Source: Amycolatopsis deserti
GTDB taxonomy: Bacteria > Actinomycetota > Actinomycetes > Mycobacteriales > Pseudonocardiaceae
NCBI RefSeq assembly: GCF_014653945.1
Contig: NZ_BNAU01000002.1
Span: forward strand, 429,914 to 493,913
DNA: 64,000 nucleotides
Direction: 5' to 3'
Each line of letters opens with the position of its first letter. The stretch's first letter is position 1. The position numbers and the translations under genes are program-made. This document shows positions 1 through 64,000 of the stretch, one piece after another. The notes under the pieces were generated by a model. The model ran no database searches. It saw only the letters and a program-made list of their open reading frames with translations, and was not told where the DNA came from.

Positions 1-630
1 CACCGGTCGGCGCGGCTGCTCGCCGGGCACGGCATCCCGGTGGTGCCCGCCGAACTGGCCGCGGACGAGGCCGAAGCGGTCGCCGCGGCCGAGCGGTTCG
101 GGTACCCGGTGGTGCTCAAGGCCGCGGCGGAGGGGCTCGGGCACAAGAGCGACATCGGCGGCGTGCGGCTGGGGCTGACCGGGCCGGACGAGGTGCGGGC
201 GGCGCACCGCGAGGTGGTCGCCGCGCTGCGTGCACACGGCCATGCGGACGCGGCCACCCTGGTCCAGCCGCAGCGGCGGGGCGGGGTGGAACTGCTGGTC
301 GGCGTGGTGCGTGATCCGGCGTGGGGCCTGACCATGGCGATCGGGCTGGGCGGGGTGTGGGTGGAGGTCCTGCGGGACACCGCGCTGCGGCTGCTGCCGG
401 TCACCCCGGAGGACGTGCGTGCGGCGCTGGCCGAGCTGCGCGGGTACGGCCTGCTGACCGGCGCGCGCGGCGCGGAGCCGGCCGACCTCGGGCGGCTGTC
501 GGAGGTGATCGCGCGCATCGGCGAGGTGGCCGTGGAGCTGGGCCCGCGGCTGTCCGCGCTCGAGGTGAACCCGCTGCTGGTGGCCGGGTCCCGGGTGGAG
601 GCGCTGGACGCGTTGGTCACCTGGGCGTGA
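1..630 (+). CDS. ADP-forming acyl-CoA synthetase, C-terminal ATP-grasp part (5' partial)
   Basis: The frame is open from the first base, so the gene begins upstream; about 209 residues are visible. They match the ATP-grasp (beta) part of NDP-forming acyl-CoA synthetases: a VVLKAAAEGLGHKSDIGGV lysine segment near the visible N-terminus, LLVGVVRDPAWGLTMAIGLGG in the middle and LSALEVNPLLV near the end. This half of the enzyme carries the ATP/ADP-binding, phosphotransfer step that links CoA thioesters to acids. It ends 87 bases before the ABM gene, with a palindromic operator candidate between them, so it is probably not part of that downstream unit. The acyl substrate cannot be told from this fragment. 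Confidence 0.85.
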   Translation, partial: HRSARLLAGHGIPVVPAELAADEAEAVAAAERFGYPVVLKAAAEGLGHKSDIGGVRLGLTGPDEVRAAHREVVAALRAHGHADAATLVQPQRRGGVELLVGVVRDPAWGLTMAIGLGGVWVEVLRDTALRLLPVTPEDVRAALAELRGYGLLTGARGAEPADLGRLSEVIARIGEVAVELGPRLSALEVNPLLVAGSRVEALDALVTWA

Positions 631-642
631 CCGGCCGTGGTC

Positions 643-657
643 GTCTCAGATCGAGAC
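643..657. promoter_or_regulatory. Candidate activator site, palindrome GTCTCA-N3-CGAGAC
   Basis: The 15-base sequence GTCTCAGATCGAGAC lies 60 bases before the ABM start. It differs by one base in the right half from two perfect copies at 1264-1278 and 10752-10766. The shared arrangement suggests binding by the Fis-family regulator encoded at 10854-12635. That link is inference. Confidence 0.6.
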
Positions 658-717
658 AGCCGGTGCCGGCGCCGGGTGTTACACCAACCCGGACACAGTC
701 GGCAGAAGGAGCAGCAG

Positions 718-1044
718 ATGATCTTCATCACGGCCAAGTTCCGCGTCAAGGACACCTACGCCGACCACTGGCCGGAGATCGCGCGGGAGTTCACCGAGGC
801 GACCCGCGCGGAGCCGGGGTGCCTGTGGTTCGACTGGTCCCGCAGCGTCGACGACCCGGCCGAGTACGTCCTGGTCGAGGCGTTCGCCGACGCCGACGCC
901 GGCGCCCGGCACGTGCGGTCCGCGCATTTCCGGGCCGCGCGGGAGACGCTTCCGAAGCACCTCGCCGAGACGCCGCGGATCGTGAACACGGTGGTGGACC
1001 AGGACGACTGGTCCGAGCTCGGCGAACTCGCCGTGCGGGACTGA
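718..1044 (+). CDS. Antibiotic biosynthesis monooxygenase (ABM) domain protein
   Basis: A 108-residue protein starting MIFITAKFRVKD, with the short ferredoxin-like alpha/beta pattern of the ABM/YgiN family (for example the GCLWFDWSRS strand and the HVRSAHF segment). Members oxidise quinols or other small aromatics without a cofactor, or act as small-molecule monooxygenases or isomerases. ATG at 718 was chosen over the GTG at 637 because AGAAGGAG sits 6 bases upstream and the family begins here. A GTCTCA-type palindrome precedes it, so it may be induced together with the monooxygenase operon. Its substrate is not visible from sequence. Confidence 0.8.
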   Translation: MIFITAKFRVKDTYADHWPEIAREFTEATRAEPGCLWFDWSRSVDDPAEYVLVEAFADADAGARHVRSAHFRAARETLPKHLAETPRIVNTVVDQDDWSELGELAVRD

Positions 1045-1059
1045 CGACGGGTGTGGCGC

Positions 1060-1206
1060 TCAGCCGCCCGCCGGGTCGATCCGCCAGCCGGCCCGGACCA
1101 GGTCGCCGAGCGCCCGCTCCAGGCACCCCACGTGCTCGAGGGTCTCCTCCTCGGTCCGGTCCTCGACGACCGGCATCGACAGTTCTTCCAGCGTCACCGC
1201 GACCAT
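1060..1206 (-). CDS. Small hypothetical protein
   Basis: A 48-residue frame starting MVAVTLEELSMPV and ending WRIDPAGG. Codon third positions are almost all G or C, as in neighbouring genes, which supports real coding. It is acidic in the middle (EDRTEEETLEH) and I do not recognise a family. A GTG 36 bases further upstream (1242) would give 60 residues; the ATG is preferred because a GGGGACGAAGGG purine run precedes it. It is divergent from the crotonase-like gene, with the 1264-1278 palindrome between them. Function unknown. Confidence 0.45.
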   Translation of the reverse strand: MVAVTLEELSMPVVEDRTEEETLEHVGCLERALGDLVRAGWRIDPAGG

Positions 1207-1263
1207 CCCTTCGTCCCCGGACTCGCACTCCCCCGATGACACCAGAGTGCGGTCCCCGCGGAG

Positions 1264-1278
1264 GTCTCATTGTGAGAC
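1264..1278. promoter_or_regulatory. Candidate activator site, perfect palindrome GTCTCA-TTG-TGAGAC
   Basis: A perfect 6+3+6 inverted repeat 61 bases before the crotonase-like start and 57 bases before the small minus-strand gene. The same half-sites recur at 10752-10766 in the monooxygenase promoter region. Confidence 0.7.
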
Positions 1279-1339
1279 AGGGGCGGCCGCGTCGCCTCGG
1301 TAGCGTGCGGGCACCGGAAGCGCTTGCCAGGAGGCGACG

Positions 1340-1825
1340 ATGCTGGACCTGCACTACCAGTCGGGAGCGGTGGTGGTGCGTATCCGCACCGCACCCCGGC
1401 CGCTGGACACCGAGCTGCTCGACGGGCTCGCCGCGGCCATCACCTACATCGGCCCCGCGCACCCGATCGTCCTCACCGGGGCGCACGGCGTCTTCGCACC
1501 GGATGTCGCGCCCACCGGTGTGCCCGCCCGCGCCGCGGTGCTGGAGCGGTTGCCGCTCGTCCTGGAGGCTCTGCGGAGCCATCCGCTTCCGGTCGTGGCC
1601 GCCCTCAACGGCGACGCGATCGGCGCGGGGTACCGCCTGGCCGAGGCCGCCGGCGTCCGGATCATCTCGGGTGGGGTCGTCCAGCCCGCACCGCCGCGCG
1701 GGGTGCGCTACGGCCCGCGGGCCGCGGTGGCCGCCGGCCTGGCCGACGTCCACTGTGCACCCGGCGACTTGATCGGCGCCGCCCTGGAGCACGTGCGGGC
1801 GCACCTGCCCGTCGCCGCCGGCTGA
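1340..1825 (+). CDS. Short enoyl-CoA hydratase/isomerase (crotonase)-like protein
   Basis: A 161-residue protein with the crotonase signature region HPLPVVAALNGDAIGAGYRLAEAAGVRI at about residues 75-103. Typical crotonases are about 260 residues, so the C-terminal trimerisation part is missing and the N-terminal substrate loop is shortened. An AGGAGG ribosome-binding site lies 5 bases before the ATG. Being short, it may be a non-catalytic or divergent member. The upstream palindrome suggests co-regulation with the monooxygenase operon. It converges on groEL with a shared terminator hairpin. Confidence 0.75.
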   Translation: MLDLHYQSGAVVVRIRTAPRPLDTELLDGLAAAITYIGPAHPIVLTGAHGVFAPDVAPTGVPARAAVLERLPLVLEALRSHPLPVVAALNGDAIGAGYRLAEAAGVRIISGGVVQPAPPRGVRYGPRAAVAAGLADVHCAPGDLIGAALEHVRAHLPVAAG

Positions 1826-1832
1826 GCAGAAA

Positions 1833-1870
1833 GGCCCCACGCGCGTCCCGGAGAGGACGTGCGTGGGGCC
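1833..1870. terminator. Bidirectional hairpin terminator
   Basis: A 16-base stem (1833-1848 with 1855-1870, one mismatch) and a 6-base loop sit between the convergent crotonase-like gene and groEL. The stem is GC-rich and there is no long T tract, as is common in high-GC actinobacteria. Confidence 0.75.
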
Positions 1871-1882
1871 GTTGTGCGCCGC

Positions 1883-3571
<1,689 letters not shown>

Positions 3572-4597
3572 TCAGGGGATGAGGATCGCCCGGCCGCGGA
3601 CCTTGCCCGCGCTCAGGTCGTCGATGGCCCGCTGGAACTCCTCCAGCCGGTACTGGGCGGTGTGCAGTTTCACCTTGCCCTGGGCGGCGAGCACCATCAG
3701 GTCCTGCAGGTCGGTGTAGGAGCCGACGAGGTTGCCGATGAAGTTGATCTCGGTCGAGATGATGTCGATGGTCGGCACGTCGATGTTCTCGCCGTAGCCG
3801 ACCACGTAGTAGTTGCCCGCGCGGCGCAGCATACGGACGCCCTCCGACGTGGAACCGCCCTCGCCGACGAAGTCGATCACCGCCTCGGCGCCGTGCCCAC
3901 CGGTCAGTTCCAGCACCGCGCGCACGTGGTTGCCGTCGGCCACCACGGTGACGTCGGCGCCGACCTCTTCGGCCAGCCGCAGCGCGGCGGGGTTGCGGTC
4001 CACGACGACGAGCGTGGCCGCGCTCATCGCCTTCAGGCACTGGATGCCGATGTGGCCCAGACCGCCGGCACCGATGATCACGCACACCTCCCCCGGCCGC
4101 AGCACCCTCGCGGCCTTCGCGGCGGCGTGCTGCGCGGTCAGCCCGGCGTCGGCGAGCGCGGCCACGTCGGCGGGTTCGAGGCTGTCGTCGAGCCTGACGC
4201 ACGAGCGGGCCGAGGTGAGCAGGTACTCGGCGTACCCGCCGTGGCTGTCGATGCCGGGGAAGCGCGAGTTCTCGCAGTGCACGTCGTCGCCGAGCCGGCA
4301 GGCCCGGCACAGGCCGCAGGTGATCAGCGGGTGGAGGATCACCTTGTCCCCCACCGCCACGTTCGTGACCGCGTCCCCGACGGCGTGCACCCAGCCCGCG
4401 TTCTCGTGCCCGATCGTGTAGGGCAGGGCGACACCGGATTTCTCCGCCCACTGCCCTTCCAGGATGTGCAGATCGGTGCGGCACACGCCCGCCGCGCCCA
4501 CCCGGACCACGACGTCCAGCGGCCCGGTGATCTTGGGTTCCTCGACGTCGCGCAGTTCGAGGTTGCGGTGGTAGCCGGTGACCTGTGCGGCTTTCAT
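3572..4597 (-). CDS. Zinc-dependent alcohol dehydrogenase of the monooxygenase operon
   Basis: A 341-residue medium-chain dehydrogenase. Zinc ligand regions are visible as GVCRTDLH and GHENAG (catalytic zinc) and the CGLCRACRLGDDVHC cluster (structural zinc); the NAD-binding glycine motif is GAGGLGHIG. In homologous operons this enzyme oxidises the alcohol made by the monooxygenase, for example 2-propanol to acetone. The start overlaps the stop of the preceding MIP18-like gene by 4 bases (ATGA), so the two are translationally coupled. The exact substrate is inferred from context. Confidence 0.88.
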   Translation of the reverse strand: MKAAQVTGYHRNLELRDVEEPKITGPLDVVVRVGAAGVCRTDLHILEGQWAEKSGVALPYTIGHENAGWVHAVGDAVTNVAVGDKVILHPLITCGLCRACRLGDDVHCENSRFPGIDSHGGYAEYLLTSARSCVRLDDSLEPADVAALADAGLTAQHAAAKAARVLRPGEVCVIIGAGGLGHIGIQCLKAMSAATLVVVDRNPAALRLAEEVGADVTVVADGNHVRAVLELTGGHGAEAVIDFVGEGGSTSEGVRMLRRAGNYYVVGYGENIDVPTIDIISTEINFIGNLVGSYTDLQDLMVLAAQGKVKLHTAQYRLEEFQRAIDDLSAGKVRGRAILIP

Positions 4598-5331
4598 GGG
4601 TGGCTCCTGGTGTTGGTGACGACCGGGGCGGAGCCGGCGGGATCGACGCCGGCGTAACGGGTGGCGAGCAGGCCCCGGCAGAAGTGGGCGTTGCCCTCGA
4701 TGGACACGCGGGTGGCGGTGGCCAGCCGCAACCGCAGCGCCACGTCGGACCCCGTGACCGGGGTGCCGTCGTGGTCCACCATCACCCGCGCGTGCGAGTG
4801 GTTGGGCAGTCCGACGGCCTCGCGCCGCCGCATGAGGGCCGACTTCAGGCGGCCCTCCGGCAGGTCGAACAGCTCCAGCAGCGGCAGCTCCTCGATCGTC
4901 CACGCGCCGCTGGCCAGCACGGACCGGCAGCACCGTTCCATCGCGGCCAGGTGAGCCTTGCGCTGGAAGGTGCGGCGCAGTTCGTCCAGGCTGTCCTGCG
5001 CCTCCACGCCGAAGGTCCCGACGTAACCGAGCCCGGCGGCGGTTCCAGTGTTGATCTTGTCGGAGTCGTGGTGGTCGTCGAGCAGCACCCGCACCCGCCC
5101 CACCCCGGGCACCGTCGCCAGCGCGTCGTAGGCGTCGGCCACCATGAGGTAGGCGAAGTTGGGGGCGCAGAACGAGGTGGGCAGGCGCAGGTGCACCTCC
5201 ACGCCCTCGTCGTCGATCGCCACGGACCGGACGAAACCCAGCTCGGTCACCGGCTCGTCGAGTTCGGGGTCGAGCACCGTGGACAGCGCCGCGAGGACTT
5301 CGGCTTCCACGGACACGGCGGTCTGGGTCAT
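4594..5331 (-). CDS. MIP18/DUF59-family iron-sulfur assembly-like protein
   Basis: A 245-residue protein. Residues about 8-85 form a MIP18 (DUF59) domain (VLDPELDEPVTELGFV and the cysteine-bearing SFCAPNFAYL). The remaining part is particular to monooxygenase-operon members. DUF59 proteins help Fe-S or metal-centre assembly; here the client could be the diiron hydroxylase or the [2Fe-2S] reductase (inference). The gene sits in the same place as in mycobacterial mim clusters, between amidohydrolase and alcohol dehydrogenase, and overlaps both neighbours by 4 bases. Confidence 0.82.
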   Translation of the reverse strand: MTQTAVSVEAEVLAALSTVLDPELDEPVTELGFVRSVAIDDEGVEVHLRLPTSFCAPNFAYLMVADAYDALATVPGVGRVRVLLDDHHDSDKINTGTAAGLGYVGTFGVEAQDSLDELRRTFQRKAHLAAMERCCRSVLASGAWTIEELPLLELFDLPEGRLKSALMRRREAVGLPNHSHARVMVDHDGTPVTGSDVALRLRLATATRVSIEGNAHFCRGLLATRYAGVDPAGSAPVVTNTRSHP

Positions 5332-6362
5332 GAGGCACCAGCCCCCGCCGCGACCTCGGCGTCCGCGTCACCGGCCTGGGTCGGCAGGCGCAGCTCGCCG
5401 GGCACGTCCAGGTCGTACAACGCGGCCGCGTTGAGACCGAGGATCTTCTTCTTCTGGTCGGTGGTGATCGGCGCGTACTCGGTCATGTTGGCGGGGATCT
5501 GGAAGTCCACGAACTTCTCCACCAGCCACTTCGGCGTCCACAGGGCGTAGTCGCTGCCGAAGAGGATCTTGTCCTCGCCGATCCAGTACAGCAGTTCGCC
5601 GATGATCTGGGCGAAGTAGCGCGGCCGCGTGTGGATGAACGGGATCGCCACGGCCAGTCCGCCGTAGACGTTGGACTCCTGCGTGGCGATCCAGCAGAAG
5701 TCCTCCAGCCGCGGCAGCCCGACGTGCTCGACGATGAAGTTGAGGTCGAGGTAGTCGGTGGCGACCTTGTCGATGTCGGCGACGTCGAAGGCGTCCCGGT
5801 CCAGCGGCCGGATCGTCGGTCCCTTGTGGACGTGGATGTTGCGGATGCCCAGTTCCAGGCACTCCTCGAGGTAGCGGCGCGACCACGGCTCGTCGAGCTT
5901 GTAGCCGCGCGAGTCGCCGTGCCATTCGGCGGTGTAGAGCTTGACGCCCTTGAGCCCGAACCGTTCCGCGTCCCGGCGCAGCTGTTCCAGCCCGGCCTCG
6001 CCGTGGCGCGGGTCGTAGGCGTGGTTGTAGGTGAGCTTGTCCGGGTGCTGCCGGGTGAGCCCGAACGCTTCCTCGGTCTGCCCGAACCCGGTGTGGTAGA
6101 AGTCGCTGAGCAGGGTGGCCTGGAAGATGGCGTGGTCGACGTAGCCCTCGCCGAAGAGGTCCTTCATGAACCGCTCGGCGCCGTAGTAGGTGTAGGTGTC
6201 GTAGTCCCAGACGACCTCTTCCGGGCTGAGGTTCTTGTGGTAGTCGTAGAAGCAGTCGATGAACTGCTTGCCGTGCACGTTCTTGTGGTTGGACGCCCGG
6301 CCGTCCCAGATGTGGACGTGCCCGTCGACCACGTAGTACTTTTCGCCGTCCTTTTCGTACAT
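5328..6362 (-). CDS. Amidohydrolase 2 family protein of the monooxygenase operon
   Basis: A 344-residue TIM-barrel metal-dependent hydrolase. It begins with the strand-1 metal motif VVDGHVHIWDG, and has HVHKGPTIRP, IVEHVGLP and ILFGSDYALWTP as later metal-site strands. ATG at 6362 was chosen because the family starts MYEKDG; the longer frame upstream runs through a hairpin. Homologues occur in nearly every propane/phenol monooxygenase operon of this type; their role is not settled, and assembly of the hydroxylase has been considered. It overlaps the MIP18-like gene by 4 bases. Confidence 0.85.
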   Translation of the reverse strand: MYEKDGEKYYVVDGHVHIWDGRASNHKNVHGKQFIDCFYDYHKNLSPEEVVWDYDTYTYYGAERFMKDLFGEGYVDHAIFQATLLSDFYHTGFGQTEEAFGLTRQHPDKLTYNHAYDPRHGEAGLEQLRRDAERFGLKGVKLYTAEWHGDSRGYKLDEPWSRRYLEECLELGIRNIHVHKGPTIRPLDRDAFDVADIDKVATDYLDLNFIVEHVGLPRLEDFCWIATQESNVYGGLAVAIPFIHTRPRYFAQIIGELLYWIGEDKILFGSDYALWTPKWLVEKFVDFQIPANMTEYAPITTDQKKKILGLNAAALYDLDVPGELRLPTQAGDADAEVAAGAGAS

Positions 6363-6398
6363 CGCTCGCCCTTCGCGGTGCTGGTGCTCGGTGGAACC

Positions 6399-6429
6399 GT
6401 GGTGGCGGGCCTGCCCGGCCCGCCACCAC
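6399..6429 (-). terminator. Intra-operon hairpin between coupling-protein and amidohydrolase genes
   Basis: A perfect 13-base stem (6399-6411 with 6417-6429) and a 5-base loop in the 82-base gap. It may be a partial terminator or an mRNA-stability element that lowers expression of the accessory genes relative to the enzyme subunits. Confidence 0.6.
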
Positions 6430-6444
6430 GAGTGCGGGGTTTCG

Positions 6445-6795
6445 TCAGCCGTGCGCGGACAGGTCGAAACCGATGTACTCGGCCGCGTCCTCCGGGTTGG
6501 CGAACAGCAGGGTGCGGTCGTCCAGGTGCACCATGCGGCCGTAGTGCGTGGAGCTGATCTCCTCGAAGATCGACCCGTCGAACGGCTCACCGAGTGCCTC
6601 GGTCAGCTCGTCGTAGTCGAACTCCAGCAGCCGGGTGCCGTCCACGCGGATCATCGACGGGTACTCCACCAGGGACACGCCGTTCTTGGCCCCCATCACG
6701 TCGGCGACCACGCGCCCGATCGGGGTGTTCATCAGCGTGACGCCGCACATGTTCGACGACCCGGCCTGCGAACCGAACTGCATGGTGCTGCTCAC
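6445..6795 (-). CDS. mimD: Monooxygenase coupling (effector) protein
   Basis: A 116-residue MmoB/DmpM-family protein ([19 protein letters not shown], then [31 protein letters not shown]). These small proteins bind the diiron hydroxylase and tune electron transfer and substrate access. The GTG at 6795 was chosen because it forms a GTGA overlap with the stop of the small-subunit gene; the ATG at 6783 is an alternative. Gene order hydroxylase large, reductase, hydroxylase small, coupling protein matches mim/prm operons. Confidence 0.88.
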
Positions 6796-7892
6796 TTGTC
6801 CAACTCCTTCGGGGTGTCCAGCCCGATCTCCTCGAGCAGCTGGGCGAACTTCTCCTTGGTGGCGGCCAGCGAGTCGGCGAACGTGCGGGCCTTCTCGGCC
6901 GGCTGCGACCAGATCGGCTGCAGCGCGTAGGCGGCGTCCAGGCACGGCGGCACCCACTTCGCGAGCCACTGGCCGAACAGCTCCCGGTTGCTCTCGCCGA
7001 ACTGCTCGTCGCGGGTGAGCATCCGGAACAGCGCCCGCGTGTAGCCGAGGTCGCGGCTGTAGTCGTACTCGCCGGTGCCGACGATGGTCGGGGTGATGTA
7101 GTCGCCATTGGTGGCGGCGATCTGCATGACCAGCTCCGACCGGAAGAGCTGGCCGACCAGCTGCTCGAACACGACGTTGGTGCCGAACAGCAGCTCCGCC
7201 CAGTCACCGACCGCGGTGAGCTCCTCGACGGCCTTGCGGGTGGGCTGCCACTCCTCGGCCGAGGCCCAGACTTCCTTGTGCACCGAGCCGTCGAAGGTGT
7301 CCAGCGACTCCGACAGGTCCAGGTTGAACAGCGCGAGGTCCTGCGCGAAGCGCATCTTGTGCGCGGCGTTGACGGCCACCGCGGTGTTGATCATGTTGGT
7401 GGGGCCGGACCGCTGGATCGAGGTGAACACGTGCAGCGCCATCCCGTTCTCGGCGTGCATCCAGGCGCCGAGGTTGCGGGCGATGAACTTCTGCCACGCG
7501 GTGTTCCAGTTGCCGTAGGCGCCGGCGCGCTTGGCGTTCTCCAGGCACAGGGAGACCTGCCGGACCACCGCGGAGTTGTTGCGGTAGATCGTCTGCTCCC
7601 ACTCCTCGTTCGGGTCGAGGAAGGCGTGCCAGTTCGACGATTTCGCGGAGGTCCACTCCTTCGGGTAGCCGCCGGGCCCGTCGCCGAAGCCGTAGATCCA
7701 GCCCTGGCTCAGGTGCCGCTCGGGGTCCGGCTGCACGTCGACGGTGACGTCCTCGTACACGGTCGCGCGCAGCTTGGCCGGCTTGAAGTAGTTGTAGGCG
7801 CGGCTCTTCGAGCTGGGGAACTCGAGTGCGCCTGCCTCGGAGTCGGTGAACTCCACCTTCGGGAAGCTGCGCGTCTTCGCACTGCTCGTCAT
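6792..7892 (-). CDS. mimC: Propane/phenol-type monooxygenase, hydroxylase small (beta) subunit
   Basis: A 366-residue ferritin-like helical protein resembling the beta subunit of soluble diiron monooxygenases (for example [22 protein letters not shown] near the start and [10 protein letters not shown] further on). The beta subunit has no catalytic metal ligands; it supports the alpha subunit in the hydroxylase dimer. It lies 20 bases after the reductase gene and overlaps the coupling-protein gene. Confidence in the family is high; assignment to the mim/prm type rests on sequence pattern plus operon order. Confidence 0.92.
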
Positions 7893-7912
7893 GTGTTGTC
7901 TCCTTGCGATGT

Positions 7913-8959
7913 CTACTCGTCGCGAACCGATGTGGTGAACTTGTCGTAGAACACCTGGTCGTCCGGCACGCCCTGGCGGGCCGCCAGCGCCAGCGCCGCG
8001 TCCACCATCGGCGGCGGGCCGCACAGGTACACCTCGCTGCGGTGCAGCTCGGGCTCCCTGGCCTCCACCACGTCGGTGACCATGCCGGGTTCCGCGGTGA
8101 CGCCGAGCCCTTCGGCGCCCTCGGCGGACTCCGAGAGCGCGACGACGAACCCGAAGTCCGGCAGGCGCTCGCCGAGTGCGCGGATCTCGTCCAGGTAGAA
8201 CAGGTCCGCGGCGGTGCGGGCGCCGTAGTAGAAGCGGATCCGGCGGGTGTCCCCGGTTTCGCTGAGGTGGCGCAGCAGGCTGAGCACCGGGGCCATGCCG
8301 GCGCCGCCCGCCATCAGCACCAGGGGCAGCACGTGCCCGTTCTTGAGCGTGAAGTTGCCGTACGGCCCGGTGAGGTCGATGGTGTCGCCGGGCGCGATCC
8401 CGTCGTCCAGCAGCGACGAGAACTTGCCGCCCGGGTACTTCTTGATGACGAACTCGATGTGGTCGCCCGAGGACGGGATCGTGGCCATCGAGAACGAGCG
8501 GTGCTCGTCGGTGCCGGGGATGGTGAGGTCGGCGTACTGCCCGGGTTTGAACTCGTAGGCGGGCGGGTCGACCGGTTTGAGCTTGAGCCCGACGATGTCG
8601 TGCGTGTGCTCCACGACCTCGAGGACCTCGGTCCGGATCTGTTGCAGCGGGGCGGAGTTGAGCAGCTCTTCCTCGTCGAAGTTGAGCAGCTCGATGGTGC
8701 AGTCGCTGAAGGCGTGCGCCCGGCACAGCAGCACGTAGCCCTCTTCGACCTCGGCGTCGTTGCAGGCGAACGTCGAGTAGCGCTCCATTTGGATGTCACC
8801 GTCGAGCACATACGACTTGCACGCCGAGCATTGGCCTTCGCGGCACCCGTGCATGAGGTGGATGCCCTGGCGGAACGCGGCGTCGAGGATCTTCTCGTCC
8901 TCGCCGACCTCCATCTCGATGTCGACCGGTTCGAAGGAGATGCGGTGCTTGTCGGCCAT
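7913..8959 (-). CDS. mimB: Monooxygenase reductase component (2Fe-2S/FAD)
   Basis: A 348-residue electron-transfer protein. The N-terminal plant-type ferredoxin domain carries Cys39, Cys44, Cys47 and Cys79 (CREGQCSAC and YVLLC). The FAD-binding motif RSFSMA lies near residue 185 and the NAD-binding region GGAGMAPVLSLLR and YLCGPPPMV follow. It passes electrons from NADH through FAD and the Fe-S cluster to the diiron hydroxylase. It is preceded by a hairpin in the gap after the large-subunit gene. Confidence 0.93.
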   Translation of the reverse strand: MADKHRISFEPVDIEMEVGEDEKILDAAFRQGIHLMHGCREGQCSACKSYVLDGDIQMERYSTFACNDAEVEEGYVLLCRAHAFSDCTIELLNFDEEELLNSAPLQQIRTEVLEVVEHTHDIVGLKLKPVDPPAYEFKPGQYADLTIPGTDEHRSFSMATIPSSGDHIEFVIKKYPGGKFSSLLDDGIAPGDTIDLTGPYGNFTLKNGHVLPLVLMAGGAGMAPVLSLLRHLSETGDTRRIRFYYGARTAADLFYLDEIRALGERLPDFGFVVALSESAEGAEGLGVTAEPGMVTDVVEAREPELHRSEVYLCGPPPMVDAALALAARQGVPDDQVFYDKFTTSVRDE

Positions 8960-8983
8960 TGGTCTCTCGATTCTCCGGAGGGG

Positions 8984-9015
8984 GCGGACGGCGGTGGGGG
9001 CACACCGCCGTCCGC
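8984..9015 (-). terminator. Intra-operon hairpin between large-subunit and reductase genes
   Basis: A perfect 13-base stem (8984-8996 with 9003-9015) and 6-base loop lie in the 71-base gap directly after the large-subunit gene. It could attenuate transcription or protect the 3' end of the large-subunit message, giving subunit stoichiometry control. Confidence 0.65.
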
Positions 9016-9030
9016 GGGTCCTCAGGCCAG

Positions 9031-10668
9031 TCAGGCGACCGTGACGTTCGGGTTGGCGCGGTAGGCCGCGGCCCACTCCTCGCGTTCGGCGTCGGTCATC
9101 TGGTTGAGCGTGACGTTCGGGCTGGCGAACCGGATGCCCCGGATGTCGTCGAGCGTCCACAGCTTCTTCGGGTCGTCCAGGTCCAGGTGCGGCTGCGGGA
9201 TGAGGGTCTTGCCGTCGTCGCGGACGTAGCCCAGGTCGGCGACGATGTCGGCGAGATCGCGGTCGTGGTGCAGCGTCTCCCACTCGCGCTTGCCGGTGAG
9301 CCGGCCCATGTTGGGGGTCTCCCGGCCCTCGTACTCCGGGCGGAAGGCGACCTTGTCGGTCCAGGCGCAGGTCTCCGAGCAGTAGGTCCGCCACTGGTCG
9401 TCGACCTTGTCGACCACCAGGTCCTCGCGGACGAGGCAGGGCACCATGCAGGTCCAGCACCGGTGCGGGTACTCGTAGCCGACGTCTTCGAACGCGATCG
9501 GCTTGTTCCGGCCCGGGTAACGCAGCCGGTTGTAGGCCTCCCACCACTTGCCGAACTGGCTGTACCAGCCCGGGTACTTGTCCTCGAACCACTCGAAGTC
9601 GGCGTCGGTCATGCCGTCGATGCGCCAGTAGTTCACCGGCCAGCCGGTGGCGAAGAACTGCGCCACGCGGTGCACGTAGAACTTGTTGGTGATCCGGTTC
9701 CACGCCTCCTCGACCAGGTCGTGCGGGATGACCAGGCCGTACTTCTCCAGCGGGAGCAGGTAGCTGCGGTAGTAGTCGTCGTAGATCCAGCGGCGCCACA
9801 TCTCGGCGTAGGACTCGCGGTCCTTGCGCCGGTCCTTCGTGCCGTACTCGATGAACGTGCCGATCGCGGCGTCCACCACGCAGTGGTTGTTCCACCAGGC
9901 GTAGCGCAGGTCGCGCTCCAGCAGCGGGCGGTTGCGCTCGTCGGCCAGTGCCATCAACAGGATGGAGTAGCCGTTGCTGATGTGCCGCGACTCGTCGGAC
10001 TGCACCGAGTGGAAGACCGTCGGCAGCAGGTAGTCGCCGTTGGCGGCGGCCTCGTCGGGCATCGCGACGAACAGGGTGTTGGTGAACGCGGTCTCGGCCA
10101 CGACCGTCAGGTAGATGTTGGCCGCGGTGATCGCGTCACCGGTGATGAACCCCTCGCCGAACTGGCGGCCGATGGTGCCCGCGTAGTTGTTCGCGAACGC
10201 CTTCTCGGTGATGTCGAAACCCGCCGGGTCGATGTAGTTGTTCATGTACAGCTTCTTGAGGTTCATCTGGATCGTGGAGTGGCGAACCTCGTCGATCATC
10301 TGCACCGCGAGTCCGTTGTGGATCTCCGGGTTCGGCACCGCGTCGATGGCCATCGGCATCGCCCGCGCCGCGGAGATCTCCGGGAACGGGATGATCGACA
10401 GGAACAGCTTCTGCCACTCCAGCCAGCGCTGCTGCACCTGCCGGAACATGTTGCCGCGGATCGCGCCGTCCATCGCGCCGAAGACGCGGTTGTCCTTCTC
10501 CTCCTCCATCGGGAAGTAGGAGCGCATGATCTGCTTGAGCGGGTCCTTCTTGGGGGCCTTCTCGAACGTGTAGTCCGTGCCGAACCGGGTCGCCGGCGTG
10601 GCGAAGGTCGGCTCCCAGGACAACTCCGTGATCTTGTTGTGCGCCTTGGTGAGACTCTGCCTGCTCAA
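9031..10668 (-). CDS. mimA: Propane/phenol-type monooxygenase, hydroxylase large (alpha) subunit
   Basis: A 545-residue diiron hydroxylase. From the chosen start, the metal ligands are Glu97 (FPEIS), Glu127 and His130 (DEVRH), Glu192 (AETAF), and Glu226 and His229 (DESRH), the canonical E-ExxH / E-ExxH set. A late CWTCM...CSETC pair may bind another metal. The start is a TTG at 10668: GAGGAGG lies 5 bases upstream and the following residues [12 protein letters not shown] match the beginning of mycobacterial MimA as I recall it. An in-frame ATG further upstream would add residues running through the promoter region. The enzyme hydroxylates small alkanes, ketones or phenols; substrate range cannot be decided from sequence. 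Confidence 0.95.
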
Positions 10669-10751
10669 TTCAGCCTCCTCGGGCCGGGGTCTCGCCGCCC
10701 GGCAGTCGTCACTGACGGGGGAGAGTGTGTTGCGCATCGCAGGTGAGTTCT

Positions 10752-10766
10752 GTCTCAATGTGAGAC
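10752..10766. promoter_or_regulatory. Candidate activator site, perfect palindrome GTCTCA-ATG-TGAGAC
   Basis: A perfect 6+3+6 inverted repeat centred in the 185-base divergent region between the hydroxylase gene (start 10668) and its regulator (start 10854), about 84-87 bases from each. It matches the copies at 643-657 and 1264-1278 and is the best candidate for binding of the Fis-type regulator. Confidence 0.7.
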
Positions 10767-10853
10767 CGGGACACTGCACGATCTCGGCCACGATGTGTTC
10801 TCGTGGGCGGATCAGCCCAGCGACCACAGCACGCGACGTCGAAGGAGACGGTG

Positions 10854-12635
10854 GTGACGAGGCCAGGACACCGGTCGGAACCGCAGGTCAGCGCGTTGCG
10901 GGAGAAGTTTCTGTCCAGGCCGGTGCCCGAGCTGGCGGGCGTGCGGGAGATCATCTCCGCGTCGTGGCGGCGCGCGCTGGAGCACCGGATCGACGCCGAC
11001 GAGCCCGACCCGATCTTCGTACCCGACCGCGACGAGGACAGCCTCCTGGTGCGTTGCGCGAAGCCCATCCTGGAGAACCTGACGACCGAACTGTCCGATC
11101 ACCCGGTCGCCATCCTGCTCACCGACGCCGACGGCCTCGTGGTGAGCCGCTCCAGCCCGGACCACGCGCTGCATTCCGGCCTGGACCGGATCTGCCTCGC
11201 ACCGGGCTTCAGCTACGCGGAGGAGTCGATCGGGACGAACGGGATCGGCACGACACTCGAATGCCAGCAACCCGTGCTCGTGTCCGGCTTCGAGCACTTC
11301 AACAGCCGCCTCGCGGCCTTCGAATGCGCCGGCGCGCCGATCCACCACCCCATCCGCGGTCACCTGGTCGGCGTGCTCGACCTCACCTCCTGGACGGGTG
11401 CGCCGGGCCCGCTGCTGCTGACGCTGGCCCGCACGACGGCGAAGCGGATCGAGGAGGCGATGCTCGCCGGGGCGGGTGCGCGTGAGCTGGCGCTGTTCCG
11501 CGAGTACCTCGCTTCCTGCCGGCGTGGCTCGGGCGCCATCATCGCCGTCAACGAGGACGTGGTGATGGTCAACAACCACGCCCAGGACCTGTACGACGCG
11601 GCGGACCGGGCGGCGCTGATCACCCACACGGCCGATGTCGCGGGGTCGCCGACGCCGGCCACGGTCCTGGCCGACCTCCCGTCCGGGGTGGTCGCCCGGT
11701 TGGAGTACCGCCCGGTCCACCACGGCTCGACGCTGGTGGGCGGACTGTTCCGGGTGAAGAACCAGGCGGTGCCCCGGCGCGCCGCCGGTCGCGCCGAGGT
11801 GCGGCTGCCCGGGCTCGCCGGCAGCAGCCCGGTCTGGCGGCAGGCGTGCGCCGCGGCCGAGGCGAGCATCACCGGCCGGAACTGGCTGGTGCTGACCGGC
11901 GAGACCGGGACGGGCAAGACGGCGCTCGCCCAGGCTGTCGCCCGGCGGCACGCGCCCGGCCGGCAGGTCGTGCTCGACTGCGCTCCCGTGGGCGACTACG
12001 AGGCGTGGGCGCACGCCCTGGCCGACGAGGTGAGCTGCGGAAACTCGCCGGTGGTGATCCTGCGTCACGCCGACGCGCTCACCGAAGAGGGGATGCAGCG
12101 CCTCTCGGAGTTGTTCACCACCTGGCAGGCCGCTCCGCCGGACGAGGCGCCGGCCTGGGTGGCCGTCACCGTGGGTGAGGACCCGCGCGGGTCCGAGATC
12201 CACAACTGGCTCATGCCGTTCTTCGCGCACACGGTCGAGGTGCCGCCGCTGCGCCACCGCATCGAAGATGTGCGCCCTCTCGTGCCCGCCCTGCTGGCCC
12301 GCCACGCGGGCAACCGCGATCTCGAGGTCTCGGACGCGTGCCTGCGCCAGCTGATGCGGCTGCCGTGGCCGGGCAACGTCGGTCAGCTCGACGACGTGCT
12401 GGCGCAGGTCTCCCGGCGGCGCCGCACCGGTGTGGTCGAGGTGGACGACCTGCCTGCCGAATGCCGGACCGTCACCCGGCGCCAGCTGACCCGCCTGGAG
12501 ATCATGGAACGCGACGCGATCGTCCGCAGCCTCGCGGCGAACAACGGCAACAAGGAGCGCGCCGCCGCCGACCTCGGCATGTCGCGGGCCACGATCTACC
12601 GCAAGATCCGGGCGTTCAGCATCGTGCCCGGCTGA
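10854..12635 (+). CDS. mimR: GAF/AAA/Fis-type transcriptional activator of the monooxygenase operon
   Basis: A 593-residue AcoR-like regulator. A GAF sensory region spans about 60-210 ([25 protein letters not shown]), followed by a linker, an AAA-like domain with Walker A GETGTGKT near residue 345, and a C-terminal Fis helix-turn-helix ([21 protein letters not shown]). The sigma54-contacting GAFTGA loop is absent and the Walker B region reads VVILRHAD, so the ATPase is degenerate. GTG at 10854 has AAGGAG 6 bases upstream; GTG at 10851 is possible. Mycobacterial MimR has the same place and activates mimABCD; the symbol is used on that basis. Confidence 0.88.
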
Positions 12636-12644
12636 GGGAACCGG

Positions 12645-13433
12645 TCAAGAGCGATACCGCGCGCGGGCGAGGATCGTCTGGGCGCGGAGGATGACCGGGC
12701 GGTCCACCATGTGGCCGTTGTGGACGGTGACGGAGCCGTCGGTGACGCAGGCCAGGACTTCTGTGGCCCAGTGGATTTCGGTGGGGGTGGGGGTGAAGGC
12801 GGTGTTGACCGGTGCGGTCTGGTGGGGGTGGATGCAGAGTTTGCCGGTGTAGCCGAGTTCGATGGCGTGGGCGAGGTCGGCGTGGAGCGGCTCGGGGTTG
12901 TCGAGGGTGGTGGTGACGCCGTCGATGGGGGCGGCGCGGCCGGTGGTGGCGGCGGCGAGCACCAGCGTGGAGCGGGCGTGCTGGAGGGCGGTGTGGGAGG
13001 TGGGGTCGAGGCCGAGCTGGGCGGCGAGGTCGATGCTGCCGAACGCCGGGCGCACCACCGATGCCGCCGCGCACACGTCCACTGCCCGGGTGATGCCCAG
13101 CGCGGTCTCGATCAACGGGATCACCAGGGCCGGGATGGCGTCCAGCACGGCTGGGTCTTCGGCTTTGGGCACCATCACCGCGGTGGCGTGGTCGGCGACC
13201 GCGGCCAGGTCGTCGGTGAACCAGGGGGTGCCGGGTGCGTTGATCCGCACCACCGCGGGGTGGCCGGCGGCCAGCCAGGACCGCACGTGCTGACGCGCTT
13301 CGGCCTTGCTGTCCGCGCCGACCGCGTCCTCCAGGTCGAGCACGACCACGTCGCAGCCGGAGGCGGCGGCCTTGGCGAACCGGTCCGGGCGGTGCCCGGG
13401 CACGAACAGGAAACTGCGCGCACTCGCCACCAT
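12645..13433 (-). CDS. HpcH/HpaI or CitE-like CoA lyase
   Basis: A 262-residue protein of the citrate-lyase beta/citramalyl-CoA lyase family: SFLFVPGHRPDRF at the start, VVLDLEDAVG (metal and catalytic acid), the arginine segment VVRINAPGTPW, PLIETALGI and FGSIDLAAQLG. These enzymes cleave 3-hydroxyacyl-CoAs such as citramalyl- or malyl-CoA by an aldol-type reaction. It is joined to the hydratase gene by a TGATG overlap and ends the beta-oxidation operon, converging on the regulator gene. The substrate is inferred only as a short branched hydroxyacyl-CoA. Confidence 0.85.
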   Translation of the reverse strand: MVASARSFLFVPGHRPDRFAKAAASGCDVVVLDLEDAVGADSKAEARQHVRSWLAAGHPAVVRINAPGTPWFTDDLAAVADHATAVMVPKAEDPAVLDAIPALVIPLIETALGITRAVDVCAAASVVRPAFGSIDLAAQLGLDPTSHTALQHARSTLVLAAATTGRAAPIDGVTTTLDNPEPLHADLAHAIELGYTGKLCIHPHQTAPVNTAFTPTPTEIHWATEVLACVTDGSVTVHNGHMVDRPVILRAQTILARARYRS

Positions 13434-14248
13434 CAGGCCTCCCGCAGTGTTCCGGTGGCGGTCTGGCGCCCGTGCAGGTCCCGCGCCGTGGTGGTGACCC
13501 CGTCCGCGTCCTCGACCGCGGCCACGACGAGTCCCTGGTGGTCGAACAGGGGTGACACCAGCCGGTAGGAGAACGCCCCCTGGCCGTTGTGGCGGGTGGC
13601 GCGGGCGGCTTCGGCCATGGCCAGCGCCTGCAACGGCCCGTGGGTCAGCAGCCCGGGATAGCCCTCCACGTCGCGGGCGTAGTCGCGGTCGTAGTGGATG
13701 CGGTGGGCGTTGTAGGTCAGCGCGGAGAACCGGAACAACAGGGTGGGGGTCACCGCGATCTCCCGTTCACCGGGCCTGGCGGGCGCCGCCGGTGTCCCCG
13801 CGGCCGCGGGCGGGGCGGCGGAGGTGGCGGTGCGGTAGACGATGTCCTGCTGCTCGTCGACCACCACCCGCCCGCCCTGGGAGATCCGGTGTTCGACCAC
13901 CACGAAGGTCAAGGGCCCGGACCGGCCCTGTGTGTCCCGCACCGACAGCACCCGGGTGCGCCGGGTCGCCGGCTCCCCGCACCGCAGCGGTCCGTGTGTC
14001 CGGACCCGACCGCCGGCCCACATCCGCCGCCGGCCCTGGCCCGGAGGCGCGGGCACGCAGTTGCGCACCGGGTGCCCGTCCGGGCCCAGATCGGCCTGCG
14101 CGGGCCGGTCCAGCAGATACAGCCAGTGCCACAACAGCGGCAGGCCCGCCCCGCCCGCCAGATCCGGCACCGGCACATCCAGCAACGCACCCAGCGCCCG
14201 CGCCGGCTCCGGCAGCAACACCTCGGTGCGCTCGACGACCTCCGACAT
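13433..14248 (-). CDS. MaoC/HTD2-like hydratase-dehydratase (mesaconyl-CoA hydratase-like)
   Basis: A 271-residue double-hotdog protein. The N-terminal half is FAS1-dehydratase-like and the C-terminal half contains FRFSALTYNAHRIHYDRDYA and YPGLLTHGPLQA, the signature of HTD2-type and mesaconyl-C4-CoA hydratases. Such enzymes add water to a 2,3-unsaturated acyl-CoA. Pairing with the CitE-like lyase resembles hydratase/lyase pairs that act on mesaconyl-, itaconyl- or citramalyl-CoA. The exact substrate is not established. Confidence 0.8.
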   Translation of the reverse strand: MSEVVERTEVLLPEPARALGALLDVPVPDLAGGAGLPLLWHWLYLLDRPAQADLGPDGHPVRNCVPAPPGQGRRRMWAGGRVRTHGPLRCGEPATRRTRVLSVRDTQGRSGPLTFVVVEHRISQGGRVVVDEQQDIVYRTATSAAPPAAAGTPAAPARPGEREIAVTPTLLFRFSALTYNAHRIHYDRDYARDVEGYPGLLTHGPLQALAMAEAARATRHNGQGAFSYRLVSPLFDHQGLVVAAVEDADGVTTTARDLHGRQTATGTLREA

Positions 14249-14256
14249 GACCCTCC

Positions 14257-15411
14257 CTAACGGATCCGGTTCCGGTTGACCAGCTGGCGGGCGATCACGT
14301 TGCGCTGGATCTCGTTGGTGCCCTCACCCACGATCATCAGGGGCGCGTCCCGGAAGTACCGCTCCACGTCGAACTCCGTCGAATACCCATACCCACCATG
14401 GATCCGCACCGCGTTCAACGCGACCTCCATGGCCGTCTCCGACGCGAACAGCTTCGCCATCCCCGCTTCCATGTCGCACCGCTGCCCGGAGTCGTAGCGG
14501 CGGGCGGCGTGGTGCACCAGCTGACGCGCGGCCTCCAGCTTCGTGGCCATGTCCGCCAGGTAGTTGCCGATGGACTGGTGCCGCCAGATCGGCTTGCCGA
14601 ACGTCTCCCGTTGCTGGGCGTAGCGCAGCGAGTCCTCCAGCGCGGCCCGCCCGACGCCGAGGGCACGGGAGGCCACCTGGATCCGCCCCACCTCGAGACC
14701 CTTCATCATCTGGGCGAACCCCTCGCCCTCCACACCACCGAGCAGGGAATCCGCCGGGGCCCGGTAGCCGGCGAAGGACAGTTCGCAGCTCTCCACGCCC
14801 TTGTAGCCGAGTTTCGGCAGGTCGCGCGACACCGTGAGCCCGTCGCCGTGCTCCACGAGCAGGATGCTCATCCCGGTGTGGGGCGGTGTGGCGGCGGGAT
14901 CGGTCTTGCACAGCAGGGCGACGAGCTGAGAGCGGCGTGAGTTGGTGATCCAGGTCTTGGCGCCGTCGACCACGTAGTGGTCCCCGTCGCGCCGGGCGGT
15001 GGTGGTCATCGCCTGCAGATCGGATCCGCCGCCCGGCTCGGTCAGCGCCATGGTCGCCCGGATCTCCCCGGTGGCCATCCGCGGCAGGAAGCGGTCCTGC
15101 TGCTCCCGAGTCCCGAAGTTCACCAGCAGCTTGGCGACCACGGTGTGGCCGCCCATCGCCCCGGCCAGGCTCATCCAGCCCCGGGCCAGCTCCTCGGTCA
15201 CCTGGACGTAGCAGGGCATCGAGACCGCGACCTCGCCCCACGGCTCCGGGATCGCCAGGCCGAAGATGCCCATCTGCTTCATCTGATCGATGAGCTTCTC
15301 CGGGTAGACGTTGCCGTGTTCCAGGTCCCGCGCCACCGGGCGGACCTCGCGGTCCACGAAGTCGCGGACGGTGTCGACGATGAACCGTTCTTCGGTGGTG
15401 AGCTCAGCCAT
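14257..15411 (-). CDS. Acyl-CoA dehydrogenase
   Basis: A 384-residue FAD flavoprotein. It has MALTEPGGGSDL and WITNS (FAD contact) near residues 120-160, RIQVASRALGVGRAALE, and the catalytic glutamate motif IVGEGTNEIQRN near the C-terminus. It would form the 2,3-double bond of a short or branched acyl-CoA. The start overlaps the SMP-30 gene by 8 bases. Overall type is clear; chain specificity is not. In the context of the BbsCD- and BbsAB-like genes it may play the part of the BbsG-type dehydrogenase. Confidence 0.9.
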   Translation of the reverse strand: MAELTTEERFIVDTVRDFVDREVRPVARDLEHGNVYPEKLIDQMKQMGIFGLAIPEPWGEVAVSMPCYVQVTEELARGWMSLAGAMGGHTVVAKLLVNFGTREQQDRFLPRMATGEIRATMALTEPGGGSDLQAMTTTARRDGDHYVVDGAKTWITNSRRSQLVALLCKTDPAATPPHTGMSILLVEHGDGLTVSRDLPKLGYKGVESCELSFAGYRAPADSLLGGVEGEGFAQMMKGLEVGRIQVASRALGVGRAALEDSLRYAQQRETFGKPIWRHQSIGNYLADMATKLEAARQLVHHAARRYDSGQRCDMEAGMAKLFASETAMEVALNAVRIHGGYGYSTEFDVERYFRDAPLMIVGEGTNEIQRNVIARQLVNRNRIR

Positions 15412-16273
15412 GGTGTGTCCTCACGGTGGTGGTTGACGGCACGAGGTGCCGGGGCCCGGTGGCGACGCCGTCGAGGGCGAGCACCCGGCCGCCCTTGGCC
15501 GCGGTGACGACGAGCGTGTCGCGCGCCGGGCCCGCGAAGCAGAGGTTGGTCGGGAAGGTGCCGTCCGGGAAGCGGATCGGGGCCCGGGGTGTGCCGTCGG
15601 CGTCGACCACCGCGATCCGGTCGGCGTCGGGCAGGGCCGCGTAGAGCCACCCCTCGGCGTCGAACGCGAGACCGTCCGGCCCGCCGGGAAGCGCGGCGAC
15701 GACACCGTCGAACCGGAGGCACGCCCCGTCCCAGGCGTAGCGCAGCAGGCGGCGTTCGCGGGTGGCGGCGACGACCAGCCGGACGCCGTCGAGGTCGAAG
15801 GCCAGCCCGTTGGGGAAACCGATGCCCTCGGCCATCACCTCGAGCCGGCCGTCGCGCGGGTCGTAGGCGCACACCTGGCCGGGGCCCTCCTCGTGGGGGC
15901 TGCCGGGGTCGGTGAACCAGATCCGCCCGTCCGGGCCGCGCACCAGGTCGTTGGGCGCGCGTACGCCGCTGGTGAGCGCGTCGAGGACCGTGCCGCCGAG
16001 GAGGGTCTGCAGTCCCGCGGTGGCCGGCCGGTGCGAGCTGCTGGGCCGCACCGAGCCGCCGTTCTGGGCGATCCACACCCGGCCGTGCTCGTCCTCTGCC
16101 AGCCCGTTGGGGCCGCCGCCGGTCTCGGTGCGGCGCACCACGGCCCCGGTGCGGTGGTCGAGCTCGAGGACCTGCCCGCGGGACACGCTGGTCACGAGCA
16201 GGCGCCCGTCGCTGGTCCACAAGGGACCTTCGGTGAAGCCGGCACCGCTGGTGAGCAACCGGATCTCAGGCAT
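15404..16273 (-). CDS. SMP-30/gluconolactonase-like beta-propeller
   Basis: A 289-residue protein with repeating propeller blades and the SMP-30 motifs FTEGPLW, GGPNGLAED, RAPNDLVRGPDGRIWFTDP and GFPNGLAFD. The glutamate of TEGP and the Asn/Asp of the later blades are the expected metal ligands. The family hydrolyses lactones or esters. It overlaps both the acyl-CoA synthetase and acyl-CoA dehydrogenase genes, so it is part of the operon; it may open a lactone formed in the pathway (inference). Confidence 0.82.
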   Translation of the reverse strand: MPEIRLLTSGAGFTEGPLWTSDGRLLVTSVSRGQVLELDHRTGAVVRRTETGGGPNGLAEDEHGRVWIAQNGGSVRPSSSHRPATAGLQTLLGGTVLDALTSGVRAPNDLVRGPDGRIWFTDPGSPHEEGPGQVCAYDPRDGRLEVMAEGIGFPNGLAFDLDGVRLVVAATRERRLLRYAWDGACLRFDGVVAALPGGPDGLAFDAEGWLYAALPDADRIAVVDADGTPRAPIRFPDGTFPTNLCFAGPARDTLVVTAAKGGRVLALDGVATGPRHLVPSTTTVRTHHG

Positions 16274-17834
16274 CGAACACCTCGCGGAGCTTGAGCTTGC
16301 TGACCTTGCCGGTGTCGGTGAGCGGCAGGTCGGACCCGGCCACCAGCACGAACCGCGACGGCACCTTGTAACCGGCCGCGTGAGCCCGGATGTGGGCGGT
16401 CAGGTCGGCGACGAGCCCGTCCCGGTCGGCGCCCGGGTCGCGGGGCACCAGCACGCAGGCCATCACCTCGTCGCCGTCGTCGCCCGGCACGCCCATGACG
16501 AACGCCTGGTCGACCGCCGGGTGGCCGATGAGGATGTCCTCGACCTCGGCGGGCGCGATGTTGATGCCCTTGATCTTCATCATCTCCTTGCGCCGCCCGG
16601 CGAAGTGCAGCCGGCCGTGCTCGTCGAGCCACCCGAGGTCCCCGGTGCGGAACCAGCCGCCGGGTCGGATGGCCTCGGCGTCGAGCTCGGGCGCGTCGAA
16701 GTAGCCATCGATCACCGCGCCGGACAGCTCGATCTCCCCGGTGACCCCGGCGGCGCACGGTTCGCCGGTGTCGTCGACGATCCGGACGCGCTGCGTGGGC
16801 AGTGCGGTGCCGCAGGTGCTCAGCTTGACCTCCAGCGGGTCGAGGGCATCGCTGACCGTGGAGTGCCCGTAGCCTTCGGTGAGCCCGTACATGCTGCACA
16901 CCTGCGTGACGCCGAGTTCCTCGATCACCAGGCGCTTGTCCTCGGCGGTGAACCCGCACGTGCCGGTGCGCAGCGACGAGATGTCGCGCTTGCCGAACGA
17001 GGGCGCCGACAGCAACGCCCTGGTGGTGGGCGCGAGTCCGTAGTAGACGGTGCAGCGCTCGCGCTCGATGAAGGCCAGCGCTTCCTCGCCGTCGAGGCGC
17101 TCCTGCAGGCAGAGCGTGGTCGCGTGGGTGAGAGCGACGGGCAGGGCGTTGGCCGTGCCGTAGCCGAAGAAGAACGGCGCCGAGATCCACAGCCGGTCGC
17201 CGGGGCGCAAGTGCTGGCGGCGGCCGATCTCCCGGGGGTTCGCCACCAGCGGCCCGTGGCGCAGCGGCACGGGTTTGGGTTTCGCCGTGCTGCCGCTGGT
17301 GAACAGGATCGCCGCGAGGTCGCCGGGGCCGACCGGCACGTCGACGGTCGGGCCGGCGGGCAGTGCCGGGGGGAGCTCGGCGCCGGCCGGCCAGGTCAGT
17401 GCGCCGAGGTACTCGCGGTGGGACTCGCCGTAGAGCTCGCGGTACCCGGCCTGGGCCAGGTCGGCGAGCACGTCGCGGCCGAAGAGCTTCTCGTCGGTGA
17501 CGACGGTCCGCAGCCCGGCGCGCTCGATGACGTAGGCGTATTCGGAGGAGCGGTACCAGGTGTTGACCGGGACCGCGACGAGACCGGCGAGGTGCGCGCC
17601 GAGGGTGGCGGTGAGCCAGCGCAGCCCGTTGGGCAGCAGCACACCCACCCGGTCCCCCGGGCGCAGGCCCGCGGCCGCGTAGCCGGCGGCCACGCGTTCG
17701 CACACGCCGAGCAGGCCGGCGAAGGTGGCGCGGCCGTCGGCGGCGACCACGGCCTCGTGGCCGCCGAAGTGTTCGCCGAGGGCACGCAACACCGCGGGCA
17801 GGGTGTCCTGGTCGAGAAGCCGGTAGTGATCCAC
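16266..17834 (-). CDS. AMP-dependent acyl-CoA synthetase (class I adenylate-forming)
   Basis: A 522-residue ligase. Core motifs are visible: LFTSGSTAKPKPV (P-loop), MYGLTEGYG, GWFRTGDLGW and the late GKVSKLKL lysine. It activates a carboxylic acid to its acyl-AMP and then acyl-CoA, feeding the operon. The GTG start has AAGGAG 7 bases upstream. The overall look is near benzoate-CoA ligase-like or medium-chain synthetases, but substrate cannot be read. A CCACTGTGG palindrome overlaps the start (see findings). Confidence 0.88.
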   Translation of the reverse strand: MDHYRLLDQDTLPAVLRALGEHFGGHEAVVAADGRATFAGLLGVCERVAAGYAAAGLRPGDRVGVLLPNGLRWLTATLGAHLAGLVAVPVNTWYRSSEYAYVIERAGLRTVVTDEKLFGRDVLADLAQAGYRELYGESHREYLGALTWPAGAELPPALPAGPTVDVPVGPGDLAAILFTSGSTAKPKPVPLRHGPLVANPREIGRRQHLRPGDRLWISAPFFFGYGTANALPVALTHATTLCLQERLDGEEALAFIERERCTVYYGLAPTTRALLSAPSFGKRDISSLRTGTCGFTAEDKRLVIEELGVTQVCSMYGLTEGYGHSTVSDALDPLEVKLSTCGTALPTQRVRIVDDTGEPCAAGVTGEIELSGAVIDGYFDAPELDAEAIRPGGWFRTGDLGWLDEHGRLHFAGRRKEMMKIKGINIAPAEVEDILIGHPAVDQAFVMGVPGDDGDEVMACVLVPRDPGADRDGLVADLTAHIRAHAAGYKVPSRFVLVAGSDLPLTDTGKVSKLKLREVFDA

Positions 17835-17845
17835 AGTGGACTCCT

Positions 17846-18214
17846 TCAGGCGGGCCGGAACCGCACCAGCGGGGTGCCGTTCACGCGCTCGAACGTGGCC
17901 GTCACGGGCAGGCCGACGCGGACGTCGCCAGTGACATTGCTGATGATCTGCACGCCCTCGGTCAGCCGCACGACCGCGACGACGTACGGCGGCTGCGGTC
18001 CCGGCGGCGGGAAATAGGCCTTGCGGAACACGGCGTAGGACCACACCGTGCCGGTGCCGGCCGCGGTGAACCACTCGATGTCACCGTGGACCCGGCAGTG
18101 CGGGCAGACCGGTTTGGGCGGGAAGCGGGATTCCCCGCAGGCCCGGCACCGCGCCACGCGCAGCTGCCCGGCTTCGAGACCGGCCAGGTGCGGGGTGAGG
18201 TCGATGGTGTTCAC
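17846..18214 (-). CDS. DUF35 zinc-ribbon/OB-fold protein (thiolase partner)
   Basis: A 122-residue protein with a zinc ribbon (CRACGESRFPPKPVCPHC, residues about 23-40) followed by an OB fold (GTVWSYAVF, PPYVVAVVRL). DUF35 proteins form complexes with SCP2-type thiolases or aldolases and help CoA-substrate binding. It overlaps the thiolase gene before it by 4 bases (GTGA), which strongly suggests a 1:1 complex with that protein. Confidence 0.87.
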   Translation of the reverse strand: MNTIDLTPHLAGLEAGQLRVARCRACGESRFPPKPVCPHCRVHGDIEWFTAAGTGTVWSYAVFRKAYFPPPGPQPPYVVAVVRLTEGVQIISNVTGDVRVGLPVTATFERVNGTPLVRFRPA

Positions 18215-19359
18215 GGCCGGCTCCCGTACACGACGGAGGACACCAGCGGCGCGGCGCAGGCGTACTGGATGTGGGTCGCGCCGGGGATCTGCCGTGCGCC
18301 GCATTCGCCGCGCAGCTGGCGCACGGCCTCCACGTTGAGACCCCAGCCCTGCAGGTAGCTCTCGGACAGATGCCCGCCGGAGGTGTTGACCGGGAGCTCA
18401 CCGCCCAGGCCGATCCGTCCGTCCTGGATCCACCGCCCGGATTCCCCGCGGGGGCAGTAGCCCAGGCCCTCCAGGGTGAACAGCACGTTGGGGCTGAAGT
18501 TGTCGTAGAGCATCAGACCGTCCACGTCGGCCCGGTCGATGCCGGCCTGGCGCAGCGACTCCGCGCCGGCCTCGCCGATCGCCCCGGCCCAGAAGTCCTC
18601 GGGCGGGAAGTCGGAGCGGAGGAACTGGGCCCGCTGGGCGGCGCCGAGGACGTAGACCGGCGGCCGGGGCAGATCCGGGGCCATCTCCGCGGTGGTGAGG
18701 ATCATCGCCACGCCTCCGTCGTTGATCAGGCAGTAGTCGAACAGGTGCAGCGGTTCGACGATGTAGCGCGAGGCCAGGTAGGTCTCCAGGTCGAGCGGGT
18801 CGCGCATCACCGCCACCGGGTTCAGGGCGGCGTGCCGGCGGAAGGTCAGCGCCACCTCGGCCAGTTGCTCCTCGGTGGTGCCGTACTGGTGGCGGTGCCG
18901 TTGGAACATCAGCGCCGAGAACGCGCCCGGGGAGGTCATGCCGTAGGGCCGGGTCAGTTCCGGCGCGGTGCCGTAGCCCTCCCCCGCGGCGGTGTACCCG
19001 GTGCCACCGGCGCCGTAGGTGGCACCCGCCGAGCGACCGTCGTTGCCGTAGACCAGCGCCACGGCCCGGCACTGCCCAGTGCGCAGCGCGGCGGTCGCCA
19101 GTTCGATCGCCGCCCCGCACATCCGGCCTTCGGCGGGCAGCGGCACGCACCACCGGGGCTGCAGTCCGTGGGCCGAGGCGAAGGATTCATAGCCGGTGAC
19201 CCGGCAGGCGACCAGCCCGTCGATGTCCCGCACGCCCAGACCGGCGTCGGCCAGCGCTTCCCGCAGGGCCCAGCCCGCCAGATCGTCGGCGGAGAGGCCG
19301 GGCAGCTTGCCGAAGCGGGTGGTGCCCACCCCGGCGACGGCCGCGAGAGGCCTGTTCAT
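18211..19359 (-). CDS. SCP2-type thiolase/aldolase-like protein
   Basis: A 382-residue thiolase-superfamily protein (MNRPLAAVAGVGTTRFGK start, GGELPVNTSGGHLSE near the C-terminus). A cysteine lies in the usual nucleophile region (EGRMCGAA), but the late Cys-Gly motif of true thiolases is not obvious, so it could be an aldolase-like member as in the Ltp2 group or a C-C lyase. It has GAGGGAGT as ribosome-binding site and is the first gene of the operon running to 12645. Its partner is the DUF35 protein. Confidence 0.82.
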   Translation of the reverse strand: MNRPLAAVAGVGTTRFGKLPGLSADDLAGWALREALADAGLGVRDIDGLVACRVTGYESFASAHGLQPRWCVPLPAEGRMCGAAIELATAALRTGQCRAVALVYGNDGRSAGATYGAGGTGYTAAGEGYGTAPELTRPYGMTSPGAFSALMFQRHRHQYGTTEEQLAEVALTFRRHAALNPVAVMRDPLDLETYLASRYIVEPLHLFDYCLINDGGVAMILTTAEMAPDLPRPPVYVLGAAQRAQFLRSDFPPEDFWAGAIGEAGAESLRQAGIDRADVDGLMLYDNFSPNVLFTLEGLGYCPRGESGRWIQDGRIGLGGELPVNTSGGHLSESYLQGWGLNVEAVRQLRGECGARQIPGATHIQYACAAPLVSSVVYGSRP

Positions 19360-19377
19360 CACGACTCCCTCGTCGTC

Positions 19378-19397
19378 TGATACTTGATAATGTATAA
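19378..19397. promoter_or_regulatory. Candidate GntR operator upstream of thiolase operon
   Basis: The AT-rich 20-mer TGATACTTGATAATGTATAA stands out in a GC-rich region, 18 bases before the thiolase start. It contains ATAC-N8-GTAT symmetry and the TGATAC core also seen at 20143-20154 (GATAC), 24014-24028 and (reverse) 24133-24143. The GntR gene is adjacent. Confidence 0.55.
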
Positions 19398-19438
19398 ATT
19401 CGGGCGCGAAAGCAAGACCCGGACGGAAGCGGGCCTGC

Positions 19439-20110
19439 TCAGAACGCGTCGTCGGCCAGCACGCCCTGGTCGCGGAGGGTGCGCACCACGTGGTCCCCCT
19501 CCAGCCGGACGTGCTCCCGGCTGGCGGCGTCGGCGGCCGCCGCATCGCCATCCCGCAGCGCGCGCAGGATGCGGGCGTGCCCCTTGTTCGCCTCGGGACC
19601 GCCGCCGGAGGGCACCTCGTACACCGAGCGCGGCAGGTTGCGGGACAGCTGCCGCAGCACCGACAGCAGCCGCCGGCTGCCCCCGGTCTTGTTGATCAGG
19701 GAGTGGAACTCCCAGTTGAGGTCGTGCAGCTCGTCGCCGTCGGTGCTGCGCTGCATCTGTTCGTGCAGCTCCTCCAGCTTGCGCAGGACCGGCTCGGTGA
19801 TCCGCGTCGCCGCCCGCGCGGTCGCCAGGCCTTGGACCATGCCGTAGATCCGGTAGTGGTCCTCGATGTCCTCCTGGCGGATCGGCACGATGAACGTGCC
19901 GCGGTGTGGCTCGGTGTCGACCAGCCCCTCGGTCTCCAGGGTGATGAGGGCTTCCCGCACCGGGAGCCGGCTCACGCCGAGCTCGGCGGCGATCGCGTCC
20001 TGCGGCACGCGCTGCCCGCGTTCGAGGGTGCCGTCGAAGATGCGCTCGCGGATGTGGGCGGCGACCTCGTCGCTCATGCTCCGCCGCTTCGGCTGTGCCG
20101 TCCTGGCCAT
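19439..20110 (-). CDS. GntR-family (FadR/FCD type) transcriptional regulator
   Basis: A 223-residue regulator with an N-terminal winged helix (VPQDAIAAELGVSRLPVREALITLETEGLV) and an all-helical FCD effector domain (WEFHSLINKTGG, ILRALRDGDAAAADAASREHV). FCD members usually bind a carboxylate or acyl-CoA with a metal and act as repressors. It sits inside the beta-oxidation island, between the CaiB and thiolase genes. The four TGATAC-type sites in the surrounding promoters are its likely operators. Confidence 0.88.
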   Translation of the reverse strand: MARTAQPKRRSMSDEVAAHIRERIFDGTLERGQRVPQDAIAAELGVSRLPVREALITLETEGLVDTEPHRGTFIVPIRQEDIEDHYRIYGMVQGLATARAATRITEPVLRKLEELHEQMQRSTDGDELHDLNWEFHSLINKTGGSRRLLSVLRQLSRNLPRSVYEVPSGGGPEANKGHARILRALRDGDAAAADAASREHVRLEGDHVVRTLRDQGVLADDAF

Positions 20111-20142
20111 GCCGCCACCCCGTCCCCGTGTCGCTGCTGCCG

Positions 20143-20154
20143 GATACTTTATCA
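20143..20154. promoter_or_regulatory. Candidate GntR operator upstream of the regulator gene
   Basis: GATACTTTATCA, with GATA/TATC symmetry, lies 33 bases before the GntR start, just past the end of the CaiB gene. It suggests autoregulation. Core shared with 19378-19397. Confidence 0.45.
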
Positions 20155-20157
20155 ACG

Positions 20158-21171
20158 TTACTCCTCGACGATCGGGGTGATACGCGGGGCGGGTGCCGGT
20201 TCCACCCGGTTGTCGCACACCCGCAGGGTCGACCGCGCCGACAGGTGCGCGTCGGCGGCCGCCTCGGTCATGCTCAGCACCGGCGTGACGCAGGCGTCGA
20301 GCGGATCGAACACCGCGGCCCACTCGGCGCGGGTGCGGCCGGCGAAGATCTCCGCGAACAGTTTCCTGGTGGCCGGCCAGGACGCCCGGTCCCACTGGTC
20401 CGGCAGCTGGGCCGGGTCCAGGCCGAGCGCGCGCACCAACCGCTCGTAGAACCGCGGCTCCATGCTGCCCACCGCCACGTATTCGCCGTCGGCGGTCTCG
20501 TAGACGTCGTAGAACGGCGCACCGGTGTCGATGTCGTTCGTACCGGGCTCGGGCTGCCACCGGCCGTCGGCGACCCGCTGCCAGATACCCGACATCAGCA
20601 GGCTGACCCCGTCGACCATGGCGGCGTCGACGAGGCGGCCGCGGCCGGTGGCGTCGCGCTCCCGCAGCGCGGCCAGCAGCCCGAAGGCGAGCAGCATCCC
20701 GCCGCCGCCGTAGTCCCCGACGAGGTTGAGCGGCGGCACCGGCGCCTGTCCCCGCCGCGCGATCGAGCGCAAGGCGCCGGTGACGGCGAGGTAGTTGATG
20801 TCGTGCCCGGCCTTGGCGGCCAGCGGGCCGTGCTGCCCCCAGCCGGTCATGCGGCCGTAGACCAGGCGCGGGTTGAGCTCCGCGCACGCCCGCGGCCCCA
20901 GGCCCAGCCGTTCCATGACACCCGGCCGGAACCCCTCGATGAGCACGTCGGCGGAGGTGATCAGTTCCCGGGCCCGGGCCAGGCCGTCGTCGGCTTTGAG
21001 GTCGAGGTGCAGAGTGCGGCGGCCGCGGTCGAGGATGCCGCCGTGCCGGACGCTGCCCGGGCGGTCGATCCGGACGACCTCGGCGCCGGCGTCGGCGAGC
21101 ATCATCGCGGCGAACGGCGCCGGGCCGAGCCCGGCGAACTCCACCACGCGCAGTCCGTTCAGCGGTCCCAT
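20158..21171 (-). CDS. CaiB/BaiF family CoA-transferase or alpha-methylacyl-CoA racemase
   Basis: A 337-residue class III CoA-transferase fold protein. GLRVVEFAGLGPAPFAAMMLADAGAEVVRID opens it; DVLIEGFRPGVMERLGLGP and GHDINYLAVTGAL are typical, the last being closest to alpha-methylacyl-CoA racemases. It either epimerises a 2-methylacyl-CoA or moves CoA between acids. The context (BbsCD-like and BbsAB-like neighbours) allows a CoA-transfer role analogous to BbsEF, but only one subunit is present, and the motif favours racemase. Confidence 0.83.
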   Translation of the reverse strand: MGPLNGLRVVEFAGLGPAPFAAMMLADAGAEVVRIDRPGSVRHGGILDRGRRTLHLDLKADDGLARARELITSADVLIEGFRPGVMERLGLGPRACAELNPRLVYGRMTGWGQHGPLAAKAGHDINYLAVTGALRSIARRGQAPVPPLNLVGDYGGGGMLLAFGLLAALRERDATGRGRLVDAAMVDGVSLLMSGIWQRVADGRWQPEPGTNDIDTGAPFYDVYETADGEYVAVGSMEPRFYERLVRALGLDPAQLPDQWDRASWPATRKLFAEIFAGRTRAEWAAVFDPLDACVTPVLSMTEAAADAHLSARSTLRVCDNRVEPAPAPRITPIVEE

Positions 21172-21182
21172 CCGTGTTCCCT

Positions 21183-21908
21183 TCACGCCGGCCGCCGGTA
21201 CGGGTCGCCGATGCTGCGCCCGCCGCACACGACGAGCACCTGCCCGGTGACGTAGGAGGCGCCGGCCAGGTAGGCCACCGCGTCGGCGACGTCGCCGGGC
21301 TGCCCGGCGCGGCCGACCGGGATCGCCTCGAGGGTGCGTTCGCGGATCTGGTCCGGCAGCCCGTCGGTCATCCGCGTGCTGACGAACCCGGGCGCGACGC
21401 AGTTGACGGTGACGCCCTGGCGCGCGACCTCCAGCGCGAGCGAGCGGGTGGCGCCGACCAGACCGCCCTTGGCCGTGGAGTAGGCGGTGGAGCCGAAGGT
21501 TCCCAGCCAGGCGCGGGAGGCGATGTTGACCACCGCTCCCCCGCCGCGCCGCGCCATGGGGCCGAGCAGCAGCCGGGTGAGGGCGAGCGGCCCGAGGAGG
21601 TTGATCGCGAGCAGGCGGCGGAACAGCGCCGGGTCGAGACGGCCGACCCGCGCGTCCTGGAGCACCCCGGCGCAGTTGACCAGGATGTCGACGCCGCCGA
21701 ACTCCGCCACGCACGCGGCGGCGACCTGCTCGCGGGATTCGGGCGAGGCGACGTCCAGGACCATCGGCCGCGCCTTCGGTCCGATCTCCGCCGCCGCCTC
21801 CGCCGGATCGAGGTCGGCGACGACCACGACGTCGGCCTCGCGGGCGAGCCGTTCGCAAACGCCCCGGCCGATGCCGCCGGCGCCGCCGGTCACCAGCGCG
21901 GTCTTCAT
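21183..21908 (-). CDS. Short-chain dehydrogenase, catalytic subunit of a likely SDR pair
   Basis: A 241-residue classical SDR with TGGAGGIG (NAD binding), NCAG, a serine in NIAS, and the YSTAK catalytic pair. It oxidises a hydroxyacyl-CoA to a ketoacyl-CoA (inference). It overlaps by 4 bases with a second, degenerate SDR gene (21905-22411). An active plus an inactive SDR next to a thiolase and DUF35 gene is the arrangement of benzylsuccinate-pathway BbsCD and BbsAB. Confidence 0.87.
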   Translation of the reverse strand: MKTALVTGGAGGIGRGVCERLAREADVVVVADLDPAEAAAEIGPKARPMVLDVASPESREQVAAACVAEFGGVDILVNCAGVLQDARVGRLDPALFRRLLAINLLGPLALTRLLLGPMARRGGGAVVNIASRAWLGTFGSTAYSTAKGGLVGATRSLALEVARQGVTVNCVAPGFVSTRMTDGLPDQIRERTLEAIPVGRAGQPGDVADAVAYLAGASYVTGQVLVVCGGRSIGDPYRRPA

Positions 21909-22411
21909 GGCCGCAACCTCCCCAGGCCGCTGCCCGCAGTCACGTAGATCTCCTGACCGGTGATGTCCTCGCCCTCGGCCGCGAGCAGCGCGGACACCTG
22001 GTGGGCGACCGCGGTTTCGGCGCCGTCGGCGTAGAGCAGCGTGTTGACCGTGATGCCGTCGCGGGCCAGCTCGATCGCCAGCGTCCGCGCCATCGACAGC
22101 ACACCGCCCGCGACCGCCCCGGCCGCGGTTGCGTGCGGGCGGCCCAGCGCGGCCGCGGCCGGGAGCAGGAACACCAGCCGTCCTGCCCCGGACAGCGCGG
22201 GCAGCTGCCGCTGCACCTCGGCCAGCACACCGGCGAGCACGTCACCGATCTCGGCGTCGAGCAGCTCGTCGGACAGCGCTTCCAGGTCCCGTTCGCCGGG
22301 CAGCTCCGGGGCCAGGCACGCGGCGGGCACCGGAGATTCCAGTGTGGACAGTGCCGTGGTGAGCGCGGCGGAGCCGCCCTGCACGTGCACGGTCGTGGTC
22401 ACCTGCGTCAT
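21905..22411 (-). CDS. Degenerate SDR-like partner subunit
   Basis: A 168-residue protein. Its C-terminal half is clearly SDR/FabG-like (GVLSMARTLAIELARDGITVNTLLYADG, then EGEDITGQEIYVTAGSG). The N-terminal TGxxxGxG nucleotide motif and the YxxxK catalytic pair are missing (the region reads HATAAGAVAGG), and it is about 75 residues shorter than usual. It is likely a non-catalytic partner of the SDR at 21183-21908, as BbsC is for BbsD. ATGA overlap with the thiolase gene supports co-translation. Confidence 0.7.
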   Translation of the reverse strand: MTQVTTTVHVQGGSAALTTALSTLESPVPAACLAPELPGERDLEALSDELLDAEIGDVLAGVLAEVQRQLPALSGAGRLVFLLPAAAALGRPHATAAGAVAGGVLSMARTLAIELARDGITVNTLLYADGAETAVAHQVSALLAAEGEDITGQEIYVTAGSGLGRLRP

Positions 22412-23562
22412 CGGGACATCACCAGCGTCGTCACCGATCCTCCGTCCGTGCCGTTGACCGTGCCGCCCTTGCAGTAGCTCAGGCCGACGCGCGCGCCCTC
22501 GACCTGGCGGGCCCCGGCGGTGCCGCGCAGCTGCCAGGTCAGCTCGCAGGCCTGGGCGACGCCGGTCGCGCCGACCGGGTGGCCGCGGGACAACAAGCCG
22601 CCGCTGGGGTTGACGGGCAGGCGCCCGCCGAGCGCGGTGTGCCCAGCCTCGGTCCAGGCCGCGCCTTCGCCGCGCGGGACCAGGCCGAGTCCTTCCATGC
22701 GGACGATCTCGGCGATCGTGAAGCAGTCGTGCATCTCCACCAGGTCGATGTCCTCCGGGCCGGCACCGGTGAGCTTCCATGCCTCCTCGGCCGCCCGGCG
22801 CGAGACGTCCTCCTCGTTGACGTCGCCGGTGCCCGGCCGCACGCTGCCGCTGACGAGCGCGCAGCCCAGCATGCGTGGCACGGAGCCGGTCAGCCCGAGC
22901 CGCCGCAGGCCGGCCGGGCTGCACAGCACGATCGCCGCGGCCCCGTCGGAGATCGGGCTGCAGTCCAGCAGCCCGAGCGGTTCGGCGATCGGCCGCGCGG
23001 ACAGGACCTCCGCCAGGCTGACCGGCCGCTGGTACTGGGCGAACGGGTTGTGCACCGAGTGGGCGTGGTTCTTCACCGCGACCGCGGCGATCTGCTCGCG
23101 GGTCGCGCCGTGGTCGGCCATGTACCGGCGAGCGCTGAGCCCGTGGCCGGCCGCCATCACGTACCCGACCGCCGCGTCCAGGTCACCCGGATCGGGCCGC
23201 ACGCCCCCGGACACCCGGTCGGTCATCTTCTCCACGCCGATCACGAGCACGACGTCGTGCAGGCCCGCGGCCAGGGCCACCCACGCCTCGCGCAACGCGG
23301 TGGCCCCGCTGGCGCAGTAGTTCTCGTGGTTGGACACCGGCCGCCCGTCGAGGCCGAGCTGCGCCGCGACGCGCTGACCGGCGACCGGGCCGCCGAACAC
23401 GTGCCCGACGTAGAGCGCGTCCACGTGGGACAGTTCGGCGCTCGCGTCGGTGAGCGCGGCATGGGCGGCGCCCACGGCCATGCGTTCGAGGGTCACCTCG
23501 GCCGGGTACTTGCCGAACCGGATCATGCCCGCGCCGGCGACGCGGGCGGGTGCGAGGGTCAT
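22408..23562 (-). CDS. Thiolase (SCP2/BbsB-like) paired with DUF35 protein
   Basis: A 384-residue thiolase. The nucleophile is the cysteine of ENYCASGATALREA near residue 90; EMHDCFTIAEIV, NPSGGLLSRGHPVGATG and GLSYCKGGTVNG follow as catalytic loops. It would cleave a 3-oxoacyl-CoA with CoA. The DUF35 gene overlaps its start by 4 bases. Unlike the thiolase-like protein at 18211-19359 this copy has both the active cysteine and the His-rich loop, so it is probably the true thiolytic enzyme. Confidence 0.88.
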   Translation of the reverse strand: MTLAPARVAGAGMIRFGKYPAEVTLERMAVGAAHAALTDASAELSHVDALYVGHVFGGPVAGQRVAAQLGLDGRPVSNHENYCASGATALREAWVALAAGLHDVVLVIGVEKMTDRVSGGVRPDPGDLDAAVGYVMAAGHGLSARRYMADHGATREQIAAVAVKNHAHSVHNPFAQYQRPVSLAEVLSARPIAEPLGLLDCSPISDGAAAIVLCSPAGLRRLGLTGSVPRMLGCALVSGSVRPGTGDVNEEDVSRRAAEEAWKLTGAGPEDIDLVEMHDCFTIAEIVRMEGLGLVPRGEGAAWTEAGHTALGGRLPVNPSGGLLSRGHPVGATGVAQACELTWQLRGTAGARQVEGARVGLSYCKGGTVNGTDGGSVTTLVMSR

Positions 23563-23969
23563 GCCGCCACCCCCGCGCGGAACCGGTAGCCGACCAGGTC
23601 GGCGCCGTCGGCGTCCTGGCCCGTGGTCGCCAGTTCCAGGTGCACGGGCAGGCCGATCGTGACGTCCTCGGGTGCGACCCCGCTGATCTGGGCGAGCACG
23701 CGGACCCCCTCCGGCAGGTCGACGTAGGCCAGCACGTAGGGCACCTCGACGCCGGGTGGGGCCTGCCGGACGACGGTGAAGCTGTACACCGTCCCGTCCG
23801 GCGAGAGCTCGGTCTCGCCGATGCCGTCGACCGTCCGGCAGCCGGGGCAGAACTCCCGCGCCGGGAACGCGACCGTGGCGCACCGGTCACACCGGGACCC
23901 GAGCAGGCGTGGCGGGGTCAGCTTCAGCAGCCCGTCCCGGAAGGGGCGGGCCGCGGCGACGGCGGGCAT
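23559..23969 (-). CDS. DUF35 zinc-ribbon/OB-fold protein (BbsA-like thiolase partner)
   Basis: A 136-residue protein with zinc-ribbon cysteines in CDRCATVAFPAREFCPGC (residues about 27-44) and an OB fold beginning DGTVYSFTVVRQ. It is the first gene of the operon 20158-23969, with GGAGG 6 bases before the ATG. It is expected to complex with the following thiolase, as BbsA does with BbsB. A TGATAC operator candidate lies 45 bases upstream. Confidence 0.85.
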   Translation of the reverse strand: MPAVAAARPFRDGLLKLTPPRLLGSRCDRCATVAFPAREFCPGCRTVDGIGETELSPDGTVYSFTVVRQAPPGVEVPYVLAYVDLPEGVRVLAQISGVAPEDVTIGLPVHLELATTGQDADGADLVGYRFRAGVAA

Positions 23970-24013
23970 CGGAACCTCCAGCAGTCTTCGATGAACACCC
24001 ACGACGGTACAAG

Positions 24014-24028
24014 TTTGATACATGATCA
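24014..24028. promoter_or_regulatory. Candidate GntR operator, TTTGATACATGATCA
   Basis: This AT-rich 15-mer lies 45 bases before the DUF35 gene, in the 196-base divergent region. The inner TGAT-ACATG-ATCA is palindromic. The TTTGATAC core is the reverse complement of part of the site at 24133-24143. Confidence 0.55.
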
Positions 24029-24132
24029 GACAAGCCTCACGAGCGAATCAATGCCACTAGCTGCGTTTTCTAGGTTTTTCCGCCGCAGTCTGGACACCTT
24101 AGTCGCCCTGACGTAGCCTCCGTCACAAGCAG

Positions 24133-24143
24133 TTTGTATCAAA
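24133..24143. promoter_or_regulatory. Candidate GntR operator, TTTGTATCAAA
   Basis: TTTG-TAT-CAAA is symmetric and lies 22 bases before the ALDH start, close enough to block initiation. It shares the GTATC/GATAC core with the other three sites around the GntR gene. Confidence 0.55.
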
Positions 24144-24165
24144 TATCGAAGAGGATGAGACGCTG

Positions 24166-25662
24166 ATGTCAACGACGACACCCGCCCGCGACCTGGCTCC
24201 CGTCGTGGCCTCCCGCCTCGCCGCGGAACCCCACCTGTTCATCGACGGCGAGCGCCGCGAGGCCCGCAGCGGCCGGACCCGCCCGGTGCTCGACCCGGGA
24301 ACCGGCGAGCCGATCGCGACCACGGCGTGCGCCGGCGCGGCCGACGTCGACGACGCGGTCGCCGCCGCCGCGCGCGCCTTCGACCCCGCCTCCGAGTGGC
24401 GGCGGATGACCCCGCTGGAGCGCGGGCGCGTCCTGACCCGCATCGGCGAGGCGATCTACGCCCGCGCCGACTCCTTCGCCGAGCTGGAGGTGCTCGACGC
24501 GGGCAAGGTGCGCGGCGCGGCCCGCGCGATCGACGTCGAGTTCGCCGCCCGGACCTTCCTCTACTACGGGGGCTGGCCGAGCAAGATCCAGGGCACCACG
24601 GTGCCCGTCTCGCACCCGGGCATCCACGTGCGCACCGAGCGGGAACCCGTCGGGGTGGCCGGGGCGATCACGGCGTGGAACTTCCCGCTGCTGCTGTGCG
24701 CCTGGAAGATGGCGCCCGCGCTGGCCGCCGGGTGCCCGGTGGTGTTCAAGCCGTCGGAGGAGACCCCGCTGTCCGCGCTGTGGCTGGCCGAACTCGCCGT
24801 CGAGGCGGGTCTGCCGCCCGGCGTGCTCAACGTGGTGCCCGGCTACGGCGACGAGGCCGGGCAGGCGCTGGTGGCGCACGCGGGCGTGCGCAAGCTGTCG
24901 TTCACCGGCTCGACCGCGGTCGGCCGCCGCATCGCTCGCGACGCCTCGGACCTGCTCAAGCGGGTCACCCTCGAGCTGGGCGGCAAGAGCGCGAACATCA
25001 TCTTCGGCGACGCCGACCTCGACGCCGCCGTCGCCGGGTCCGCGGGCGGGATCTTCTGGCACTCGGGCCAGACCTGCAGCGCGCCGTCGCGGCTGTTCGT
25101 GCAGCGCGACATCCACGACGAGGTGGTGGACAAGCTGCTCGCCGAGGCCGCCGCGCTGTCGATCGGCCACGGCCTGGACGCGGGCGTCGACTTCGGACCG
25201 CTGGTCAACGAACGCCAGGTCGAGCGGGTCCGCGGCTACGTCGACCGGGCCGCCACGGACGGCGCGAAGGTGCACCAGGCCGGGGAACTGCCGACCGGTG
25301 GCGGCTTCTTCTACCCGCCGACCGTGATCGCCGGTGCCACCGACGACATGGAGTGCGCGCGCGAGGAGATCTTCGGCCCGGTCGTGGTCGTGCTGCCCTT
25401 CGACGACGCCGAGGAGGCCGCCCGCCGCGCCAACGCCAGCGACTACGGCCTCGCGGCCGGGCTGTGGACCGGCAGCGTCGCCACCGAGCACGCCATGACC
25501 CGCGCCCTGCGCGCCGGAACCGTCTACGTCAACGGCTGGGGCCTGACCGACCCGGCCGCGCCCTTCGGCGGCTTCGCCCAGTCCGGCTACGGCCGCGACC
25601 TCGGCCCGGACAGCCTCGACGGCTACCTCGAAACGAAGTCCGTGTGGACCTTCCACGGCTGA
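24166..25662 (+). CDS. NAD(P)-dependent aldehyde dehydrogenase
   Basis: A 498-residue ALDH of the betaine-aldehyde type. The catalytic cysteine is Cys304 (SGQTCSAPSR), the general base Glu270 (LELGGKS), and the cofactor loop is FTGSTAVG. It oxidises an aldehyde to the acid. It is followed 32 bases later by an NDMA-type alcohol dehydrogenase, so the two probably oxidise alcohol to aldehyde to acid, whose CoA ester would be made by the ligase of the divergent operon. A candidate GntR site precedes it. Confidence 0.92.
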   Translation: MSTTTPARDLAPVVASRLAAEPHLFIDGERREARSGRTRPVLDPGTGEPIATTACAGAADVDDAVAAAARAFDPASEWRRMTPLERGRVLTRIGEAIYARADSFAELEVLDAGKVRGAARAIDVEFAARTFLYYGGWPSKIQGTTVPVSHPGIHVRTEREPVGVAGAITAWNFPLLLCAWKMAPALAAGCPVVFKPSEETPLSALWLAELAVEAGLPPGVLNVVPGYGDEAGQALVAHAGVRKLSFTGSTAVGRRIARDASDLLKRVTLELGGKSANIIFGDADLDAAVAGSAGGIFWHSGQTCSAPSRLFVQRDIHDEVVDKLLAEAAALSIGHGLDAGVDFGPLVNERQVERVRGYVDRAATDGAKVHQAGELPTGGGFFYPPTVIAGATDDMECAREEIFGPVVVVLPFDDAEEAARRANASDYGLAAGLWTGSVATEHAMTRALRAGTVYVNGWGLTDPAAPFGGFAQSGYGRDLGPDSLDGYLETKSVWTFHG

Positions 25663-25694
25663 CCCCTCCCCCGCGAACGGAAAGAAGAGACACC

Positions 25695-26810
25695 ATGAAG
25701 ACCCGCGCCGCCGTGCTGACCGGCTACCACCAGCCCTTCGAGGTCCGGGAGGTCGAGCTCGACGAGCCCGGCCCCAACGAGGTCCTGCTCAAGGTCTCCG
25801 CCGCCGGGCTGTGCCACTCCGACCTGCACATGATGGACGGCGACAACGTCGTGCGCTTCCCGATCGTCGGCGGCCACGAAGCCGCCGGGATCGTCGAGCG
25901 CGTCGGCCCGGGCGTCACCCGGGTAGCCGAGGGCGACCACGTCGTGTGCAGCTTCATCCCCAGCTGCGGCAAGTGCCGCTACTGCTCCACCGGCAAGCAG
26001 AACCTGTGCAACATGGGCGCGACGATCCTCGAAGGCAGCATGCCCGACGGCACCTTCCGCATGCACGACCCCGAGCTCGGCGACATCGGCGCGTTCTGCA
26101 TGCTCGGCGCGTTTTCCGAGTACACCACGGTGTCCGAGCTGTCGTGCGTGAAGGTCGACGACTGGCTGCCGCTGGACAAGGCGGTGCTGGTCGGCTGCGG
26201 CGTACCGACCGGGTACGGCAGCGCGGTCAACGCCGGTGAGGTGAAACCCGGTGACACCACGGTGATCTACGGGATCGGCGGTGTCGGCATCAACGCCGTG
26301 CAGGGCGCGGTGCAGGCCGGGGCGAAGAACGTCGTCTGCGTCGACCCGGTCGCGTTCAAACGGGACACCGCGCTGGAGTTCGGCGCCACGCACGCCTTCG
26401 CCACCGCCGAGGAGGCCGCCGCCGCGGTGCGCGAACTGACCTGGGGCGAGGGCGCCGACCAGGCGATCTGCGTGGTAGGCGTGATGACGGAGAAGGTGAT
26501 CGCGGACGCCTTCGCGGTGATCGGCAAGGGCAGCACGGTCGTCGTGACCGGCGTGGCGAACCCGGAGAACCTCACCGTGCACGTGTCCGGTTCGGACCTG
26601 GTGTTCAACCAGAAGACCATCAAGGGCACGCTGTTCGGCTCGTCCAACCCGCAGTACGACATCGTGAAGATGCTGCGGATGTACGACGCGGGCAAGCTCA
26701 AGCTCGACGAGCTGATCACCGCGCGCTACACCCTCGACGAGATCAACGACGGGTACCAGGACCTGCGCGACGGCAAGATCATCCGCGGGATCATCGACTA
26801 CACCAAGTAA
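25695..26810 (+). CDS. NDMA-dependent-type zinc alcohol dehydrogenase
   Basis: A 371-residue class III-like medium-chain dehydrogenase. Zinc motifs are GLCHSDLH, GGHEAAG and the structural cluster CGKCRYCSTGKQNLC; the nucleotide motif is GIGGVGINAVQG. The extra EGSMPDGTFRMH segment is typical of actinobacterial NDMA-dependent enzymes, which hold NAD tightly and use a separate electron acceptor. It probably supplies aldehyde to the ALDH just upstream. A terminator-like hairpin follows. Confidence 0.88.
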   Translation: MKTRAAVLTGYHQPFEVREVELDEPGPNEVLLKVSAAGLCHSDLHMMDGDNVVRFPIVGGHEAAGIVERVGPGVTRVAEGDHVVCSFIPSCGKCRYCSTGKQNLCNMGATILEGSMPDGTFRMHDPELGDIGAFCMLGAFSEYTTVSELSCVKVDDWLPLDKAVLVGCGVPTGYGSAVNAGEVKPGDTTVIYGIGGVGINAVQGAVQAGAKNVVCVDPVAFKRDTALEFGATHAFATAEEAAAAVRELTWGEGADQAICVVGVMTEKVIADAFAVIGKGSTVVVTGVANPENLTVHVSGSDLVFNQKTIKGTLFGSSNPQYDIVKMLRMYDAGKLKLDELITARYTLDEINDGYQDLRDGKIIRGIIDYTK

Positions 26811-26818
26811 GCCGGGCC

Positions 26819-26847
26819 GGTGTGGCCGGATGGGGGCCGGCCACACC
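26819..26847 (+). terminator. Hairpin terminator after the alcohol dehydrogenase
   Basis: An 11-base perfect stem (26819-26829 with 26837-26847) and a 7-base loop follow the stop codon by 8 bases. No T tract. It separates the ALDH/ADH pair from the transporter operon. Confidence 0.6.
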
Positions 26848-26870
26848 GCTTCTCCCCCAGGAGCTCACCG

Positions 26871-28160
26871 ATGCGCTCTCCCTCCGCGGTCCTCGCGGCC
26901 ACCCTGGTCGGCAACTTCACCGAGTGGTTCGACTTCGCCGTCTACGGCGCGGTCGCCGTCACCCTCGGCCGCGTCTTCTTCCCCACCGGCGATTCCGTCG
27001 CCTCCCTGCTGGCGTCCCTGGCGGTGTTCGGCATCGCGTTCGTGTTCCGCCCGCTGGGCGGCGCGCTGCTCGGCTCGCTCGGCGACCGGCGCGGCCGCCG
27101 CGCCGCGCTGTCTGCCGCCGTCGTCGGGATCAGCGGCGCCACCACCCTCATCGGCGTGCTCCCGTCGTACGCCGCGATCGGGTTCTGGGCGCCGCTGCTG
27201 CTGGTGCTGCTGCGCTGCGTCCAGGGCCTGTCCGCGGGCGGCGAGTGGACGAGCGCGTCGGCGTTCCTCGCCGAGTACGCTCCGCCGGGCCGCCGCGGCT
27301 TGCGCGCCAGCCTGATCTCCGCCTCCGGCGGATTGGCCGTCGTGGCGGGCACCGGATCGGTGCTGCTGCTGGAAAACCCGCTGACCCCGGCGCAGATGCA
27401 GTCCTGGGGCTGGCGGTTGCCGTTCCTGCTCGCCGCGCCGCTCGGCCCGGTCGGCCTGTACCTGCGGCTGCGCCTGGACGAGACGCCGGTGTACCGGAGC
27501 CTGCGCGAGCGGGACGAGGTCGCCGCCACCCCGGTGCGCACCGCGCTGCGGACCGAGCGCCGCACGCTGCTGCTCGCCTTCGCCTGCGCCTCGGTGACCG
27601 GGGTCGGGTTCTACTACCTGGCCACGTATTTCACGAACGCCATGTCGGCGACGGGCAACCGGTCCGCGTCGCTGGCGGTGAGTTCGATCGCGCTGCTGTT
27701 CTACGCCGCGATCTGCCCGGTGGCCGGGTGGGTGTCCGACCGGGCCGGACGGCGTCCGGTCTACGTCGGCGGCGCGCTGGCCCACGCCGTGCTGGCCGTG
27801 CCGGTGCTGCTGCTGGTCGGCTCGGGATCGCCCGGCCTGGCACTGCTGGGCATGTGCCTGTTCGCCGTCCCCCAGGCGTGTCTCAACGTGATGTCGTCGA
27901 TCGTGCTCGTCGAACTGTTCCCGGCCCGCACCCGGTCCAGCGGTTCGGCGCTGGCCTACAGCCTCGGGGTCGGCCCCATCGCCGGCACCGCCCCGCTCGT
28001 AGCGGCGGCCCTGGCCGCGGCGACCGGCAGCCCGCTCGCGCCGGCCCTCTACCTCGCGGTCATCGCCCTCGCGGTCGGGCTCGTGCTGGCCCGCAAGCTG
28101 CCCGAAACCGCCGCCCGCCCGCTCGGCGAACCAGTCGCGGCCACCACGCGCACCGCCTGA
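26871..28160 (+). CDS. MFS transporter, metabolite:H+ symporter type
   Basis: A 429-residue 12-helix transporter. It begins LVGNFTEWFDFAVYG, the signature of the metabolite:H+ symporter family, and has the GDRRGRR loop between helices 2 and 3 and SDRAGRRPV in the middle. Such proteins import organic acids, betaines or aromatics. AGGAG is 7 bases before the ATG. First of three tandem MFS genes; substrate unknown. Confidence 0.88.
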   Translation: MRSPSAVLAATLVGNFTEWFDFAVYGAVAVTLGRVFFPTGDSVASLLASLAVFGIAFVFRPLGGALLGSLGDRRGRRAALSAAVVGISGATTLIGVLPSYAAIGFWAPLLLVLLRCVQGLSAGGEWTSASAFLAEYAPPGRRGLRASLISASGGLAVVAGTGSVLLLENPLTPAQMQSWGWRLPFLLAAPLGPVGLYLRLRLDETPVYRSLRERDEVAATPVRTALRTERRTLLLAFACASVTGVGFYYLATYFTNAMSATGNRSASLAVSSIALLFYAAICPVAGWVSDRAGRRPVYVGGALAHAVLAVPVLLLVGSGSPGLALLGMCLFAVPQACLNVMSSIVLVELFPARTRSSGSALAYSLGVGPIAGTAPLVAAALAAATGSPLAPALYLAVIALAVGLVLARKLPETAARPLGEPVAATTRTA

Positions 28161-28226
28161 TCCCACTCCCCCACGCGACCCGGCCCGTCCGGGCGTTCCC
28201 CCCTGCCCTCTGCACTGGAGGCCGCC

Positions 28227-29633
28227 ATGTCCACCGGCACCATCCTCGCCCGGCTCGAACGGCTCCCGATGAGCCGCCCGCAGTACGGCATCCTCTTCGC
28301 GGGCGGCCTCGGCCACCTGTTCGAGGCGCTCGACATCGTGATCATCGGATTCATGCTGCCGCACCTGAAAGCGGAGTTCGGTCTCGACAACGCCCAGATC
28401 GGGCTCATCGGCGGCGCCGCGCCGGTCGGCATGATCGTCGGCGCGATCCTCGCCGGCGTGGTCGGCGACCGGTTCGGCCGCAAACGCGTGATGCTCTACG
28501 CGCTGCTGCTGTTCTGCGCCGCCTCGATCGCGCTGGCCTTCGCCAACGGGTTCGCGTTCATCCTCGTGGTCCGCGTGATCGGCGGGCTCGGCGCGGGCGC
28601 GGAGGCCGCCATCGTTTCGCCCTACATCTCCGAGTTCGCGACCGGGCACAACCGCGGCCGGTTCGTCAGTGGCGTGACGTTGTTCTTCTCGCTCGGCAAC
28701 GTGGCCGCGGCGGTGCTCGGTTCGCTGGTCGTGCCGCTGGACGGCGGCTGGCGCATCGCCGCCGTGATCTGCGGCCTGCCGGTGCTGGTCCTGCTGTGGT
28801 GGCGGCGATCCCTGCCGGAGTCGCCGCGGTGGCTGCTCAGCCAGGGACGCGTGGACGAGGCGGACGCCGTGGTGAGCCGCCTGGAGGAACGGGTGATCGC
28901 CGCCCGCCGCGGCGCCGCCCTGCCGCCGGTGCCGCCGGTGAACGTCGTCGCACCGGCCGCGCCCGCGGTGTCCTGGTCGCCGCTGCAGGTGTGGCGGGGC
29001 GGTCTCGCGCGGGTGTCGGTGGCGACGTGGCTCGGCTCGTTCGTGTTCCTGTTCGCTTTCTTCGGGTTCTTCACCTGGATGCCGTCGCTGTTCCTGGAGA
29101 TCGGGGTCGACCCCGGCGTGGCCGCGACCTACAGCTTCTTCCTGTTCGTGGCCCAGCCGATCGGGTACCTGACCGCGATCGCCGTCAGCGACCGGTTCGA
29201 GCGCCGCACGCTGCTGGTGACGTTCTTCGGCTTCGCCGCGCTCGCCTCGCTCGCGCTGGGGGTCGTGCCGCACGACAGCATCGCCCTGCTGCTGATCGGG
29301 ATGGCGCTGTCGATCTGCATCACCTGCATCTCCGGGATCGTGTTCCCCTACTGCTCGGAGGTCTACCCGACCGCCATCCGCGCCACCGGCGCCGGGCTGG
29401 CCTCGACGGCGGGCAACGCGGGTGGGCTCACCGCCCCGGTCGTCATCGGCCTGGCGTTCGGCTCGATCGGGTTCGGCGGCGTGTTCGCGGTGATGGCCGC
29501 GCTGCTGGCCGCGGGCGCGCTCGTCATCCGCCTGTTCGGGCCCCGGGTCACCGGCAAGACCCTGGAGCAGGTCTTCGCCGACGAAACCACGCGGCCCACC
29601 ACCCCCAGCGCACTCGAAGGGAGCGCGTCGTGA
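28227..29633 (+). CDS. MFS transporter, sugar/organic acid type
   Basis: A 468-residue 12-helix MFS protein with the GDRFGRKRV motif after helix 2, RVIGGLGAGAE in helix 4, PESPRWLLSQGRVDEAD at the end of the first half and a long cytoplasmic loop at about residues 205-245. It resembles aromatic-acid or sugar importers (inference). It lies 66 bases after the first MFS gene and its stop overlaps the next start by 4 bases. Confidence 0.87.
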   Translation: MSTGTILARLERLPMSRPQYGILFAGGLGHLFEALDIVIIGFMLPHLKAEFGLDNAQIGLIGGAAPVGMIVGAILAGVVGDRFGRKRVMLYALLLFCAASIALAFANGFAFILVVRVIGGLGAGAEAAIVSPYISEFATGHNRGRFVSGVTLFFSLGNVAAAVLGSLVVPLDGGWRIAAVICGLPVLVLLWWRRSLPESPRWLLSQGRVDEADAVVSRLEERVIAARRGAALPPVPPVNVVAPAAPAVSWSPLQVWRGGLARVSVATWLGSFVFLFAFFGFFTWMPSLFLEIGVDPGVAATYSFFLFVAQPIGYLTAIAVSDRFERRTLLVTFFGFAALASLALGVVPHDSIALLLIGMALSICITCISGIVFPYCSEVYPTAIRATGAGLASTAGNAGGLTAPVVIGLAFGSIGFGGVFAVMAALLAAGALVIRLFGPRVTGKTLEQVFADETTRPTTPSALEGSAS

Positions 29634-30919
29634 CCCAGTCCCCCGTCCCGCGCAGGCGGATCTACTTCGCCACGGTGTTCGGCCACCTCGTCGAGTGGTA
29701 CGAGTTCTCCGTGTACGGTTTCGTGGCCGTCCACATCGGAGCGACGTTCTTCCCCGGCGCCGATCCGATGGCCCGGCTGCTGGCCACCTTCGGCGTGTTC
29801 GGCTTCACCTTCGGGTTCCGCCCGCTGGGCGCCCTGTTCTTCGGCCCGCTGGCCGACCGGATCGGCCGTCGTCCGGTGCTGGTCACGGTGCTGCTGCTGA
29901 TGTGCGGGTCGACGTTCGCGATCGGGTTGCTGCCCGGGTACGCCACGCTCGGCATCGCCGCGCCGGTGCTGCTCGTCGTGTTGCGCGGGCTGCAGAACTT
30001 CTCCACCGGTGGCGAGTTCGGCAGCGTGGGGGCGTTCATGATCGAACACGCCCCGCCAGGGCGGCGCGGGTTCGCCACGAGCTGGCTGATGTTCTCCGCG
30101 GTGGTCGGGTTCGTGATCGGCAGCCTGGTGGTCGTCGCGCTGGCCGCGACGCTCGGTGACGCGGCGATGGCCGCGTGGGGCTGGCGGATCCCGTTCCTCG
30201 TCGCGGGCCCGCTCGGCATCGTCGGCCTCTACATCCGGCTGCGCCTGGAGGACACGCCGGAGTTCCGCGCGCTGGCCGACCGGCACGAGGTGGCGCAGTC
30301 GCCGCTGCGGGAGGCGCTGCGGTACCGGCGGGAGATCCTGACCGTGGCCGGGCTGGCCGGCCTGCACACCACCGCGTTCTACCTGGTGCTGACGTTCATG
30401 GTGTCGTACCTGACGCAGACCGTCCGGTTCGGCACCGGGCTGGCGCTCACCGCGACGCTCGCTGGCGCGGTCGCCGCGCTGGTGCCGATGCCGTGGGTAT
30501 CGGCGTGGTCGGACCGGATCGGGCGCCGCCCGGTCCTGGTGACGTTCTCCGCGGGGATCGCCGTGCTGGCGGTGCCGGCGCTCGCGGTCATCCGCAGCTC
30601 CCCGGCCGGCGCGATCGCCGGGCAGGTCGTGCTCGGGTCGCTGATGGGGGCGCTGGTGTCGACCACGCTGGTGTCGATGACGGAGATCTTCCCGGCGCGG
30701 GTGCGCTCGGCCGGTTCGTCGTTCGCCTACACCATCTCGGCGGCGCTGATCGGCGGCACGGCGCCGTTCGTGTCGACGTGGCTGATCGGCGCGACCGGCA
30801 GTTCGCTGGCGCCCGCCGGGTACCTGGCCGCGACGGCGCTGCTGGCTCTCGTCGCCGCCCTGTGCTTCCGGGAGCGGGTGGCTCCATCGGTGAAGGGAGA
30901 AGTCCATGTTGGACAGTGA
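29630..30919 (+). CDS. MFS transporter, metabolite:H+ symporter type
   Basis: A 429-residue 12-helix protein opening with FGHLVEWYEFSVYGF, with LADRIGRRPVL after helix 2 and NFSTGGEFGSVG in helix 4. It is a second metabolite:H+ symporter family member, clearly related to the one at 26871-28160. The GTG start is embedded in the preceding stop (GTGA). Its 3' end overlaps the hydrolase gene by 14 bases. Substrate unknown. Confidence 0.87.
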   Translation: MTQSPVPRRRIYFATVFGHLVEWYEFSVYGFVAVHIGATFFPGADPMARLLATFGVFGFTFGFRPLGALFFGPLADRIGRRPVLVTVLLLMCGSTFAIGLLPGYATLGIAAPVLLVVLRGLQNFSTGGEFGSVGAFMIEHAPPGRRGFATSWLMFSAVVGFVIGSLVVVALAATLGDAAMAAWGWRIPFLVAGPLGIVGLYIRLRLEDTPEFRALADRHEVAQSPLREALRYRREILTVAGLAGLHTTAFYLVLTFMVSYLTQTVRFGTGLALTATLAGAVAALVPMPWVSAWSDRIGRRPVLVTFSAGIAVLAVPALAVIRSSPAGAIAGQVVLGSLMGALVSTTLVSMTEIFPARVRSAGSSFAYTISAALIGGTAPFVSTWLIGATGSSLAPAGYLAATALLALVAALCFRERVAPSVKGEVHVGQ

Positions 30920-31679
30920 CGTCCTCGACCGCGGCGACGGCCCGGCCGTGGTGTTCAGCCACGGCACGCTGCTCGACCGCACGATGTTCGACCCGCAGAT
31001 CGCGGCGCTGGCCGGGGCCTACCGGACCGTCGCCTACACCAGCCGGGCGGGCACGTCCCGCTACGGCACCGAACGCTCGCTGGACGACCTGGTCGGCGAT
31101 TGCCTCGACGTGGTCGACGGCATCGGCCGGTTCGTGCTGGTCGGCATGTCGGTGGGCGGGTTCATGGCGATCGAGCTGGCGCTCAAGCACCCGGAGCGCC
31201 TGGCCGGCCTGGTGCTGGTGTCCACCATGGCGGATGCGTACACGCCGGAGGAACGGGCGCGGTTCGGGGCGCTGCTGGAGCCGATGGACACCGAGGAGCC
31301 GATCAGCGCGGAGTTCGCCGAGGCGTTCGTACCGGTGATCTTCGGGCCGCGCACGATCGCCGAGAACCCGGAGCACGTGCGGCGGTGGGTGCGGAAGTGG
31401 CGGGCGCGCCCGTCGCGTTCGGTCTGGGGCGAGTACCGATCGTGGATCGACCGGGAGGACCGGCTCGGCAGGCTGACCGAGATCACGGTGCCGACGCTGA
31501 TCATCCACGGCGAGGACGACGGCGGGATCCCGATCGCCCGCGCCGAGGCGATGCACGCCCGCCTGCCGGGGTCGGAGTTCGTGCGCGTCCCGGACAGCGG
31601 GCACCTCGTGACCGAGGAGCAGCCCGAGGTGGTCAACCGGGCGCTGCGGAGGTTCGTCGACGGGATCGCGCCGTGGTGA
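30906..31679 (+). CDS. Alpha/beta hydrolase
   Basis: A 257-residue alpha/beta-hydrolase of the 3-oxoadipate enol-lactonase/esterase type. Nucleophile Ser82 is in GMSVGG, the acid is in HGEDDGGI and the histidine in DSGHLV. A preceding HGTLLDRTMF supplies the oxyanion region. It hydrolyses an ester or lactone; the substrate is not known. Translationally coupled to the transporter before it and the SDR after it. Confidence 0.85.
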   Translation: MLDSDVLDRGDGPAVVFSHGTLLDRTMFDPQIAALAGAYRTVAYTSRAGTSRYGTERSLDDLVGDCLDVVDGIGRFVLVGMSVGGFMAIELALKHPERLAGLVLVSTMADAYTPEERARFGALLEPMDTEEPISAEFAEAFVPVIFGPRTIAENPEHVRRWVRKWRARPSRSVWGEYRSWIDREDRLGRLTEITVPTLIIHGEDDGGIPIARAEAMHARLPGSEFVRVPDSGHLVTEEQPEVVNRALRRFVDGIAPW

Positions 31680-32416
31680 GCCGCGAACTCGACGGGCAGG
31701 TCGCGATCGTGACCGGCGGCGCGCGCGGCATCGGCGCCGCGATCGTGCGGTCGCTGGCCGGCGCCGGCGCGGCGGTGGTGATCGCCGGCGGGCGCGAATC
31801 CGACGGGCGCGCTCTCGCCGCGGAACTCGGCGACCGGGTGGTGTACGAGCCGCACGACGTCGGCTGCGAGCGCTCGTGGGACCGGCTCCTCCAGACCACG
31901 GTCGCACGACTCGGCCCGCCCACGATCCTGGTCAACAACGCCGGGATCTACCGGCCGGGCCCGGACGTGACCGGGACGGCGCCGGAGGACTTCGACGAGC
32001 ACTACCGGGTCAACCAGCGCGGCCCCTTCCTCGGGATGCGGGCCGCGAGCGCGGTGATGAAGACGGCCGGTGGCGGGGCGATCGTGAACATCTCCTCGAT
32101 CGCCTCGCACCGGCCGTATCCCGGGCAGATCGCCTACTCCACCACCAAGTGGGCGGTGCGGGGTATGACGAAGTGCGCCGCGGTGGAGCTGGGTGCGCAC
32201 GGGGTGCGCGTCAACTCGGTGCACCCCGGGTTCATCGACACCGGGATGCTGGACGTCATCACCGAGGAGTGGAACGCCCAGGTCCTCGCGGCGACGCCGC
32301 TGGGGCGGCGGGGGCTGGCCGAGGAGGTCGCGGCGACCGTGCTCTTCCTGGTCTCCCCGGCCAGCGCCTTCGTCACCGGCGCGGAGTTCGTCGTGGACGG
32401 CGGGCTGGCTTCCTAG
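31676..32416 (+). CDS. Short-chain dehydrogenase/reductase
   Basis: A 246-residue classical SDR with TGGARGIG, NNAG, ISSIAS and the YSTTK active site. GTG at 31676 overlaps the hydrolase stop by 4 bases. It is last in the transporter-hydrolase operon. Its stop overlaps that of the convergent aminotransferase gene by 3 bases. Substrate unknown. Confidence 0.87.
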   Translation: MSRELDGQVAIVTGGARGIGAAIVRSLAGAGAAVVIAGGRESDGRALAAELGDRVVYEPHDVGCERSWDRLLQTTVARLGPPTILVNNAGIYRPGPDVTGTAPEDFDEHYRVNQRGPFLGMRAASAVMKTAGGGAIVNISSIASHRPYPGQIAYSTTKWAVRGMTKCAAVELGAHGVRVNSVHPGFIDTGMLDVITEEWNAQVLAATPLGRRGLAEEVAATVLFLVSPASAFVTGAEFVVDGGLAS

Positions 32417-33507
32417 CGGGCCTGCCCGGCGGCGAGTGCCCGCACCGCGGCCGCCACGTCGGACTCGTCGTTGAAGTAGTGGAACCCGAACCGGACCCGG
32501 TCGCCCAGTGCGGTGGCGCGCACGCCGTGCCCGGCCAGCGACCGGGCGATCCGGTCGGCGTCGGCGGTGGCCAGGACGACGATGTGCGACGCCGGTCCAC
32601 TGTGGACTCGTCGCAGGCCGAGTGCTGCCGCCTCGTCGGTCAGCTGCCCGGCCAGGCCGAGCACGTGCCGCTCCACCGCGGCCGGATCCACGCGTCTCAA
32701 CAGGCGCAGCGCGGCGCAGGCGCCGAGCCAGGAGAACCACGCCGGTGAGGCGTCGCACCGGGCGGCGTCCGGCGCCAGGTCCAGGTCACCGCCGAAGTAG
32801 CCGTGCGGGGCGGCGGTCGACTTCCAGCCCGGCGCCAGCGGCCGGAGCCCGGCCACCCGGTCCGGCCGCGCCACCAGCCACGCCGCACCACGCGGGCACA
32901 GCATCCACTTGTAGCCGTGCACCGCGAGGTAGTCCGGACGGACCGCGGCCAGGTCGAACCGCAGCACGCCGAGCGACTGGGTGAGGTTGACGAACAGCCG
33001 GGCCCCGACCCGGTCGGTGGCGGCGCGCAGAGCGGGAAGGTCCAGCCGCTGCCCTTCGCGGCTGGTCACCTCGCTCACCGCCAGCAGCGCCACGTCCCCG
33101 TCGAGGGCCGCGATCAGGTCCTCGGCACGGGTCACGCCGTCCCGCGCGGGCACGCTCACCACGTCGTGCCGCGCCAGCCAGGGGAACCGGTTGCTGCGGA
33201 AGTCCTGCTCGGCCACCACGACCCGGCCGCGGGGCAGGGACGCGGCGACGGTGGCGGCGGCCTCGGCGAGCGAGGACACCGTGGCGACCGTGCCCGGCGG
33301 AACCCCGAGGAATCCGGCGAACAGCTCCCGCGCATCGGCCGCGGCCCCGTCCCAGGCGAGCCAGTCGAACCCGCCGGAGGACCAGGCGTCGAGCACCTCG
33401 CGCATCGCCGTCACCACCGGCTCCGCCCCCGGCGGCGCGCCCGGCGTGTCCAGCCACACCTGGTCGCGCAGCGCCGGGAAGAGCGCCCGGAACTCGGCGG
33501 GCGTCAC
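32413..33507 (-). CDS. Class V aminotransferase (PLP)
   Basis: A 364-residue fold-type I PLP enzyme related to cysteine desulfurase/isopenicillin epimerase-like proteins. The PLP lysine lies in VHGYKWMLCPRG near residue 223. The N-terminal region LDTPGAPPGAEPV is typical. No desulfurase cysteine loop is obvious, so transamination, elimination or lyase chemistry is possible. It overlaps the RidA-like gene by 4 bases (GTGA). Confidence 0.82.
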   Translation of the reverse strand: MTPAEFRALFPALRDQVWLDTPGAPPGAEPVVTAMREVLDAWSSGGFDWLAWDGAAADARELFAGFLGVPPGTVATVSSLAEAAATVAASLPRGRVVVAEQDFRSNRFPWLARHDVVSVPARDGVTRAEDLIAALDGDVALLAVSEVTSREGQRLDLPALRAATDRVGARLFVNLTQSLGVLRFDLAAVRPDYLAVHGYKWMLCPRGAAWLVARPDRVAGLRPLAPGWKSTAAPHGYFGGDLDLAPDAARCDASPAWFSWLGACAALRLLRRVDPAAVERHVLGLAGQLTDEAAALGLRRVHSGPASHIVVLATADADRIARSLAGHGVRATALGDRVRFGFHYFNDESDVAAAVRALAAGQAR

Positions 33508-33911
33508 CGGGGCACCGCGGCCATGGCCTCGACCTCCACCAGGATGTCCGGCCGGGCGAGCGCTGCCGCCACGATCAGCGACTGGGCCGGCCAGTCGCCG
33601 TCCGGGTACCAGCGGGTGAAGGTCCGCTTCACCACCGCGCGGAAGCCGGTCAGGTGCTCGGTGCCCGCCACCATGCTGAACACCTTGACCAGGTGCTGGG
33701 GCTGCGCACCCGCCGCGGTCAGAAGCCGTTCGAGGTTGGCGAACACCGCCTCGGTCTGGGCTTCGGCGTCGGCACCGGCGAGCGAACCGTCAGACAGCGC
33801 GCCGACCTGCCCGGAGATCACCACGAGCTCGTGCCCGGGCGGGACGTGCGCCAGGTGGCTGTACATCCCGATCGGGGCGGCGACGGTGCTCGGGTTCCAG
33901 CGCTTGATCAT
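33504..33911 (-). CDS. RidA-like (YjgF family) protein lacking the key arginine
   Basis: A 135-residue Rid-superfamily protein (LVVISGQVG, AQTEAVFANLERLLTAAGA, ILVEVEAMAAV). In 2-iminopropanoate deaminases a PAR motif near the C-terminus carries the catalytic arginine; here the corresponding segment reads WPAQSL, so the arginine is replaced by glutamine. It may therefore have a different reaction from RidA, perhaps handling an enamine made by the two neighbouring PLP enzymes. Overlaps both neighbours by 4 bases. Confidence 0.85.
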   Translation of the reverse strand: MIKRWNPSTVAAPIGMYSHLAHVPPGHELVVISGQVGALSDGSLAGADAEAQTEAVFANLERLLTAAGAQPQHLVKVFSMVAGTEHLTGFRAVVKRTFTRWYPDGDWPAQSLIVAAALARPDILVEVEAMAAVPR

Positions 33912-35212
33912 GCGTTCTCCTCAGTTCGTTCCACAGTGGTCAGGGCCTCGCGCAGCACGGTGAGCGCCTCGTCCGCCTCGGCCACGGTGACGGTCATCGG
34001 CGGGGTGACCCGCAGGACGTTGCCGTGCAGCCCGCCGCGGCCGATCAGCAGCCCCCGCTGCCGGGCGGCCTCCAGCACGCGCAGGGTCGCGGCGACGGCC
34101 GGCTCGCGGGTGCCGGGCACGACGAGTTCCACGCCGATCATCAGACCCATCCCGCGGACCTCGCCCACGAGCGGGCAGCCTTCCGCGATCGCGCGCAGGC
34201 CGGTCATCAGGTGCTCGCCGACCTTGTCGGCGTTCGCCTGCAGGTCGTGCGAGAGCAGGTAGTCCAGGGTCGCCACACCGGCGGCCGTGGCGAGCGGGTT
34301 GCCCCCGGCGGTGGAGATCGAGTTCGCGCCGAGGCAGTCCATCAGCCCGGCGGGCGCGACGACCCCGCCGATCGCGACGCCGTTGCCGAGGCCCTTGGCG
34401 AAGGTGATCGCGTCGGGTGTCACGCCGAAACCGGGCATGGCGAAGAACGACCGCCCGGTGCGCCCCCACCCGGACTGGACCTCGTCGGAGATCAGCAGGA
34501 TGCCGTAGTCGTCGAGCACGGCCTTCATCGCCGGGAAGAAGCCCTCGGGCGGGGTGGCGAACCCGCCCGCGCCCTGGACCGGCTCGGCCAGCAGGCACGC
34601 CACGTCCCCGGCGGTGGAGGTCTCGATCATCGTGCGCAGCTCGTCGGCGCAGGCCGCCACGAACGCGGCGTCGTCCAGGTGGCCGAAGGGGCTGCGGTAG
34701 CGGTAGCCGCTGTGCACGTAGGTGACCGCGAGCGGGCTGAGCGCGGTGGCCGACCAGCCCCGGATGCCGGTGGCCCCGACCGTGCCGAAGGACCGGCCGT
34801 GGTAGCTGCCGCGCAGGGCGAGGACCTGGTGGGACCGGCGCCGCTGCGTGGCCAGCAGCAGCGCCGTCTCGACGGCCTCGGTGCCGGAGTTGACGAAGAA
34901 GACCTTCGCGTCGGACAGGCCGGACAGCTTCGCGATCCGCTCGGCGAGCTCGACCTGGCTGCGGATCAGGTACAGCGTCGAGGAGTGCAGCAGACGCCCG
35001 GCCTGCGCCCGGATCGCTTCGGTGATCTCCGGGATGTCGTGGCCGACCATGGTGGCGAGCAGGCCGCCGAAGAAGTCGAGGTACTCGCGGCCCTCGCCGT
35101 CGGTCACGCGGCGCCCTGAGCCGCGGACCAGTTCGATCGGCTCGTCGTAGTAGAGCTGCATCCAGGACGGCATGACCTGGCGGTGGCGCTGCCACAGTTC
35201 AGCGTGGGGCAC
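33908..35212 (-). CDS. Class III aminotransferase (PLP)
   Basis: A 434-residue aminotransferase of the 4-aminobutyrate/alanine-glyoxylate group. The PLP lysine is in TFAKGLGNG, with LISDEVQSGWGRTG (PLP aspartate) and the SGTEAVETA phosphate loop. GTG at 35212 was chosen for the GGAGGAG ribosome-binding site just upstream. It begins a three-gene operon with a RidA-like protein and a class V enzyme, suggesting breakdown of an amine or amino acid. Divergent from the peptidase gene. Confidence 0.88.
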   Translation of the reverse strand: MPHAELWQRHRQVMPSWMQLYYDEPIELVRGSGRRVTDGEGREYLDFFGGLLATMVGHDIPEITEAIRAQAGRLLHSSTLYLIRSQVELAERIAKLSGLSDAKVFFVNSGTEAVETALLLATQRRRSHQVLALRGSYHGRSFGTVGATGIRGWSATALSPLAVTYVHSGYRYRSPFGHLDDAAFVAACADELRTMIETSTAGDVACLLAEPVQGAGGFATPPEGFFPAMKAVLDDYGILLISDEVQSGWGRTGRSFFAMPGFGVTPDAITFAKGLGNGVAIGGVVAPAGLMDCLGANSISTAGGNPLATAAGVATLDYLLSHDLQANADKVGEHLMTGLRAIAEGCPLVGEVRGMGLMIGVELVVPGTREPAVAATLRVLEAARQRGLLIGRGGLHGNVLRVTPPMTVTVAEADEALTVLREALTTVERTEENA

Positions 35213-35292
35213 GGGCTCCTCCTTCAGCGGACGACGACGCCTGCGCACGCTAGGACGGCCTCCCCGGCGAGCTCACCGTCGCCAGGCCTGAA

Positions 35293-35308
35293 TTTCAGAT
35301 AGTCGAAA
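35293..35308. promoter_or_regulatory. Candidate IclR operator, TTTCAGATAGTCGAAA
   Basis: A TTTC...GAAA dyad in the only AT-rich patch of the 171-base divergent region between the class III aminotransferase and M20 peptidase genes. The IclR regulator in the same operon (36612-37433) could bind here. Low-confidence inference. Confidence 0.35.
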
Positions 35309-35383
35309 AACGGGTTCACTCTGATGCAATGGGCGCCTCCGGGGCCGCACAGTGTCGGCCAGCCGAGGAAGCAGGAGGTGACC

Positions 35384-36619
35384 ATGCGACCGACCGACGC
35401 CGACGTGACGGCCCGGGTCGACGCCCTGGCCGAGGACATGCTGTCCTTCCTGGCCGCCACCGTGCGGGACCCGAGCGAGAGCGGGTGGGAGGACCGGGTC
35501 ACCGGCCGGTACGCCGACTGGTTCACCGCCCGCGACTGGCCGGTGACGCGGCAGCCGCTCGAGGAGGCCTCCGGGGAGCCGCGGGCCGCGCAGCGGGAGA
35601 ACCTGATCGCCTGGTACCCGGGCCGTCGTGGGCTGCCGTGCGTGGTCCTCAACGGCCACGTCGACGTGGTGCCCGCGGGTGAGGAGCAGGCGTGGTCCCG
35701 GCTGCCCTACTCCGGTGACCGGGACGGTGGCCTGGTGCACGGGCGCGGCTCGGTCGACATGAAGGGCGGCATCGCGGCCGGGCTGTACGCGCTCGCCGCG
35801 CTCGGCGAGGCCGGGGTGGACCTGCCGTTCGACGTGGCGGTGCAGCTGGTCGTCGCCGAGGAGACCACCGGGGCGGGCACGCGGGCGGCGGTGCGCGAGG
35901 TGCCGGACCCGGCGGCCGCGCTGGTGCTGGAGCCCACCGGCGGGGCGATCGTGCCGGTCAGCACCGGTCTGCTGTTCTTCACCGTCGAGGTCACCGGCGT
36001 CGCCGCGCACACCTCCGCCCCGTGGCGCGGGGTGGACGCGTTCGACAAGCTGATCCGGGTCCGCGAGGCGCTGGCCGAGCTGGCGCGCAAACGCGGCGCC
36101 GCCTACCGGCACCCGCTGTTCGCCGATGTGCCGACCGCGATCCCGTTCGCGATCGGCACCGCCCGGGCGGGCAGCTGGCGCGCGGCGGTGCCCGACCACG
36201 CGACCATGTCCGGGCGGATCGGGCTGATGCCCGGCGAGCCTCCGGCCGAGCTGCGCCGGGAGGTGGAGCGCGTGCTCGCGGAGGTCGCCGCGACCGACGA
36301 CTGGCTGCGGGACCACCCGCCGTCCGTGCGGTGGGACCACGAGGGCCTGCCCGGGTGGGAGACCCCGGCCGACCACCCGCTGATCACCGCCCTGCGGTCC
36401 GCGCAGCGGGAGTGCACCGGCGCGGAGTCGCTGACCGGCTTCACGGCCGGCTCCGACGCCGCGTACTTCGGCGCCCGGGGCGTGCCGACGGCGATCTTCG
36501 GCCCCGGCGACGTGACCCGGGCGCACGCGCCGGACGAGTGCGTGGTCGAAGCGGACGTGGTGCGGGCCGCCAAGGTGCTGGCGCTGACCCTGGCCAGGCT
36601 GGTGGTGCGCGATGGGTGA
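35384..36619 (+). CDS. M20 family metallopeptidase/deacylase (ArgE/DapE-like)
   Basis: A 411-residue two-zinc amidohydrolase. Metal-binding segments are NGHVDVVPAG, HGRGSVDMKGG, AEETTGAG and the late AHAPDECV; the dimerisation domain lies at about residues 200-310. Members remove acyl groups from amino acids or cleave dipeptides. GGAGG precedes the ATG. It heads the operon containing the IclR gene and, further on, the E1 pair. Its substrate may feed the divergent aminotransferases (inference). Confidence 0.87.
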   Translation: MRPTDADVTARVDALAEDMLSFLAATVRDPSESGWEDRVTGRYADWFTARDWPVTRQPLEEASGEPRAAQRENLIAWYPGRRGLPCVVLNGHVDVVPAGEEQAWSRLPYSGDRDGGLVHGRGSVDMKGGIAAGLYALAALGEAGVDLPFDVAVQLVVAEETTGAGTRAAVREVPDPAAALVLEPTGGAIVPVSTGLLFFTVEVTGVAAHTSAPWRGVDAFDKLIRVREALAELARKRGAAYRHPLFADVPTAIPFAIGTARAGSWRAAVPDHATMSGRIGLMPGEPPAELRREVERVLAEVAATDDWLRDHPPSVRWDHEGLPGWETPADHPLITALRSAQRECTGAESLTGFTAGSDAAYFGARGVPTAIFGPGDVTRAHAPDECVVEADVVRAAKVLALTLARLVVRDG

Positions 36620-37433
36620 GCAGCGCACGACCGTGCTGCACACGCTGGAGCGCGGCCTGCAGGTGCTGGAGGCGGTGGCGGCCGCCGACGGGACCGCCAC
36701 CGCGAAGGTGCTCGGGCGGCAGCTCGGCATCAAGATCGGCACCTGCTACCACCTGCTGCGCACGCTGGTCGCCAGCGGGCACGTGGTCCGGCTGCCCGGC
36801 GGGTACTACGACGTGGGCCCGAAGGCGGCGTCGCTGAGCCGGCACCTGCAACGGCGGTCCGGGCCCTCCCCGGAGCTCGCGGTCATCCTCACGCGCCTGC
36901 ACAACAAGACGCGCGAGACGTCCTACATCTCCGGCTGGAACCACGGCACGCTGATCCTCCAGCACTACATCTCGGGCCTGCACACGCTGTCCGTGGGCAA
37001 CCTCGACGTCGGCTACACCGGGCACATGCACGCCCGCGCCTCCTGCAAGGCGGTGCTGGCGTTCCTGCCGGAGGAGCAGGTCGCCGCGATGTTCGCGGGT
37101 GTGCCGCTGGAGGCGGTCACCGCGCACACGATCACCGACTTCGACGCGCTGACCGTGGACCTGGCCACCTCCCGCCGCCGCGGCTACGCACTGGACCTGG
37201 AGGAGTTCAGCGACGGCGTCTGCTGCGTGTCCGCGCCGTTCTTCGGCGAGAACGGGATGCCGGCCGGGGCGTTCACCGTGTCCGTGCCGCAGTCGCGGTT
37301 CACCGAGCGGCGGTCGTGGCTGATCGCGGAGGTGCGGGAGGCGGCGGCGATGGCGACCGGGCTGCTGCGCACCGGCCGGCTCACCGTGCCCTCGCCCGAC
37401 GCACCACCGCGCACCGACCGGGAGGTCTCGTGA
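36612..37433 (+). CDS. IclR-family transcriptional regulator
   Basis: A 273-residue IclR regulator: winged helix at residues about 8-70 (TVLHTLERGLQVLEAV, LGRQLGIKIGTCYHLLRTL) and the IclR effector domain after it (RASCKAVLAFLP, FSDGVCCVSAPFF). It probably controls the M20/E1 operon and perhaps the divergent aminotransferase operon. It overlaps both the M20 gene (8 bases) and the frameshifted SDR gene (4 bases). Confidence 0.88.
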   Translation: MGEQRTTVLHTLERGLQVLEAVAAADGTATAKVLGRQLGIKIGTCYHLLRTLVASGHVVRLPGGYYDVGPKAASLSRHLQRRSGPSPELAVILTRLHNKTRETSYISGWNHGTLILQHYISGLHTLSVGNLDVGYTGHMHARASCKAVLAFLPEEQVAAMFAGVPLEAVTAHTITDFDALTVDLATSRRRGYALDLEEFSDGVCCVSAPFFGENGMPAGAFTVSVPQSRFTERRSWLIAEVREAAAMATGLLRTGRLTVPSPDAPPRTDREVS

Positions 37434-38160
37434 GGACACTGGACTCCGCCCGCGCGGTGGTCACCGGCGCCGGCCGCGGGATCGGCCGGGCGATCGCGGT
37501 GCGGCTGGCGGCCTCCGGGCGTCGGTGGCGGTGGTGGACGCCGACCTCGGCGGCGAGGTCGTGCCGGAGGTCGCCGCCCAGGGTGTGGACGTGATGGGCC
37601 TGCGGTGCGACGTGACCGACCCGGCCGCGGTGGACGCGGCGATCGGCGCGGTGCTCGACGCGTGGGGCGGGGTGGACGTGCTGGTCTGCAACGCCGGTGG
37701 CGGCACCGGCCCGATCCACGGCAACCGCGCGTCCGAAGTGGACCTCGGCGAGCTGGAGGCCGTGCTGCGGCTCAACCTGTACGGCACGATCCACTGCTGC
37801 CGGGCCGTCGTCGCGCCGATGCGGGCGCAGGGCCGCGGCAGCATCGTCACGATGAGCTCGATCAACGGGCTCGCGCCCACCGCGGACGGCGGCTACGCCC
37901 ACTACGGCGTCGCCAAGGCGGCAGTGGCGCACTACACCCGCTACCTCGCACGTGAGCTCCGCCCGCACGGGATCCGGGTCAACTCCGTCACCCCCGGCCC
38001 GATCGGCACCGACCGGTTGCGCGCCCGCTACGCCGAAGCCGGCGAAGACCTCGCAGCGGCCGGCGAACCCGGCGACGTCGCCGGAGTCGTGGAGTTCCTG
38101 GCCGGGCCCGCCGCCCGGCACGTCAGCGGGCAGGTTCTCACCGTCGACGGCGGCGCCTGA
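37430..38160 (+). pseudogene. Short-chain dehydrogenase interrupted by a one-base frameshift
   Basis: The N-terminal VRTLDSARAVVTGAGRGIGRAIAVRLAASG, with the NAD motif, is in one frame; from VAVVDADLGG onward (NAGGG, MSSINGL, YGVAK, VTVDGG-like end) the protein continues in the next frame. The break is at 37517-37519, where GGGCG appears in place of an expected GGGGCG (ASGASVAVVDAD). Restoring one G gives an intact 243-residue SDR. It is either a recent loss of function or a sequencing/assembly error in a G run; the remainder is free of further damage. Confidence 0.8.
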
Positions 38161-38204
38161 ACCGCCCTTTCCCCAACCGTCCGAAAAGGAGAGTGGGTAC
38201 CCCC

Positions 38205-39161
38205 ATGCCCGAAACAGCGGCACTGCTGGCCCATCTGGAGTCGATGCGGCGCATCCGGTCCTTCGAGGAGGAGGTCACACGCCTGCGCGCGAGCGGCGAC
38301 ATCGTCGGCTCGGTGCACCTGTGCAACGGCCAGGAAGCGATCTACACCGGCGCGTGCGCCGCGCTCGACCTCACCCGCGACGCCGTGTTCCCCACCTACC
38401 GGGGCCACGGCTGGACACTGGCCTGCGGCGCGCCGCCCCGCGCCCTGTTCGCCGAGCTGCTCGGCCGCGCCACCGGGATCAACGGCGGCCGGGGCGGCTC
38501 GGCCTACCTCACCGCGCCGGAGTACGGGATGTACGGCGAGAACTCCATCGTCGGGGCGGGCGCACCGATCGCCGCGGGCGCCGCGCTGGCCGCCACGTTC
38601 GACGGGTCCGGCCGGGTGGCGCTGGCCGCGTTCGGCGACGGCGCGATGAACCAGGGCGCGGTGCACGAGGCGATGAACTTCGCCGCCGTCCGGTCGCTGC
38701 CGGTGATCTTCCTGGTGGAGAACAACCACTACTCCGAGCTCACCCCGATCGCCGACATGGTGCGTGTGGACCGGTTGTTCAAGCGTGCCTCCGCCTACGG
38801 GTTCCCCGGCGCGCGCATCGACGGCAATGACCCCGAGGCGGTGCGGCAGGCCGTGGCCGAGGCCGTCCGCCGCGCCCGGTCCGGCGCGGGCCCGGTGCTA
38901 TTGGAGGCGATGACCCAGCGGATCGTCGGCCACTACATCGGCGACGCGCAGCACTACCGCCCCGCCGGCGACCTGGACGCCGCGCTCGCCGCGGAACCGA
39001 TCGGCAGGCTGACCCGCGAACTGCTCGCCCTCGGCGTCGCCCAGTCCGAACTGGACGAACTCACCGCGCGCGTGGACCGCGAGATCGCCGACGCCTCCGC
39101 CCGCGCCCTGGCCGATCCCCTCGCCGACCCCTCGACCGTTCTGGAGCACCTGTATGCCTGA
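38205..39161 (+). CDS. Thiamine-dependent dehydrogenase E1 alpha subunit (2-oxoacid/acetoin type)
   Basis: A 318-residue E1 alpha protein with the TPP motif FGDGAMNQGAVHEAMNFAAVRSLPVIFLVENN, HLCNGQEAIYTGA near the start and GGRGGSAYL. It decarboxylates or cleaves a 2-oxo acid or acyloin together with the beta subunit. The ATG at 38205 has its AAGGAG 14 bases upstream, which is long; a GTG at 38193 is a poorer alternative. No E2 or E3 gene is close by. Confidence 0.88.
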   Translation: MPETAALLAHLESMRRIRSFEEEVTRLRASGDIVGSVHLCNGQEAIYTGACAALDLTRDAVFPTYRGHGWTLACGAPPRALFAELLGRATGINGGRGGSAYLTAPEYGMYGENSIVGAGAPIAAGAALAATFDGSGRVALAAFGDGAMNQGAVHEAMNFAAVRSLPVIFLVENNHYSELTPIADMVRVDRLFKRASAYGFPGARIDGNDPEAVRQAVAEAVRRARSGAGPVLLEAMTQRIVGHYIGDAQHYRPAGDLDAALAAEPIGRLTRELLALGVAQSELDELTARVDREIADASARALADPLADPSTVLEHLYA

Positions 39162-40137
39162 GACGAAGAACCTCTCCTACGCCGAATCCGTCAACGCCGC
39201 GCTGCGCCGCGCGCTCGCCGAACGGCCGGAAGCCCTGCTGTTCGGTGAGGACGTCGGCGCTCCCGGTGGGGTGTTCGGCGTGACGAAGGGACTGCGCAAG
39301 GAGTTCGGCGACCGCGTGTTCGACACCCCGATCTCGGAGTCGGCCATCCTCGGCGGCGCGGTGGGGGCCGCGATGTTCGGGCGCCGTCCGATCGCGGAGA
39401 TCATGTGGGCCGACTTCTCCCTGGTCGCGTTCGACCAGCTGGTCAACCAGGCCGCCAACGTCCGCTACGTCTCGCGTGGCGCGCTGTCCGCGCCGCTGAC
39501 CGTGCGCACCCAGCAGGGCAACGCGCCCGGCGCGTGCGCGCAGCATTCGCAGTCGCTGGAGGCGCTCTTCGCCCACGTACCCGGGCTGCGGGTGTGCCTG
39601 CCGACCACCCACCAGGACGCCTACGACCTGCTGCTGTCCGCGATCTGGTGCGACGACCCGGTGATCGTGATCGAGAACCGCACGCTCTACCACGCGGGCA
39701 AGCAGGAGGTCCGGCTCGGCGGCGAGGTGCGGCCGATCGGGGGCGCGGCCGTGCGCCGGCCCGGCCGGGACGTCACGGTCCTCACCTGGGGCGCGCTGCA
39801 GCACCGGGTCCTGGAAGCCGCGGACCGGCTCGCCGCCGACGGCATCGAGGCCGAAGTGATGGACGCCCGCTGGGTCCGCCCGCTCGACCTGGACACCGTG
39901 CTGGCCAGCGTGCGCCGCACCGGGCGGCTGGTGGTCGCTCACGAGGCGCACACCGTCGGTGGGGTGGGCGGCGAGGTGGTCGCCGCCGTCGCCGAGGCGG
40001 GGGTGCCGCTGCGCTGCCCGCCGGTGCGGGTCGGCACGCCCGACGCCCGCATCCCGGCCGCGCCGGGACTCGCCGCCGCCGTGATCCCGTCTGCCGAGGT
40101 GATCGCCGAAGCCATCACCAAGTCCGTGCGCGCCTAG
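39154..40137 (+). CDS. Thiamine-dependent dehydrogenase E1 beta subunit (2-oxoacid/acetoin type)
   Basis: A 327-residue transketolase-like protein with GEDVGAPGGVFGVTKGL, FDTPISESAILG, and the late TVGGVGGEVVAAVAE. It overlaps the alpha-subunit gene by 8 bases. Because no lipoyl E2 follows, the pair either uses an E2 encoded elsewhere or acts without one, as some acyloin- or ketoacid-specific decarboxylases do. The following gene is acetoacetate decarboxylase-like. Confidence 0.88.
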   Translation: MPETKNLSYAESVNAALRRALAERPEALLFGEDVGAPGGVFGVTKGLRKEFGDRVFDTPISESAILGGAVGAAMFGRRPIAEIMWADFSLVAFDQLVNQAANVRYVSRGALSAPLTVRTQQGNAPGACAQHSQSLEALFAHVPGLRVCLPTTHQDAYDLLLSAIWCDDPVIVIENRTLYHAGKQEVRLGGEVRPIGGAAVRRPGRDVTVLTWGALQHRVLEAADRLAADGIEAEVMDARWVRPLDLDTVLASVRRTGRLVVAHEAHTVGGVGGEVVAAVAEAGVPLRCPPVRVGTPDARIPAAPGLAAAVIPSAEVIAEAITKSVRA

Positions 40138-40145
40138 GAGGAACC

Positions 40146-40952
40146 GTGACCGAACCCGTCGTCGCCATGCCCCCGTTCGCGCCGCTGTACGGCGTGGGCA
40201 CCGAGTCGGTGCGGCTGCGCTGGCTCACCCTCGAGTACCGCACCGATCCGCAGGCCGTGGCGAGCCTGCTTCCCGCGCCGCTGGCGGCGACGGCGGACCC
40301 GCTGGTCGGGATCTGGGTCGCCGAGTTCCTCGGCGCCGGGTTCCACCTGCCCGACGGCACCGTCGAGCAGCGGCCGCCGTACCTGCAGGCCGGGATCAGC
40401 GTGCGCTGCCACCGGCACGGCGAGGTCGGCGCCTACCCGCTCACGTTCTTCATCGAGGGCCTCAACCACGGGACCCTCGGCCGGGAGATCTTCGGGCTGC
40501 CCAAGAAGCAGGCCCGCGCCGTCACCCTCACCGAGGACGGCGGCGAGGTCACCGGCCGCATCGTCACCGCCAACGACATCGAGATCGTCACCGTCCGGGC
40601 GAGGGCCACTTCACCCGCCGGCCCGCTCGACCCGGTTCCCGCCTGGTTCGGCAACCACTTCGCGCTCAAGCTGATCCCCAGCGCGGAGGGCACCGGCTAC
40701 GACATCAGCCGTCTGGTGCGGATCCCGTTCCGCACCTCCGAGCCGGGCGGCGCGTGGGACGGCACGGCCGAAGTGACCCTCCGGCCCTCCACCGCGGACC
40801 CCGTTCAGCTGCTGCCGTGCCGGGAGGTGGCCTCCGCCCGCTACGGCGGGATCCGCCTCGACATCGGCTTCGGCACCTACCTCGACCACGTCGACCACGT
40901 CCCCGTCGCGGGGACACCGCACTGGGGCAGCGTCGCCCCGGCAGGAGAGTGA
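40146..40952 (+). CDS. Acetoacetate decarboxylase-like protein
   Basis: A 268-residue ADC-family protein. The Schiff-base lysine region is present as REIFGLPKKQA (Lys120/Lys121). The family decarboxylates acetoacetate or catalyses aldol-dehydration or hydrolysis reactions on ketoacids. A GTG start is preceded by AGGAGGA. It lies 8 bases after the E1 beta gene, so the operon seems to handle a branched or 3-oxo acid; the exact substrate is unknown. Confidence 0.82.
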   Translation: MTEPVVAMPPFAPLYGVGTESVRLRWLTLEYRTDPQAVASLLPAPLAATADPLVGIWVAEFLGAGFHLPDGTVEQRPPYLQAGISVRCHRHGEVGAYPLTFFIEGLNHGTLGREIFGLPKKQARAVTLTEDGGEVTGRIVTANDIEIVTVRARATSPAGPLDPVPAWFGNHFALKLIPSAEGTGYDISRLVRIPFRTSEPGGAWDGTAEVTLRPSTADPVQLLPCREVASARYGGIRLDIGFGTYLDHVDHVPVAGTPHWGSVAPAGE

Positions 40953-40959
40953 GCACACC

Positions 40960-42267
40960 ATGAGCATCCGGACCCAGTCGCAGGCCGGTACCGGCGCCGG
41001 CATCACGCCGGCGCAACGGAAATCGATCGTCGCCGCGTGCATCGGCAACTTCATCGAGTGGTACGAGTTCGTGCTGTACGGGTACTTCGCGTCCACGATC
41101 GCGAAGTTGTTCTTCCCCGCCGGTGACCCGACCGCGGCGCTGCTGCTGACGTTCGCGCTCTTCGGCGTGAGCTTCGTGGTGCGCCCCCTGGGCGGGGTGG
41201 TGTTCGGCCACATCGGAGACCGCTACGGCAGGCGCAGCGCGTTGTCGGCGATCATCCTGCTGATCTCGCTGGGCACCGCGTTGATGGCGCTGGTGCCGCC
41301 GTACGCCTCGATCGGGGTCGCCGCGCCGGTGCTGATCCTGGTGCTGCGCCTGGCGCAGGGCCTGTCCGCGGGCGGCGAGTGGACCGGGGCGGTGGCGTAC
41401 GTGATCGAAACCGCCCCCGCCGGCCGGCGAGCGTACTACGGCAGCTGGCAGACGATCACGATCGTGCTCGGCATGATGGTGGCCAGCCTGTCCGCGCTGC
41501 TGTTCACCGAGGTGCTCTCCCCCGCCGCGCTGGAGTCGTGGGGCTGGCGGATCCCGTTCCTGATCGCGCTGCCGCTGGGCCTGATCGGGCTCTACATGCG
41601 ACTGCGGCTGGACGAGTCGCCCGAGTTCGCGCGGGTGGCCGCCACCGGCGGGCACGAGCGAGCCCCGCTGCGCGCCACACTGCGGCACGACTGGCGCTCG
41701 ATCCTGCGGATCGCCGCGCTGGTGTGCTCGCCGACGATGTGCACCTACGTCCTGCTCGTGTACGGGCCCACGTTCCTCACCACCGAGCTGGCCGTGCCCG
41801 CCGCGCAGGCGAAGCTGGCCGGGTTCGCCGCGATGGTCGTGATGATGGTGCTGACCGTGGTGTTCGCGCGCCTGTGCGACCGGATCGGGCGCAAGCCGTT
41901 CCTCATCGCCGGGGCGATCTGGGTCCTGGTCACCGCACCGCTGGGATTCCTGCTGCTGCACCGGTTGTCGTTCGGGTTCCTGGTGGCGGGCCTGGCGCTG
42001 GTGGTGATCGGCGAGGCGCTGATGCTGGCGCCGCAGCCGGCGATCTTCGCCGAGCTGTTCCCCACCGCCCGCCGGTACAGCGGGGTCGGCATCGGCTACA
42101 ACATCGGCGTGGTGCTCTTCGGCGGCGCCGGCCCGCTGGTCGCCACCGCCATCGTGGAGGCGACGCAGAGCACCTACGCGCCCGCGGGGTACCTGGTGTT
42201 CGGCGCGCTGGTCAGTCTGATCGCGGCGGTCTTCACCCCGGAAACCCTGCGTTCCCGCTCGGCGTGA
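40960..42267 (+). CDS. MFS transporter, metabolite:H+ symporter type
   Basis: A 435-residue 12-helix symporter with ACIGNFIEWYEFVLYG at helix 1, GHIGDRYGRRSAL after helix 2 and RLAQGLSAGGEWTG in helix 4. It is the last gene of the M20-E1-decarboxylase operon and presumably imports the operon's substrate, an organic acid. It ends at a terminator shared with the convergent SDR gene. Confidence 0.87.
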   Translation: MSIRTQSQAGTGAGITPAQRKSIVAACIGNFIEWYEFVLYGYFASTIAKLFFPAGDPTAALLLTFALFGVSFVVRPLGGVVFGHIGDRYGRRSALSAIILLISLGTALMALVPPYASIGVAAPVLILVLRLAQGLSAGGEWTGAVAYVIETAPAGRRAYYGSWQTITIVLGMMVASLSALLFTEVLSPAALESWGWRIPFLIALPLGLIGLYMRLRLDESPEFARVAATGGHERAPLRATLRHDWRSILRIAALVCSPTMCTYVLLVYGPTFLTTELAVPAAQAKLAGFAAMVVMMVLTVVFARLCDRIGRKPFLIAGAIWVLVTAPLGFLLLHRLSFGFLVAGLALVVIGEALMLAPQPAIFAELFPTARRYSGVGIGYNIGVVLFGGAGPLVATAIVEATQSTYAPAGYLVFGALVSLIAAVFTPETLRSRSA

Positions 42268-42274
42268 AGGCCCG

Positions 42275-42308
42275 GCCGCGGGCGGACCGGCTCCGGCCCG
42301 CCCGCGGC
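42275..42308. terminator. Bidirectional hairpin terminator
   Basis: An 11-base perfect GC stem (42275-42285 with 42298-42308) and 12-base loop lie between the convergent MFS and SDR genes. Confidence 0.6.
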
Positions 42309-42312
42309 TCGC

Positions 42313-43146
42313 TCAGTCCTCGTGCGCGGTCGCGATGGACTTCGCGCGCCACGGCTCGGTGTCGTCGGCGATCCGGTCGACCTTGACCTGCCAGCGGTCG
42401 ATCGCGTCGCGGCCGAGCAGCAGGTGCGTGGGCAGCTTGTCCTGGCCGGCGACCTCGTGGATCAGGGCCGCGCCCTTCACCGGGTCGCCCAGCTGGGTGT
42501 GGTTGGCCTCGCCGACCCAGTCCAGCGTCGCGTGCGCCGGGTTGCCGTCGTAGGCCGCAATCCGCTTGCCCGGCAAGGACAGCGAGCTGCCGTCGAGGAA
42601 GTCGGTGCGGAACACGCCCGGCTCGACGACCATGCTCTGGATCCCGAACAGCGCCAGCTCGACCGACAGCGCCTCGCTGATGCCGGCCACGGCGAACTTC
42701 GACGCGCTGTACATGCTCACCCCCGGCTCGCCCTCGAAACCCGACCGGGATCCGATGTGGACCAGCTTCCCGCCGCCCGCTTCACGCATGTAGGGCAGCA
42801 CCGCGCGGGTGACGTTGATCAGCCCGAACACGTTGAGGTCGAACAGCGAGCGCGCCTCGGCGTCGCTGATTTCCTCCAGCGCGCCCAGCAGACCGCGGCC
42901 GGCGTTGTTGACCAGCACGTCGATCCCGCCGAACCGGTCCACCACGGACTCCACCGCCGGGGCGATCGCGGCCGTGTCGGTGACGTCCAGCGCGACCGGG
43001 AACACGCGGTCGGCGGTCTTGAGGTCGTCCGGGAGCCGGTCCGGGTCGCGGACCGCGACCGCCACCGTGTCCCCGCCGGCCAGTGCCGCGCGGGCGATCT
43101 CCGCACCGAGGCCGCGGGACGCGCCGGTGATCAGCCAAGTAGCCAT
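42313..43146 (-). CDS. Short-chain dehydrogenase/reductase
   Basis: A 277-residue SDR with ITGASRGLG, NNAGRG, HIGSRSG (serine) and the MYSASK active site. Its longer C-terminal substrate lid (SLSLPGKRIAAYDG) is typical of the oxidoreductase group annotated as generic SDRs. It is a single-gene unit, divergent from another SDR gene across a 244-base region with no recognised site. Substrate unknown. Confidence 0.86.
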   Translation of the reverse strand: MATWLITGASRGLGAEIARAALAGGDTVAVAVRDPDRLPDDLKTADRVFPVALDVTDTAAIAPAVESVVDRFGGIDVLVNNAGRGLLGALEEISDAEARSLFDLNVFGLINVTRAVLPYMREAGGGKLVHIGSRSGFEGEPGVSMYSASKFAVAGISEALSVELALFGIQSMVVEPGVFRTDFLDGSSLSLPGKRIAAYDGNPAHATLDWVGEANHTQLGDPVKGAALIHEVAGQDKLPTHLLLGRDAIDRWQVKVDRIADDTEPWRAKSIATAHED

Positions 43147-43390
43147 GTCGTCGTCTCTCCTTCGCTTACGGGGGTTGTGCCATGCACTCAACCAGCGCCG
43201 AGCCGCGAACAGGGCGTCGAAAAGGGCCTCGCTCGTCCTGGGACAGAGTGGACCACCCGATCGCCGACGAGGTTGGGGGACCGGACTGTCCTCCGACAGC
43301 GGAGGCGCGGTTGCGGCCCCATTTCCGGCTTCCGGACTGGTTGTGTGAAGGCATCGGGACGAAAGCCCGCCAACCGGATAGGAAACCGTC

Positions 43391-44167
43391 ATGTCACAGG
43401 TCATCGCCGGAACCCCGCTCGACGGACGCGTCGCCGTCGTCACTGGCGCCAGCAGCGGGATCGGGGCCGCCACGGCCGAACGGCTCGCGGCGCTGGGCGC
43501 GAAGGTCGCGGTCGCCGCGCGACGCAAGGAGAACCTCGACGAGCTGGCCGCCCGGATCACCGCCGCGGGCGGCACCGCGCTCGCCCTCCCGCTGGACGTC
43601 ACCGACCGGCACGCCGTCACCGCGGCCGCCCGACGGGTTGCCGAGCGGCTGGGCCGGCCCGATCTGGTCGTCAGCAACGCCGGGGTACAGCTGATCTCCC
43701 CGATCGAGGACTTGAGGGTGGACGACTGGCAGCGCCAGATCGACCTCAACGTCACCGGCGTCATGAACGTCCTCGGCGCGTTCGTGCCACACCTGGTCGC
43801 GGCCGCGGCCGCGGGCGGCCCGGCCGATCTGATCAACACCTCGTCGATCGCCGCGGCCAGGATCCTGGAGAAGTTCTCCGTCTACTCCGGGACGAAGGCC
43901 TACCTCAGCCACTTCAGCCGCCTGGCGCGCGTCGAGCTGGGCCGCAAGATGGTGCGGGTGTCGGCGATCGAGCCGGGCATGGTCGACACCGAACTGCCCG
44001 ACCACGTCACCGATCCCGACGCCAGCAAGCTGATGGCCGACCTGCTGCGCGACATCGAGTGCCTGAGCCCGGCCGACGTGGCCGAGACCATCGCGTTCAT
44101 CACCGTGGCGCCCCGCCACGTCAACCTCAGCGAGATCACCATCTTGCCCACCGCCCAGGCGGTCTGA
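43391..44167 (+). CDS. Short-chain dehydrogenase/reductase
   Basis: A 258-residue SDR with VTGASSGIG, SNAGVQ, NTSSIAA and the VYSGTK active site. It ends with PTAQAV, as in many NADP-dependent SDRs of the clavulanate-dehydrogenase-like group. It is a single gene followed by a terminator shared with the convergent XRE regulator, which may regulate one or both SDR genes (inference). Confidence 0.87.
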   Translation: MSQVIAGTPLDGRVAVVTGASSGIGAATAERLAALGAKVAVAARRKENLDELAARITAAGGTALALPLDVTDRHAVTAAARRVAERLGRPDLVVSNAGVQLISPIEDLRVDDWQRQIDLNVTGVMNVLGAFVPHLVAAAAAGGPADLINTSSIAAARILEKFSVYSGTKAYLSHFSRLARVELGRKMVRVSAIEPGMVDTELPDHVTDPDASKLMADLLRDIECLSPADVAETIAFITVAPRHVNLSEITILPTAQAV

Positions 44168-44308
44168 GCGGCTCCGAAAGCGCCGTCCGTCCTCTCTGGA
44201 CGGCGCGCCGAGCAGCCGCCGCAACGCCGCGGTGTCGGCCCGGCGGCCGGCGGCGGGCGGCGGCCCGGCCCGGTTCATCCGGGACAACCCGGGCCACCCG
44301 ACATGCGA

Positions 44309-44341
44309 ACGGGCCCCGCCCCAGGTGGGGGCAGGGCCCGT
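44309..44341. terminator. Bidirectional hairpin terminator
   Basis: A stem (44309-44322 with 44327-44341) with one mismatch and a 4-base loop lies between convergent SDR and XRE genes. The remaining sequence at 44168-44308 shows nothing I recognise. Confidence 0.65.
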
Positions 44342-44353
44342 CGCGCCGAGCGG

Positions 44354-45232
44354 TCAGCGCACCGGCAGCTCGCGGTCCTGTTTCTCGGTGCTGTTCCAGT
44401 TGGCCAGCAGCCGCATCGAGGTCTCCGACGCCGAGCCGGGTTCGGTGGTGTAGACGAACAGGACCTGGTCCGGGTCACCGGCCGGGTGGAGTGCCTGGTA
44501 CTGCACCGTCAGGTCGCCGACCAGCGGGTGGTGGTAGCCCTTGGTCCCGGTGGTGCGCCGGTGCACCTTGTGGTCGGACCACCACTTCCGGAACTGTTCG
44601 GAGTGGATGGACAGATCACCGATCAAAGCCGCCAGCTGGGGATCGTCCGGGTAGCGGCCGGCATCCAGCCGCAACATGGCCACCGTGTCCGCGGCGACGG
44701 CCTCCCAGTCCTGGTACAGCTCACGCGCGTGCGGGTCGAAGAACACGAACCGCGCCTGGTTCCGGTCCGTGGCGGGAAGCGTCCGGAAGTCGGTGATCAG
44801 CGCCCCCGCGAGCCGGTTGTGCGCCAGCACGTCGAGCCGCCGCCCCAGCACGAACGCCGGCGAGTGCACCTCGTCCAGCATCTCCACCAGGCGCAACGTC
44901 GCCGGATCCACGCGCTGCGGCCGGGCGCGCCGCTTGCGCACCGCCGGTTCCGGGCGGCCCAGGTCCATCAGGTGCTGGCGCTCGGCGTCGTTCAGCCGCA
45001 GCGCGGTGGCCAGAGCGTCCAGCACCTCAGCCGAAGCGCTGCGGCTGCGCCCCTGCTCCAGGCGCGTGTAGTAGTCCACACTCACCCCGGCCAGCTGGGC
45101 GAGCTCCTCCCGGCGCAACCCGGGCACCCGGCGCCGCGCCGATTCACCGCCCAGGCCCAGCTCCTCGGGGCTGATCCGGGACCGGCAGGTCCGCAGGAAC
45201 TCCGCCAGCTCACTGCTCTTCATGCCGTTCAT
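44354..45232 (-). CDS. XRE-family regulator, MmyB-like
   Basis: A 292-residue regulator. The N-terminal helix-turn-helix spans LAEFLRTCRSRISPEEL to VPGLRREELAQLAGVSVDYYTRLEQGRS (about residues 8-65) and the C-terminal MmyB ligand-binding (PAS-like) domain covers the rest (FVLGRRLDVLAHNRLAGAL, LIGDLSIHSEQFRKWWSDH, GDLTVQYQAL). MmyB proteins are common in actinomycetes and often control a neighbouring SDR. The ATG at 45232 has GGGG just upstream; ATG at 45223 is equally possible. Confidence 0.85.
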   Translation of the reverse strand: MNGMKSSELAEFLRTCRSRISPEELGLGGESARRRVPGLRREELAQLAGVSVDYYTRLEQGRSRSASAEVLDALATALRLNDAERQHLMDLGRPEPAVRKRRARPQRVDPATLRLVEMLDEVHSPAFVLGRRLDVLAHNRLAGALITDFRTLPATDRNQARFVFFDPHARELYQDWEAVAADTVAMLRLDAGRYPDDPQLAALIGDLSIHSEQFRKWWSDHKVHRRTTGTKGYHHPLVGDLTVQYQALHPAGDPDQVLFVYTTEPGSASETSMRLLANWNSTEKQDRELPVR

Positions 45233-45272
45233 GCCCCGATTCTGCCGGTTCCCGGTCGCACCGCGAGCGGTG

Positions 45273-45287
45273 AAGGTGGCCCACCTT
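45273..45287. promoter_or_regulatory. Inverted repeat AAGGTG-GCC-CACCTT upstream of the XRE gene
   Basis: A perfect 6+3+6 inverted repeat 41 bases before the XRE start; a candidate autoregulatory site. Not seen elsewhere in the window by eye. Confidence 0.4.
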
Positions 45288-45320
45288 GTCCCCCCGTCAC
45301 TGAGCGCCTCCGCTACCGCT

Positions 45321-45884
45321 TCATGCAGACCATGGCGACCGGGCTCGCGGAACACGCCGCAGAGCCGACGCGCGCGCCGTGCCAGCCGGGGCGTTCGCTC
45401 GGTTCGACCACGGCCCGGTAGTCGCTGAGCTGCGGGTTTCCGGCGCCCTCGTAGGCGGACCTTGCCGGTGCGGAACGCGCCGGCCGCGCCGGCACCAGGC
45501 GCCGATCGGCGACCCGGACGGCCAGGTGCGCGCGTCGAGGAGCAGGGCCCGCACGGCCGAGGGCGGGCACGGTCGCCGGCCGCGTGTTCTCCTCCGCCGC
45601 GCTGCGGGGCACCCACCTCAGCGCCTCCCAGAACCACCGTGCGGTGGAGGCGCCGGTGCCGGTCAGCCAGTACAGCGCGATGGTGCCGATCTGCCGCACC
45701 AGGCCCGCCATCCGCTCTCGCCTAGCAGCCGGTCGCGGCTGCCGACCCAGCGGTTCAGCGTCGTCGGGCTCACGCCGAGTTCGTTCGCCAGAGCCTGCAT
45801 TTTGGATCCGCGTTCCGCTGCGGAACTGCCGCCGCGCCAGCTGGACCGCGGCTTCTCGCCCGTTCGGCGTCGCCGGGCGCGCAC
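45321..45884 (-). pseudogene. Probable remnant of a TetR-like regulator
   Basis: The 732-base stretch between the XRE and GCS2 genes has no intact gene. On the minus strand a helix-turn-helix-like piece MQALANELGVSPTTLNRWVGSRDRLLGE is followed, after a one-base shift near 45715, by RMAGLVRQIGTIALYWLTGTGASTARWFWEALRWV in another frame, and after another shift near 45560 by further TetR-length sequence. The pieces are collinear and together about the length of a TetR regulator. I infer a decayed gene; no start with a good ribosome-binding site was found. Confidence 0.4.
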
Positions 45885-45964
45885 CGTGGCCAGAGGCGCG
45901 GCCGCTCGTGTGCTGAACCGCCGGGCGATCGGTGGGACAATACGGGGGTCCTGCCGGAGGCCGC

Positions 45965-47440
45965 ATGGGTGAGGAAGTCGAACAGCACACGTTCACCGGG
46001 GCCGATCGCACCCGGTACCGGGCCCGGTTGCGCCGCTGCCTGGACGCGTTCGCGCGCATGCTGCGCGAGTCGCACTTCGAGTTCGAGCGGCCGATGACCG
46101 GGCTGGAGATCGAGCTGAACCTGGTCGACGAGCACGGCGAGCCCACGATGTGCAACGCCAGGACGCTGGAGGCGATCGCCGACCCGGACTTCCAGACCGA
46201 GCTGGGCCAGTGGAACCTCGAGATCAACGTCTCGCCCCGCCGGCTGAACGGCGGCGGGGCGAAGACGTTCGAAGACGACGTGCGCGCCAGCCTCAACGCC
46301 GCCGAGGCGAACGCGAACCGCATCGGCGCCCACCTGATCATGATCGGCATCCTGCCCACCCTGCGGCAGGACCACCTGACCGGCGCGTCGCTCTCGCTGA
46401 ACCCGCGGTACGCGCTGCTCAACGACCAGATCCTGGCCGAGCGGGGCGAGGACCTGCACATCGCCATCGACGGCGCGGAACGGTTGCGCACCACCTGCGA
46501 CACGATCGTGCCCGAGGCGGCGTGCACCAGCACCCAGTTCCACCTGCAGGTCTCCCCCGCGCAGTTCCCGGCCTACTGGAACGCCGCGCAGGCCATCGCC
46601 GGGGTGCAGGTCGCCCTCGGCGCGAACTCGCCGTTCCTGCTCGGCAAGCACCTGTGGGCCGAGACCCGCATCGCCCTGTTCGAGCAGGCCACCGACACCC
46701 GCCGGGAAGAACTCAAGGCCCAGGGGGTGCGGCCCCGCGTGTGGTTCGGCGAGCGGTGGATCACCTCGATCTTCGACCTGTTCGAGGAGAACGCCCGGTA
46801 CTTCTCGGCGCTGTTGCCCATCTGCTCCGAGGAGGACCCGTTCGAGGTGCTCGACCGGGGCGACACGCCGTCACTGCACGAACTGCGGTTGCACAACGGC
46901 ACGATCTACCGCTGGAACCGGCCGATCTACGCGGTCACCCGGGACCGCTCGCACCTGCGCGTGGAGAACCGCGTCCTGCCCGCCGGGCCCACGGTCGTCG
47001 ACACCATGGCCAACGGCGCGTTCTACTTCGGCCTCGTCCGCACCCTGGCCGAGCAGGAGCGTCCCATCTGGACGCAGATGTCGTTCAGCGCGGCGGAGGA
47101 GAACTTCCACACCTGCGCCCGCAACGGGATCGACGCCGCGATCTACTGGCCCGGCCTGGGCACGGTGCCGGTCGCCGAGCTGGTGCTGCGCAGGCTGCTG
47201 CCGATGGCCGACGAGGGACTGCGGAAATGGGACGTCGACGCCGATGAACGGGACCGGCTGCTGGGGATCATCGAGCAGCGTTGCCTCACCGGCACCACGG
47301 GCGCGACCTGGCAGCAACGCCGGTTCCACCGGCTGTTCGACACCACGGCGATGAACCGGTCCGACGCGCTGCGCTCCCTGGTCGCCGGCTACCGCGACCA
47401 GATGCACACCAACCAGCCGGTGCACAGCTGGCCGCCGTAG
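45965..47440 (+). CDS. Glutamate-cysteine ligase family (GCS2) protein
   Basis: A 491-residue carboxylate-amine ligase of the GCS2 group: FERPMTGLEIELNLVDEHGEP (ATP/metal acid residues), GQWNLEINVSP, STQFHLQVSP and the late SFSAAEENFHTCARNG. These enzymes join glutamate to an amine or to cysteine using ATP. In actinobacteria homologues are often labelled glutamate-cysteine ligase although the main thiol is mycothiol; the true substrate is uncertain. It stands alone; the next gene converges on it 13 bases away. Confidence 0.82.
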   Translation: MGEEVEQHTFTGADRTRYRARLRRCLDAFARMLRESHFEFERPMTGLEIELNLVDEHGEPTMCNARTLEAIADPDFQTELGQWNLEINVSPRRLNGGGAKTFEDDVRASLNAAEANANRIGAHLIMIGILPTLRQDHLTGASLSLNPRYALLNDQILAERGEDLHIAIDGAERLRTTCDTIVPEAACTSTQFHLQVSPAQFPAYWNAAQAIAGVQVALGANSPFLLGKHLWAETRIALFEQATDTRREELKAQGVRPRVWFGERWITSIFDLFEENARYFSALLPICSEEDPFEVLDRGDTPSLHELRLHNGTIYRWNRPIYAVTRDRSHLRVENRVLPAGPTVVDTMANGAFYFGLVRTLAEQERPIWTQMSFSAAEENFHTCARNGIDAAIYWPGLGTVPVAELVLRRLLPMADEGLRKWDVDADERDRLLGIIEQRCLTGTTGATWQQRRFHRLFDTTAMNRSDALRSLVAGYRDQMHTNQPVHSWPP

Positions 47441-47453
47441 ACACTCGCGCGGG

Positions 47454-49049
47454 TCAGGCGGCGAGCGCTAGACGCGCCTCGGTCTCGCAGTCGGCCAGGG
47501 TTGCCGCGGCCAGGGCGGCGCCGACCGGCCTGATGGCCGCCGCGTTCATGGACAGGCTCGTCATCCCCAGCCCGGCCAGCACCCGGGCCAGTCGCGGGTC
47601 GGCGGCGGCCTCGCCGCAGACCCCGGCCGGCTTGCCCGCCGCCCGCGCGGCGTCGCCGACCAGGGCGATCAGCCGGAGCAGCGCGGGCTGCCACGGGTCG
47701 TTCAGCCCGGCCACCGCGCCGAGCTGGCGGTCCGCCGCGAACGTGTACTGCGCGAGATCGTTGGTGCCCACCGAGACGAAGTCGGCCACCTCCAGGATCT
47801 CCCGCGCGGCCAGCGCCGCCGCCGGGACCTCGATCATCACCCCGGCCCGCGCGATTCCCGCGGCCCGCGCCCGCACGGTGAACCACGCGGCCTCCTCCGC
47901 GGTCGCCACCATCGGCGCCATCACCGACACCTCGGCGCCCGAATCCGCCGCCGCGCCCGCGATCGCCTCGAGCTGGCGGTCCAGCACCTCGGGCCGGTCG
48001 AACGCGATCCGCACACCCCGCACGCCCAGCGCGGGGTTCGGCTCGGGTTCCGGAGCCAGGAACGCCAGCGGCTTGTCGGCCCCGGCGTCGAGCGTGCGGA
48101 CCACCACCGGCTTGCCGGCGAACGGTGCGAGCACCGCGGCGTAGGCGGCCCGCTGCTCGGCGACGGACGGCTCGGACGGCGCGTCCAGGTAGCAGAATTC
48201 GGTGCGGAACAACCCGACCCCTTCGGCACCGACTTCCGCGGCGGCGCGCGCGTCCGCGACGGAACCGACGTTGCCGAGGATCTTCACGCCGTGCCCGTCC
48301 GCGGTCGCGCCCACCCCGTTCCACTCCGCCGCCGCCCGCCGGTCCGCGGCCACCACCGGGGCACGCGGATCGGCCGGCTCGACCGTTCCGGCGTCGCCGT
48401 CGACGACGAGCGCCTCGGCGGCAAGGTCCAGCACCCCGCGCACCGCCACCACCGCCGGAATACCCAAGGCTCGCGCGAGGATCGCGGTGTGGCTGGTCGG
48501 CCCGCCCTGCTCGGTCACCAGCGCCAGCACCTGGGCCGGGTCGAGCCCGGCGGTGTCGGCCGGGGCGAGGTCACGCGCGACCAGCACGCTCGGCGACGAC
48601 AGCTCCGGCACGCCCGGCGGCTCGACACCGAGCAGCTCGGCGACGATGCGGTCCCGCACGTCCTGGATGTCGCGCACGCGCTCGGCGAGGTACCCGCCGG
48701 CTGCGGCCAGTGACCGGGCGAACCCGTCGGCGGCCTCGTACACCGCTCGCGGCGCGGGCACCCCTTCGACGGTGACCAGCCGCTCGGCCTCGCCGACCAG
48801 TCCGGGGTCGTTCGCCATCGCGGCCGTGGTGAACAGGATGTCCGCCGCTTCGCCCTGCGCCGCAGCAGCGAGCTTTTCCAGCCGCCCGGCGACGGCCGCC
48901 GCGGCGGGGGCGATCCGGGCGGCGTCGGCCGCGGGATCGGCGGGCGCCGGGGTGCGCGGGGGCTCAGCCAGCGATTCGGCGACCCGCACCACGGGACCGC
49001 TCGCGCGTCCCGGGCTCACCGCGACCCCGGACAGCCTCGTTTCCAGCAT
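47454..49049 (-). CDS. ptsI: Phosphoenolpyruvate-protein phosphotransferase, EI of the PTS
   Basis: A 531-residue Enzyme I. The phosphorylated histidine is His187 in GGPTSHTAILAR; the PEP-binding TIM barrel includes GVGLFRTEFCYL, PVVVRTLDAGADK and FVSVGTNDLAQYTF. It moves phosphate from PEP to HPr. ATG at 49049 is preferred to GTG at 49058. It is last in a regulator-HPr-EI unit, so this operon carries its own general PTS proteins beside a single transporter. Confidence 0.93.
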   Translation of the reverse strand: MLETRLSGVAVSPGRASGPVVRVAESLAEPPRTPAPADPAADAARIAPAAAAVAGRLEKLAAAAQGEAADILFTTAAMANDPGLVGEAERLVTVEGVPAPRAVYEAADGFARSLAAAGGYLAERVRDIQDVRDRIVAELLGVEPPGVPELSSPSVLVARDLAPADTAGLDPAQVLALVTEQGGPTSHTAILARALGIPAVVAVRGVLDLAAEALVVDGDAGTVEPADPRAPVVAADRRAAAEWNGVGATADGHGVKILGNVGSVADARAAAEVGAEGVGLFRTEFCYLDAPSEPSVAEQRAAYAAVLAPFAGKPVVVRTLDAGADKPLAFLAPEPEPNPALGVRGVRIAFDRPEVLDRQLEAIAGAAADSGAEVSVMAPMVATAEEAAWFTVRARAAGIARAGVMIEVPAAALAAREILEVADFVSVGTNDLAQYTFAADRQLGAVAGLNDPWQPALLRLIALVGDAARAAGKPAGVCGEAAADPRLARVLAGLGMTSLSMNAAAIRPVGAALAAATLADCETEARLALAA

Positions 49050-49061
49050 GCACAACACCTT

Positions 49062-50003
49062 TCAGTCGAGCAGGGCGCGCGCCAGCGACTGGTCGCAGAT
49101 CAGGACGTCGAGAACACCGGTCCGCAGGGCGCCCAGGGTGCCGCGCGCCTTTTCCGTTCCGGCCGCGACACCGGCCACCGTGGGGATGCCGGCCAGGTCG
49201 GCGAACGACGTGCTGATCACCCGGTCGTCCACCGGCCCGGGCACGGGCCGCCCGTCCGCGTCGAAGAACCGCGCGCAGAAGTCCCCCACCGGGTGGTGGC
49301 TTTCGAACTCGTCGCGTTCCGCCGGCGTCAGCTCCATGGCCGTGAGCAGGGCCGCCGAGGACCCCACGCCCACGCTGCCGATGCCGACCATCGCCACGTG
49401 CACCTTGCGCGCCCGGTCCAGAGCGTCCCGGATGGACGGTTCGGCGAGCAGGATGTCGCGCCCCGCCTTGGAAGTCAGCAACGCGGGCGCGTGCAGGAGC
49501 TGGAACCGGCCACCGAGCCGCGTGGCCAGGTCGCGGACCAGCTCCTCGCCGGTGATCGCCGATTCGACCGAGGACAGGCCGCCCACCAGCGGCAGCACCT
49601 CGACGTCGAGCACGCTTTCTTCGGGCACGTGCTGCACGACCGCCTGCAGGCTGCGCCCCCACGACACGCCGACCCGCTGTCCGGAGTGGAGGTTTTCCAG
49701 CAGCCAGCGCGCACCGAGCTCGCCCACGCGCGGCAGCGGCCGCTCGCCCGTGGCGTTCTCGGCCACCCGGCAGTCGCGCAACCCGAACCGGGCGGCGAGC
49801 TCACCTTCGGTGTCCAGGTCCCGTCCGGCGGGGTCGTTGATGCGGATCTGCACGATGCCGCGTTCCCTGGCCGCGGTCAGCATCCGCGACACGCTGGAGC
49901 GGCTCACCCCCAGCGTGTCGGCGATCTGGTGCTGCGAGCGGCCCTCCTCGTAGTACAGCCGCGCCGCCTTGACCAGCAGCTGCTGTTCCCGGGGCGGCGG
50001 CAT
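49062..50003 (-). CDS. SorC/DeoR-type sugar-phosphate-sensing regulator
   Basis: A 313-residue SorC-family regulator: helix-turn-helix at about residues 8-50 (KAARLYYEEGRSQHQIADTLGVSRSSVSRML), then the sugar-binding domain with VGVSWGRSLQAVV, HAPALL and GIPTVAGVAAGTEKA. Members bind a phosphorylated sugar or polyol and repress or activate the neighbouring catabolic genes. TGCAC-N4-GTGCA sites before both downstream operons are its probable operators. It overlaps the HPr gene by a TGATG. Confidence 0.88.
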   Translation of the reverse strand: MPPPREQQLLVKAARLYYEEGRSQHQIADTLGVSRSSVSRMLTAARERGIVQIRINDPAGRDLDTEGELAARFGLRDCRVAENATGERPLPRVGELGARWLLENLHSGQRVGVSWGRSLQAVVQHVPEESVLDVEVLPLVGGLSSVESAITGEELVRDLATRLGGRFQLLHAPALLTSKAGRDILLAEPSIRDALDRARKVHVAMVGIGSVGVGSSAALLTAMELTPAERDEFESHHPVGDFCARFFDADGRPVPGPVDDRVISTSFADLAGIPTVAGVAAGTEKARGTLGALRTGVLDVLICDQSLARALLD

Positions 50004-50266
50004 CAGGCGTCCGGAGTGGACACCAGCCGGGACAGTTCGGCGAGTGTCGCGTCGGCGTTGTCGCCTTCGGCGCTGATCACGACCTCCTCGCCGTGGCCGA
50101 TCGCCAGGCCCAGGACCGAAAGCATGCTGCGCGCGTCCACGGGGTCCGCGCCGGGCCGGGCGATCGAGACCGGTCCGCCGTGCCGGGCCGCGGCCTTGAC
50201 GAACTGGCTCGCGGGACGGGCGTGCAGGCCGACCGGCGAGGCGATCCGGACTGTGATCTCAGGCAT
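50003..50266 (-). CDS. ptsH: Phosphocarrier protein HPr
   Basis: An 87-residue HPr with the active-site sequence SPVGLHARPASQFV, where His15 takes phosphate from EI, and a serine region DARSMLSVLGL in the regulatory position. GAAGGAG precedes the ATG. Encoded in one unit with EI and the SorC regulator. Confidence 0.93.
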   Translation of the reverse strand: MPEITVRIASPVGLHARPASQFVKAAARHGGPVSIARPGADPVDARSMLSVLGLAIGHGEEVVISAEGDNADATLAELSRLVSTPDA

Positions 50267-50343
50267 CTCGCTCCTTCGCGTTGGGGGTTGTGACCCGCTG
50301 GACCGGCATGTTACACACATCACTGTCAAACGTGAAGAAGCTT

Positions 50344-50357
50344 TGCACCTATGTGCA
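50344..50357. promoter_or_regulatory. Candidate SorC operator TGCAC-CTAT-GTGCA
   Basis: A perfect 5+4+5 inverted repeat 38 bases before the EIIC start, in the divergent region with the HPr-SorC-EI unit. Matches 52891-52904 and 52973-52986, and all three continue with GAC. Confidence 0.72.
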
Positions 50358-50394
50358 GACGCGTTTGGTCAGGGGGCCGACAAGGAGGAAAAAC

Positions 50395-51030
50395 ATGGCG
50401 GAGCTTGCTGTAATGGCGCAGCAGGCGGACACCGGGTCCAGTTCCGGTCCCCTCGGTGTCCTCGAGTGGCTCGGCAGCCACTTCATCGGGCTGTTCAACG
50501 CCTCCGGCGAGCAGTTCGTGAGCCTGGTGACCGGCATCCTGCCCACCCTGATCGTGCTGCTGACCGCGATGTACGCGATCACCACGTTCATCGGCGAGCA
50601 GCGCGTCACCAGAGCGGTCCAGTGGTCGGCGCGGTGGTGGATCACCCGCTACACGATCATGCCGGTCCTGGCCGTGCTCATGCTGACCAACCCGATGGCC
50701 TACTCGTTCGGCCGGTTCCTGCCCGAACGGCACAAACCGGCGTTCTACGACTCCGCGGTGTCGTTCGTGCACCCGGTGACCACGTTCTTCCCGTACGCCA
50801 ACGCCGGTGAGCTGTTCGTCTGGCTGGGCGTGGCCAACGGCGTGGCCCAGCTCGGGCAGTCGACGGTGCCGCTGGCGCTGCGGTACTTCCTGGTCGGCAT
50901 CGTGGTGATCTTCATCCGTGGTGTGGTGACCGAGCGGATCACCGCGTTCATGATCAAGCGAACCGGCCGGACCGAGGTCTTCGCGGACTTCGACCGGCAG
51001 TTCGAGGCGGCCAAGGGTGGTGCGAAATGA
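50395..51030 (+). CDS. Glucitol-type PTS EIIC component
   Basis: A 211-residue membrane protein with four to five hydrophobic segments (LVTGILPTLIVLLTAMYAI, MPVLAVLMLTNPMAYSF, LRYFLVGIVVIFIRGVV). GRFLPERHKPAFYDSAVSFVHP is the hallmark of glucitol/sorbitol-family EIIC (SrlA/GutA type). AAGGAGGA precedes the ATG. It works with the EIIB-C protein encoded next, overlapped by 4 bases. The imported polyol would be phosphorylated on entry. Confidence 0.88.
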   Translation: MAELAVMAQQADTGSSSGPLGVLEWLGSHFIGLFNASGEQFVSLVTGILPTLIVLLTAMYAITTFIGEQRVTRAVQWSARWWITRYTIMPVLAVLMLTNPMAYSFGRFLPERHKPAFYDSAVSFVHPVTTFFPYANAGELFVWLGVANGVAQLGQSTVPLALRYFLVGIVVIFIRGVVTERITAFMIKRTGRTEVFADFDRQFEAAKGGAK

Positions 51031-52052
51031 CCGAAACCCACACCTCCCGCGCGGTGTTCGTCCGTCCCGGCGAGGGCGGCTGGGGCAAGGGCCTGCTGCT
51101 GCGGGTGGACGGCAAGCGGAACAAGGTCCTGTCGGTGACCGGCGGCGGTGTCCACCCGGTGGCGGCCCGGATCGCGGAGCTGACCGGCGCGGAGGCGGTC
51201 GACGGGTTCCACACCTCCGTACCCGACGACGAGGTGGTCGCCGCGGTCATCAACTGCGGTGGCACGGCGCGGATCGGGGTGTACCCGCGCAAGGGTCTGC
51301 CCACTGTGGACGTCTACCCGGGAGCCCCGGGCGGGCCGCTGGCGAAGTTCATCACCGAGGAGCTGTTCGTCTCCGCCGTCGGCGTGAAGGAAGTCGCCGA
51401 GGCGGACGGCGAGACAGGCACCGCGCCGCCGAAGGTGCCGCCGCGAGAAGAACGCCCGTCGGCGCGGGACGTCGCCGCGACGGTGACCGGCGGGCAGTCG
51501 ACCGGGTTCGGGCGGGCGTTCGACTCGGTGTCCGGCGTGTTCGTGAAGTTCGGTTCGGGCGTCGGCGCGTTCGTGAACACGATGCTGGCCTCCGGACGGC
51601 AGACGGTCGAGCTGACGCTCACCACGATCCTGCCGTTCATGGCCTACGTCAGCCTGCTGCTGGGCATCGTGAACTACACCGGCATCGCCCGCGGCATCGC
51701 GAACGTGCTGTCCCCCATCGCGAGCAACCCGCTGGGGCTGGTCGTGATCTCGCTGGTGGTGTCGCTGCCGTTCCTGTCCCCCATCCTCGGGCCGGGTGCG
51801 GCGATCGCGCAGGTGGTCGGCACGCTGATGGGCAGCCAGATCGCGATCGGCGCGCTGCCGGTGCAGTACGCGCTGCCCACGCTGTTCGCGATCAACGGGC
51901 AGGTGGGCTGCGACTTCATCCCGGTGGGCCTGGCGCTGGGCGAGGCGAAACCGGAGACCGTCGCGGTCGGCACCCCCGCGGTGCTGATCAGCCGGTTGAT
52001 CACGGCGCCGCTGGCGGTCATCATCGCCTGGGGCGCGAGCTTCGGACTGTGA
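51027..52052 (+). CDS. Glucitol-type PTS EIIB-EIIC protein
   Basis: A 341-residue protein: an N-terminal EIIB domain (about 1-130) with VINCGGTARIGVYPR, followed by a variable linker and a membrane EIIC half (LTTILPFMAYVSLLLGIVNY, LGPGAAIAQVVGTLMG, QVGCDFIPVGLALGEAKPETV). The EIIB cysteine region has one cysteine; in E. coli SrlE as I recall a second cysteine follows six residues later, here an isoleucine. Together with EIIC it transports and phosphorylates a polyol. Confidence 0.88.
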   Translation: MTETHTSRAVFVRPGEGGWGKGLLLRVDGKRNKVLSVTGGGVHPVAARIAELTGAEAVDGFHTSVPDDEVVAAVINCGGTARIGVYPRKGLPTVDVYPGAPGGPLAKFITEELFVSAVGVKEVAEADGETGTAPPKVPPREERPSARDVAATVTGGQSTGFGRAFDSVSGVFVKFGSGVGAFVNTMLASGRQTVELTLTTILPFMAYVSLLLGIVNYTGIARGIANVLSPIASNPLGLVVISLVVSLPFLSPILGPGAAIAQVVGTLMGSQIAIGALPVQYALPTLFAINGQVGCDFIPVGLALGEAKPETVAVGTPAVLISRLITAPLAVIIAWGASFGL

Positions 52053-52062
52053 GGTGTCGACG

Positions 52063-52440
52063 ATGACGGTGTACTACGAGAGCACGATCCTGCGAGCCGG
52101 CGAGGAGGCGCAGGACATGGTGGACGGCGGGGTGGTGATCCTCTACGCCGATCCGATCCCGGACGCGCTGGAAAGCGTCAGCGTCGTGCATTCCCCGGCC
52201 GCCGGGCCGGAACGGGAGGTCCGGGTCGGCGACGTCTTCCGGCTCGGTGACGCGGAGATCGAGCTGACCGCGGTCGGTGAGCGCGCCCACGAGAACCTGC
52301 GGACGCTGGGGCACATCGTGGTCTACCTCAACCCGGACGAGGGCACGACCCTGCTGCCCGGCGCGGTGCACGGCAAGGGCACGGTGTCGCTGCCCGCCGC
52401 CGGGGCGAAGCTGTCACTCAGCGGCGGGAGTCCGACGTGA
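52063..52440 (+). CDS. Glucitol-type PTS EIIA component
   Basis: A 125-residue EIIA of the glucitol family (YYESTILRAG start, TAVGERAHENLRTLGHIVVYL). His43 in SVVHSPAAG is at the position expected for the phosphorylated histidine. It takes phosphate from HPr to EIIB. ATG at 52063 has GAGGTG 6 bases upstream; a GTG 9 bases earlier is possible. It overlaps the GutM-like gene by 4 bases. Confidence 0.88.
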   Translation: MTVYYESTILRAGEEAQDMVDGGVVILYADPIPDALESVSVVHSPAAGPEREVRVGDVFRLGDAEIELTAVGERAHENLRTLGHIVVYLNPDEGTTLLPGAVHGKGTVSLPAAGAKLSLSGGSPT

Positions 52441-52826
52441 CCTGGCAGGCCGCCGCGATCCTGGTCGCCGGGTTCGCGGTGGCGGGCTTCTTCAGCTACC
52501 GCCAGCACATGCGCTACGCCCGGGTGGTCAACCAGGTCGCCGCGGAGGAGAACCGCGCCGGCGTGTTGCTGGTGACCGGGCGCGCCAAGGGCAAGCTGCG
52601 CGGCGCGGTGGTCCTGCTGGTCGTCGACCGGCGGCGGGAGGCGGTGACCAGAGCCCTGGCGATGGAGGGTGCGTCGGTCTTCGCCCGCTTCCGGGAACGC
52701 CCGGAGCTGACCGGCCCGCTCGGCACGCTCGCCGACCGGGCGCCGTCGAAGGCGGTGGCCAAGGCGGTGGCCGACGCGCGGACGATGGTGTCCCGGCTGA
52801 CCGCGGGACAACGCGCGGCAGCCTGA
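52437..52826 (+). CDS. GutM-like (glucitol operon activator family) membrane protein
   Basis: A 129-residue protein with one N-terminal membrane helix (AAAILVAGFAVAGFF) and the GutM-type YRQHMRYARVVNQ and KGKLRGAVVLLVVD segments. GutM accompanies glucitol-type PTS genes and affects their expression by an unclear mechanism. Last gene of the transporter operon, followed by a strong terminator. Confidence 0.78.
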   Translation: MTWQAAAILVAGFAVAGFFSYRQHMRYARVVNQVAAEENRAGVLLVTGRAKGKLRGAVVLLVVDRRREAVTRALAMEGASVFARFRERPELTGPLGTLADRAPSKAVAKAVADARTMVSRLTAGQRAAA

Positions 52827-52839
52827 ACAACGCAGAAAA

Positions 52840-52877
52840 AGAAAGGCCGGCTTCCCACGCGGGAAGCCGGCCTTTCT
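52840..52877 (+). terminator. Strong intrinsic terminator
   Basis: A perfect 17-base stem (52840-52856 with 52861-52877) with a 4-base loop, A-rich on one side and ending in CTTTCT, closes the PTS operon 13 bases after the GutM-like stop. It is the best terminator in the window and separates the transporter unit from the enzyme operon. Confidence 0.92.
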
Positions 52878-52890
52878 CGTGCTCTCACTG

Positions 52891-52904
52891 TGCACAAATG
52901 TGCA
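52891..52904. promoter_or_regulatory. Candidate SorC operator TGCAC-AAAT-GTGCA
   Basis: A perfect 5+4+5 inverted repeat, followed by GAC, 100 bases before the SAF-domain oxidoreductase start; the distal of two sites there. Confidence 0.7.
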
Positions 52905-52972
52905 GACAACGCGAAGGGTTGTGCTGATTATCGCCGCCGTGGTACCAAGAAATCACTGGCGTGCAAATGAAT

Positions 52973-52986
52973 TGCACATATGTGCA
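52973..52986. promoter_or_regulatory. Candidate SorC operator TGCAC-ATAT-GTGCA
   Basis: A perfect palindrome 18 bases before the oxidoreductase ATG. An extra half-site GTGCA at 52961-52965 precedes it. Its proximity to the start fits repression. Confidence 0.72.
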
Positions 52987-53004
52987 GACAGGGAAGGTGT
53001 CGCG

Positions 53005-54306
53005 ATGAGCTACGTCGATCGGTTGCGAGCCCGGGAGCGCGAACTGGGCCGGCCGGTCCGCATCGGACTGGTGGGCGCCGGCCAGATGGGGCTGGGTTTC
53101 GTCGTGCAGGCCGCCCGGATCGACGGCATGGAGGTCGCCGCGATCGCCGACATCGCCCCGGAACGCGGGGTGCACGCGTTCGACCGCGCCGGGCGCGCCG
53201 GCGCGACCACCGACGGGGACCTGGCGAGCGCGGTCGCGCAGGGACGCCCCGTCGTGGTGGACGACGCGCTGGCCCTGACCCGCCTGCCGGTCGACGTGAT
53301 CGTGGACGCCAGCGGCGTGCCCGAGGTCGGCGCCCGGGTCGCGTTCGCCGGATTGCTGGCGGGCAAGGACATCGCCCTGCTCAACGTCGAGTGCGACGTC
53401 ACCGTCGGCCTGCTGCTGGCGCGGATGGCCGCCGGTCTCGGCCGCGTCTACACCGTGTGCCGCGGCGACGAACCGGTGGAGTGCAAGGCACTCGCCGACT
53501 ACGTGCGCGACATCGGCTTCACCGTCGTCTGCGCGGGCAAGGGCAAGAACAACCCGCTCGACCCCACGGCCACGCCGGACTCGGTCGCCGCGGAGGCCGC
53601 GGCGAAGGGCATGAACCCGCACATGCTCGCCAGCTTCGTCGACGGCTCCAAGACCATGATCGAGATGGCCGCGCTCGCCAACGGCGTGGACCTCCGCGTG
53701 AGCCGCCGCGGCATGACCGGCCCCTACTCCACTGTGGACGATCTGGGGAAGATCTTCCGCCCCGCGGCCGACGGCGGGCAGCTGCCCGCGGCCGGTGTCG
53801 TGGACTACTGCACCGGTCCGGTCGCGCCGGGCGTGTTCGTGATCGGCCACAGCGACGATCCGGTGGTCATGGCGGAGATGGCCTACCTGGGCATGGGCCC
53901 CGGCCCGTACTACACGTTCTACCGGCCCTACCACCTGGCCAGCGTGGAAGCGCCGCTGTCGGTCGCCGAGGCGGTGCTCGACCGCACGGCCAGCCTGGCG
54001 CCGGTGGCGTGGAACGCGGAGGTGCTGGCCGTGGCCAAGCGGAACCTCGCGGCGGGCGAGCTGATCGACGGCATCGGCGGCGACACCGTCTACGGCATCA
54101 CCGATTCCGCGGAGGCGGCGCGAGCGGGCGGCCACGTGCCGCTCGGCCTGGCCGCCGGCGCCCGCGTGCTGCGCGACGTGCCCGCCGGAACCGTGCTGAC
54201 CACGGCGGACGTCGCCGTCGACGAGACCACCACGATCGCGTCCCTGCGGCGCCTGCAGGAGCGGCTCCTGCAGGGCGAGCCGGTGCGGGACCTGATCCCG
54301 GCCTGA
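53005..54306 (+). CDS. SAF-domain NAD(P)-oxidoreductase, DXR-like (DRL) family
   Basis: A 433-residue protein. The Rossmann start [14 protein letters not shown] is followed by a homoserine-dehydrogenase-like region ([43 protein letters not shown]) and a C-terminal SAF domain ([23 protein letters not shown]). This architecture is that of DRL, the alternative 1-deoxyxylulose-5-phosphate reductoisomerase first found in Brucella, and its relatives. Here it heads an operon with acyloin-cleaving E1/E2 and IspD homologues beside a polyol PTS, so I infer that it oxidises a polyol phosphate such as MEP to an acyloin phosphate. Other polyol phosphates cannot be excluded. Confidence 0.78.
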
Positions 54307-54319
54307 AGGGGCACCGACG

Positions 54320-55282
54320 ATGGACCTGATCGGGAACCGTGACCTCGCCCGCCGGGCGCTGGTCACCATGTGGACGATCCGGCGGTTCGAGGAAGCCGTG
54401 GACGACCTGTTCGCGCGCGGCCTGCTGCACGGCACCATGCACCTGTCGATCGGGCAGGAGGCCGTGCCGGCCGGCGCTTGCCTGGCGCTGGCCGACGGCG
54501 ACTACATCACCTCCACCCACCGCGGCCACGGCCACTGCATCGCCAAGGGCGCGCGCCTGGACGAGATGATGGCCGAACTCCTGGCGAAGGAAACCGGGTA
54601 CTGCCGCGGCCGCGGCGGCTCGATGCACATCGCCGACGTGGCGACCGGCAACCTCGGCGCGAACGGCATCGTCGCCGGCGGCGTGCCCATCGCCGCGGGT
54701 GCCGGGCTGGCGGTGAAGATGCGCGGCGGGCGGGAGGTCGTGGTCAGCTTCTTCGGCGACGGCGCGGTCAACGAGGGCGCCTGGCACGAGGGGGTCAACC
54801 TGGCCGCGATCTGGGACCTGCCGGTGGTGTTCGTGTGCGAGAACAACCACTACGGCATGTCGATGCCGGTCAGCCGGGCGTTCCGGGTCAAGCAGCTGTC
54901 CGAACGCGCCGCCGCCTACGGCATCCCCGGCGTCACGGTGGACGGCAACGACCCGCAGGCGGTGCACGACGCGGTGGCCGACGCGGTCACCCGCGCACGG
55001 GCGGGCGAGGGCCCGACGCTGGTCGAGGCCACGACCTACCGCTGGAAGGGGCATTCCAAGAGCGACAAGAACCTCTACCGCACCCGCGAAGAGATCGAGC
55101 AGTGGCGCGAACGCGACCCGATCGCGCGGTTCGAACAGCGGGTCGCGCACACGTTGGGCGAGCACGAGATCCAGGCCTGCCGGGACGAGGCGCGCGAGGC
55201 GGTGCGGGCGGCGATCCGGGCCGCCAACGCCGCACCGGACGCCTCGGCGGACTCGCTGACCGAGGCGGTGTACGCGAAATGA
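54320..55282 (+). CDS. acoA: Acetoin-dehydrogenase-like E1 alpha subunit
   Basis: A 320-residue E1 alpha with [28 protein letters not shown], the TPP motif [14 protein letters not shown]...VCENN and [14 protein letters not shown]. These are closest to acetoin dehydrogenase alpha (AcoA), not pyruvate dehydrogenase. It cleaves an acyloin, passing an acetyl unit to E2. In this operon the acyloin may be a phosphorylated 1-deoxyketose. The stop overlaps the beta-subunit start by 4 bases. The symbol marks family, not proven substrate. Confidence 0.85.
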
Positions 55283-56280
55283 CGGCAGTGACGGAGACTC
55301 GCACGCTCACCTACGCCGAGGCGGTGCGCGAAGCGCTCGCCCAGGCGATGGAAGCCGATGATCGGGTGTTCCTGCTGGGTGAGGACGTCGGCACCTACGG
55401 CGGCGCGTTCGGGGTCACCGGTGATCTCGTGCACCGCTTCGGCGAGGAGCGGATCCGGGACACGCCGATCAGCGAACTGGGCATCGTGGGCGCCGCGGTG
55501 GGGGCCGCGCTCGCCGGGATGCGGCCGATCGTGGAGATCCAGTTCTCCGACTTCACCGCGCAGGCCATGGACCAGATCGTCAACCAGGCCGCGAAGATCC
55601 ACTTCATGCTGGGCGGTGCGGCGACCGTCCCGATGGTGTTGCGGGCGCCCACCGGCTCCGGCACCGGCGCCGCGGCGCAGCACTCGCAAAGCCTGGAGGC
55701 GTGGTTCGCGCACGTGCCGGGGCTGAAGGTGGTCATGCCGGCCACCCCGGCCGACGCCAAGGCCCTGCTGCTGGCCGCCATCGACGACCCGAACCCGGTG
55801 ATCGTGCTGGAGCACAAGCTGCTCTACAAGCAGAGCGGGCCGGTGCCCGAAGCGGCCTCCCCCGCCCGGCTCGGCGAGGCCGCGGTCCGGCGGACCGGCG
55901 CCGACCTGACCATCGTGGCCACCGGCGTGATGGTGCCGCGTGCGCTGGAAGCCGCGGACGAGCTGGCCGGGAACGGCATCGAGGCGTCGGTGATCGACCC
56001 GCGCACGCTCAAACCGCTCGATGCGCGGCCGATCGTGGACGACGTGATCCGCACCGGCCGGGCGCTGCTCGTCCAGGAGGCCCCGAAGACGGCGGGGTTC
56101 ATGGCCGAGATCGCCGCGACCATCGGGGAGTCGCCCGCGTTCGGGCACCTGCGCGCGCCGATCGCCCGGCTGTGCGGGCTCGACGTGCCGATCCCCTACG
56201 CGCCGCAGCTGGAACGCGCCGCGGTGCCGCAGACCGGCGACATCGTGCGGGAGGCGACGGAACTGGTGCGGAGGTGGTGA
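55279..56280 (+). CDS. acoB: Acetoin-dehydrogenase-like E1 beta subunit
   Basis: A 333-residue transketolase-like subunit: [52 protein letters not shown] and [14 protein letters not shown], the last typical of acetoin-type E1 beta. It forms the TPP site with the alpha subunit. It overlaps the E2 gene by one base (TGATG). Confidence 0.87.
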
Positions 56281-57362
56281 TGAAGGAAGCGCCGCTGGTC
56301 ATGCCGAAGATGTCCATGACCATGACCGAGGGGACGCTCGTCACCTGGCACAAGGCCGAGGGCGACGAGGTGCGCGCCGGCGAGGTCGTGTGCGAGGTGA
56401 CCACCGACAAGGTGGACATGGAGGTCGAGGCGACCGCCGACGGCACCCTGGTGCGGATCGTCGCGCAGCCGGAGGACGTCGTCGCGGTGGGCGAACCGAT
56501 CGCCTACCTCGCCACCACGGCCGACGACCTGCTGGACGGGCTCTTCGACACGCCCGCGCCGGAGCCCGTCCCCGAGTCGGAGCCAGTGCCGGAACCGGAG
56601 CCGGAACCCGTGCCCGTGGCCGTGACGGCGGGACCGGCGCGGGTCGCCGCCGTCCCGGCCGCGCGGCGCGCCGCGGCCGAACGCGGGATCGACCTCGCCA
56701 CGATCACGCCCACGGGTCCGGCGGCCACGATCCGGCTATCCGACCTCCCGCCGCTGGAGGTCGGACCGCGGCGCGGCCCGCGCGCGGTGATCGCCCGGCG
56801 GATGTCGGCCAGCGCACAGGTCCCGCAGTTCGTGGTCTACCGCGACCTCGAGATGACCGCGACCGGGGGCGACTGGACCGTGGTGTTCGTGCGCGCTCTC
56901 GCGACGGCCTTGCGGCGCCACCCCGAGCTCAACGCCGAGTGGGCGGACGGCGACGTGCGGCGGCACGGCCACGTCGGTGTGGCGCTGGCCGTGGACACCC
57001 CGCGCGGGCTGCTCGCTCCGGTGCTGCGGGATCCGGATCTCGACGACGGCCTGGCCGGGCGTGTCCGCGACGTCGTCCGGCGCGCCCGGGCCGGGAAGCT
57101 CACGCTCGCCGAGATGTCGGGCGGCACGACCACCCTGTCCAACCTCGGCGGGTTCGGGGTCGACGCGTTCCACGCGCTGCTCAGTCCCCCGCAGGCGACG
57201 GCGCTGGCGGTCGGCCGGGTGCAGGAGAAGGTGGTTCCGGTGCCCGGCGGCATCGGGGTGGCGCTGCGGTGCACTGTCGGTCTCACCGTCGACCACCGGG
57301 TCGGCGATGGTGCGGACGCCGCCCGGCTGCTCACCTCACTGCAGGAGATCCTGTCCCTATGA
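56280..57362 (+). CDS. acoC: Lipoyl dihydrolipoamide acetyltransferase E2
   Basis: A 360-residue E2. A single lipoyl domain at about 1-80 has the modified Lys44 (VTTDKVDMEVE); a Pro/Glu-rich hinge follows at about 95-115, then a peripheral-subunit-binding region (PAARRAAAERGIDLATI), and a short catalytic domain with His339 and Asp343 (DHRVGDG). It accepts the acetyl unit from E1 and makes acetyl-CoA. The E3 subunit is not encoded here and is probably shared. Stop overlaps the IspD-like gene by ATGA. Confidence 0.88.
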   Translation: MKEAPLVMPKMSMTMTEGTLVTWHKAEGDEVRAGEVVCEVTTDKVDMEVEATADGTLVRIVAQPEDVVAVGEPIAYLATTADDLLDGLFDTPAPEPVPESEPVPEPEPEPVPVAVTAGPARVAAVPAARRAAAERGIDLATITPTGPAATIRLSDLPPLEVGPRRGPRAVIARRMSASAQVPQFVVYRDLEMTATGGDWTVVFVRALATALRRHPELNAEWADGDVRRHGHVGVALAVDTPRGLLAPVLRDPDLDDGLAGRVRDVVRRARAGKLTLAEMSGGTTTLSNLGGFGVDAFHALLSPPQATALAVGRVQEKVVPVPGGIGVALRCTVGLTVDHRVGDGADAARLLTSLQEILSL

Positions 57363-58087
57363 TCGGCGGCATGGCGCAACGTTCCCACGCGGCCGCGGTC
57401 GTGCTGGCCAGCGGTTCCGGGACCCGGGTCGGGGCCGACGTGAACAAGGTGTACCTGCCGCTGGCCGGGCGGCGGCTGGTGTCCTGGTCGCTGAGCGCCT
57501 TCGCCCAGGTTCCCGGCATCGGGGTGCTGGTCCTGGTGTCCCGGCCGCAGGACCACGACCTCGTCGAGTGGGTGCTGGAACGCGAGGTCGACGGCGCGGA
57601 CGTGGAGGTGGTGCACGGTGGCCGGAGCAGGCAGGAGTCCGAGCTGCGGGCGTTGCGGCACCTCGCGGAACGGATCGACAGCGGCGCCGTCGACACCGTG
57701 CTCCTGCACGACGGGGCCCGCCCGCTGGCCAGCCCGGAGCTGATCGCGGGAGTCCTGCAGGCGGCCCGGCGGCACGGGGGCGCGGTGCCTGGCCTCGCGG
57801 CCGACGACATCATGGCGGTCGCGGCCGACGGGCTGGAGAACCTGCCCGCCGGCACCGCGATCCGCGCCCAGACCCCGCAGGCGTTCCACGCGCGCCCGCT
57901 GCTGGACGCCTACGAAGAGGCGGCGCGGCAACGGTTCGAGGGCACCGACACCTCGTCGGTGATGGAACGCTTCTCCGATCTCCCCATCCGCTGGGTCGCG
58001 GGAGAGCAGGAGAACATCAAGGTCACCTACGCGCACGACCTGGTGATCGCCGAGCAGGTTCTGGCCTCGGCGAACTACCGGAGATGA
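57359..58087 (+). CDS. ispD: IspD-like 2-C-methyl-D-erythritol 4-phosphate cytidylyltransferase
   Basis: A 242-residue nucleotidyltransferase of the IspD/TarI group: the CTP-binding AAVVLASGSGTRVGADVNKVYLPL, then LLHDGARPLASPEL and the late AQTPQAFHARPLLDAYEEA and EQENIKVTYAHDL. IspD makes CDP-methylerythritol from MEP. Its presence in a PTS/DRL/acyloin operon is unusual and supports a methylerythritol-phosphate intermediate. A ribitol-5-phosphate transferase (TarI) is a close relative and remains possible. Starts at the E2 stop; ATG at 57371 is an alternative. Confidence 0.8.
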   Translation: MIGGMAQRSHAAAVVLASGSGTRVGADVNKVYLPLAGRRLVSWSLSAFAQVPGIGVLVLVSRPQDHDLVEWVLEREVDGADVEVVHGGRSRQESELRALRHLAERIDSGAVDTVLLHDGARPLASPELIAGVLQAARRHGGAVPGLAADDIMAVAADGLENLPAGTAIRAQTPQAFHARPLLDAYEEAARQRFEGTDTSSVMERFSDLPIRWVAGEQENIKVTYAHDLVIAEQVLASANYRR

Positions 58088-58094
58088 GGCAACG

Positions 58095-58418
58095 ATGGAC
58101 ACCGTCAGGCACGCGGAACTGACCTGCTCCCGGTGCGGCACGGACACCGTGCACGAGGTGGTGTACGCCGGCCGTCTCCTGGCGCAGGTCACCTGCACCG
58201 CCTGCGGCCGGACCTTCGGCCGCGACATCCGGGGCGAGTACCTGGCCGACCTCCGCCAGCGCCTGGCGAGCAAGCCGAAGCGCATGTTGCGCCGCCTGCG
58301 CAAGGACCCGCTGCGGTTCGCCGGCTCGCTGCCGAAGACCGTGCCGGCCAAGCCGCTGGAGCTGCTGTCGGAGATCCGGGTGGTGTGGCGGTCCGGGAAG
58401 CACCGCGGCCGGCGGTGA
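58095..58418 (+). CDS. Small zinc-ribbon hypothetical protein
   Basis: A 107-residue basic protein with two CxxC knuckles in CSRCGT and CTACGR (residues about 11-38), then a lysine/arginine-rich helix and LELLSEIRVVWRSGKHRGRR. It resembles the short, generally unassigned zinc-ribbon proteins of actinobacteria. It follows the IspD gene by 7 bases and may be co-transcribed. Function unknown. Confidence 0.75.
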   Translation: MDTVRHAELTCSRCGTDTVHEVVYAGRLLAQVTCTACGRTFGRDIRGEYLADLRQRLASKPKRMLRRLRKDPLRFAGSLPKTVPAKPLELLSEIRVVWRSGKHRGRR

Positions 58419-58496
58419 ACTCTCGAGCTGCTCGGGTTGTCTCGTTCATCGGGACACGTGCGCCGCGCGGGGCCGCCGGTGGGGCAGGATGCTCTC

Positions 58497-59291
58497 ATGT
58501 GTCCGGCACATCGGGACGAGGGCGAGATCAGCGCCCTCGGGCGGGCCGCGCTGATCCTGAAGCAGTTCCGTGGCGCGGAGCTGCCGGTGAGCGCGGCGGC
58601 GGTCGCGCGGCGGACGGGGTTGCCGCGGGCCACGGCGCACCGGCTGTTGCGGGAGCTGGCCCGGGTCGGGCTGCTCGAGCGGGCGGGCACGGCGTTCCGC
58701 CCGGGGCTGCTGCTGTTCGAGCTGGGGCAGCTGGTTCCGCAGCCCCGCAGCCTGCACGAGGCGGCCCGCAAGCACATGGCCGTCCTGCACGAAGCGACCG
58801 GGCACAACATCGGCCTGGCGGTCGAGCAGGACGGTGAGGTGGTGCACGTCGAGATCCTGCGCGGCGAGCGCGCACCCCGGCTGCCGCTGCGCACGGGCGG
58901 CCGCTGGCCGGCCCACGCGAGCTGCTCGGGCAAGGTGATGCTCGCGTTCGGGCCCGCCGACCACCTCGACCGCACGCTGGCCAAACCGCTGAAACGACTG
59001 ACCGCGCGGACGATCACCGACCCGGACGCGTTGCGGGCCGAGCTGGACCGGGTCCGCCGGGCGCGGGTGGCCTTCGACCGGCAGGAGTCGTTCCGCGACG
59101 TGACCGGGGTGGCCTCACCGGTGTTCGGCCCGGACGGCACCGTGCTGGCCGCGCTGTCGATCTCCGGTCTGGCCGGCCGCATCAACCTGTCACGGGTGGA
59201 CGCCGCGGTGCGCACCACCGCGCTGGCGATCACGCGGGAGCTCGCGATGGCCGAGTCGGTGGTGCGCCCGGTGCTGGCCCCGCGCCGCTAA
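58497..59291 (+). CDS. IclR-family transcriptional regulator
   Basis: A 264-residue IclR regulator with winged helix [40 protein letters not shown] (about residues 10-60) and effector domain [27 protein letters not shown]. It converges on the BKACE operon, overlapping its last stop by 4 bases, and may regulate it. The ATG at 58497 has no strong ribosome-binding site. Confidence 0.87.
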
Positions 59292-60019
59292 CCGCGGCCC
59301 AGGAACGGCATCGTGGTGGCGGTCAGGGTGAGGAACTGGACGTTCGCCTCCAGCGGGAGCCCGGCCATGTAGCGGACGGCGGCGGCGACGTGGGCGGCGT
59401 CGAACGTCGGTTCCGGCCGCAGTGTCCCGTCGGCCTGGCGCGTGCCGGCCGCGATGCCCGCGGTCATCTCGGTCGCCGCGTTGCCGATGTCGATCTGCCC
59501 GCAGGCGATCCCGAACGGCCTGCCGTCCAGCGACAGCGACTTGGTCAGTCCCGTCATGGCGTGTTTCGTCGCCGTGTAGGCGATGCTGCCGGGACGCGGC
59601 GAGTGGGCCGAGACGGACCCGTTGTTGATGATCCGGCCACCGCGCGGGTCCTGGCGGCGCATCACGCCGAAGGCCGCCCGCGCGCAGAGGAAGGCGCCGG
59701 TCAGGTTGATGTCCACACAGGACAGCCACTCCGCCACCGGGATCTCGTCCGGCGGGCCGGAGGGGCCGAACACCCCGGCGTTGTTGACCAGCAGGTCGAC
59801 CCGGCCCCAGGTGGCGGTGACGCGGTCGAACAGCTCGCCGACCGAGTCCGGGTCGGACACGTCGGTCGGCACGGCGAGGCCGTCCGGGGCGGTTTCCGCC
59901 AGCGGGCCGGCCCGGCGCCCGGCCAGCGCGACCCGGTAGCCGTCGGCGAGCAGGGCCCGCGCGATCACCCGCCCGAGGCCGCTGCCGGCGCCGGTGACCA
60001 CCGCGACCGGCGCGCTCAT
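59288..60019 (-). CDS. Short-chain dehydrogenase/reductase
   Basis: A 243-residue SDR with [24 protein letters not shown] (serine) and AYTATK as active site. It is the last gene of the BKACE operon, starting within the BKACE1 stop. Probably acts on a hydroxy or keto intermediate of that pathway. Substrate unknown. Confidence 0.86.
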
Positions 60020-60897
60020 GCCGCCTCCCCCAGACCGAGCAGCGCGCGGGCCTGCGCCGGGGTGGCGGGCTCGCACCCGTGGTCCCGGATGACCTCGACC
60101 ACCCGCTCGACCTGTTCCAGGTTGGTCATCGGCCTGCCGTCGGCGTCGAACGGGCTGTCCTCGATGCCGACGCGGACGTGCCCGCCGAGTTCGAGCGCGT
60201 GCACCAGGCCGGGCAGCGGGTCCGGTCCGCACACGGTGGCGGAGAAGACCGCGCCCGCGGGCAGCAGGCCGACCAGCCCGCGCAGGATCGCGGGCGTGTA
60301 CGGCAGGGCGTTCTGGAACGTCTCGTGCTGGTTGAGCACGAAGTTCACCACGTACGGCGCGCGGTCGAACTCGATCAGCGCGGGCATGTCCACCACCAGG
60401 TGCGCGGGGTTGAACACCTCCCACTCGGGTTTCACGCCCGCCTCCTGCAACGCCGCCGCCAGCCGCCGCGCGAACCAGCGCGGGGTGCTCATCAGCGTCT
60501 CGCCGTCCGGCCCGCTCACGTACGCGGTGATCGTGTCCAGCGTGCACGTGTCGGCCCCGACCCGGGCCCCGGCGAGACGCTGGTCGTGGTCGACGACGGC
60601 GCCGTACTCGGTGTCACGCACCATGTCCCCGTTGAGCCCGCCGCCGGTGGAGTTGTTGATGACGACGTCGCAGCGGTCGCGCACCAGCTCGTTGATCTCC
60701 TGGTAGACGGCGGGGTCGCAGGTGGCCGCGTCGTCGGGGCGGCGCGCGTGCAGGGCGGCGACGCTCGCGCCCGCCGCCGCGCAGCGTGCCACGTCCTCGG
60801 CGATCCGCTCGGGCTGGGTGGGCACGTGCGGGTGCTGCGCGGGGGTCAGCATCCCGCCGGTCGGCGCGACGGTGACGATCACCGGACGCCCGGTCAC
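60016..60897 (-). CDS. BKACE (beta-keto acid cleavage enzyme)-family protein, copy 1
   Basis: A 293-residue TIM-barrel protein ([59 protein letters not shown]). Family members bind zinc by an HxH pair and a glutamate and cleave beta-keto acids with acetyl-CoA. Here the first histidine of HxH is alanine (ALHAR), while the glutamate in GIED is kept. The activity may be lost or changed, or shared with copy 2. The GTG start is in a GTGA overlap with the preceding gene. Confidence 0.82.
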
Positions 60898-61298
60898 GCC
60901 GCCACCTCCTCGAGCAGGCGGGTGATCGCGCTCCGCAGCGGGTCCCCCACCCGCAGCCCGGCCCGGAGCCCGGCTTCGTTGACGTGCGTCAGCACGCCGT
61001 TGTCCCACATGTCGCGGCCGTCGCTGATGCGCGCGGTCAGGTGGCCGACCGTCGCGCCCGGCACGCCCGCCTCGTCCATGACCGCCAGGCCCGCGATGCC
61101 GGCGTCGTCCTTGCCGCGTCCGGCGTCGTTGAACACCGCGCACGCGCACCCGCTCAGCACGGCGATCCGCCCCGACTCCACGCCGCCGTTGGACGCGGCG
61201 ACGATGATCTGGCCGCGGTCGGCGTGCTCGGCCTGGGACATGCTGTCCAGCAGCACCACCCGCCGCCCGCCCCGCTCGGCGACCGTCGTCCTCAGCAC
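60894..61298 (-). CDS. Uncharacterised protein, tandem paralogue 1
   Basis: A 134-residue protein I cannot name. It shares with the following paralogue the pattern VLLDS...IIVAASNGGVESG...AVFNDAGRGKDDAGIAGLAVMDEAGVPGATVGH, a TARI-SDG-D-W-NG stretch and a late VNEAG. Similar frames occur near BKACE and other CoA-linked genes in my recollection, but I do not know a function. It overlaps the second paralogue by 7 bases and BKACE1 by 4. Confidence 0.72.
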   Translation of the reverse strand: MLRTTVAERGGRRVVLLDSMSQAEHADRGQIIVAASNGGVESGRIAVLSGCACAVFNDAGRGKDDAGIAGLAVMDEAGVPGATVGHLTARISDGRDMWDNGVLTHVNEAGLRAGLRVGDPLRSAITRLLEEVAA

Positions 61299-61717
61299 GG
61301 CACACCCCTCGCCGCGAGCCTGGTGAACGCCGCCGACAGCGGTTCGCCGACCCGGATCCCGGCGGCCAGGGCGGTCGCGTTGGCGTAGCTGACGATCCCG
61401 TTCGCCCAGGTGTCGTGCCCGTCGCCGATCCGGGCGGTGTCGTGGCCGACGGCGACGCCGACGACGCCGTCCAGCGCCGCCAGGCCCGCCACCCCGGCCC
61501 CGTCCTTGCCGATCCCGGCGTCGTTGCAGGCCACGGCGGCGACCCCGCACCGGCGGGCGTACTCGCCCGCGCTGGTTCCGCCGTGGGATCCGGTCACGAT
61601 CGCCTGCCCGGCGTGCTCGCCGGTGGCGAAGGCGATGGAGTCCATCACCGCCACCGACAGCCCGCCGAGGCGCAGGACCGTGCGGACCGGTCCACTGTGG
61701 TCATCGACCACCCGCAT
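61292..61717 (-). CDS. Uncharacterised protein, tandem paralogue 2
   Basis: A 141-residue paralogue of 60894-61298: VTGSHGGTSAG in place of VAASNGGVESG, CNDAGIGKDGAGVAGLA, VGHDTARIGDGHDTWANG, and YANATALAAGIRVGEPLSAAF near the end. The ATG has GGAGGTCGC-type purines after it and its 5' end overlaps BKACE2 by 17 bases. The fold and function are unknown; the invariant small-residue and Asp motifs suggest a ligand or nucleotide site. Likely a heteromer with its neighbour (inference). Confidence 0.72.
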   Translation of the reverse strand: MRVVDDHSGPVRTVLRLGGLSVAVMDSIAFATGEHAGQAIVTGSHGGTSAGEYARRCGVAAVACNDAGIGKDGAGVAGLAALDGVVGVAVGHDTARIGDGHDTWANGIVSYANATALAAGIRVGEPLSAAFTRLAARGVPC

Positions 61718-62606
61718 GGAGGTCGCTCCTTTCCGGTTGTGTGACGCCGAGGATGCGCCGCGCGTCGTCGGGGGTCGCGATGGGCCGTCCCGCCCGCCGG
61801 GCGACCGCGGCGACGTGCTCGACGAGTTCGGCGTTGGTGGGACAGCCGCGTGCGGTGTGCGGGTGGTCGCCGACGCCGACGGTGATGTGCCCACCCAGGC
61901 GCACGATCTCCTCGGCCAGTTCGAGGATGTCGGCGCGGTGCGCGGACACGATCCAGGCCAGGCCGTCGTGCCGCGGCAGGAAGTCCAGGTGCGCGCGCAG
62001 GCCGGCGACCGTCGCGGGATGGGCGGCGAGGAACTCGGGCCCGCCGAGCACGAACTGCACCACCGCCGGCCCGGGCACCTCCCCGGCGGCCAGGTGCGCG
62101 GCGATCGTCCTGGTCCAGCCGACGGTGAACGACGCCAGCCACGGCGTCAGGCCGTGCCGGCGGGCGCAGGCGAACAACGCCCGGTGCGTCGCGGTGTCGT
62201 TGACGAACACCTTGTCGTCCGTGCGGAACCGCGCCCGCGCCGGATCCCACAGGTCCATGATCGCGCAGCCCATGTCGATGGTCAGGAAGTCCGGGCGCGC
62301 GTCCCCGGCCGTCTCGGTGACCGGCGCGAGCCTGCGCTCCAGCGGGAAGCCCGGGCCGTTGGCCAGCGACGGGGCGAGCAGGACGTCGCACCGCTGCCGG
62401 ATCAGGCGGGAGGTCTCGGCGTAGCGCTCGGGGCTGTGGTCGGGTGCCCCGTCGTCGGTCCGGGCGTGGTAGTGCACCGCCGTCGCCCCGGCGGCCGCGC
62501 AGGCCGCGACGTCCGCGGCGATCTCGCCGGGTGTCCACGGGACGTGCGGGTTGTCCTCGCGCATCATGTTCTCGTTCGGGTTGACCCCGATCACCAGCGG
62601 TGTCAT
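61701..62606 (-). CDS. BKACE (beta-keto acid cleavage enzyme)-family protein, copy 2
   Basis: A 301-residue TIM-barrel protein (NPHVPWTPGEIAADVAACAAAGAT, HYHAR, DFLTIDMGCAIMDLW, TNAELVEHVAAVARRAGR, ATPDDARRILGV). It keeps the HxH zinc pair (HYH) but the usual glutamate at the end of the late strand is glycine (VGVGDHPH where GLED is expected). Copies 1 and 2 therefore lack different metal ligands. It overlaps the SDR gene by 4 bases. Product specificity unknown. Confidence 0.82.
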   Translation of the reverse strand: MTPLVIGVNPNENMMREDNPHVPWTPGEIAADVAACAAAGATAVHYHARTDDGAPDHSPERYAETSRLIRQRCDVLLAPSLANGPGFPLERRLAPVTETAGDARPDFLTIDMGCAIMDLWDPARARFRTDDKVFVNDTATHRALFACARRHGLTPWLASFTVGWTRTIAAHLAAGEVPGPAVVQFVLGGPEFLAAHPATVAGLRAHLDFLPRHDGLAWIVSAHRADILELAEEIVRLGGHITVGVGDHPHTARGCPTNAELVEHVAAVARRAGRPIATPDDARRILGVTQPERSDLHAGGR

Positions 62607-63352
62607 GAATCCTCTCCCGTTCGCCAGCCGGGGCCGGCCGTCTGCCCGCCGTCCACGCACCAGGTCTGGCCCGTGACGAACGCCGATTCGTCCCCGGCGA
62701 GGAACGCGATCACCGCCGCGACCTCACCGGGCTGTGCGTAGCGGCCCAGCGGGATCGCGGCCAGCACGGCGTCGCGGACGGCCGGCGGGTGCGCCACCCG
62801 CACCAGCGGGGTGTCGGTGGCGCCCGGCGCCACGCAGTTGGCGCGGATGCCGGCGGGACCGAGTTCGGCGGCGAGCACCTGGGTCAGGGCGACGACACCG
62901 CCCTTCGACGCGGCGTAGGCGGCCCGCTGCTGCCCGCCGCGCAGACCCGACACCGACGAGATGGTGATCAAAGAACCCCCGGTGCCGCGGCGCAGCATCC
63001 GCCGAGCGGCGGCGCGGCAGACGAGGAACGTGCCGGTCAGGTTGACCTCCAGCGAGTGCCGGAAGTCGGCCGCGGACGTCTCGGCCGCCGCGGCGTTGCG
63101 GACCATCCCGGCGCAGGTGACGACGGCGCCGAGCCCGTCGCCGAGGTCGTCGGCGACGGCGACGATCCGGCCGGCCTGGTCCTCGTCGGTGACGTCCGCG
63201 GTCACCGGCACGATGCGGTCGTCCGCGGGCAGTTTCGCGAGCGCCGCGGCGTCGCGGTCGGCGGCCACGACGTGCCAGCCGTCGCGGTGCAGACGGCCGA
63301 CGGTCGCCAGACCGATCCCGGAGGCTCCCCCGGTGACCACGGCGGACCTCAC
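62603..63352 (-). CDS. Short-chain dehydrogenase/reductase
   Basis: A 249-residue classical SDR with VTGGASGIG, ITISSVSG (serine), AYAASK as active site and a typical TGQTWCVDGG end. The GTG start makes a GTGA overlap with the VOC gene. Likely forms a ketone for the following BKACE proteins (inference). Confidence 0.87.
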   Translation of the reverse strand: MRSAVVTGGASGIGLATVGRLHRDGWHVVAADRDAAALAKLPADDRIVPVTADVTDEDQAGRIVAVADDLGDGLGAVVTCAGMVRNAAAAETSAADFRHSLEVNLTGTFLVCRAAARRMLRRGTGGSLITISSVSGLRGGQQRAAYAASKGGVVALTQVLAAELGPAGIRANCVAPGATDTPLVRVAHPPAVRDAVLAAIPLGRYAQPGEVAAVIAFLAGDESAFVTGQTWCVDGGQTAGPGWRTGEDS

Positions 63353-63903
63353 GACGCCCCGCCCAGCAGGGAGCGCATGTCCCGCACCGGGTCGGTGCCG
63401 TCCCAGCCCTCGGCCGCGGCCGCCACCGCGCGGAACAACCGGCCCTTGGCGCCGCGGGTCTCGGACAGTTCGATCATGGTGCCGGGGTGGTGCTCGGCGG
63501 TGAAGTACACGAACCGCTCGTCCGGGGCCCCGCTGCCGGAACACCCCTCCTGCAGGACGGTCAGGCCGCGCCGGGCCGCGTCCCGCATCGCCGCGTCGAA
63601 CTCGTCGGTCCAGAAGGCGATGTGCTGCAAGCCTTCCCGGCCCGAGCGGGCGAACTCGCCGAACACCGACGGCGCGTCGTCCAGCGGCTGGATCAGCTCG
63701 ATCTGGATCCCACCGCTCTGGGCGAGCGCGACACTGATGCGCGCGTCGCTGGGTTCGCCGCGGAAGCGGAATCCGGTGAGCGGCTGGTCGTCGATCACGA
63801 AGAACGGGCCCACGCCGATCACCTCGGTCCAGTGCCGCACCGCCCGCCGCAGGTCCCGCACGACGTAGCCGTTCTGCCGGATGGGCCCGAACGCGCCGCT
63901 CAT
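63349..63903 (-). CDS. VOC (glyoxalase/bleomycin resistance) family protein
   Basis: A 184-residue protein with two beta-alpha-beta-beta-beta modules: IRQNGYVVRDLRRAVRHWTEVIGVGPFFV, then GLQHIAFWTDEFDAAMRDA and MIELSE, with metal-ligand candidates His in QHIAF and Glu in IELSE. The superfamily includes epimerases, dioxygenases and glyoxalases. It overlaps the SDR gene downstream and the membrane-protein gene upstream (ATGA). Confidence 0.82.
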   Translation of the reverse strand: MSGAFGPIRQNGYVVRDLRRAVRHWTEVIGVGPFFVIDDQPLTGFRFRGEPSDARISVALAQSGGIQIELIQPLDDAPSVFGEFARSGREGLQHIAFWTDEFDAAMRDAARRGLTVLQEGCSGSGAPDERFVYFTAEHHPGTMIELSETRGAKGRLFRAVAAAAEGWDGTDPVRDMRSLLGGAS

Positions 63904-64000
63904 CGCGCCACCGCCCGGCTGGTGAGCCGCTTGAGGCCGAGGATGACCAGCGCGGCCACCGCCATCGCCGCGCCGAACGAGCCGATCGCGAGACCGTAGC
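63900..64000 (-). CDS. Membrane protein, C-terminal end (partial)
   Basis: The last 32 residues of a gene reaching beyond the window. They form a hydrophobic helix (SFGAAMAVAALVILGLKRL) followed by a short basic tail ending AVAR, as in the last helix of an ABC-transporter permease or similar transporter. The stop overlaps the VOC start by 4 bases, so a transporter is probably co-transcribed with the BKACE operon. Confidence 0.5.
   Translation of the reverse strand, partial: YGLAIGSFGAAMAVAALVILGLKRLTSRAVAR

Follow-up and report, generated by a model that had tools for sequence, protein, structure and literature searches.

Gene content and operators

Within a window of 64 kb (the whole stretch of DNA that was analysed) lie two adjacent gene units. 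Unit 1 (47454-52826) encodes a PTS of the glucitol type together with a dedicated EI, HPr and SorC regulator, the last three forming an upstream extension that lies entirely on the minus strand, and unit 2 (53005-58418) is a DRL-E1 alpha-E1 beta-E2-IspD-zinc-ribbon operon. The host is a soil-type actinobacterium, and relatives of the operon are found in several bacterial phyla. The features are:

47454..49058, minus strand: PTS enzyme I (PtsI), dedicated copy (Pfam PEP-utilizers N, mobile and C domains)
49062..50003, minus strand: SorC/DeoR-type sugar-binding regulator (Pfam Sugar-bind, E 5.5e-61)
50003..50266, minus strand: HPr (Pfam PTS-HPr, E 2.8e-23)
50343..50360, plus strand: operator copy 1, upstream of the PTS operon (before srlA)
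50395..51030, plus strand: glucitol-type PTS IIC, SrlA (Pfam EII-GUT; NCBIfam NF049923 above cut-off)
51027..52052, plus strand: glucitol-type PTS IIBC, SrlE (Pfam; NCBIfam NF049924 above cut-off, TIGR00825 below)
52063..52440, plus strand: glucitol-type PTS IIA, SrlB (Pfam PTSIIA_gutA, E 5.2e-22)
52437..52826, plus strand: GutM-like protein (Pfam GutM, E 9.4e-13)
52840..52877, no strand assigned: perfect 17-bp inverted repeat between the two operons
52890..52907, plus strand: operator copy 2, before DRL
52972..52989, plus strand: operator copy 3, just upstream of DRL
53005..54306, plus strand: DXR-II (DRL) oxidoreductase with SAF domain (Pfam, PDB match, residues, tree)
54320..55282, plus strand: ThDP-dependent E1 alpha, DRL-linked clade (Pfam E1_dh, 6.6e-88; GDG...N ThDP motif; tree)
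55279..56280, plus strand: E1 beta, DRL-linked clade (Pfam Transket_pyr and Transketolase_C; tree)
56280..57362, plus strand: E2 with lipoyl, E3-binding and acyltransferase domains (Pfam; lipoyl Lys and DHRxxDG motif)
57359..58087, plus strand: IspD (MEP cytidylyltransferase), DRL-linked clade (Pfam IspD, 4.6e-43; tree; residues)
58095..58418, plus strand: small zinc-ribbon protein, conserved in DRL clusters (homologue search)

The operator sequence KTGCACNWATGTGCAGAC occurs at three sites, starting at 50343, 52890 and 52972, with no further site elsewhere in the window when as many as 2 mismatches are allowed. Across the 7.74-Mb genome, a search with TGCACNNATGTGCAGAC at up to 1 mismatch returned exactly these three sites, and its reversed control returned 0. 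The PTS and DRL operons thus form one regulon, with all three operators of the genome located here. The preliminary description had reported the same operator motif at both operons, a complete glucitol-type PTS, a DRL with a SAF domain and an IspD homologue, and each of these is borne out by the searches. The SorC-type regulator presumably acts at the three operators and would control both operons, although we infer its binding and its ligand. A SorC-type gene also lies near 23 of the 34 DXR-II-type loci of a clostridial sample and 9 of the 11 on plasmids. The inverted repeat at 52840..52877 is possibly a terminator between the operons; a scan for T-run terminators did not call it.

IIC, IIBC, IIA and GutM are common to this locus and to the glucitol/sorbitol PTS operon (srlAEB, gutM). 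The locus differs in having its own EI, HPr and SorC regulator, and in the lack of a sorbitol-6-phosphate dehydrogenase among the genes recognised between 47454 and 59291, DRL being the sole polyol-phosphate-type oxidoreductase of the cluster. A plain sorbitol operon was rejected because its genes include no such dehydrogenase and DRL stands in its place. At the other end of the locus, the zinc-ribbon protein has no Pfam match, and a fold search with its model returned no match at E 0.001; ZifS, a small zinc-finger protein, was among the weak hits. Its homologues were found in 40 of the 109 DRL loci searched, with C11, C14, H20, C34 and C37 invariant among 32 aligned sequences.

The oxidoreductase, the E1/E2 complex and IspD

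The oxidoreductase matches Pfam DRL_cat (E 1.3e-62) and PDB entries 3UPY/3UPL (E about 1e-93), and carries the DXR-II substrate and dimer residues K191, K193, T229 and R320 (numbering follows PMC3847144). All four are kept in 69/69 actinobacterial, 20/20 clostridial-sample, 11/11 plasmid and 7/7 Actinomarina rows, a tally outside which fall L040-L046, seven loci of full-cluster type from the same order (DRL 57-64% identical) where T229 is Ala; none of 12 DLO-like rows has T229. In the window protein, Thr replaces His250, a position that is variable across actinobacteria, and together with the T229A substitution in seven cluster DRLs this means that substrate specificity may differ. In the DRL tree, the window clade is sister (83) to an alphaproteobacterial clade that includes NGR234, and the stem of all DXR-IIs is weakly supported (49). 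As the preliminary description expected, the oxidoreductase therefore falls among DXR-IIs, with their fosmidomycin/dimer residues, and on this sequence evidence it is a DXR-II (DRL) and not a DLO. Pfam, PDB match, residues and tree all place it in one family with the DXR-II of the MEP pathway (Brucella DRL, PDB 3UPY). Unlike the case of that enzyme, genes for a sugar-alcohol transporter and for an acyl-forming E1/E2 are linked to its own, and DRLs of this cluster type occur beside a canonical dxr and also in genomes without the MEP pathway. The known direction of the DXR reaction is toward MEP, whereas the window DRL is proposed to run in the oxidative direction.

The neighbouring E1/E2 had been described as acetoin-dehydrogenase-like. 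E1 alpha, E1 beta and a lipoyl E2 are indeed present, but the E1 tree places them outside the acetoin-dehydrogenase clade: the 43 DRL-linked E1 pairs included in it group together (SH-aLRT 95), along with a single unlinked row, and a different clade (98) holds four acetoin-type references and one paralogue. By phylogeny, the DRL-linked pairs are a clade apart from acetoin dehydrogenases, and the tree rules out an ordinary acetoin dehydrogenase. E1 beta scores above the NCBIfam PDH-E1-beta subfamily cut-off (364.4 vs 321) and E1 alpha below the PDH equivalog cut-off (353.3 vs 393.85). Like AcoABC, the complex combines a ThDP E1 alpha/beta with a lipoyl E2 and would split a methyl acyloin into acetyl-CoA and an aldehyde; unlike AcoABC, its E1 is separated from those of the four acetoin-type reference operons and is linked to DRL, and no acetoin or butanediol dehydrogenase is found among the window cluster genes. 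Passages of PMC3424233 report the formation of 1-deoxy-D-xylulose by purified PDH, with pyruvate and D-glyceraldehyde as substrates, and of DXP by aceE mutants, a chemical precedent by which this class of enzyme does act on the C2-C3 bond concerned. E3 is presumably common to other complexes in the host, and is encoded by the cluster in some other bacteria; lpdA or lipA is present in some clusters elsewhere.

The window IspD scores below the TIGR00453 cut-off (165.8 vs 181.3) and retains Arg20, Lys27 and Lys213, which we take to be catalytic, following E. coli numbers and roles. It shares the Pfam IspD domain and these residues with the MEP cytidylyltransferase, and differs from housekeeping IspD in its location in the putative catabolic operon and in its position in the tree, where the DRL-linked copies form a separate clade (row L246 comes from the Nonomuraea cluster and has the same sequence as L069). 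Among ten genomes read that have two IspDs, exactly one copy is intact in nine, with loss in either direction, a residue pattern by which replacement has gone both ways between the cluster IspD and another IspD. This operon holds the sole IspD with intact residues in the seven genomes of Pseudonocardiaceae that were read, which also have dxs, dxr and ispG; the ispD-ispF-cysS copy is decayed, while the DRL-linked copy sits in the putative catabolic operon. The window IspD is probably the working MEP cytidylyltransferase of the cell. IspD is present at 56 of 80 named-contig loci, and at 1/34 clostridial-sample and 0/11 plasmid DXR-II-type loci; because of its rarity in the latter two groups, it is not a catabolic step.

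Linkage and gene presence across genomes

DRL and E1/E2 are again found together in Actinomycetota, Alphaproteobacteria, Clostridia, Bacilli and Aerophobetes. A survey of genome neighbourhoods, the check put forward in the preliminary description, thus upheld the linkage across phyla. In the order sample, cluster-type loci have a glucitol PTS in 18/18 cases and an E1 alpha/beta pair within 10 kb in 15/18, against 0/19 for DLO-like loci. The DXR-II-type loci of the clostridial sample have the E1 pair in 16/34 and a PTS in 23/34 (DLO-type, 0/5); in the remaining 18/34, where a 10-kb neighbourhood showed no E1 pair, part of the contigs are short, and some of these loci carry fructose-6-phosphate-aldolase-type and transketolase-type genes instead. 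The PTS is replaced by an ABC transporter and a sugar kinase in Rhizobium and S. meliloti, and by an MFS transporter and an FGGY kinase in Priestia, and a second, galactitol-type PTS adjoins some clusters. Since the linkage is kept while the transporter type changes, DRL-E1-E2 is the constant core, with a polyol phosphate as its presumable substrate. Judged from short translations, the clusters share no further conspicuous enzyme family that could be recognised.

Gene presence and absence bears on the substrate. In seven genomes with dxs and ispG, the cluster-type DRL is the only DXR found, no dxr being found, and the DRL-adjacent IspD is the only strong IspD match. PTS-DRL-E1-E2 persists without IspD in two mevalonate-only genomes, where the cluster cannot serve isoprenoid synthesis. 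Together with the reciprocal loss of IspD, these cases indicate that the metabolic node is probably MEP. The window genome has a canonical dxr. A dxr match is absent from 31 of the 51 genomes searched, many of them with the full cluster, and DRL may therefore work in synthesis there too.

A putative catabolic route and its alternatives

We consider it rather likely that the locus serves the catabolism of a methyl-branched tetritol, 2-C-methyl-D-erythritol being the most likely one, in which MEP would be converted through DXP to acetyl-CoA and glyceraldehyde 3-phosphate. The PTS would import and phosphorylate the presumed substrate to MEP, DRL would oxidise MEP to DXP, and the dedicated ThDP/lipoyl E1/E2 would split DXP, a methyl-ketone acyloin, into the two products, with IspD diverting part of the MEP to isoprenoid synthesis. 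The operon looks as if it reverses the opening steps of isoprenoid synthesis in bacteria. This reading draws on gene identities, operators, linkage, phylogeny, catalytic residues and presence or absence across genomes. The MEP/DXP chemistry proposed in the preliminary description agrees with the independent comparative tests, namely residues and tree, linkage, sole-DXR genomes, mevalonate-only clusters and IspD replacement. A xylulose 5-phosphate product, from an apiitol-type substrate, is disfavoured by reasoning alone, because E1/E2 would then be needless. Among the matches listed (titles and abstract starts in CC-licensed PMC literature), we found no account of methylerythritol or MEP catabolism, which, given that scope, is weak evidence of absence. 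A paper on cloud water names 2-methyltetrols in its reference list alone.

The same module might instead act on another branched polyol, with DRL using another methyl-branched tetritol phosphate (e.g., a 2-C-methylthreitol stereoisomer) and supplying E1/E2 with a different 1-deoxyketose phosphate. The T229A substitution in seven full-cluster-type DRLs, the variable His250 and the galactitol-type PTS beside some clusters fit this alternative. However, in the seven dxs- and ispG-bearing genomes, no DXR was found other than a related DRL, and no strong IspD match other than a related IspD, both from the same clades as here, so MEP/DXP should be a substrate of the clade, and the reciprocal loss of IspD also argues against another polyol, which we regard as unlikely.

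Clearly less probable still is a valve or salvage function in MEP homeostasis, whereby SorC would sense made or salvaged MEP and induce both a DRL-E1-E2 drain and its use by IspD. The seven Pseudonocardiaceae genomes, with their sole intact-residue IspD inside the operon and dxs, dxr and ispG besides, would suit such a valve, but not the inclusion of a PTS, or of an ABC or MFS transporter with a kinase, in the regulon or locus, nor the retention of the cluster in two genomes without the MEP pathway. That DRL and IspD are ordinary isoprenoid genes lying by chance beside a sorbitol PTS and a pyruvate/acetoin dehydrogenase is very improbable and already disfavoured: although DXR-II is described as a biosynthetic enzyme in PMC3847144, seven genomes have DRL and IspD with no PTS or E1 nearby, and many genomes are without a dxr match, the linkage spans several phyla, one operator set serves the window genome, a canonical dxr is present there, clusters occur in mevalonate-only genomes, and the window cluster genes include no sorbitol-6-phosphate dehydrogenase.

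Returning to the catabolic reading, a wider proposal, which we put forward tentatively and rate a little below an even call, is that reversed DXS-DXR is an old and widespread means of catabolism in which DXR-II had its first role, its biosynthetic use having been recruited later. In Pseudonocardiaceae, the only working IspD would now reside in the operon, the IspD beside ispF having decayed to a pseudoenzyme, and a SorC-controlled MEP node would join polyol use with isoprenoid synthesis.

PMC3847144 raises the question why DXR-II is kept in some bacteria beside DXR-I, or without other MEP-pathway genes, and the putative catabolic operon would offer a testable answer. The data further suggest that an essential isoprenoid enzyme, IspD, has moved into a catabolic operon, so that a genome with the MEP pathway can be misread when judged by the presence of genes only. 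2-C-methyl-D-erythritol is made by plants, and 2-methyltetrols are formed from isoprene in air; the operon is a proposed bacterial sink for the former and perhaps also for related 2-methyltetrols. If true, the catabolic reading would explain the second, seemingly redundant isoprenoid enzyme in many bacteria.

Gene layout and shared operators

The locus comprises the following genes.

47454-50266, minus strand: EI, a SorC-type regulator and HPr
50395-52826, plus strand: glucitol-type PTS (IIC, IIBC, IIA and GutM)
53005-58418, plus strand: DRL (the DXR-like oxidoreductase), E1 alpha, E1 beta, E2, IspD and a 107-aa zinc-ribbon protein
58437-59291, after the zinc-ribbon gene: IclR regulator

The glucitol-type PTS is complete, as stated in the preliminary description, and from DRL to the zinc-ribbon gene neighbours overlap or are separated by at most 14 bases. 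Also borne out is the proposed operator shared by both operons: the 18-bp motif KTGCACNWATGTGCAGAC occurs once ahead of srlA and twice ahead of DRL. At up to 1 mismatch, TGCACNNATGTGCAGAC has 3 sites in the entire 7.74-Mb genome, every one at this locus (reversed control, 0). Similar sites (up to 3 mismatches) were found in 16 of 21 relatives scanned, mostly directly 5' of srlA or DRL, and were absent at that threshold from L063, L066, L073, L075 and L080. In the A. deserti genome, the two operons therefore look like a single dedicated regulon. For an essential IspD to work within an inducible operon, basal expression or a promoter inside the operon would be required; a sigma-70-type promoter scan of 50200-58500, poorly suited to actinobacteria, gave no site.

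The zinc-ribbon family (58095-58418) is kept in DRL clusters of Actinomycetota and of the clostridial sample; the predicted model of the protein (pLDDT 73.7) had no significant match in a fold search. Minus-strand genes at 59288-63903, which from their translations we take to resemble short-chain dehydrogenases and other catabolic enzymes, seem to form a separate cluster.

The oxidoreductase and its conserved neighbourhood

The DRL gene has Amycolatopsis as its nearest named relatives. Its product matches Pfam DRL_cat and, over residues 9-422, PDB 3UPY/3UPL (E about 1e-93). PMC3847144 describes 3UPY as Brucella DXR-II, treats DLO1 and DLO2 as related families distinct from DXR-II, draws attention to Thr229 and Arg320, and has fosmidomycin anchored also by Lys191 and Lys193. 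All 4 residues are present in the A. deserti protein, as they are in 69/69 rows of L051-L120 (from actinobacterial named contigs plus two further phyla, with L116 omitted as too short), 20/20 of the clostridial sample, 11/11 plasmid rows and 7/7 of Actinomarina, whereas DLO-like rows have T229 in 0/12, R320 in 2/12 and K191 in 2/12. Two observations count against this assignment: His250 is Thr in the A. deserti protein, and seven loci of full-cluster type outside the tally (L040-L046) have Ala at 229. In a tree of 76 rows built by a quick method, the protein lies inside an actinobacterial clade (support 99) whose sister group (83) is alphaproteobacterial and contains a plasmid match from NGR234 that we take to be the DXR-II listed for that strain in PMC3847144. 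Firmicutes rows, including Listeria, branch next; the DLO-like rows have long branches. The protein falls among DXR-II, with a support of only 49 for the stem of all DXR-II. Judged by sequence, the oxidoreductase is a DXR-II, in agreement with the SAF-domain DRL family first proposed for it.

Neighbourhoods were read by tblastn, a survey suggested in the preliminary description, and DRL was found to co-occur with the E1 alpha-beta pair and the PTS across samples, unlike DLO-like loci. In the order sample (39/397 genomes with a DRL match at E 1e-60 or better), a glucitol PTS is present at every one of the 18 loci beyond the window whose DRL is at least 54% identical, and 15 have the E1 pair within 10 kb; of the other three, one lies at a contig edge with fragments of E1, one is on a short contig, and one has E1 beta about 10 kb away. 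Neither the PTS nor the E1 pair was seen at any of the 19 DLO-like places fetched out of 23. The clostridial sample, drawn from the phylum of a Lachnospiraceae genome, gave matches in 38/398 genomes, with 39 of 42 places fetched: the 34 DXR-II-type loci include 16 with the E1 pair, 23 with a glucitol PTS and 11 with a fructose-6-phosphate-aldolase-type gene, and the five DLO-type loci have none of these. The named contigs, picked by similarity and hence biased, have the E1 pair in 60/80 and the PTS in 61/80. Among loci from the 88 matching plasmid records, the corresponding figures are 7/11 and 5/11 for DXR-II-type loci, and 0/3 and 0/3 for DLO-type loci.

Clusters occur in Streptomyces, Pseudonocardia, Cryobacterium, Actinomarina, Aerophobetes (DRL-E1a-E1b) and Aminobacter (DRL-E1a-E1b-E2). 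Those of Terrirubrum and Pseudoroseomonas have a PTS, those of Rhizobium and S. meliloti an ABC transporter, sugar kinase and lpdA (with lipA also in S. meliloti), and that of Priestia an MFS transporter, FGGY kinase and lpdA. Phyllobacterium has DRL with ABC genes only, and Listeria and Ligilactobacillus have DRL and a glucitol PTS with no E1. Since DRL-E1-E2 stays constant while the transporter varies, DRL would act on a polyol phosphate. In an all-against-all ORF comparison around 88 loci, the top-ranked families were the cluster's own genes; judged by the translations displayed, no additional recognisable enzyme family occurred in more than 16/88 loci, and several small or antisense-looking families were left unnamed.

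Fructose-6-phosphate-aldolase-type genes occur in the DRL loci L194, L184, L176, L180, L294 and L295, the first two of which additionally have transketolase-type genes; our guess is that DXP may be split another way at such loci. In several clostridial-sample DRL matches, e.g., L177, the reading frame is interrupted once by a stop codon (TAG, TAA or TGA).

The E1/E2 complex

The E1 alpha/beta and E2 genes described as acetoin-dehydrogenase-like are indeed present within 53005-58418, but the likeness does not extend to clade membership. In a tree built by a quick method from concatenated E1 alpha-beta pairs (55 rows), all 43 chosen DRL-linked pairs fall in one clade (support 95), whereas four acetoin-type references, one of them adjoining acetoin reductase and butanediol dehydrogenase, form another clade (98) with one paralogue. 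By this tree, the DRL-linked E1 appears to be a dedicated enzyme rather than an acetoin dehydrogenase that has been borrowed. Inside the DRL-linked clade also falls a C. difficile plasmid operon (L226; SorC, E1a, E1b, E2, lpdA and PTS genes) with no DRL seen within 15 kb, which may use a deoxyketose directly. The E2 of the Actinomarina cluster L090 consists of a free lipoyl domain of 90 aa (13207-13479). As a precedent for the chemistry, PMC3424233 states that purified PDH makes 1-deoxy-D-xylulose from pyruvate and D-glyceraldehyde, reports that aceE mutants supply DXP, and cites a 1986 paper that has acetoin dehydrogenase in its title as well.

IspD exchange and isoprenoid genes

The IspD-like protein noted in the operon belongs to a DRL-linked IspD clade (99), separate from housekeeping IspD. 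The other IspD of A. deserti, in ispD-ispF-cysS (L296:2806-3486; C4, about 400305-400985), has lost the GxGxR loop with its Lys as well as the NIKVT Lys, all kept by the cluster IspD; from E. coli IspD, we take these to be the nucleotide-binding loop and catalytic lysines. Two IspD-family matches above 85 bits are present in ten genomes (two pieces of one G435 gene left out), of which nine retain exactly one intact copy. In A. deserti and G404-G409 the cluster IspD is intact and the other copy lacks Arg20 and Lys27 (7/7; the frame read for G409 does not include the start). Nonomuraea G411 is the reverse, with a decayed cluster IspD and an intact, divergent copy (about 35% identity to cluster IspD, 33% to housekeeping IspD). 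G416 has an intact cluster-type IspD outside locus L080, 55% identical to cluster IspDs, and a decayed housekeeping-like copy; the tenth genome, G417, has the signature in both IspDF and a second homologue. Seven genomes (G401, G410, G413, G417, G426, G432 and G433) have a cluster locus without IspD and keep an intact IspD. That either copy can be the one lost suggests interchangeability, and hence that the cluster IspD uses MEP. No HMG-CoA reductase was found in G405, G406, G408 and G409, which would therefore be expected to rely on the MEP pathway and the cluster IspD.

Among weaker second IspD matches in freshwater genomes, the one read was decayed: a degenerate ORF without the catalytic loop near the DRL-IspD genes of freshwater actinobacteria (L097:12588-13241, minus strand). 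An IspD-IspF fusion gene directly adjoins the cluster in Salinibacterium-like actinobacteria (L073:5836-7041), a second way for IspD and the cluster to be neighbours.

We searched 51 genomes (50 behind named loci and A. deserti) for dxr, dxs and IspD, and these plus ten clostridial-sample genomes for ispG and HMG-CoA reductase; a dxr was found in 20/51. A. deserti has dxr, dxs and ispG, and by this gene content DRL is dispensable for isoprenoid synthesis there; HMG-CoA reductase is present too. Seven genomes (L093, L096, L100, L102, L114, L115 and L121) have DRL and IspD at a locus lacking both PTS and E1; dxs and ispG are found in 7/7 and dxr in 0/7 of these metagenome assemblies, in which single absences could be gaps. 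Their sole strong IspD match adjoins DRL by coordinates (in two pieces in L114), and in the DRL tree as well as the IspD tree their rows lie among those of full clusters. With dxs and ispG present and dxr missing, DRL should be the DXR in these genomes; several full-cluster relatives likewise lack dxr, and in them DRL may have a part in synthesis as well. Two genomes, those of Sediminivirga luteola (L075) and Terrimesophilobacter mesophilus (L079), carry PTS-DRL-E1-E2 without IspD and have HMG-CoA reductase, with no match to dxr, IspD or ispG and only weak ones to dxs; on this gene content, the known pathway leaves no role for their DRL in isoprenoid synthesis. Nine Candidatus Actinomarina genomes (L090, L094, L119, L123, L124 and L126-L129) have DRL and IspD, with dxr not found, ispG in 8/9, and DXS as weak matches to the C-terminal half of the model only (none in one).

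In the proposed pathway, the PTS would yield MEP, DRL would turn MEP into DXP, and E1/E2 would turn DXP into acetyl-CoA and glyceraldehyde 3-phosphate, with IspD taking MEP to isoprenoids. Whereas xylulose 5-phosphate feeds into the pentose phosphate pathway, no such entry point is known for DXP; this would account for the pairing of an acyloin-cleaving complex with this reductoisomerase. Among the published papers listed in our search, we found no catabolic pathway for methylerythritol or MEP. The enzyme families are already known; apparently new are the way the genes are assembled, how widely this assembly is distributed and the exchange of IspD copies.
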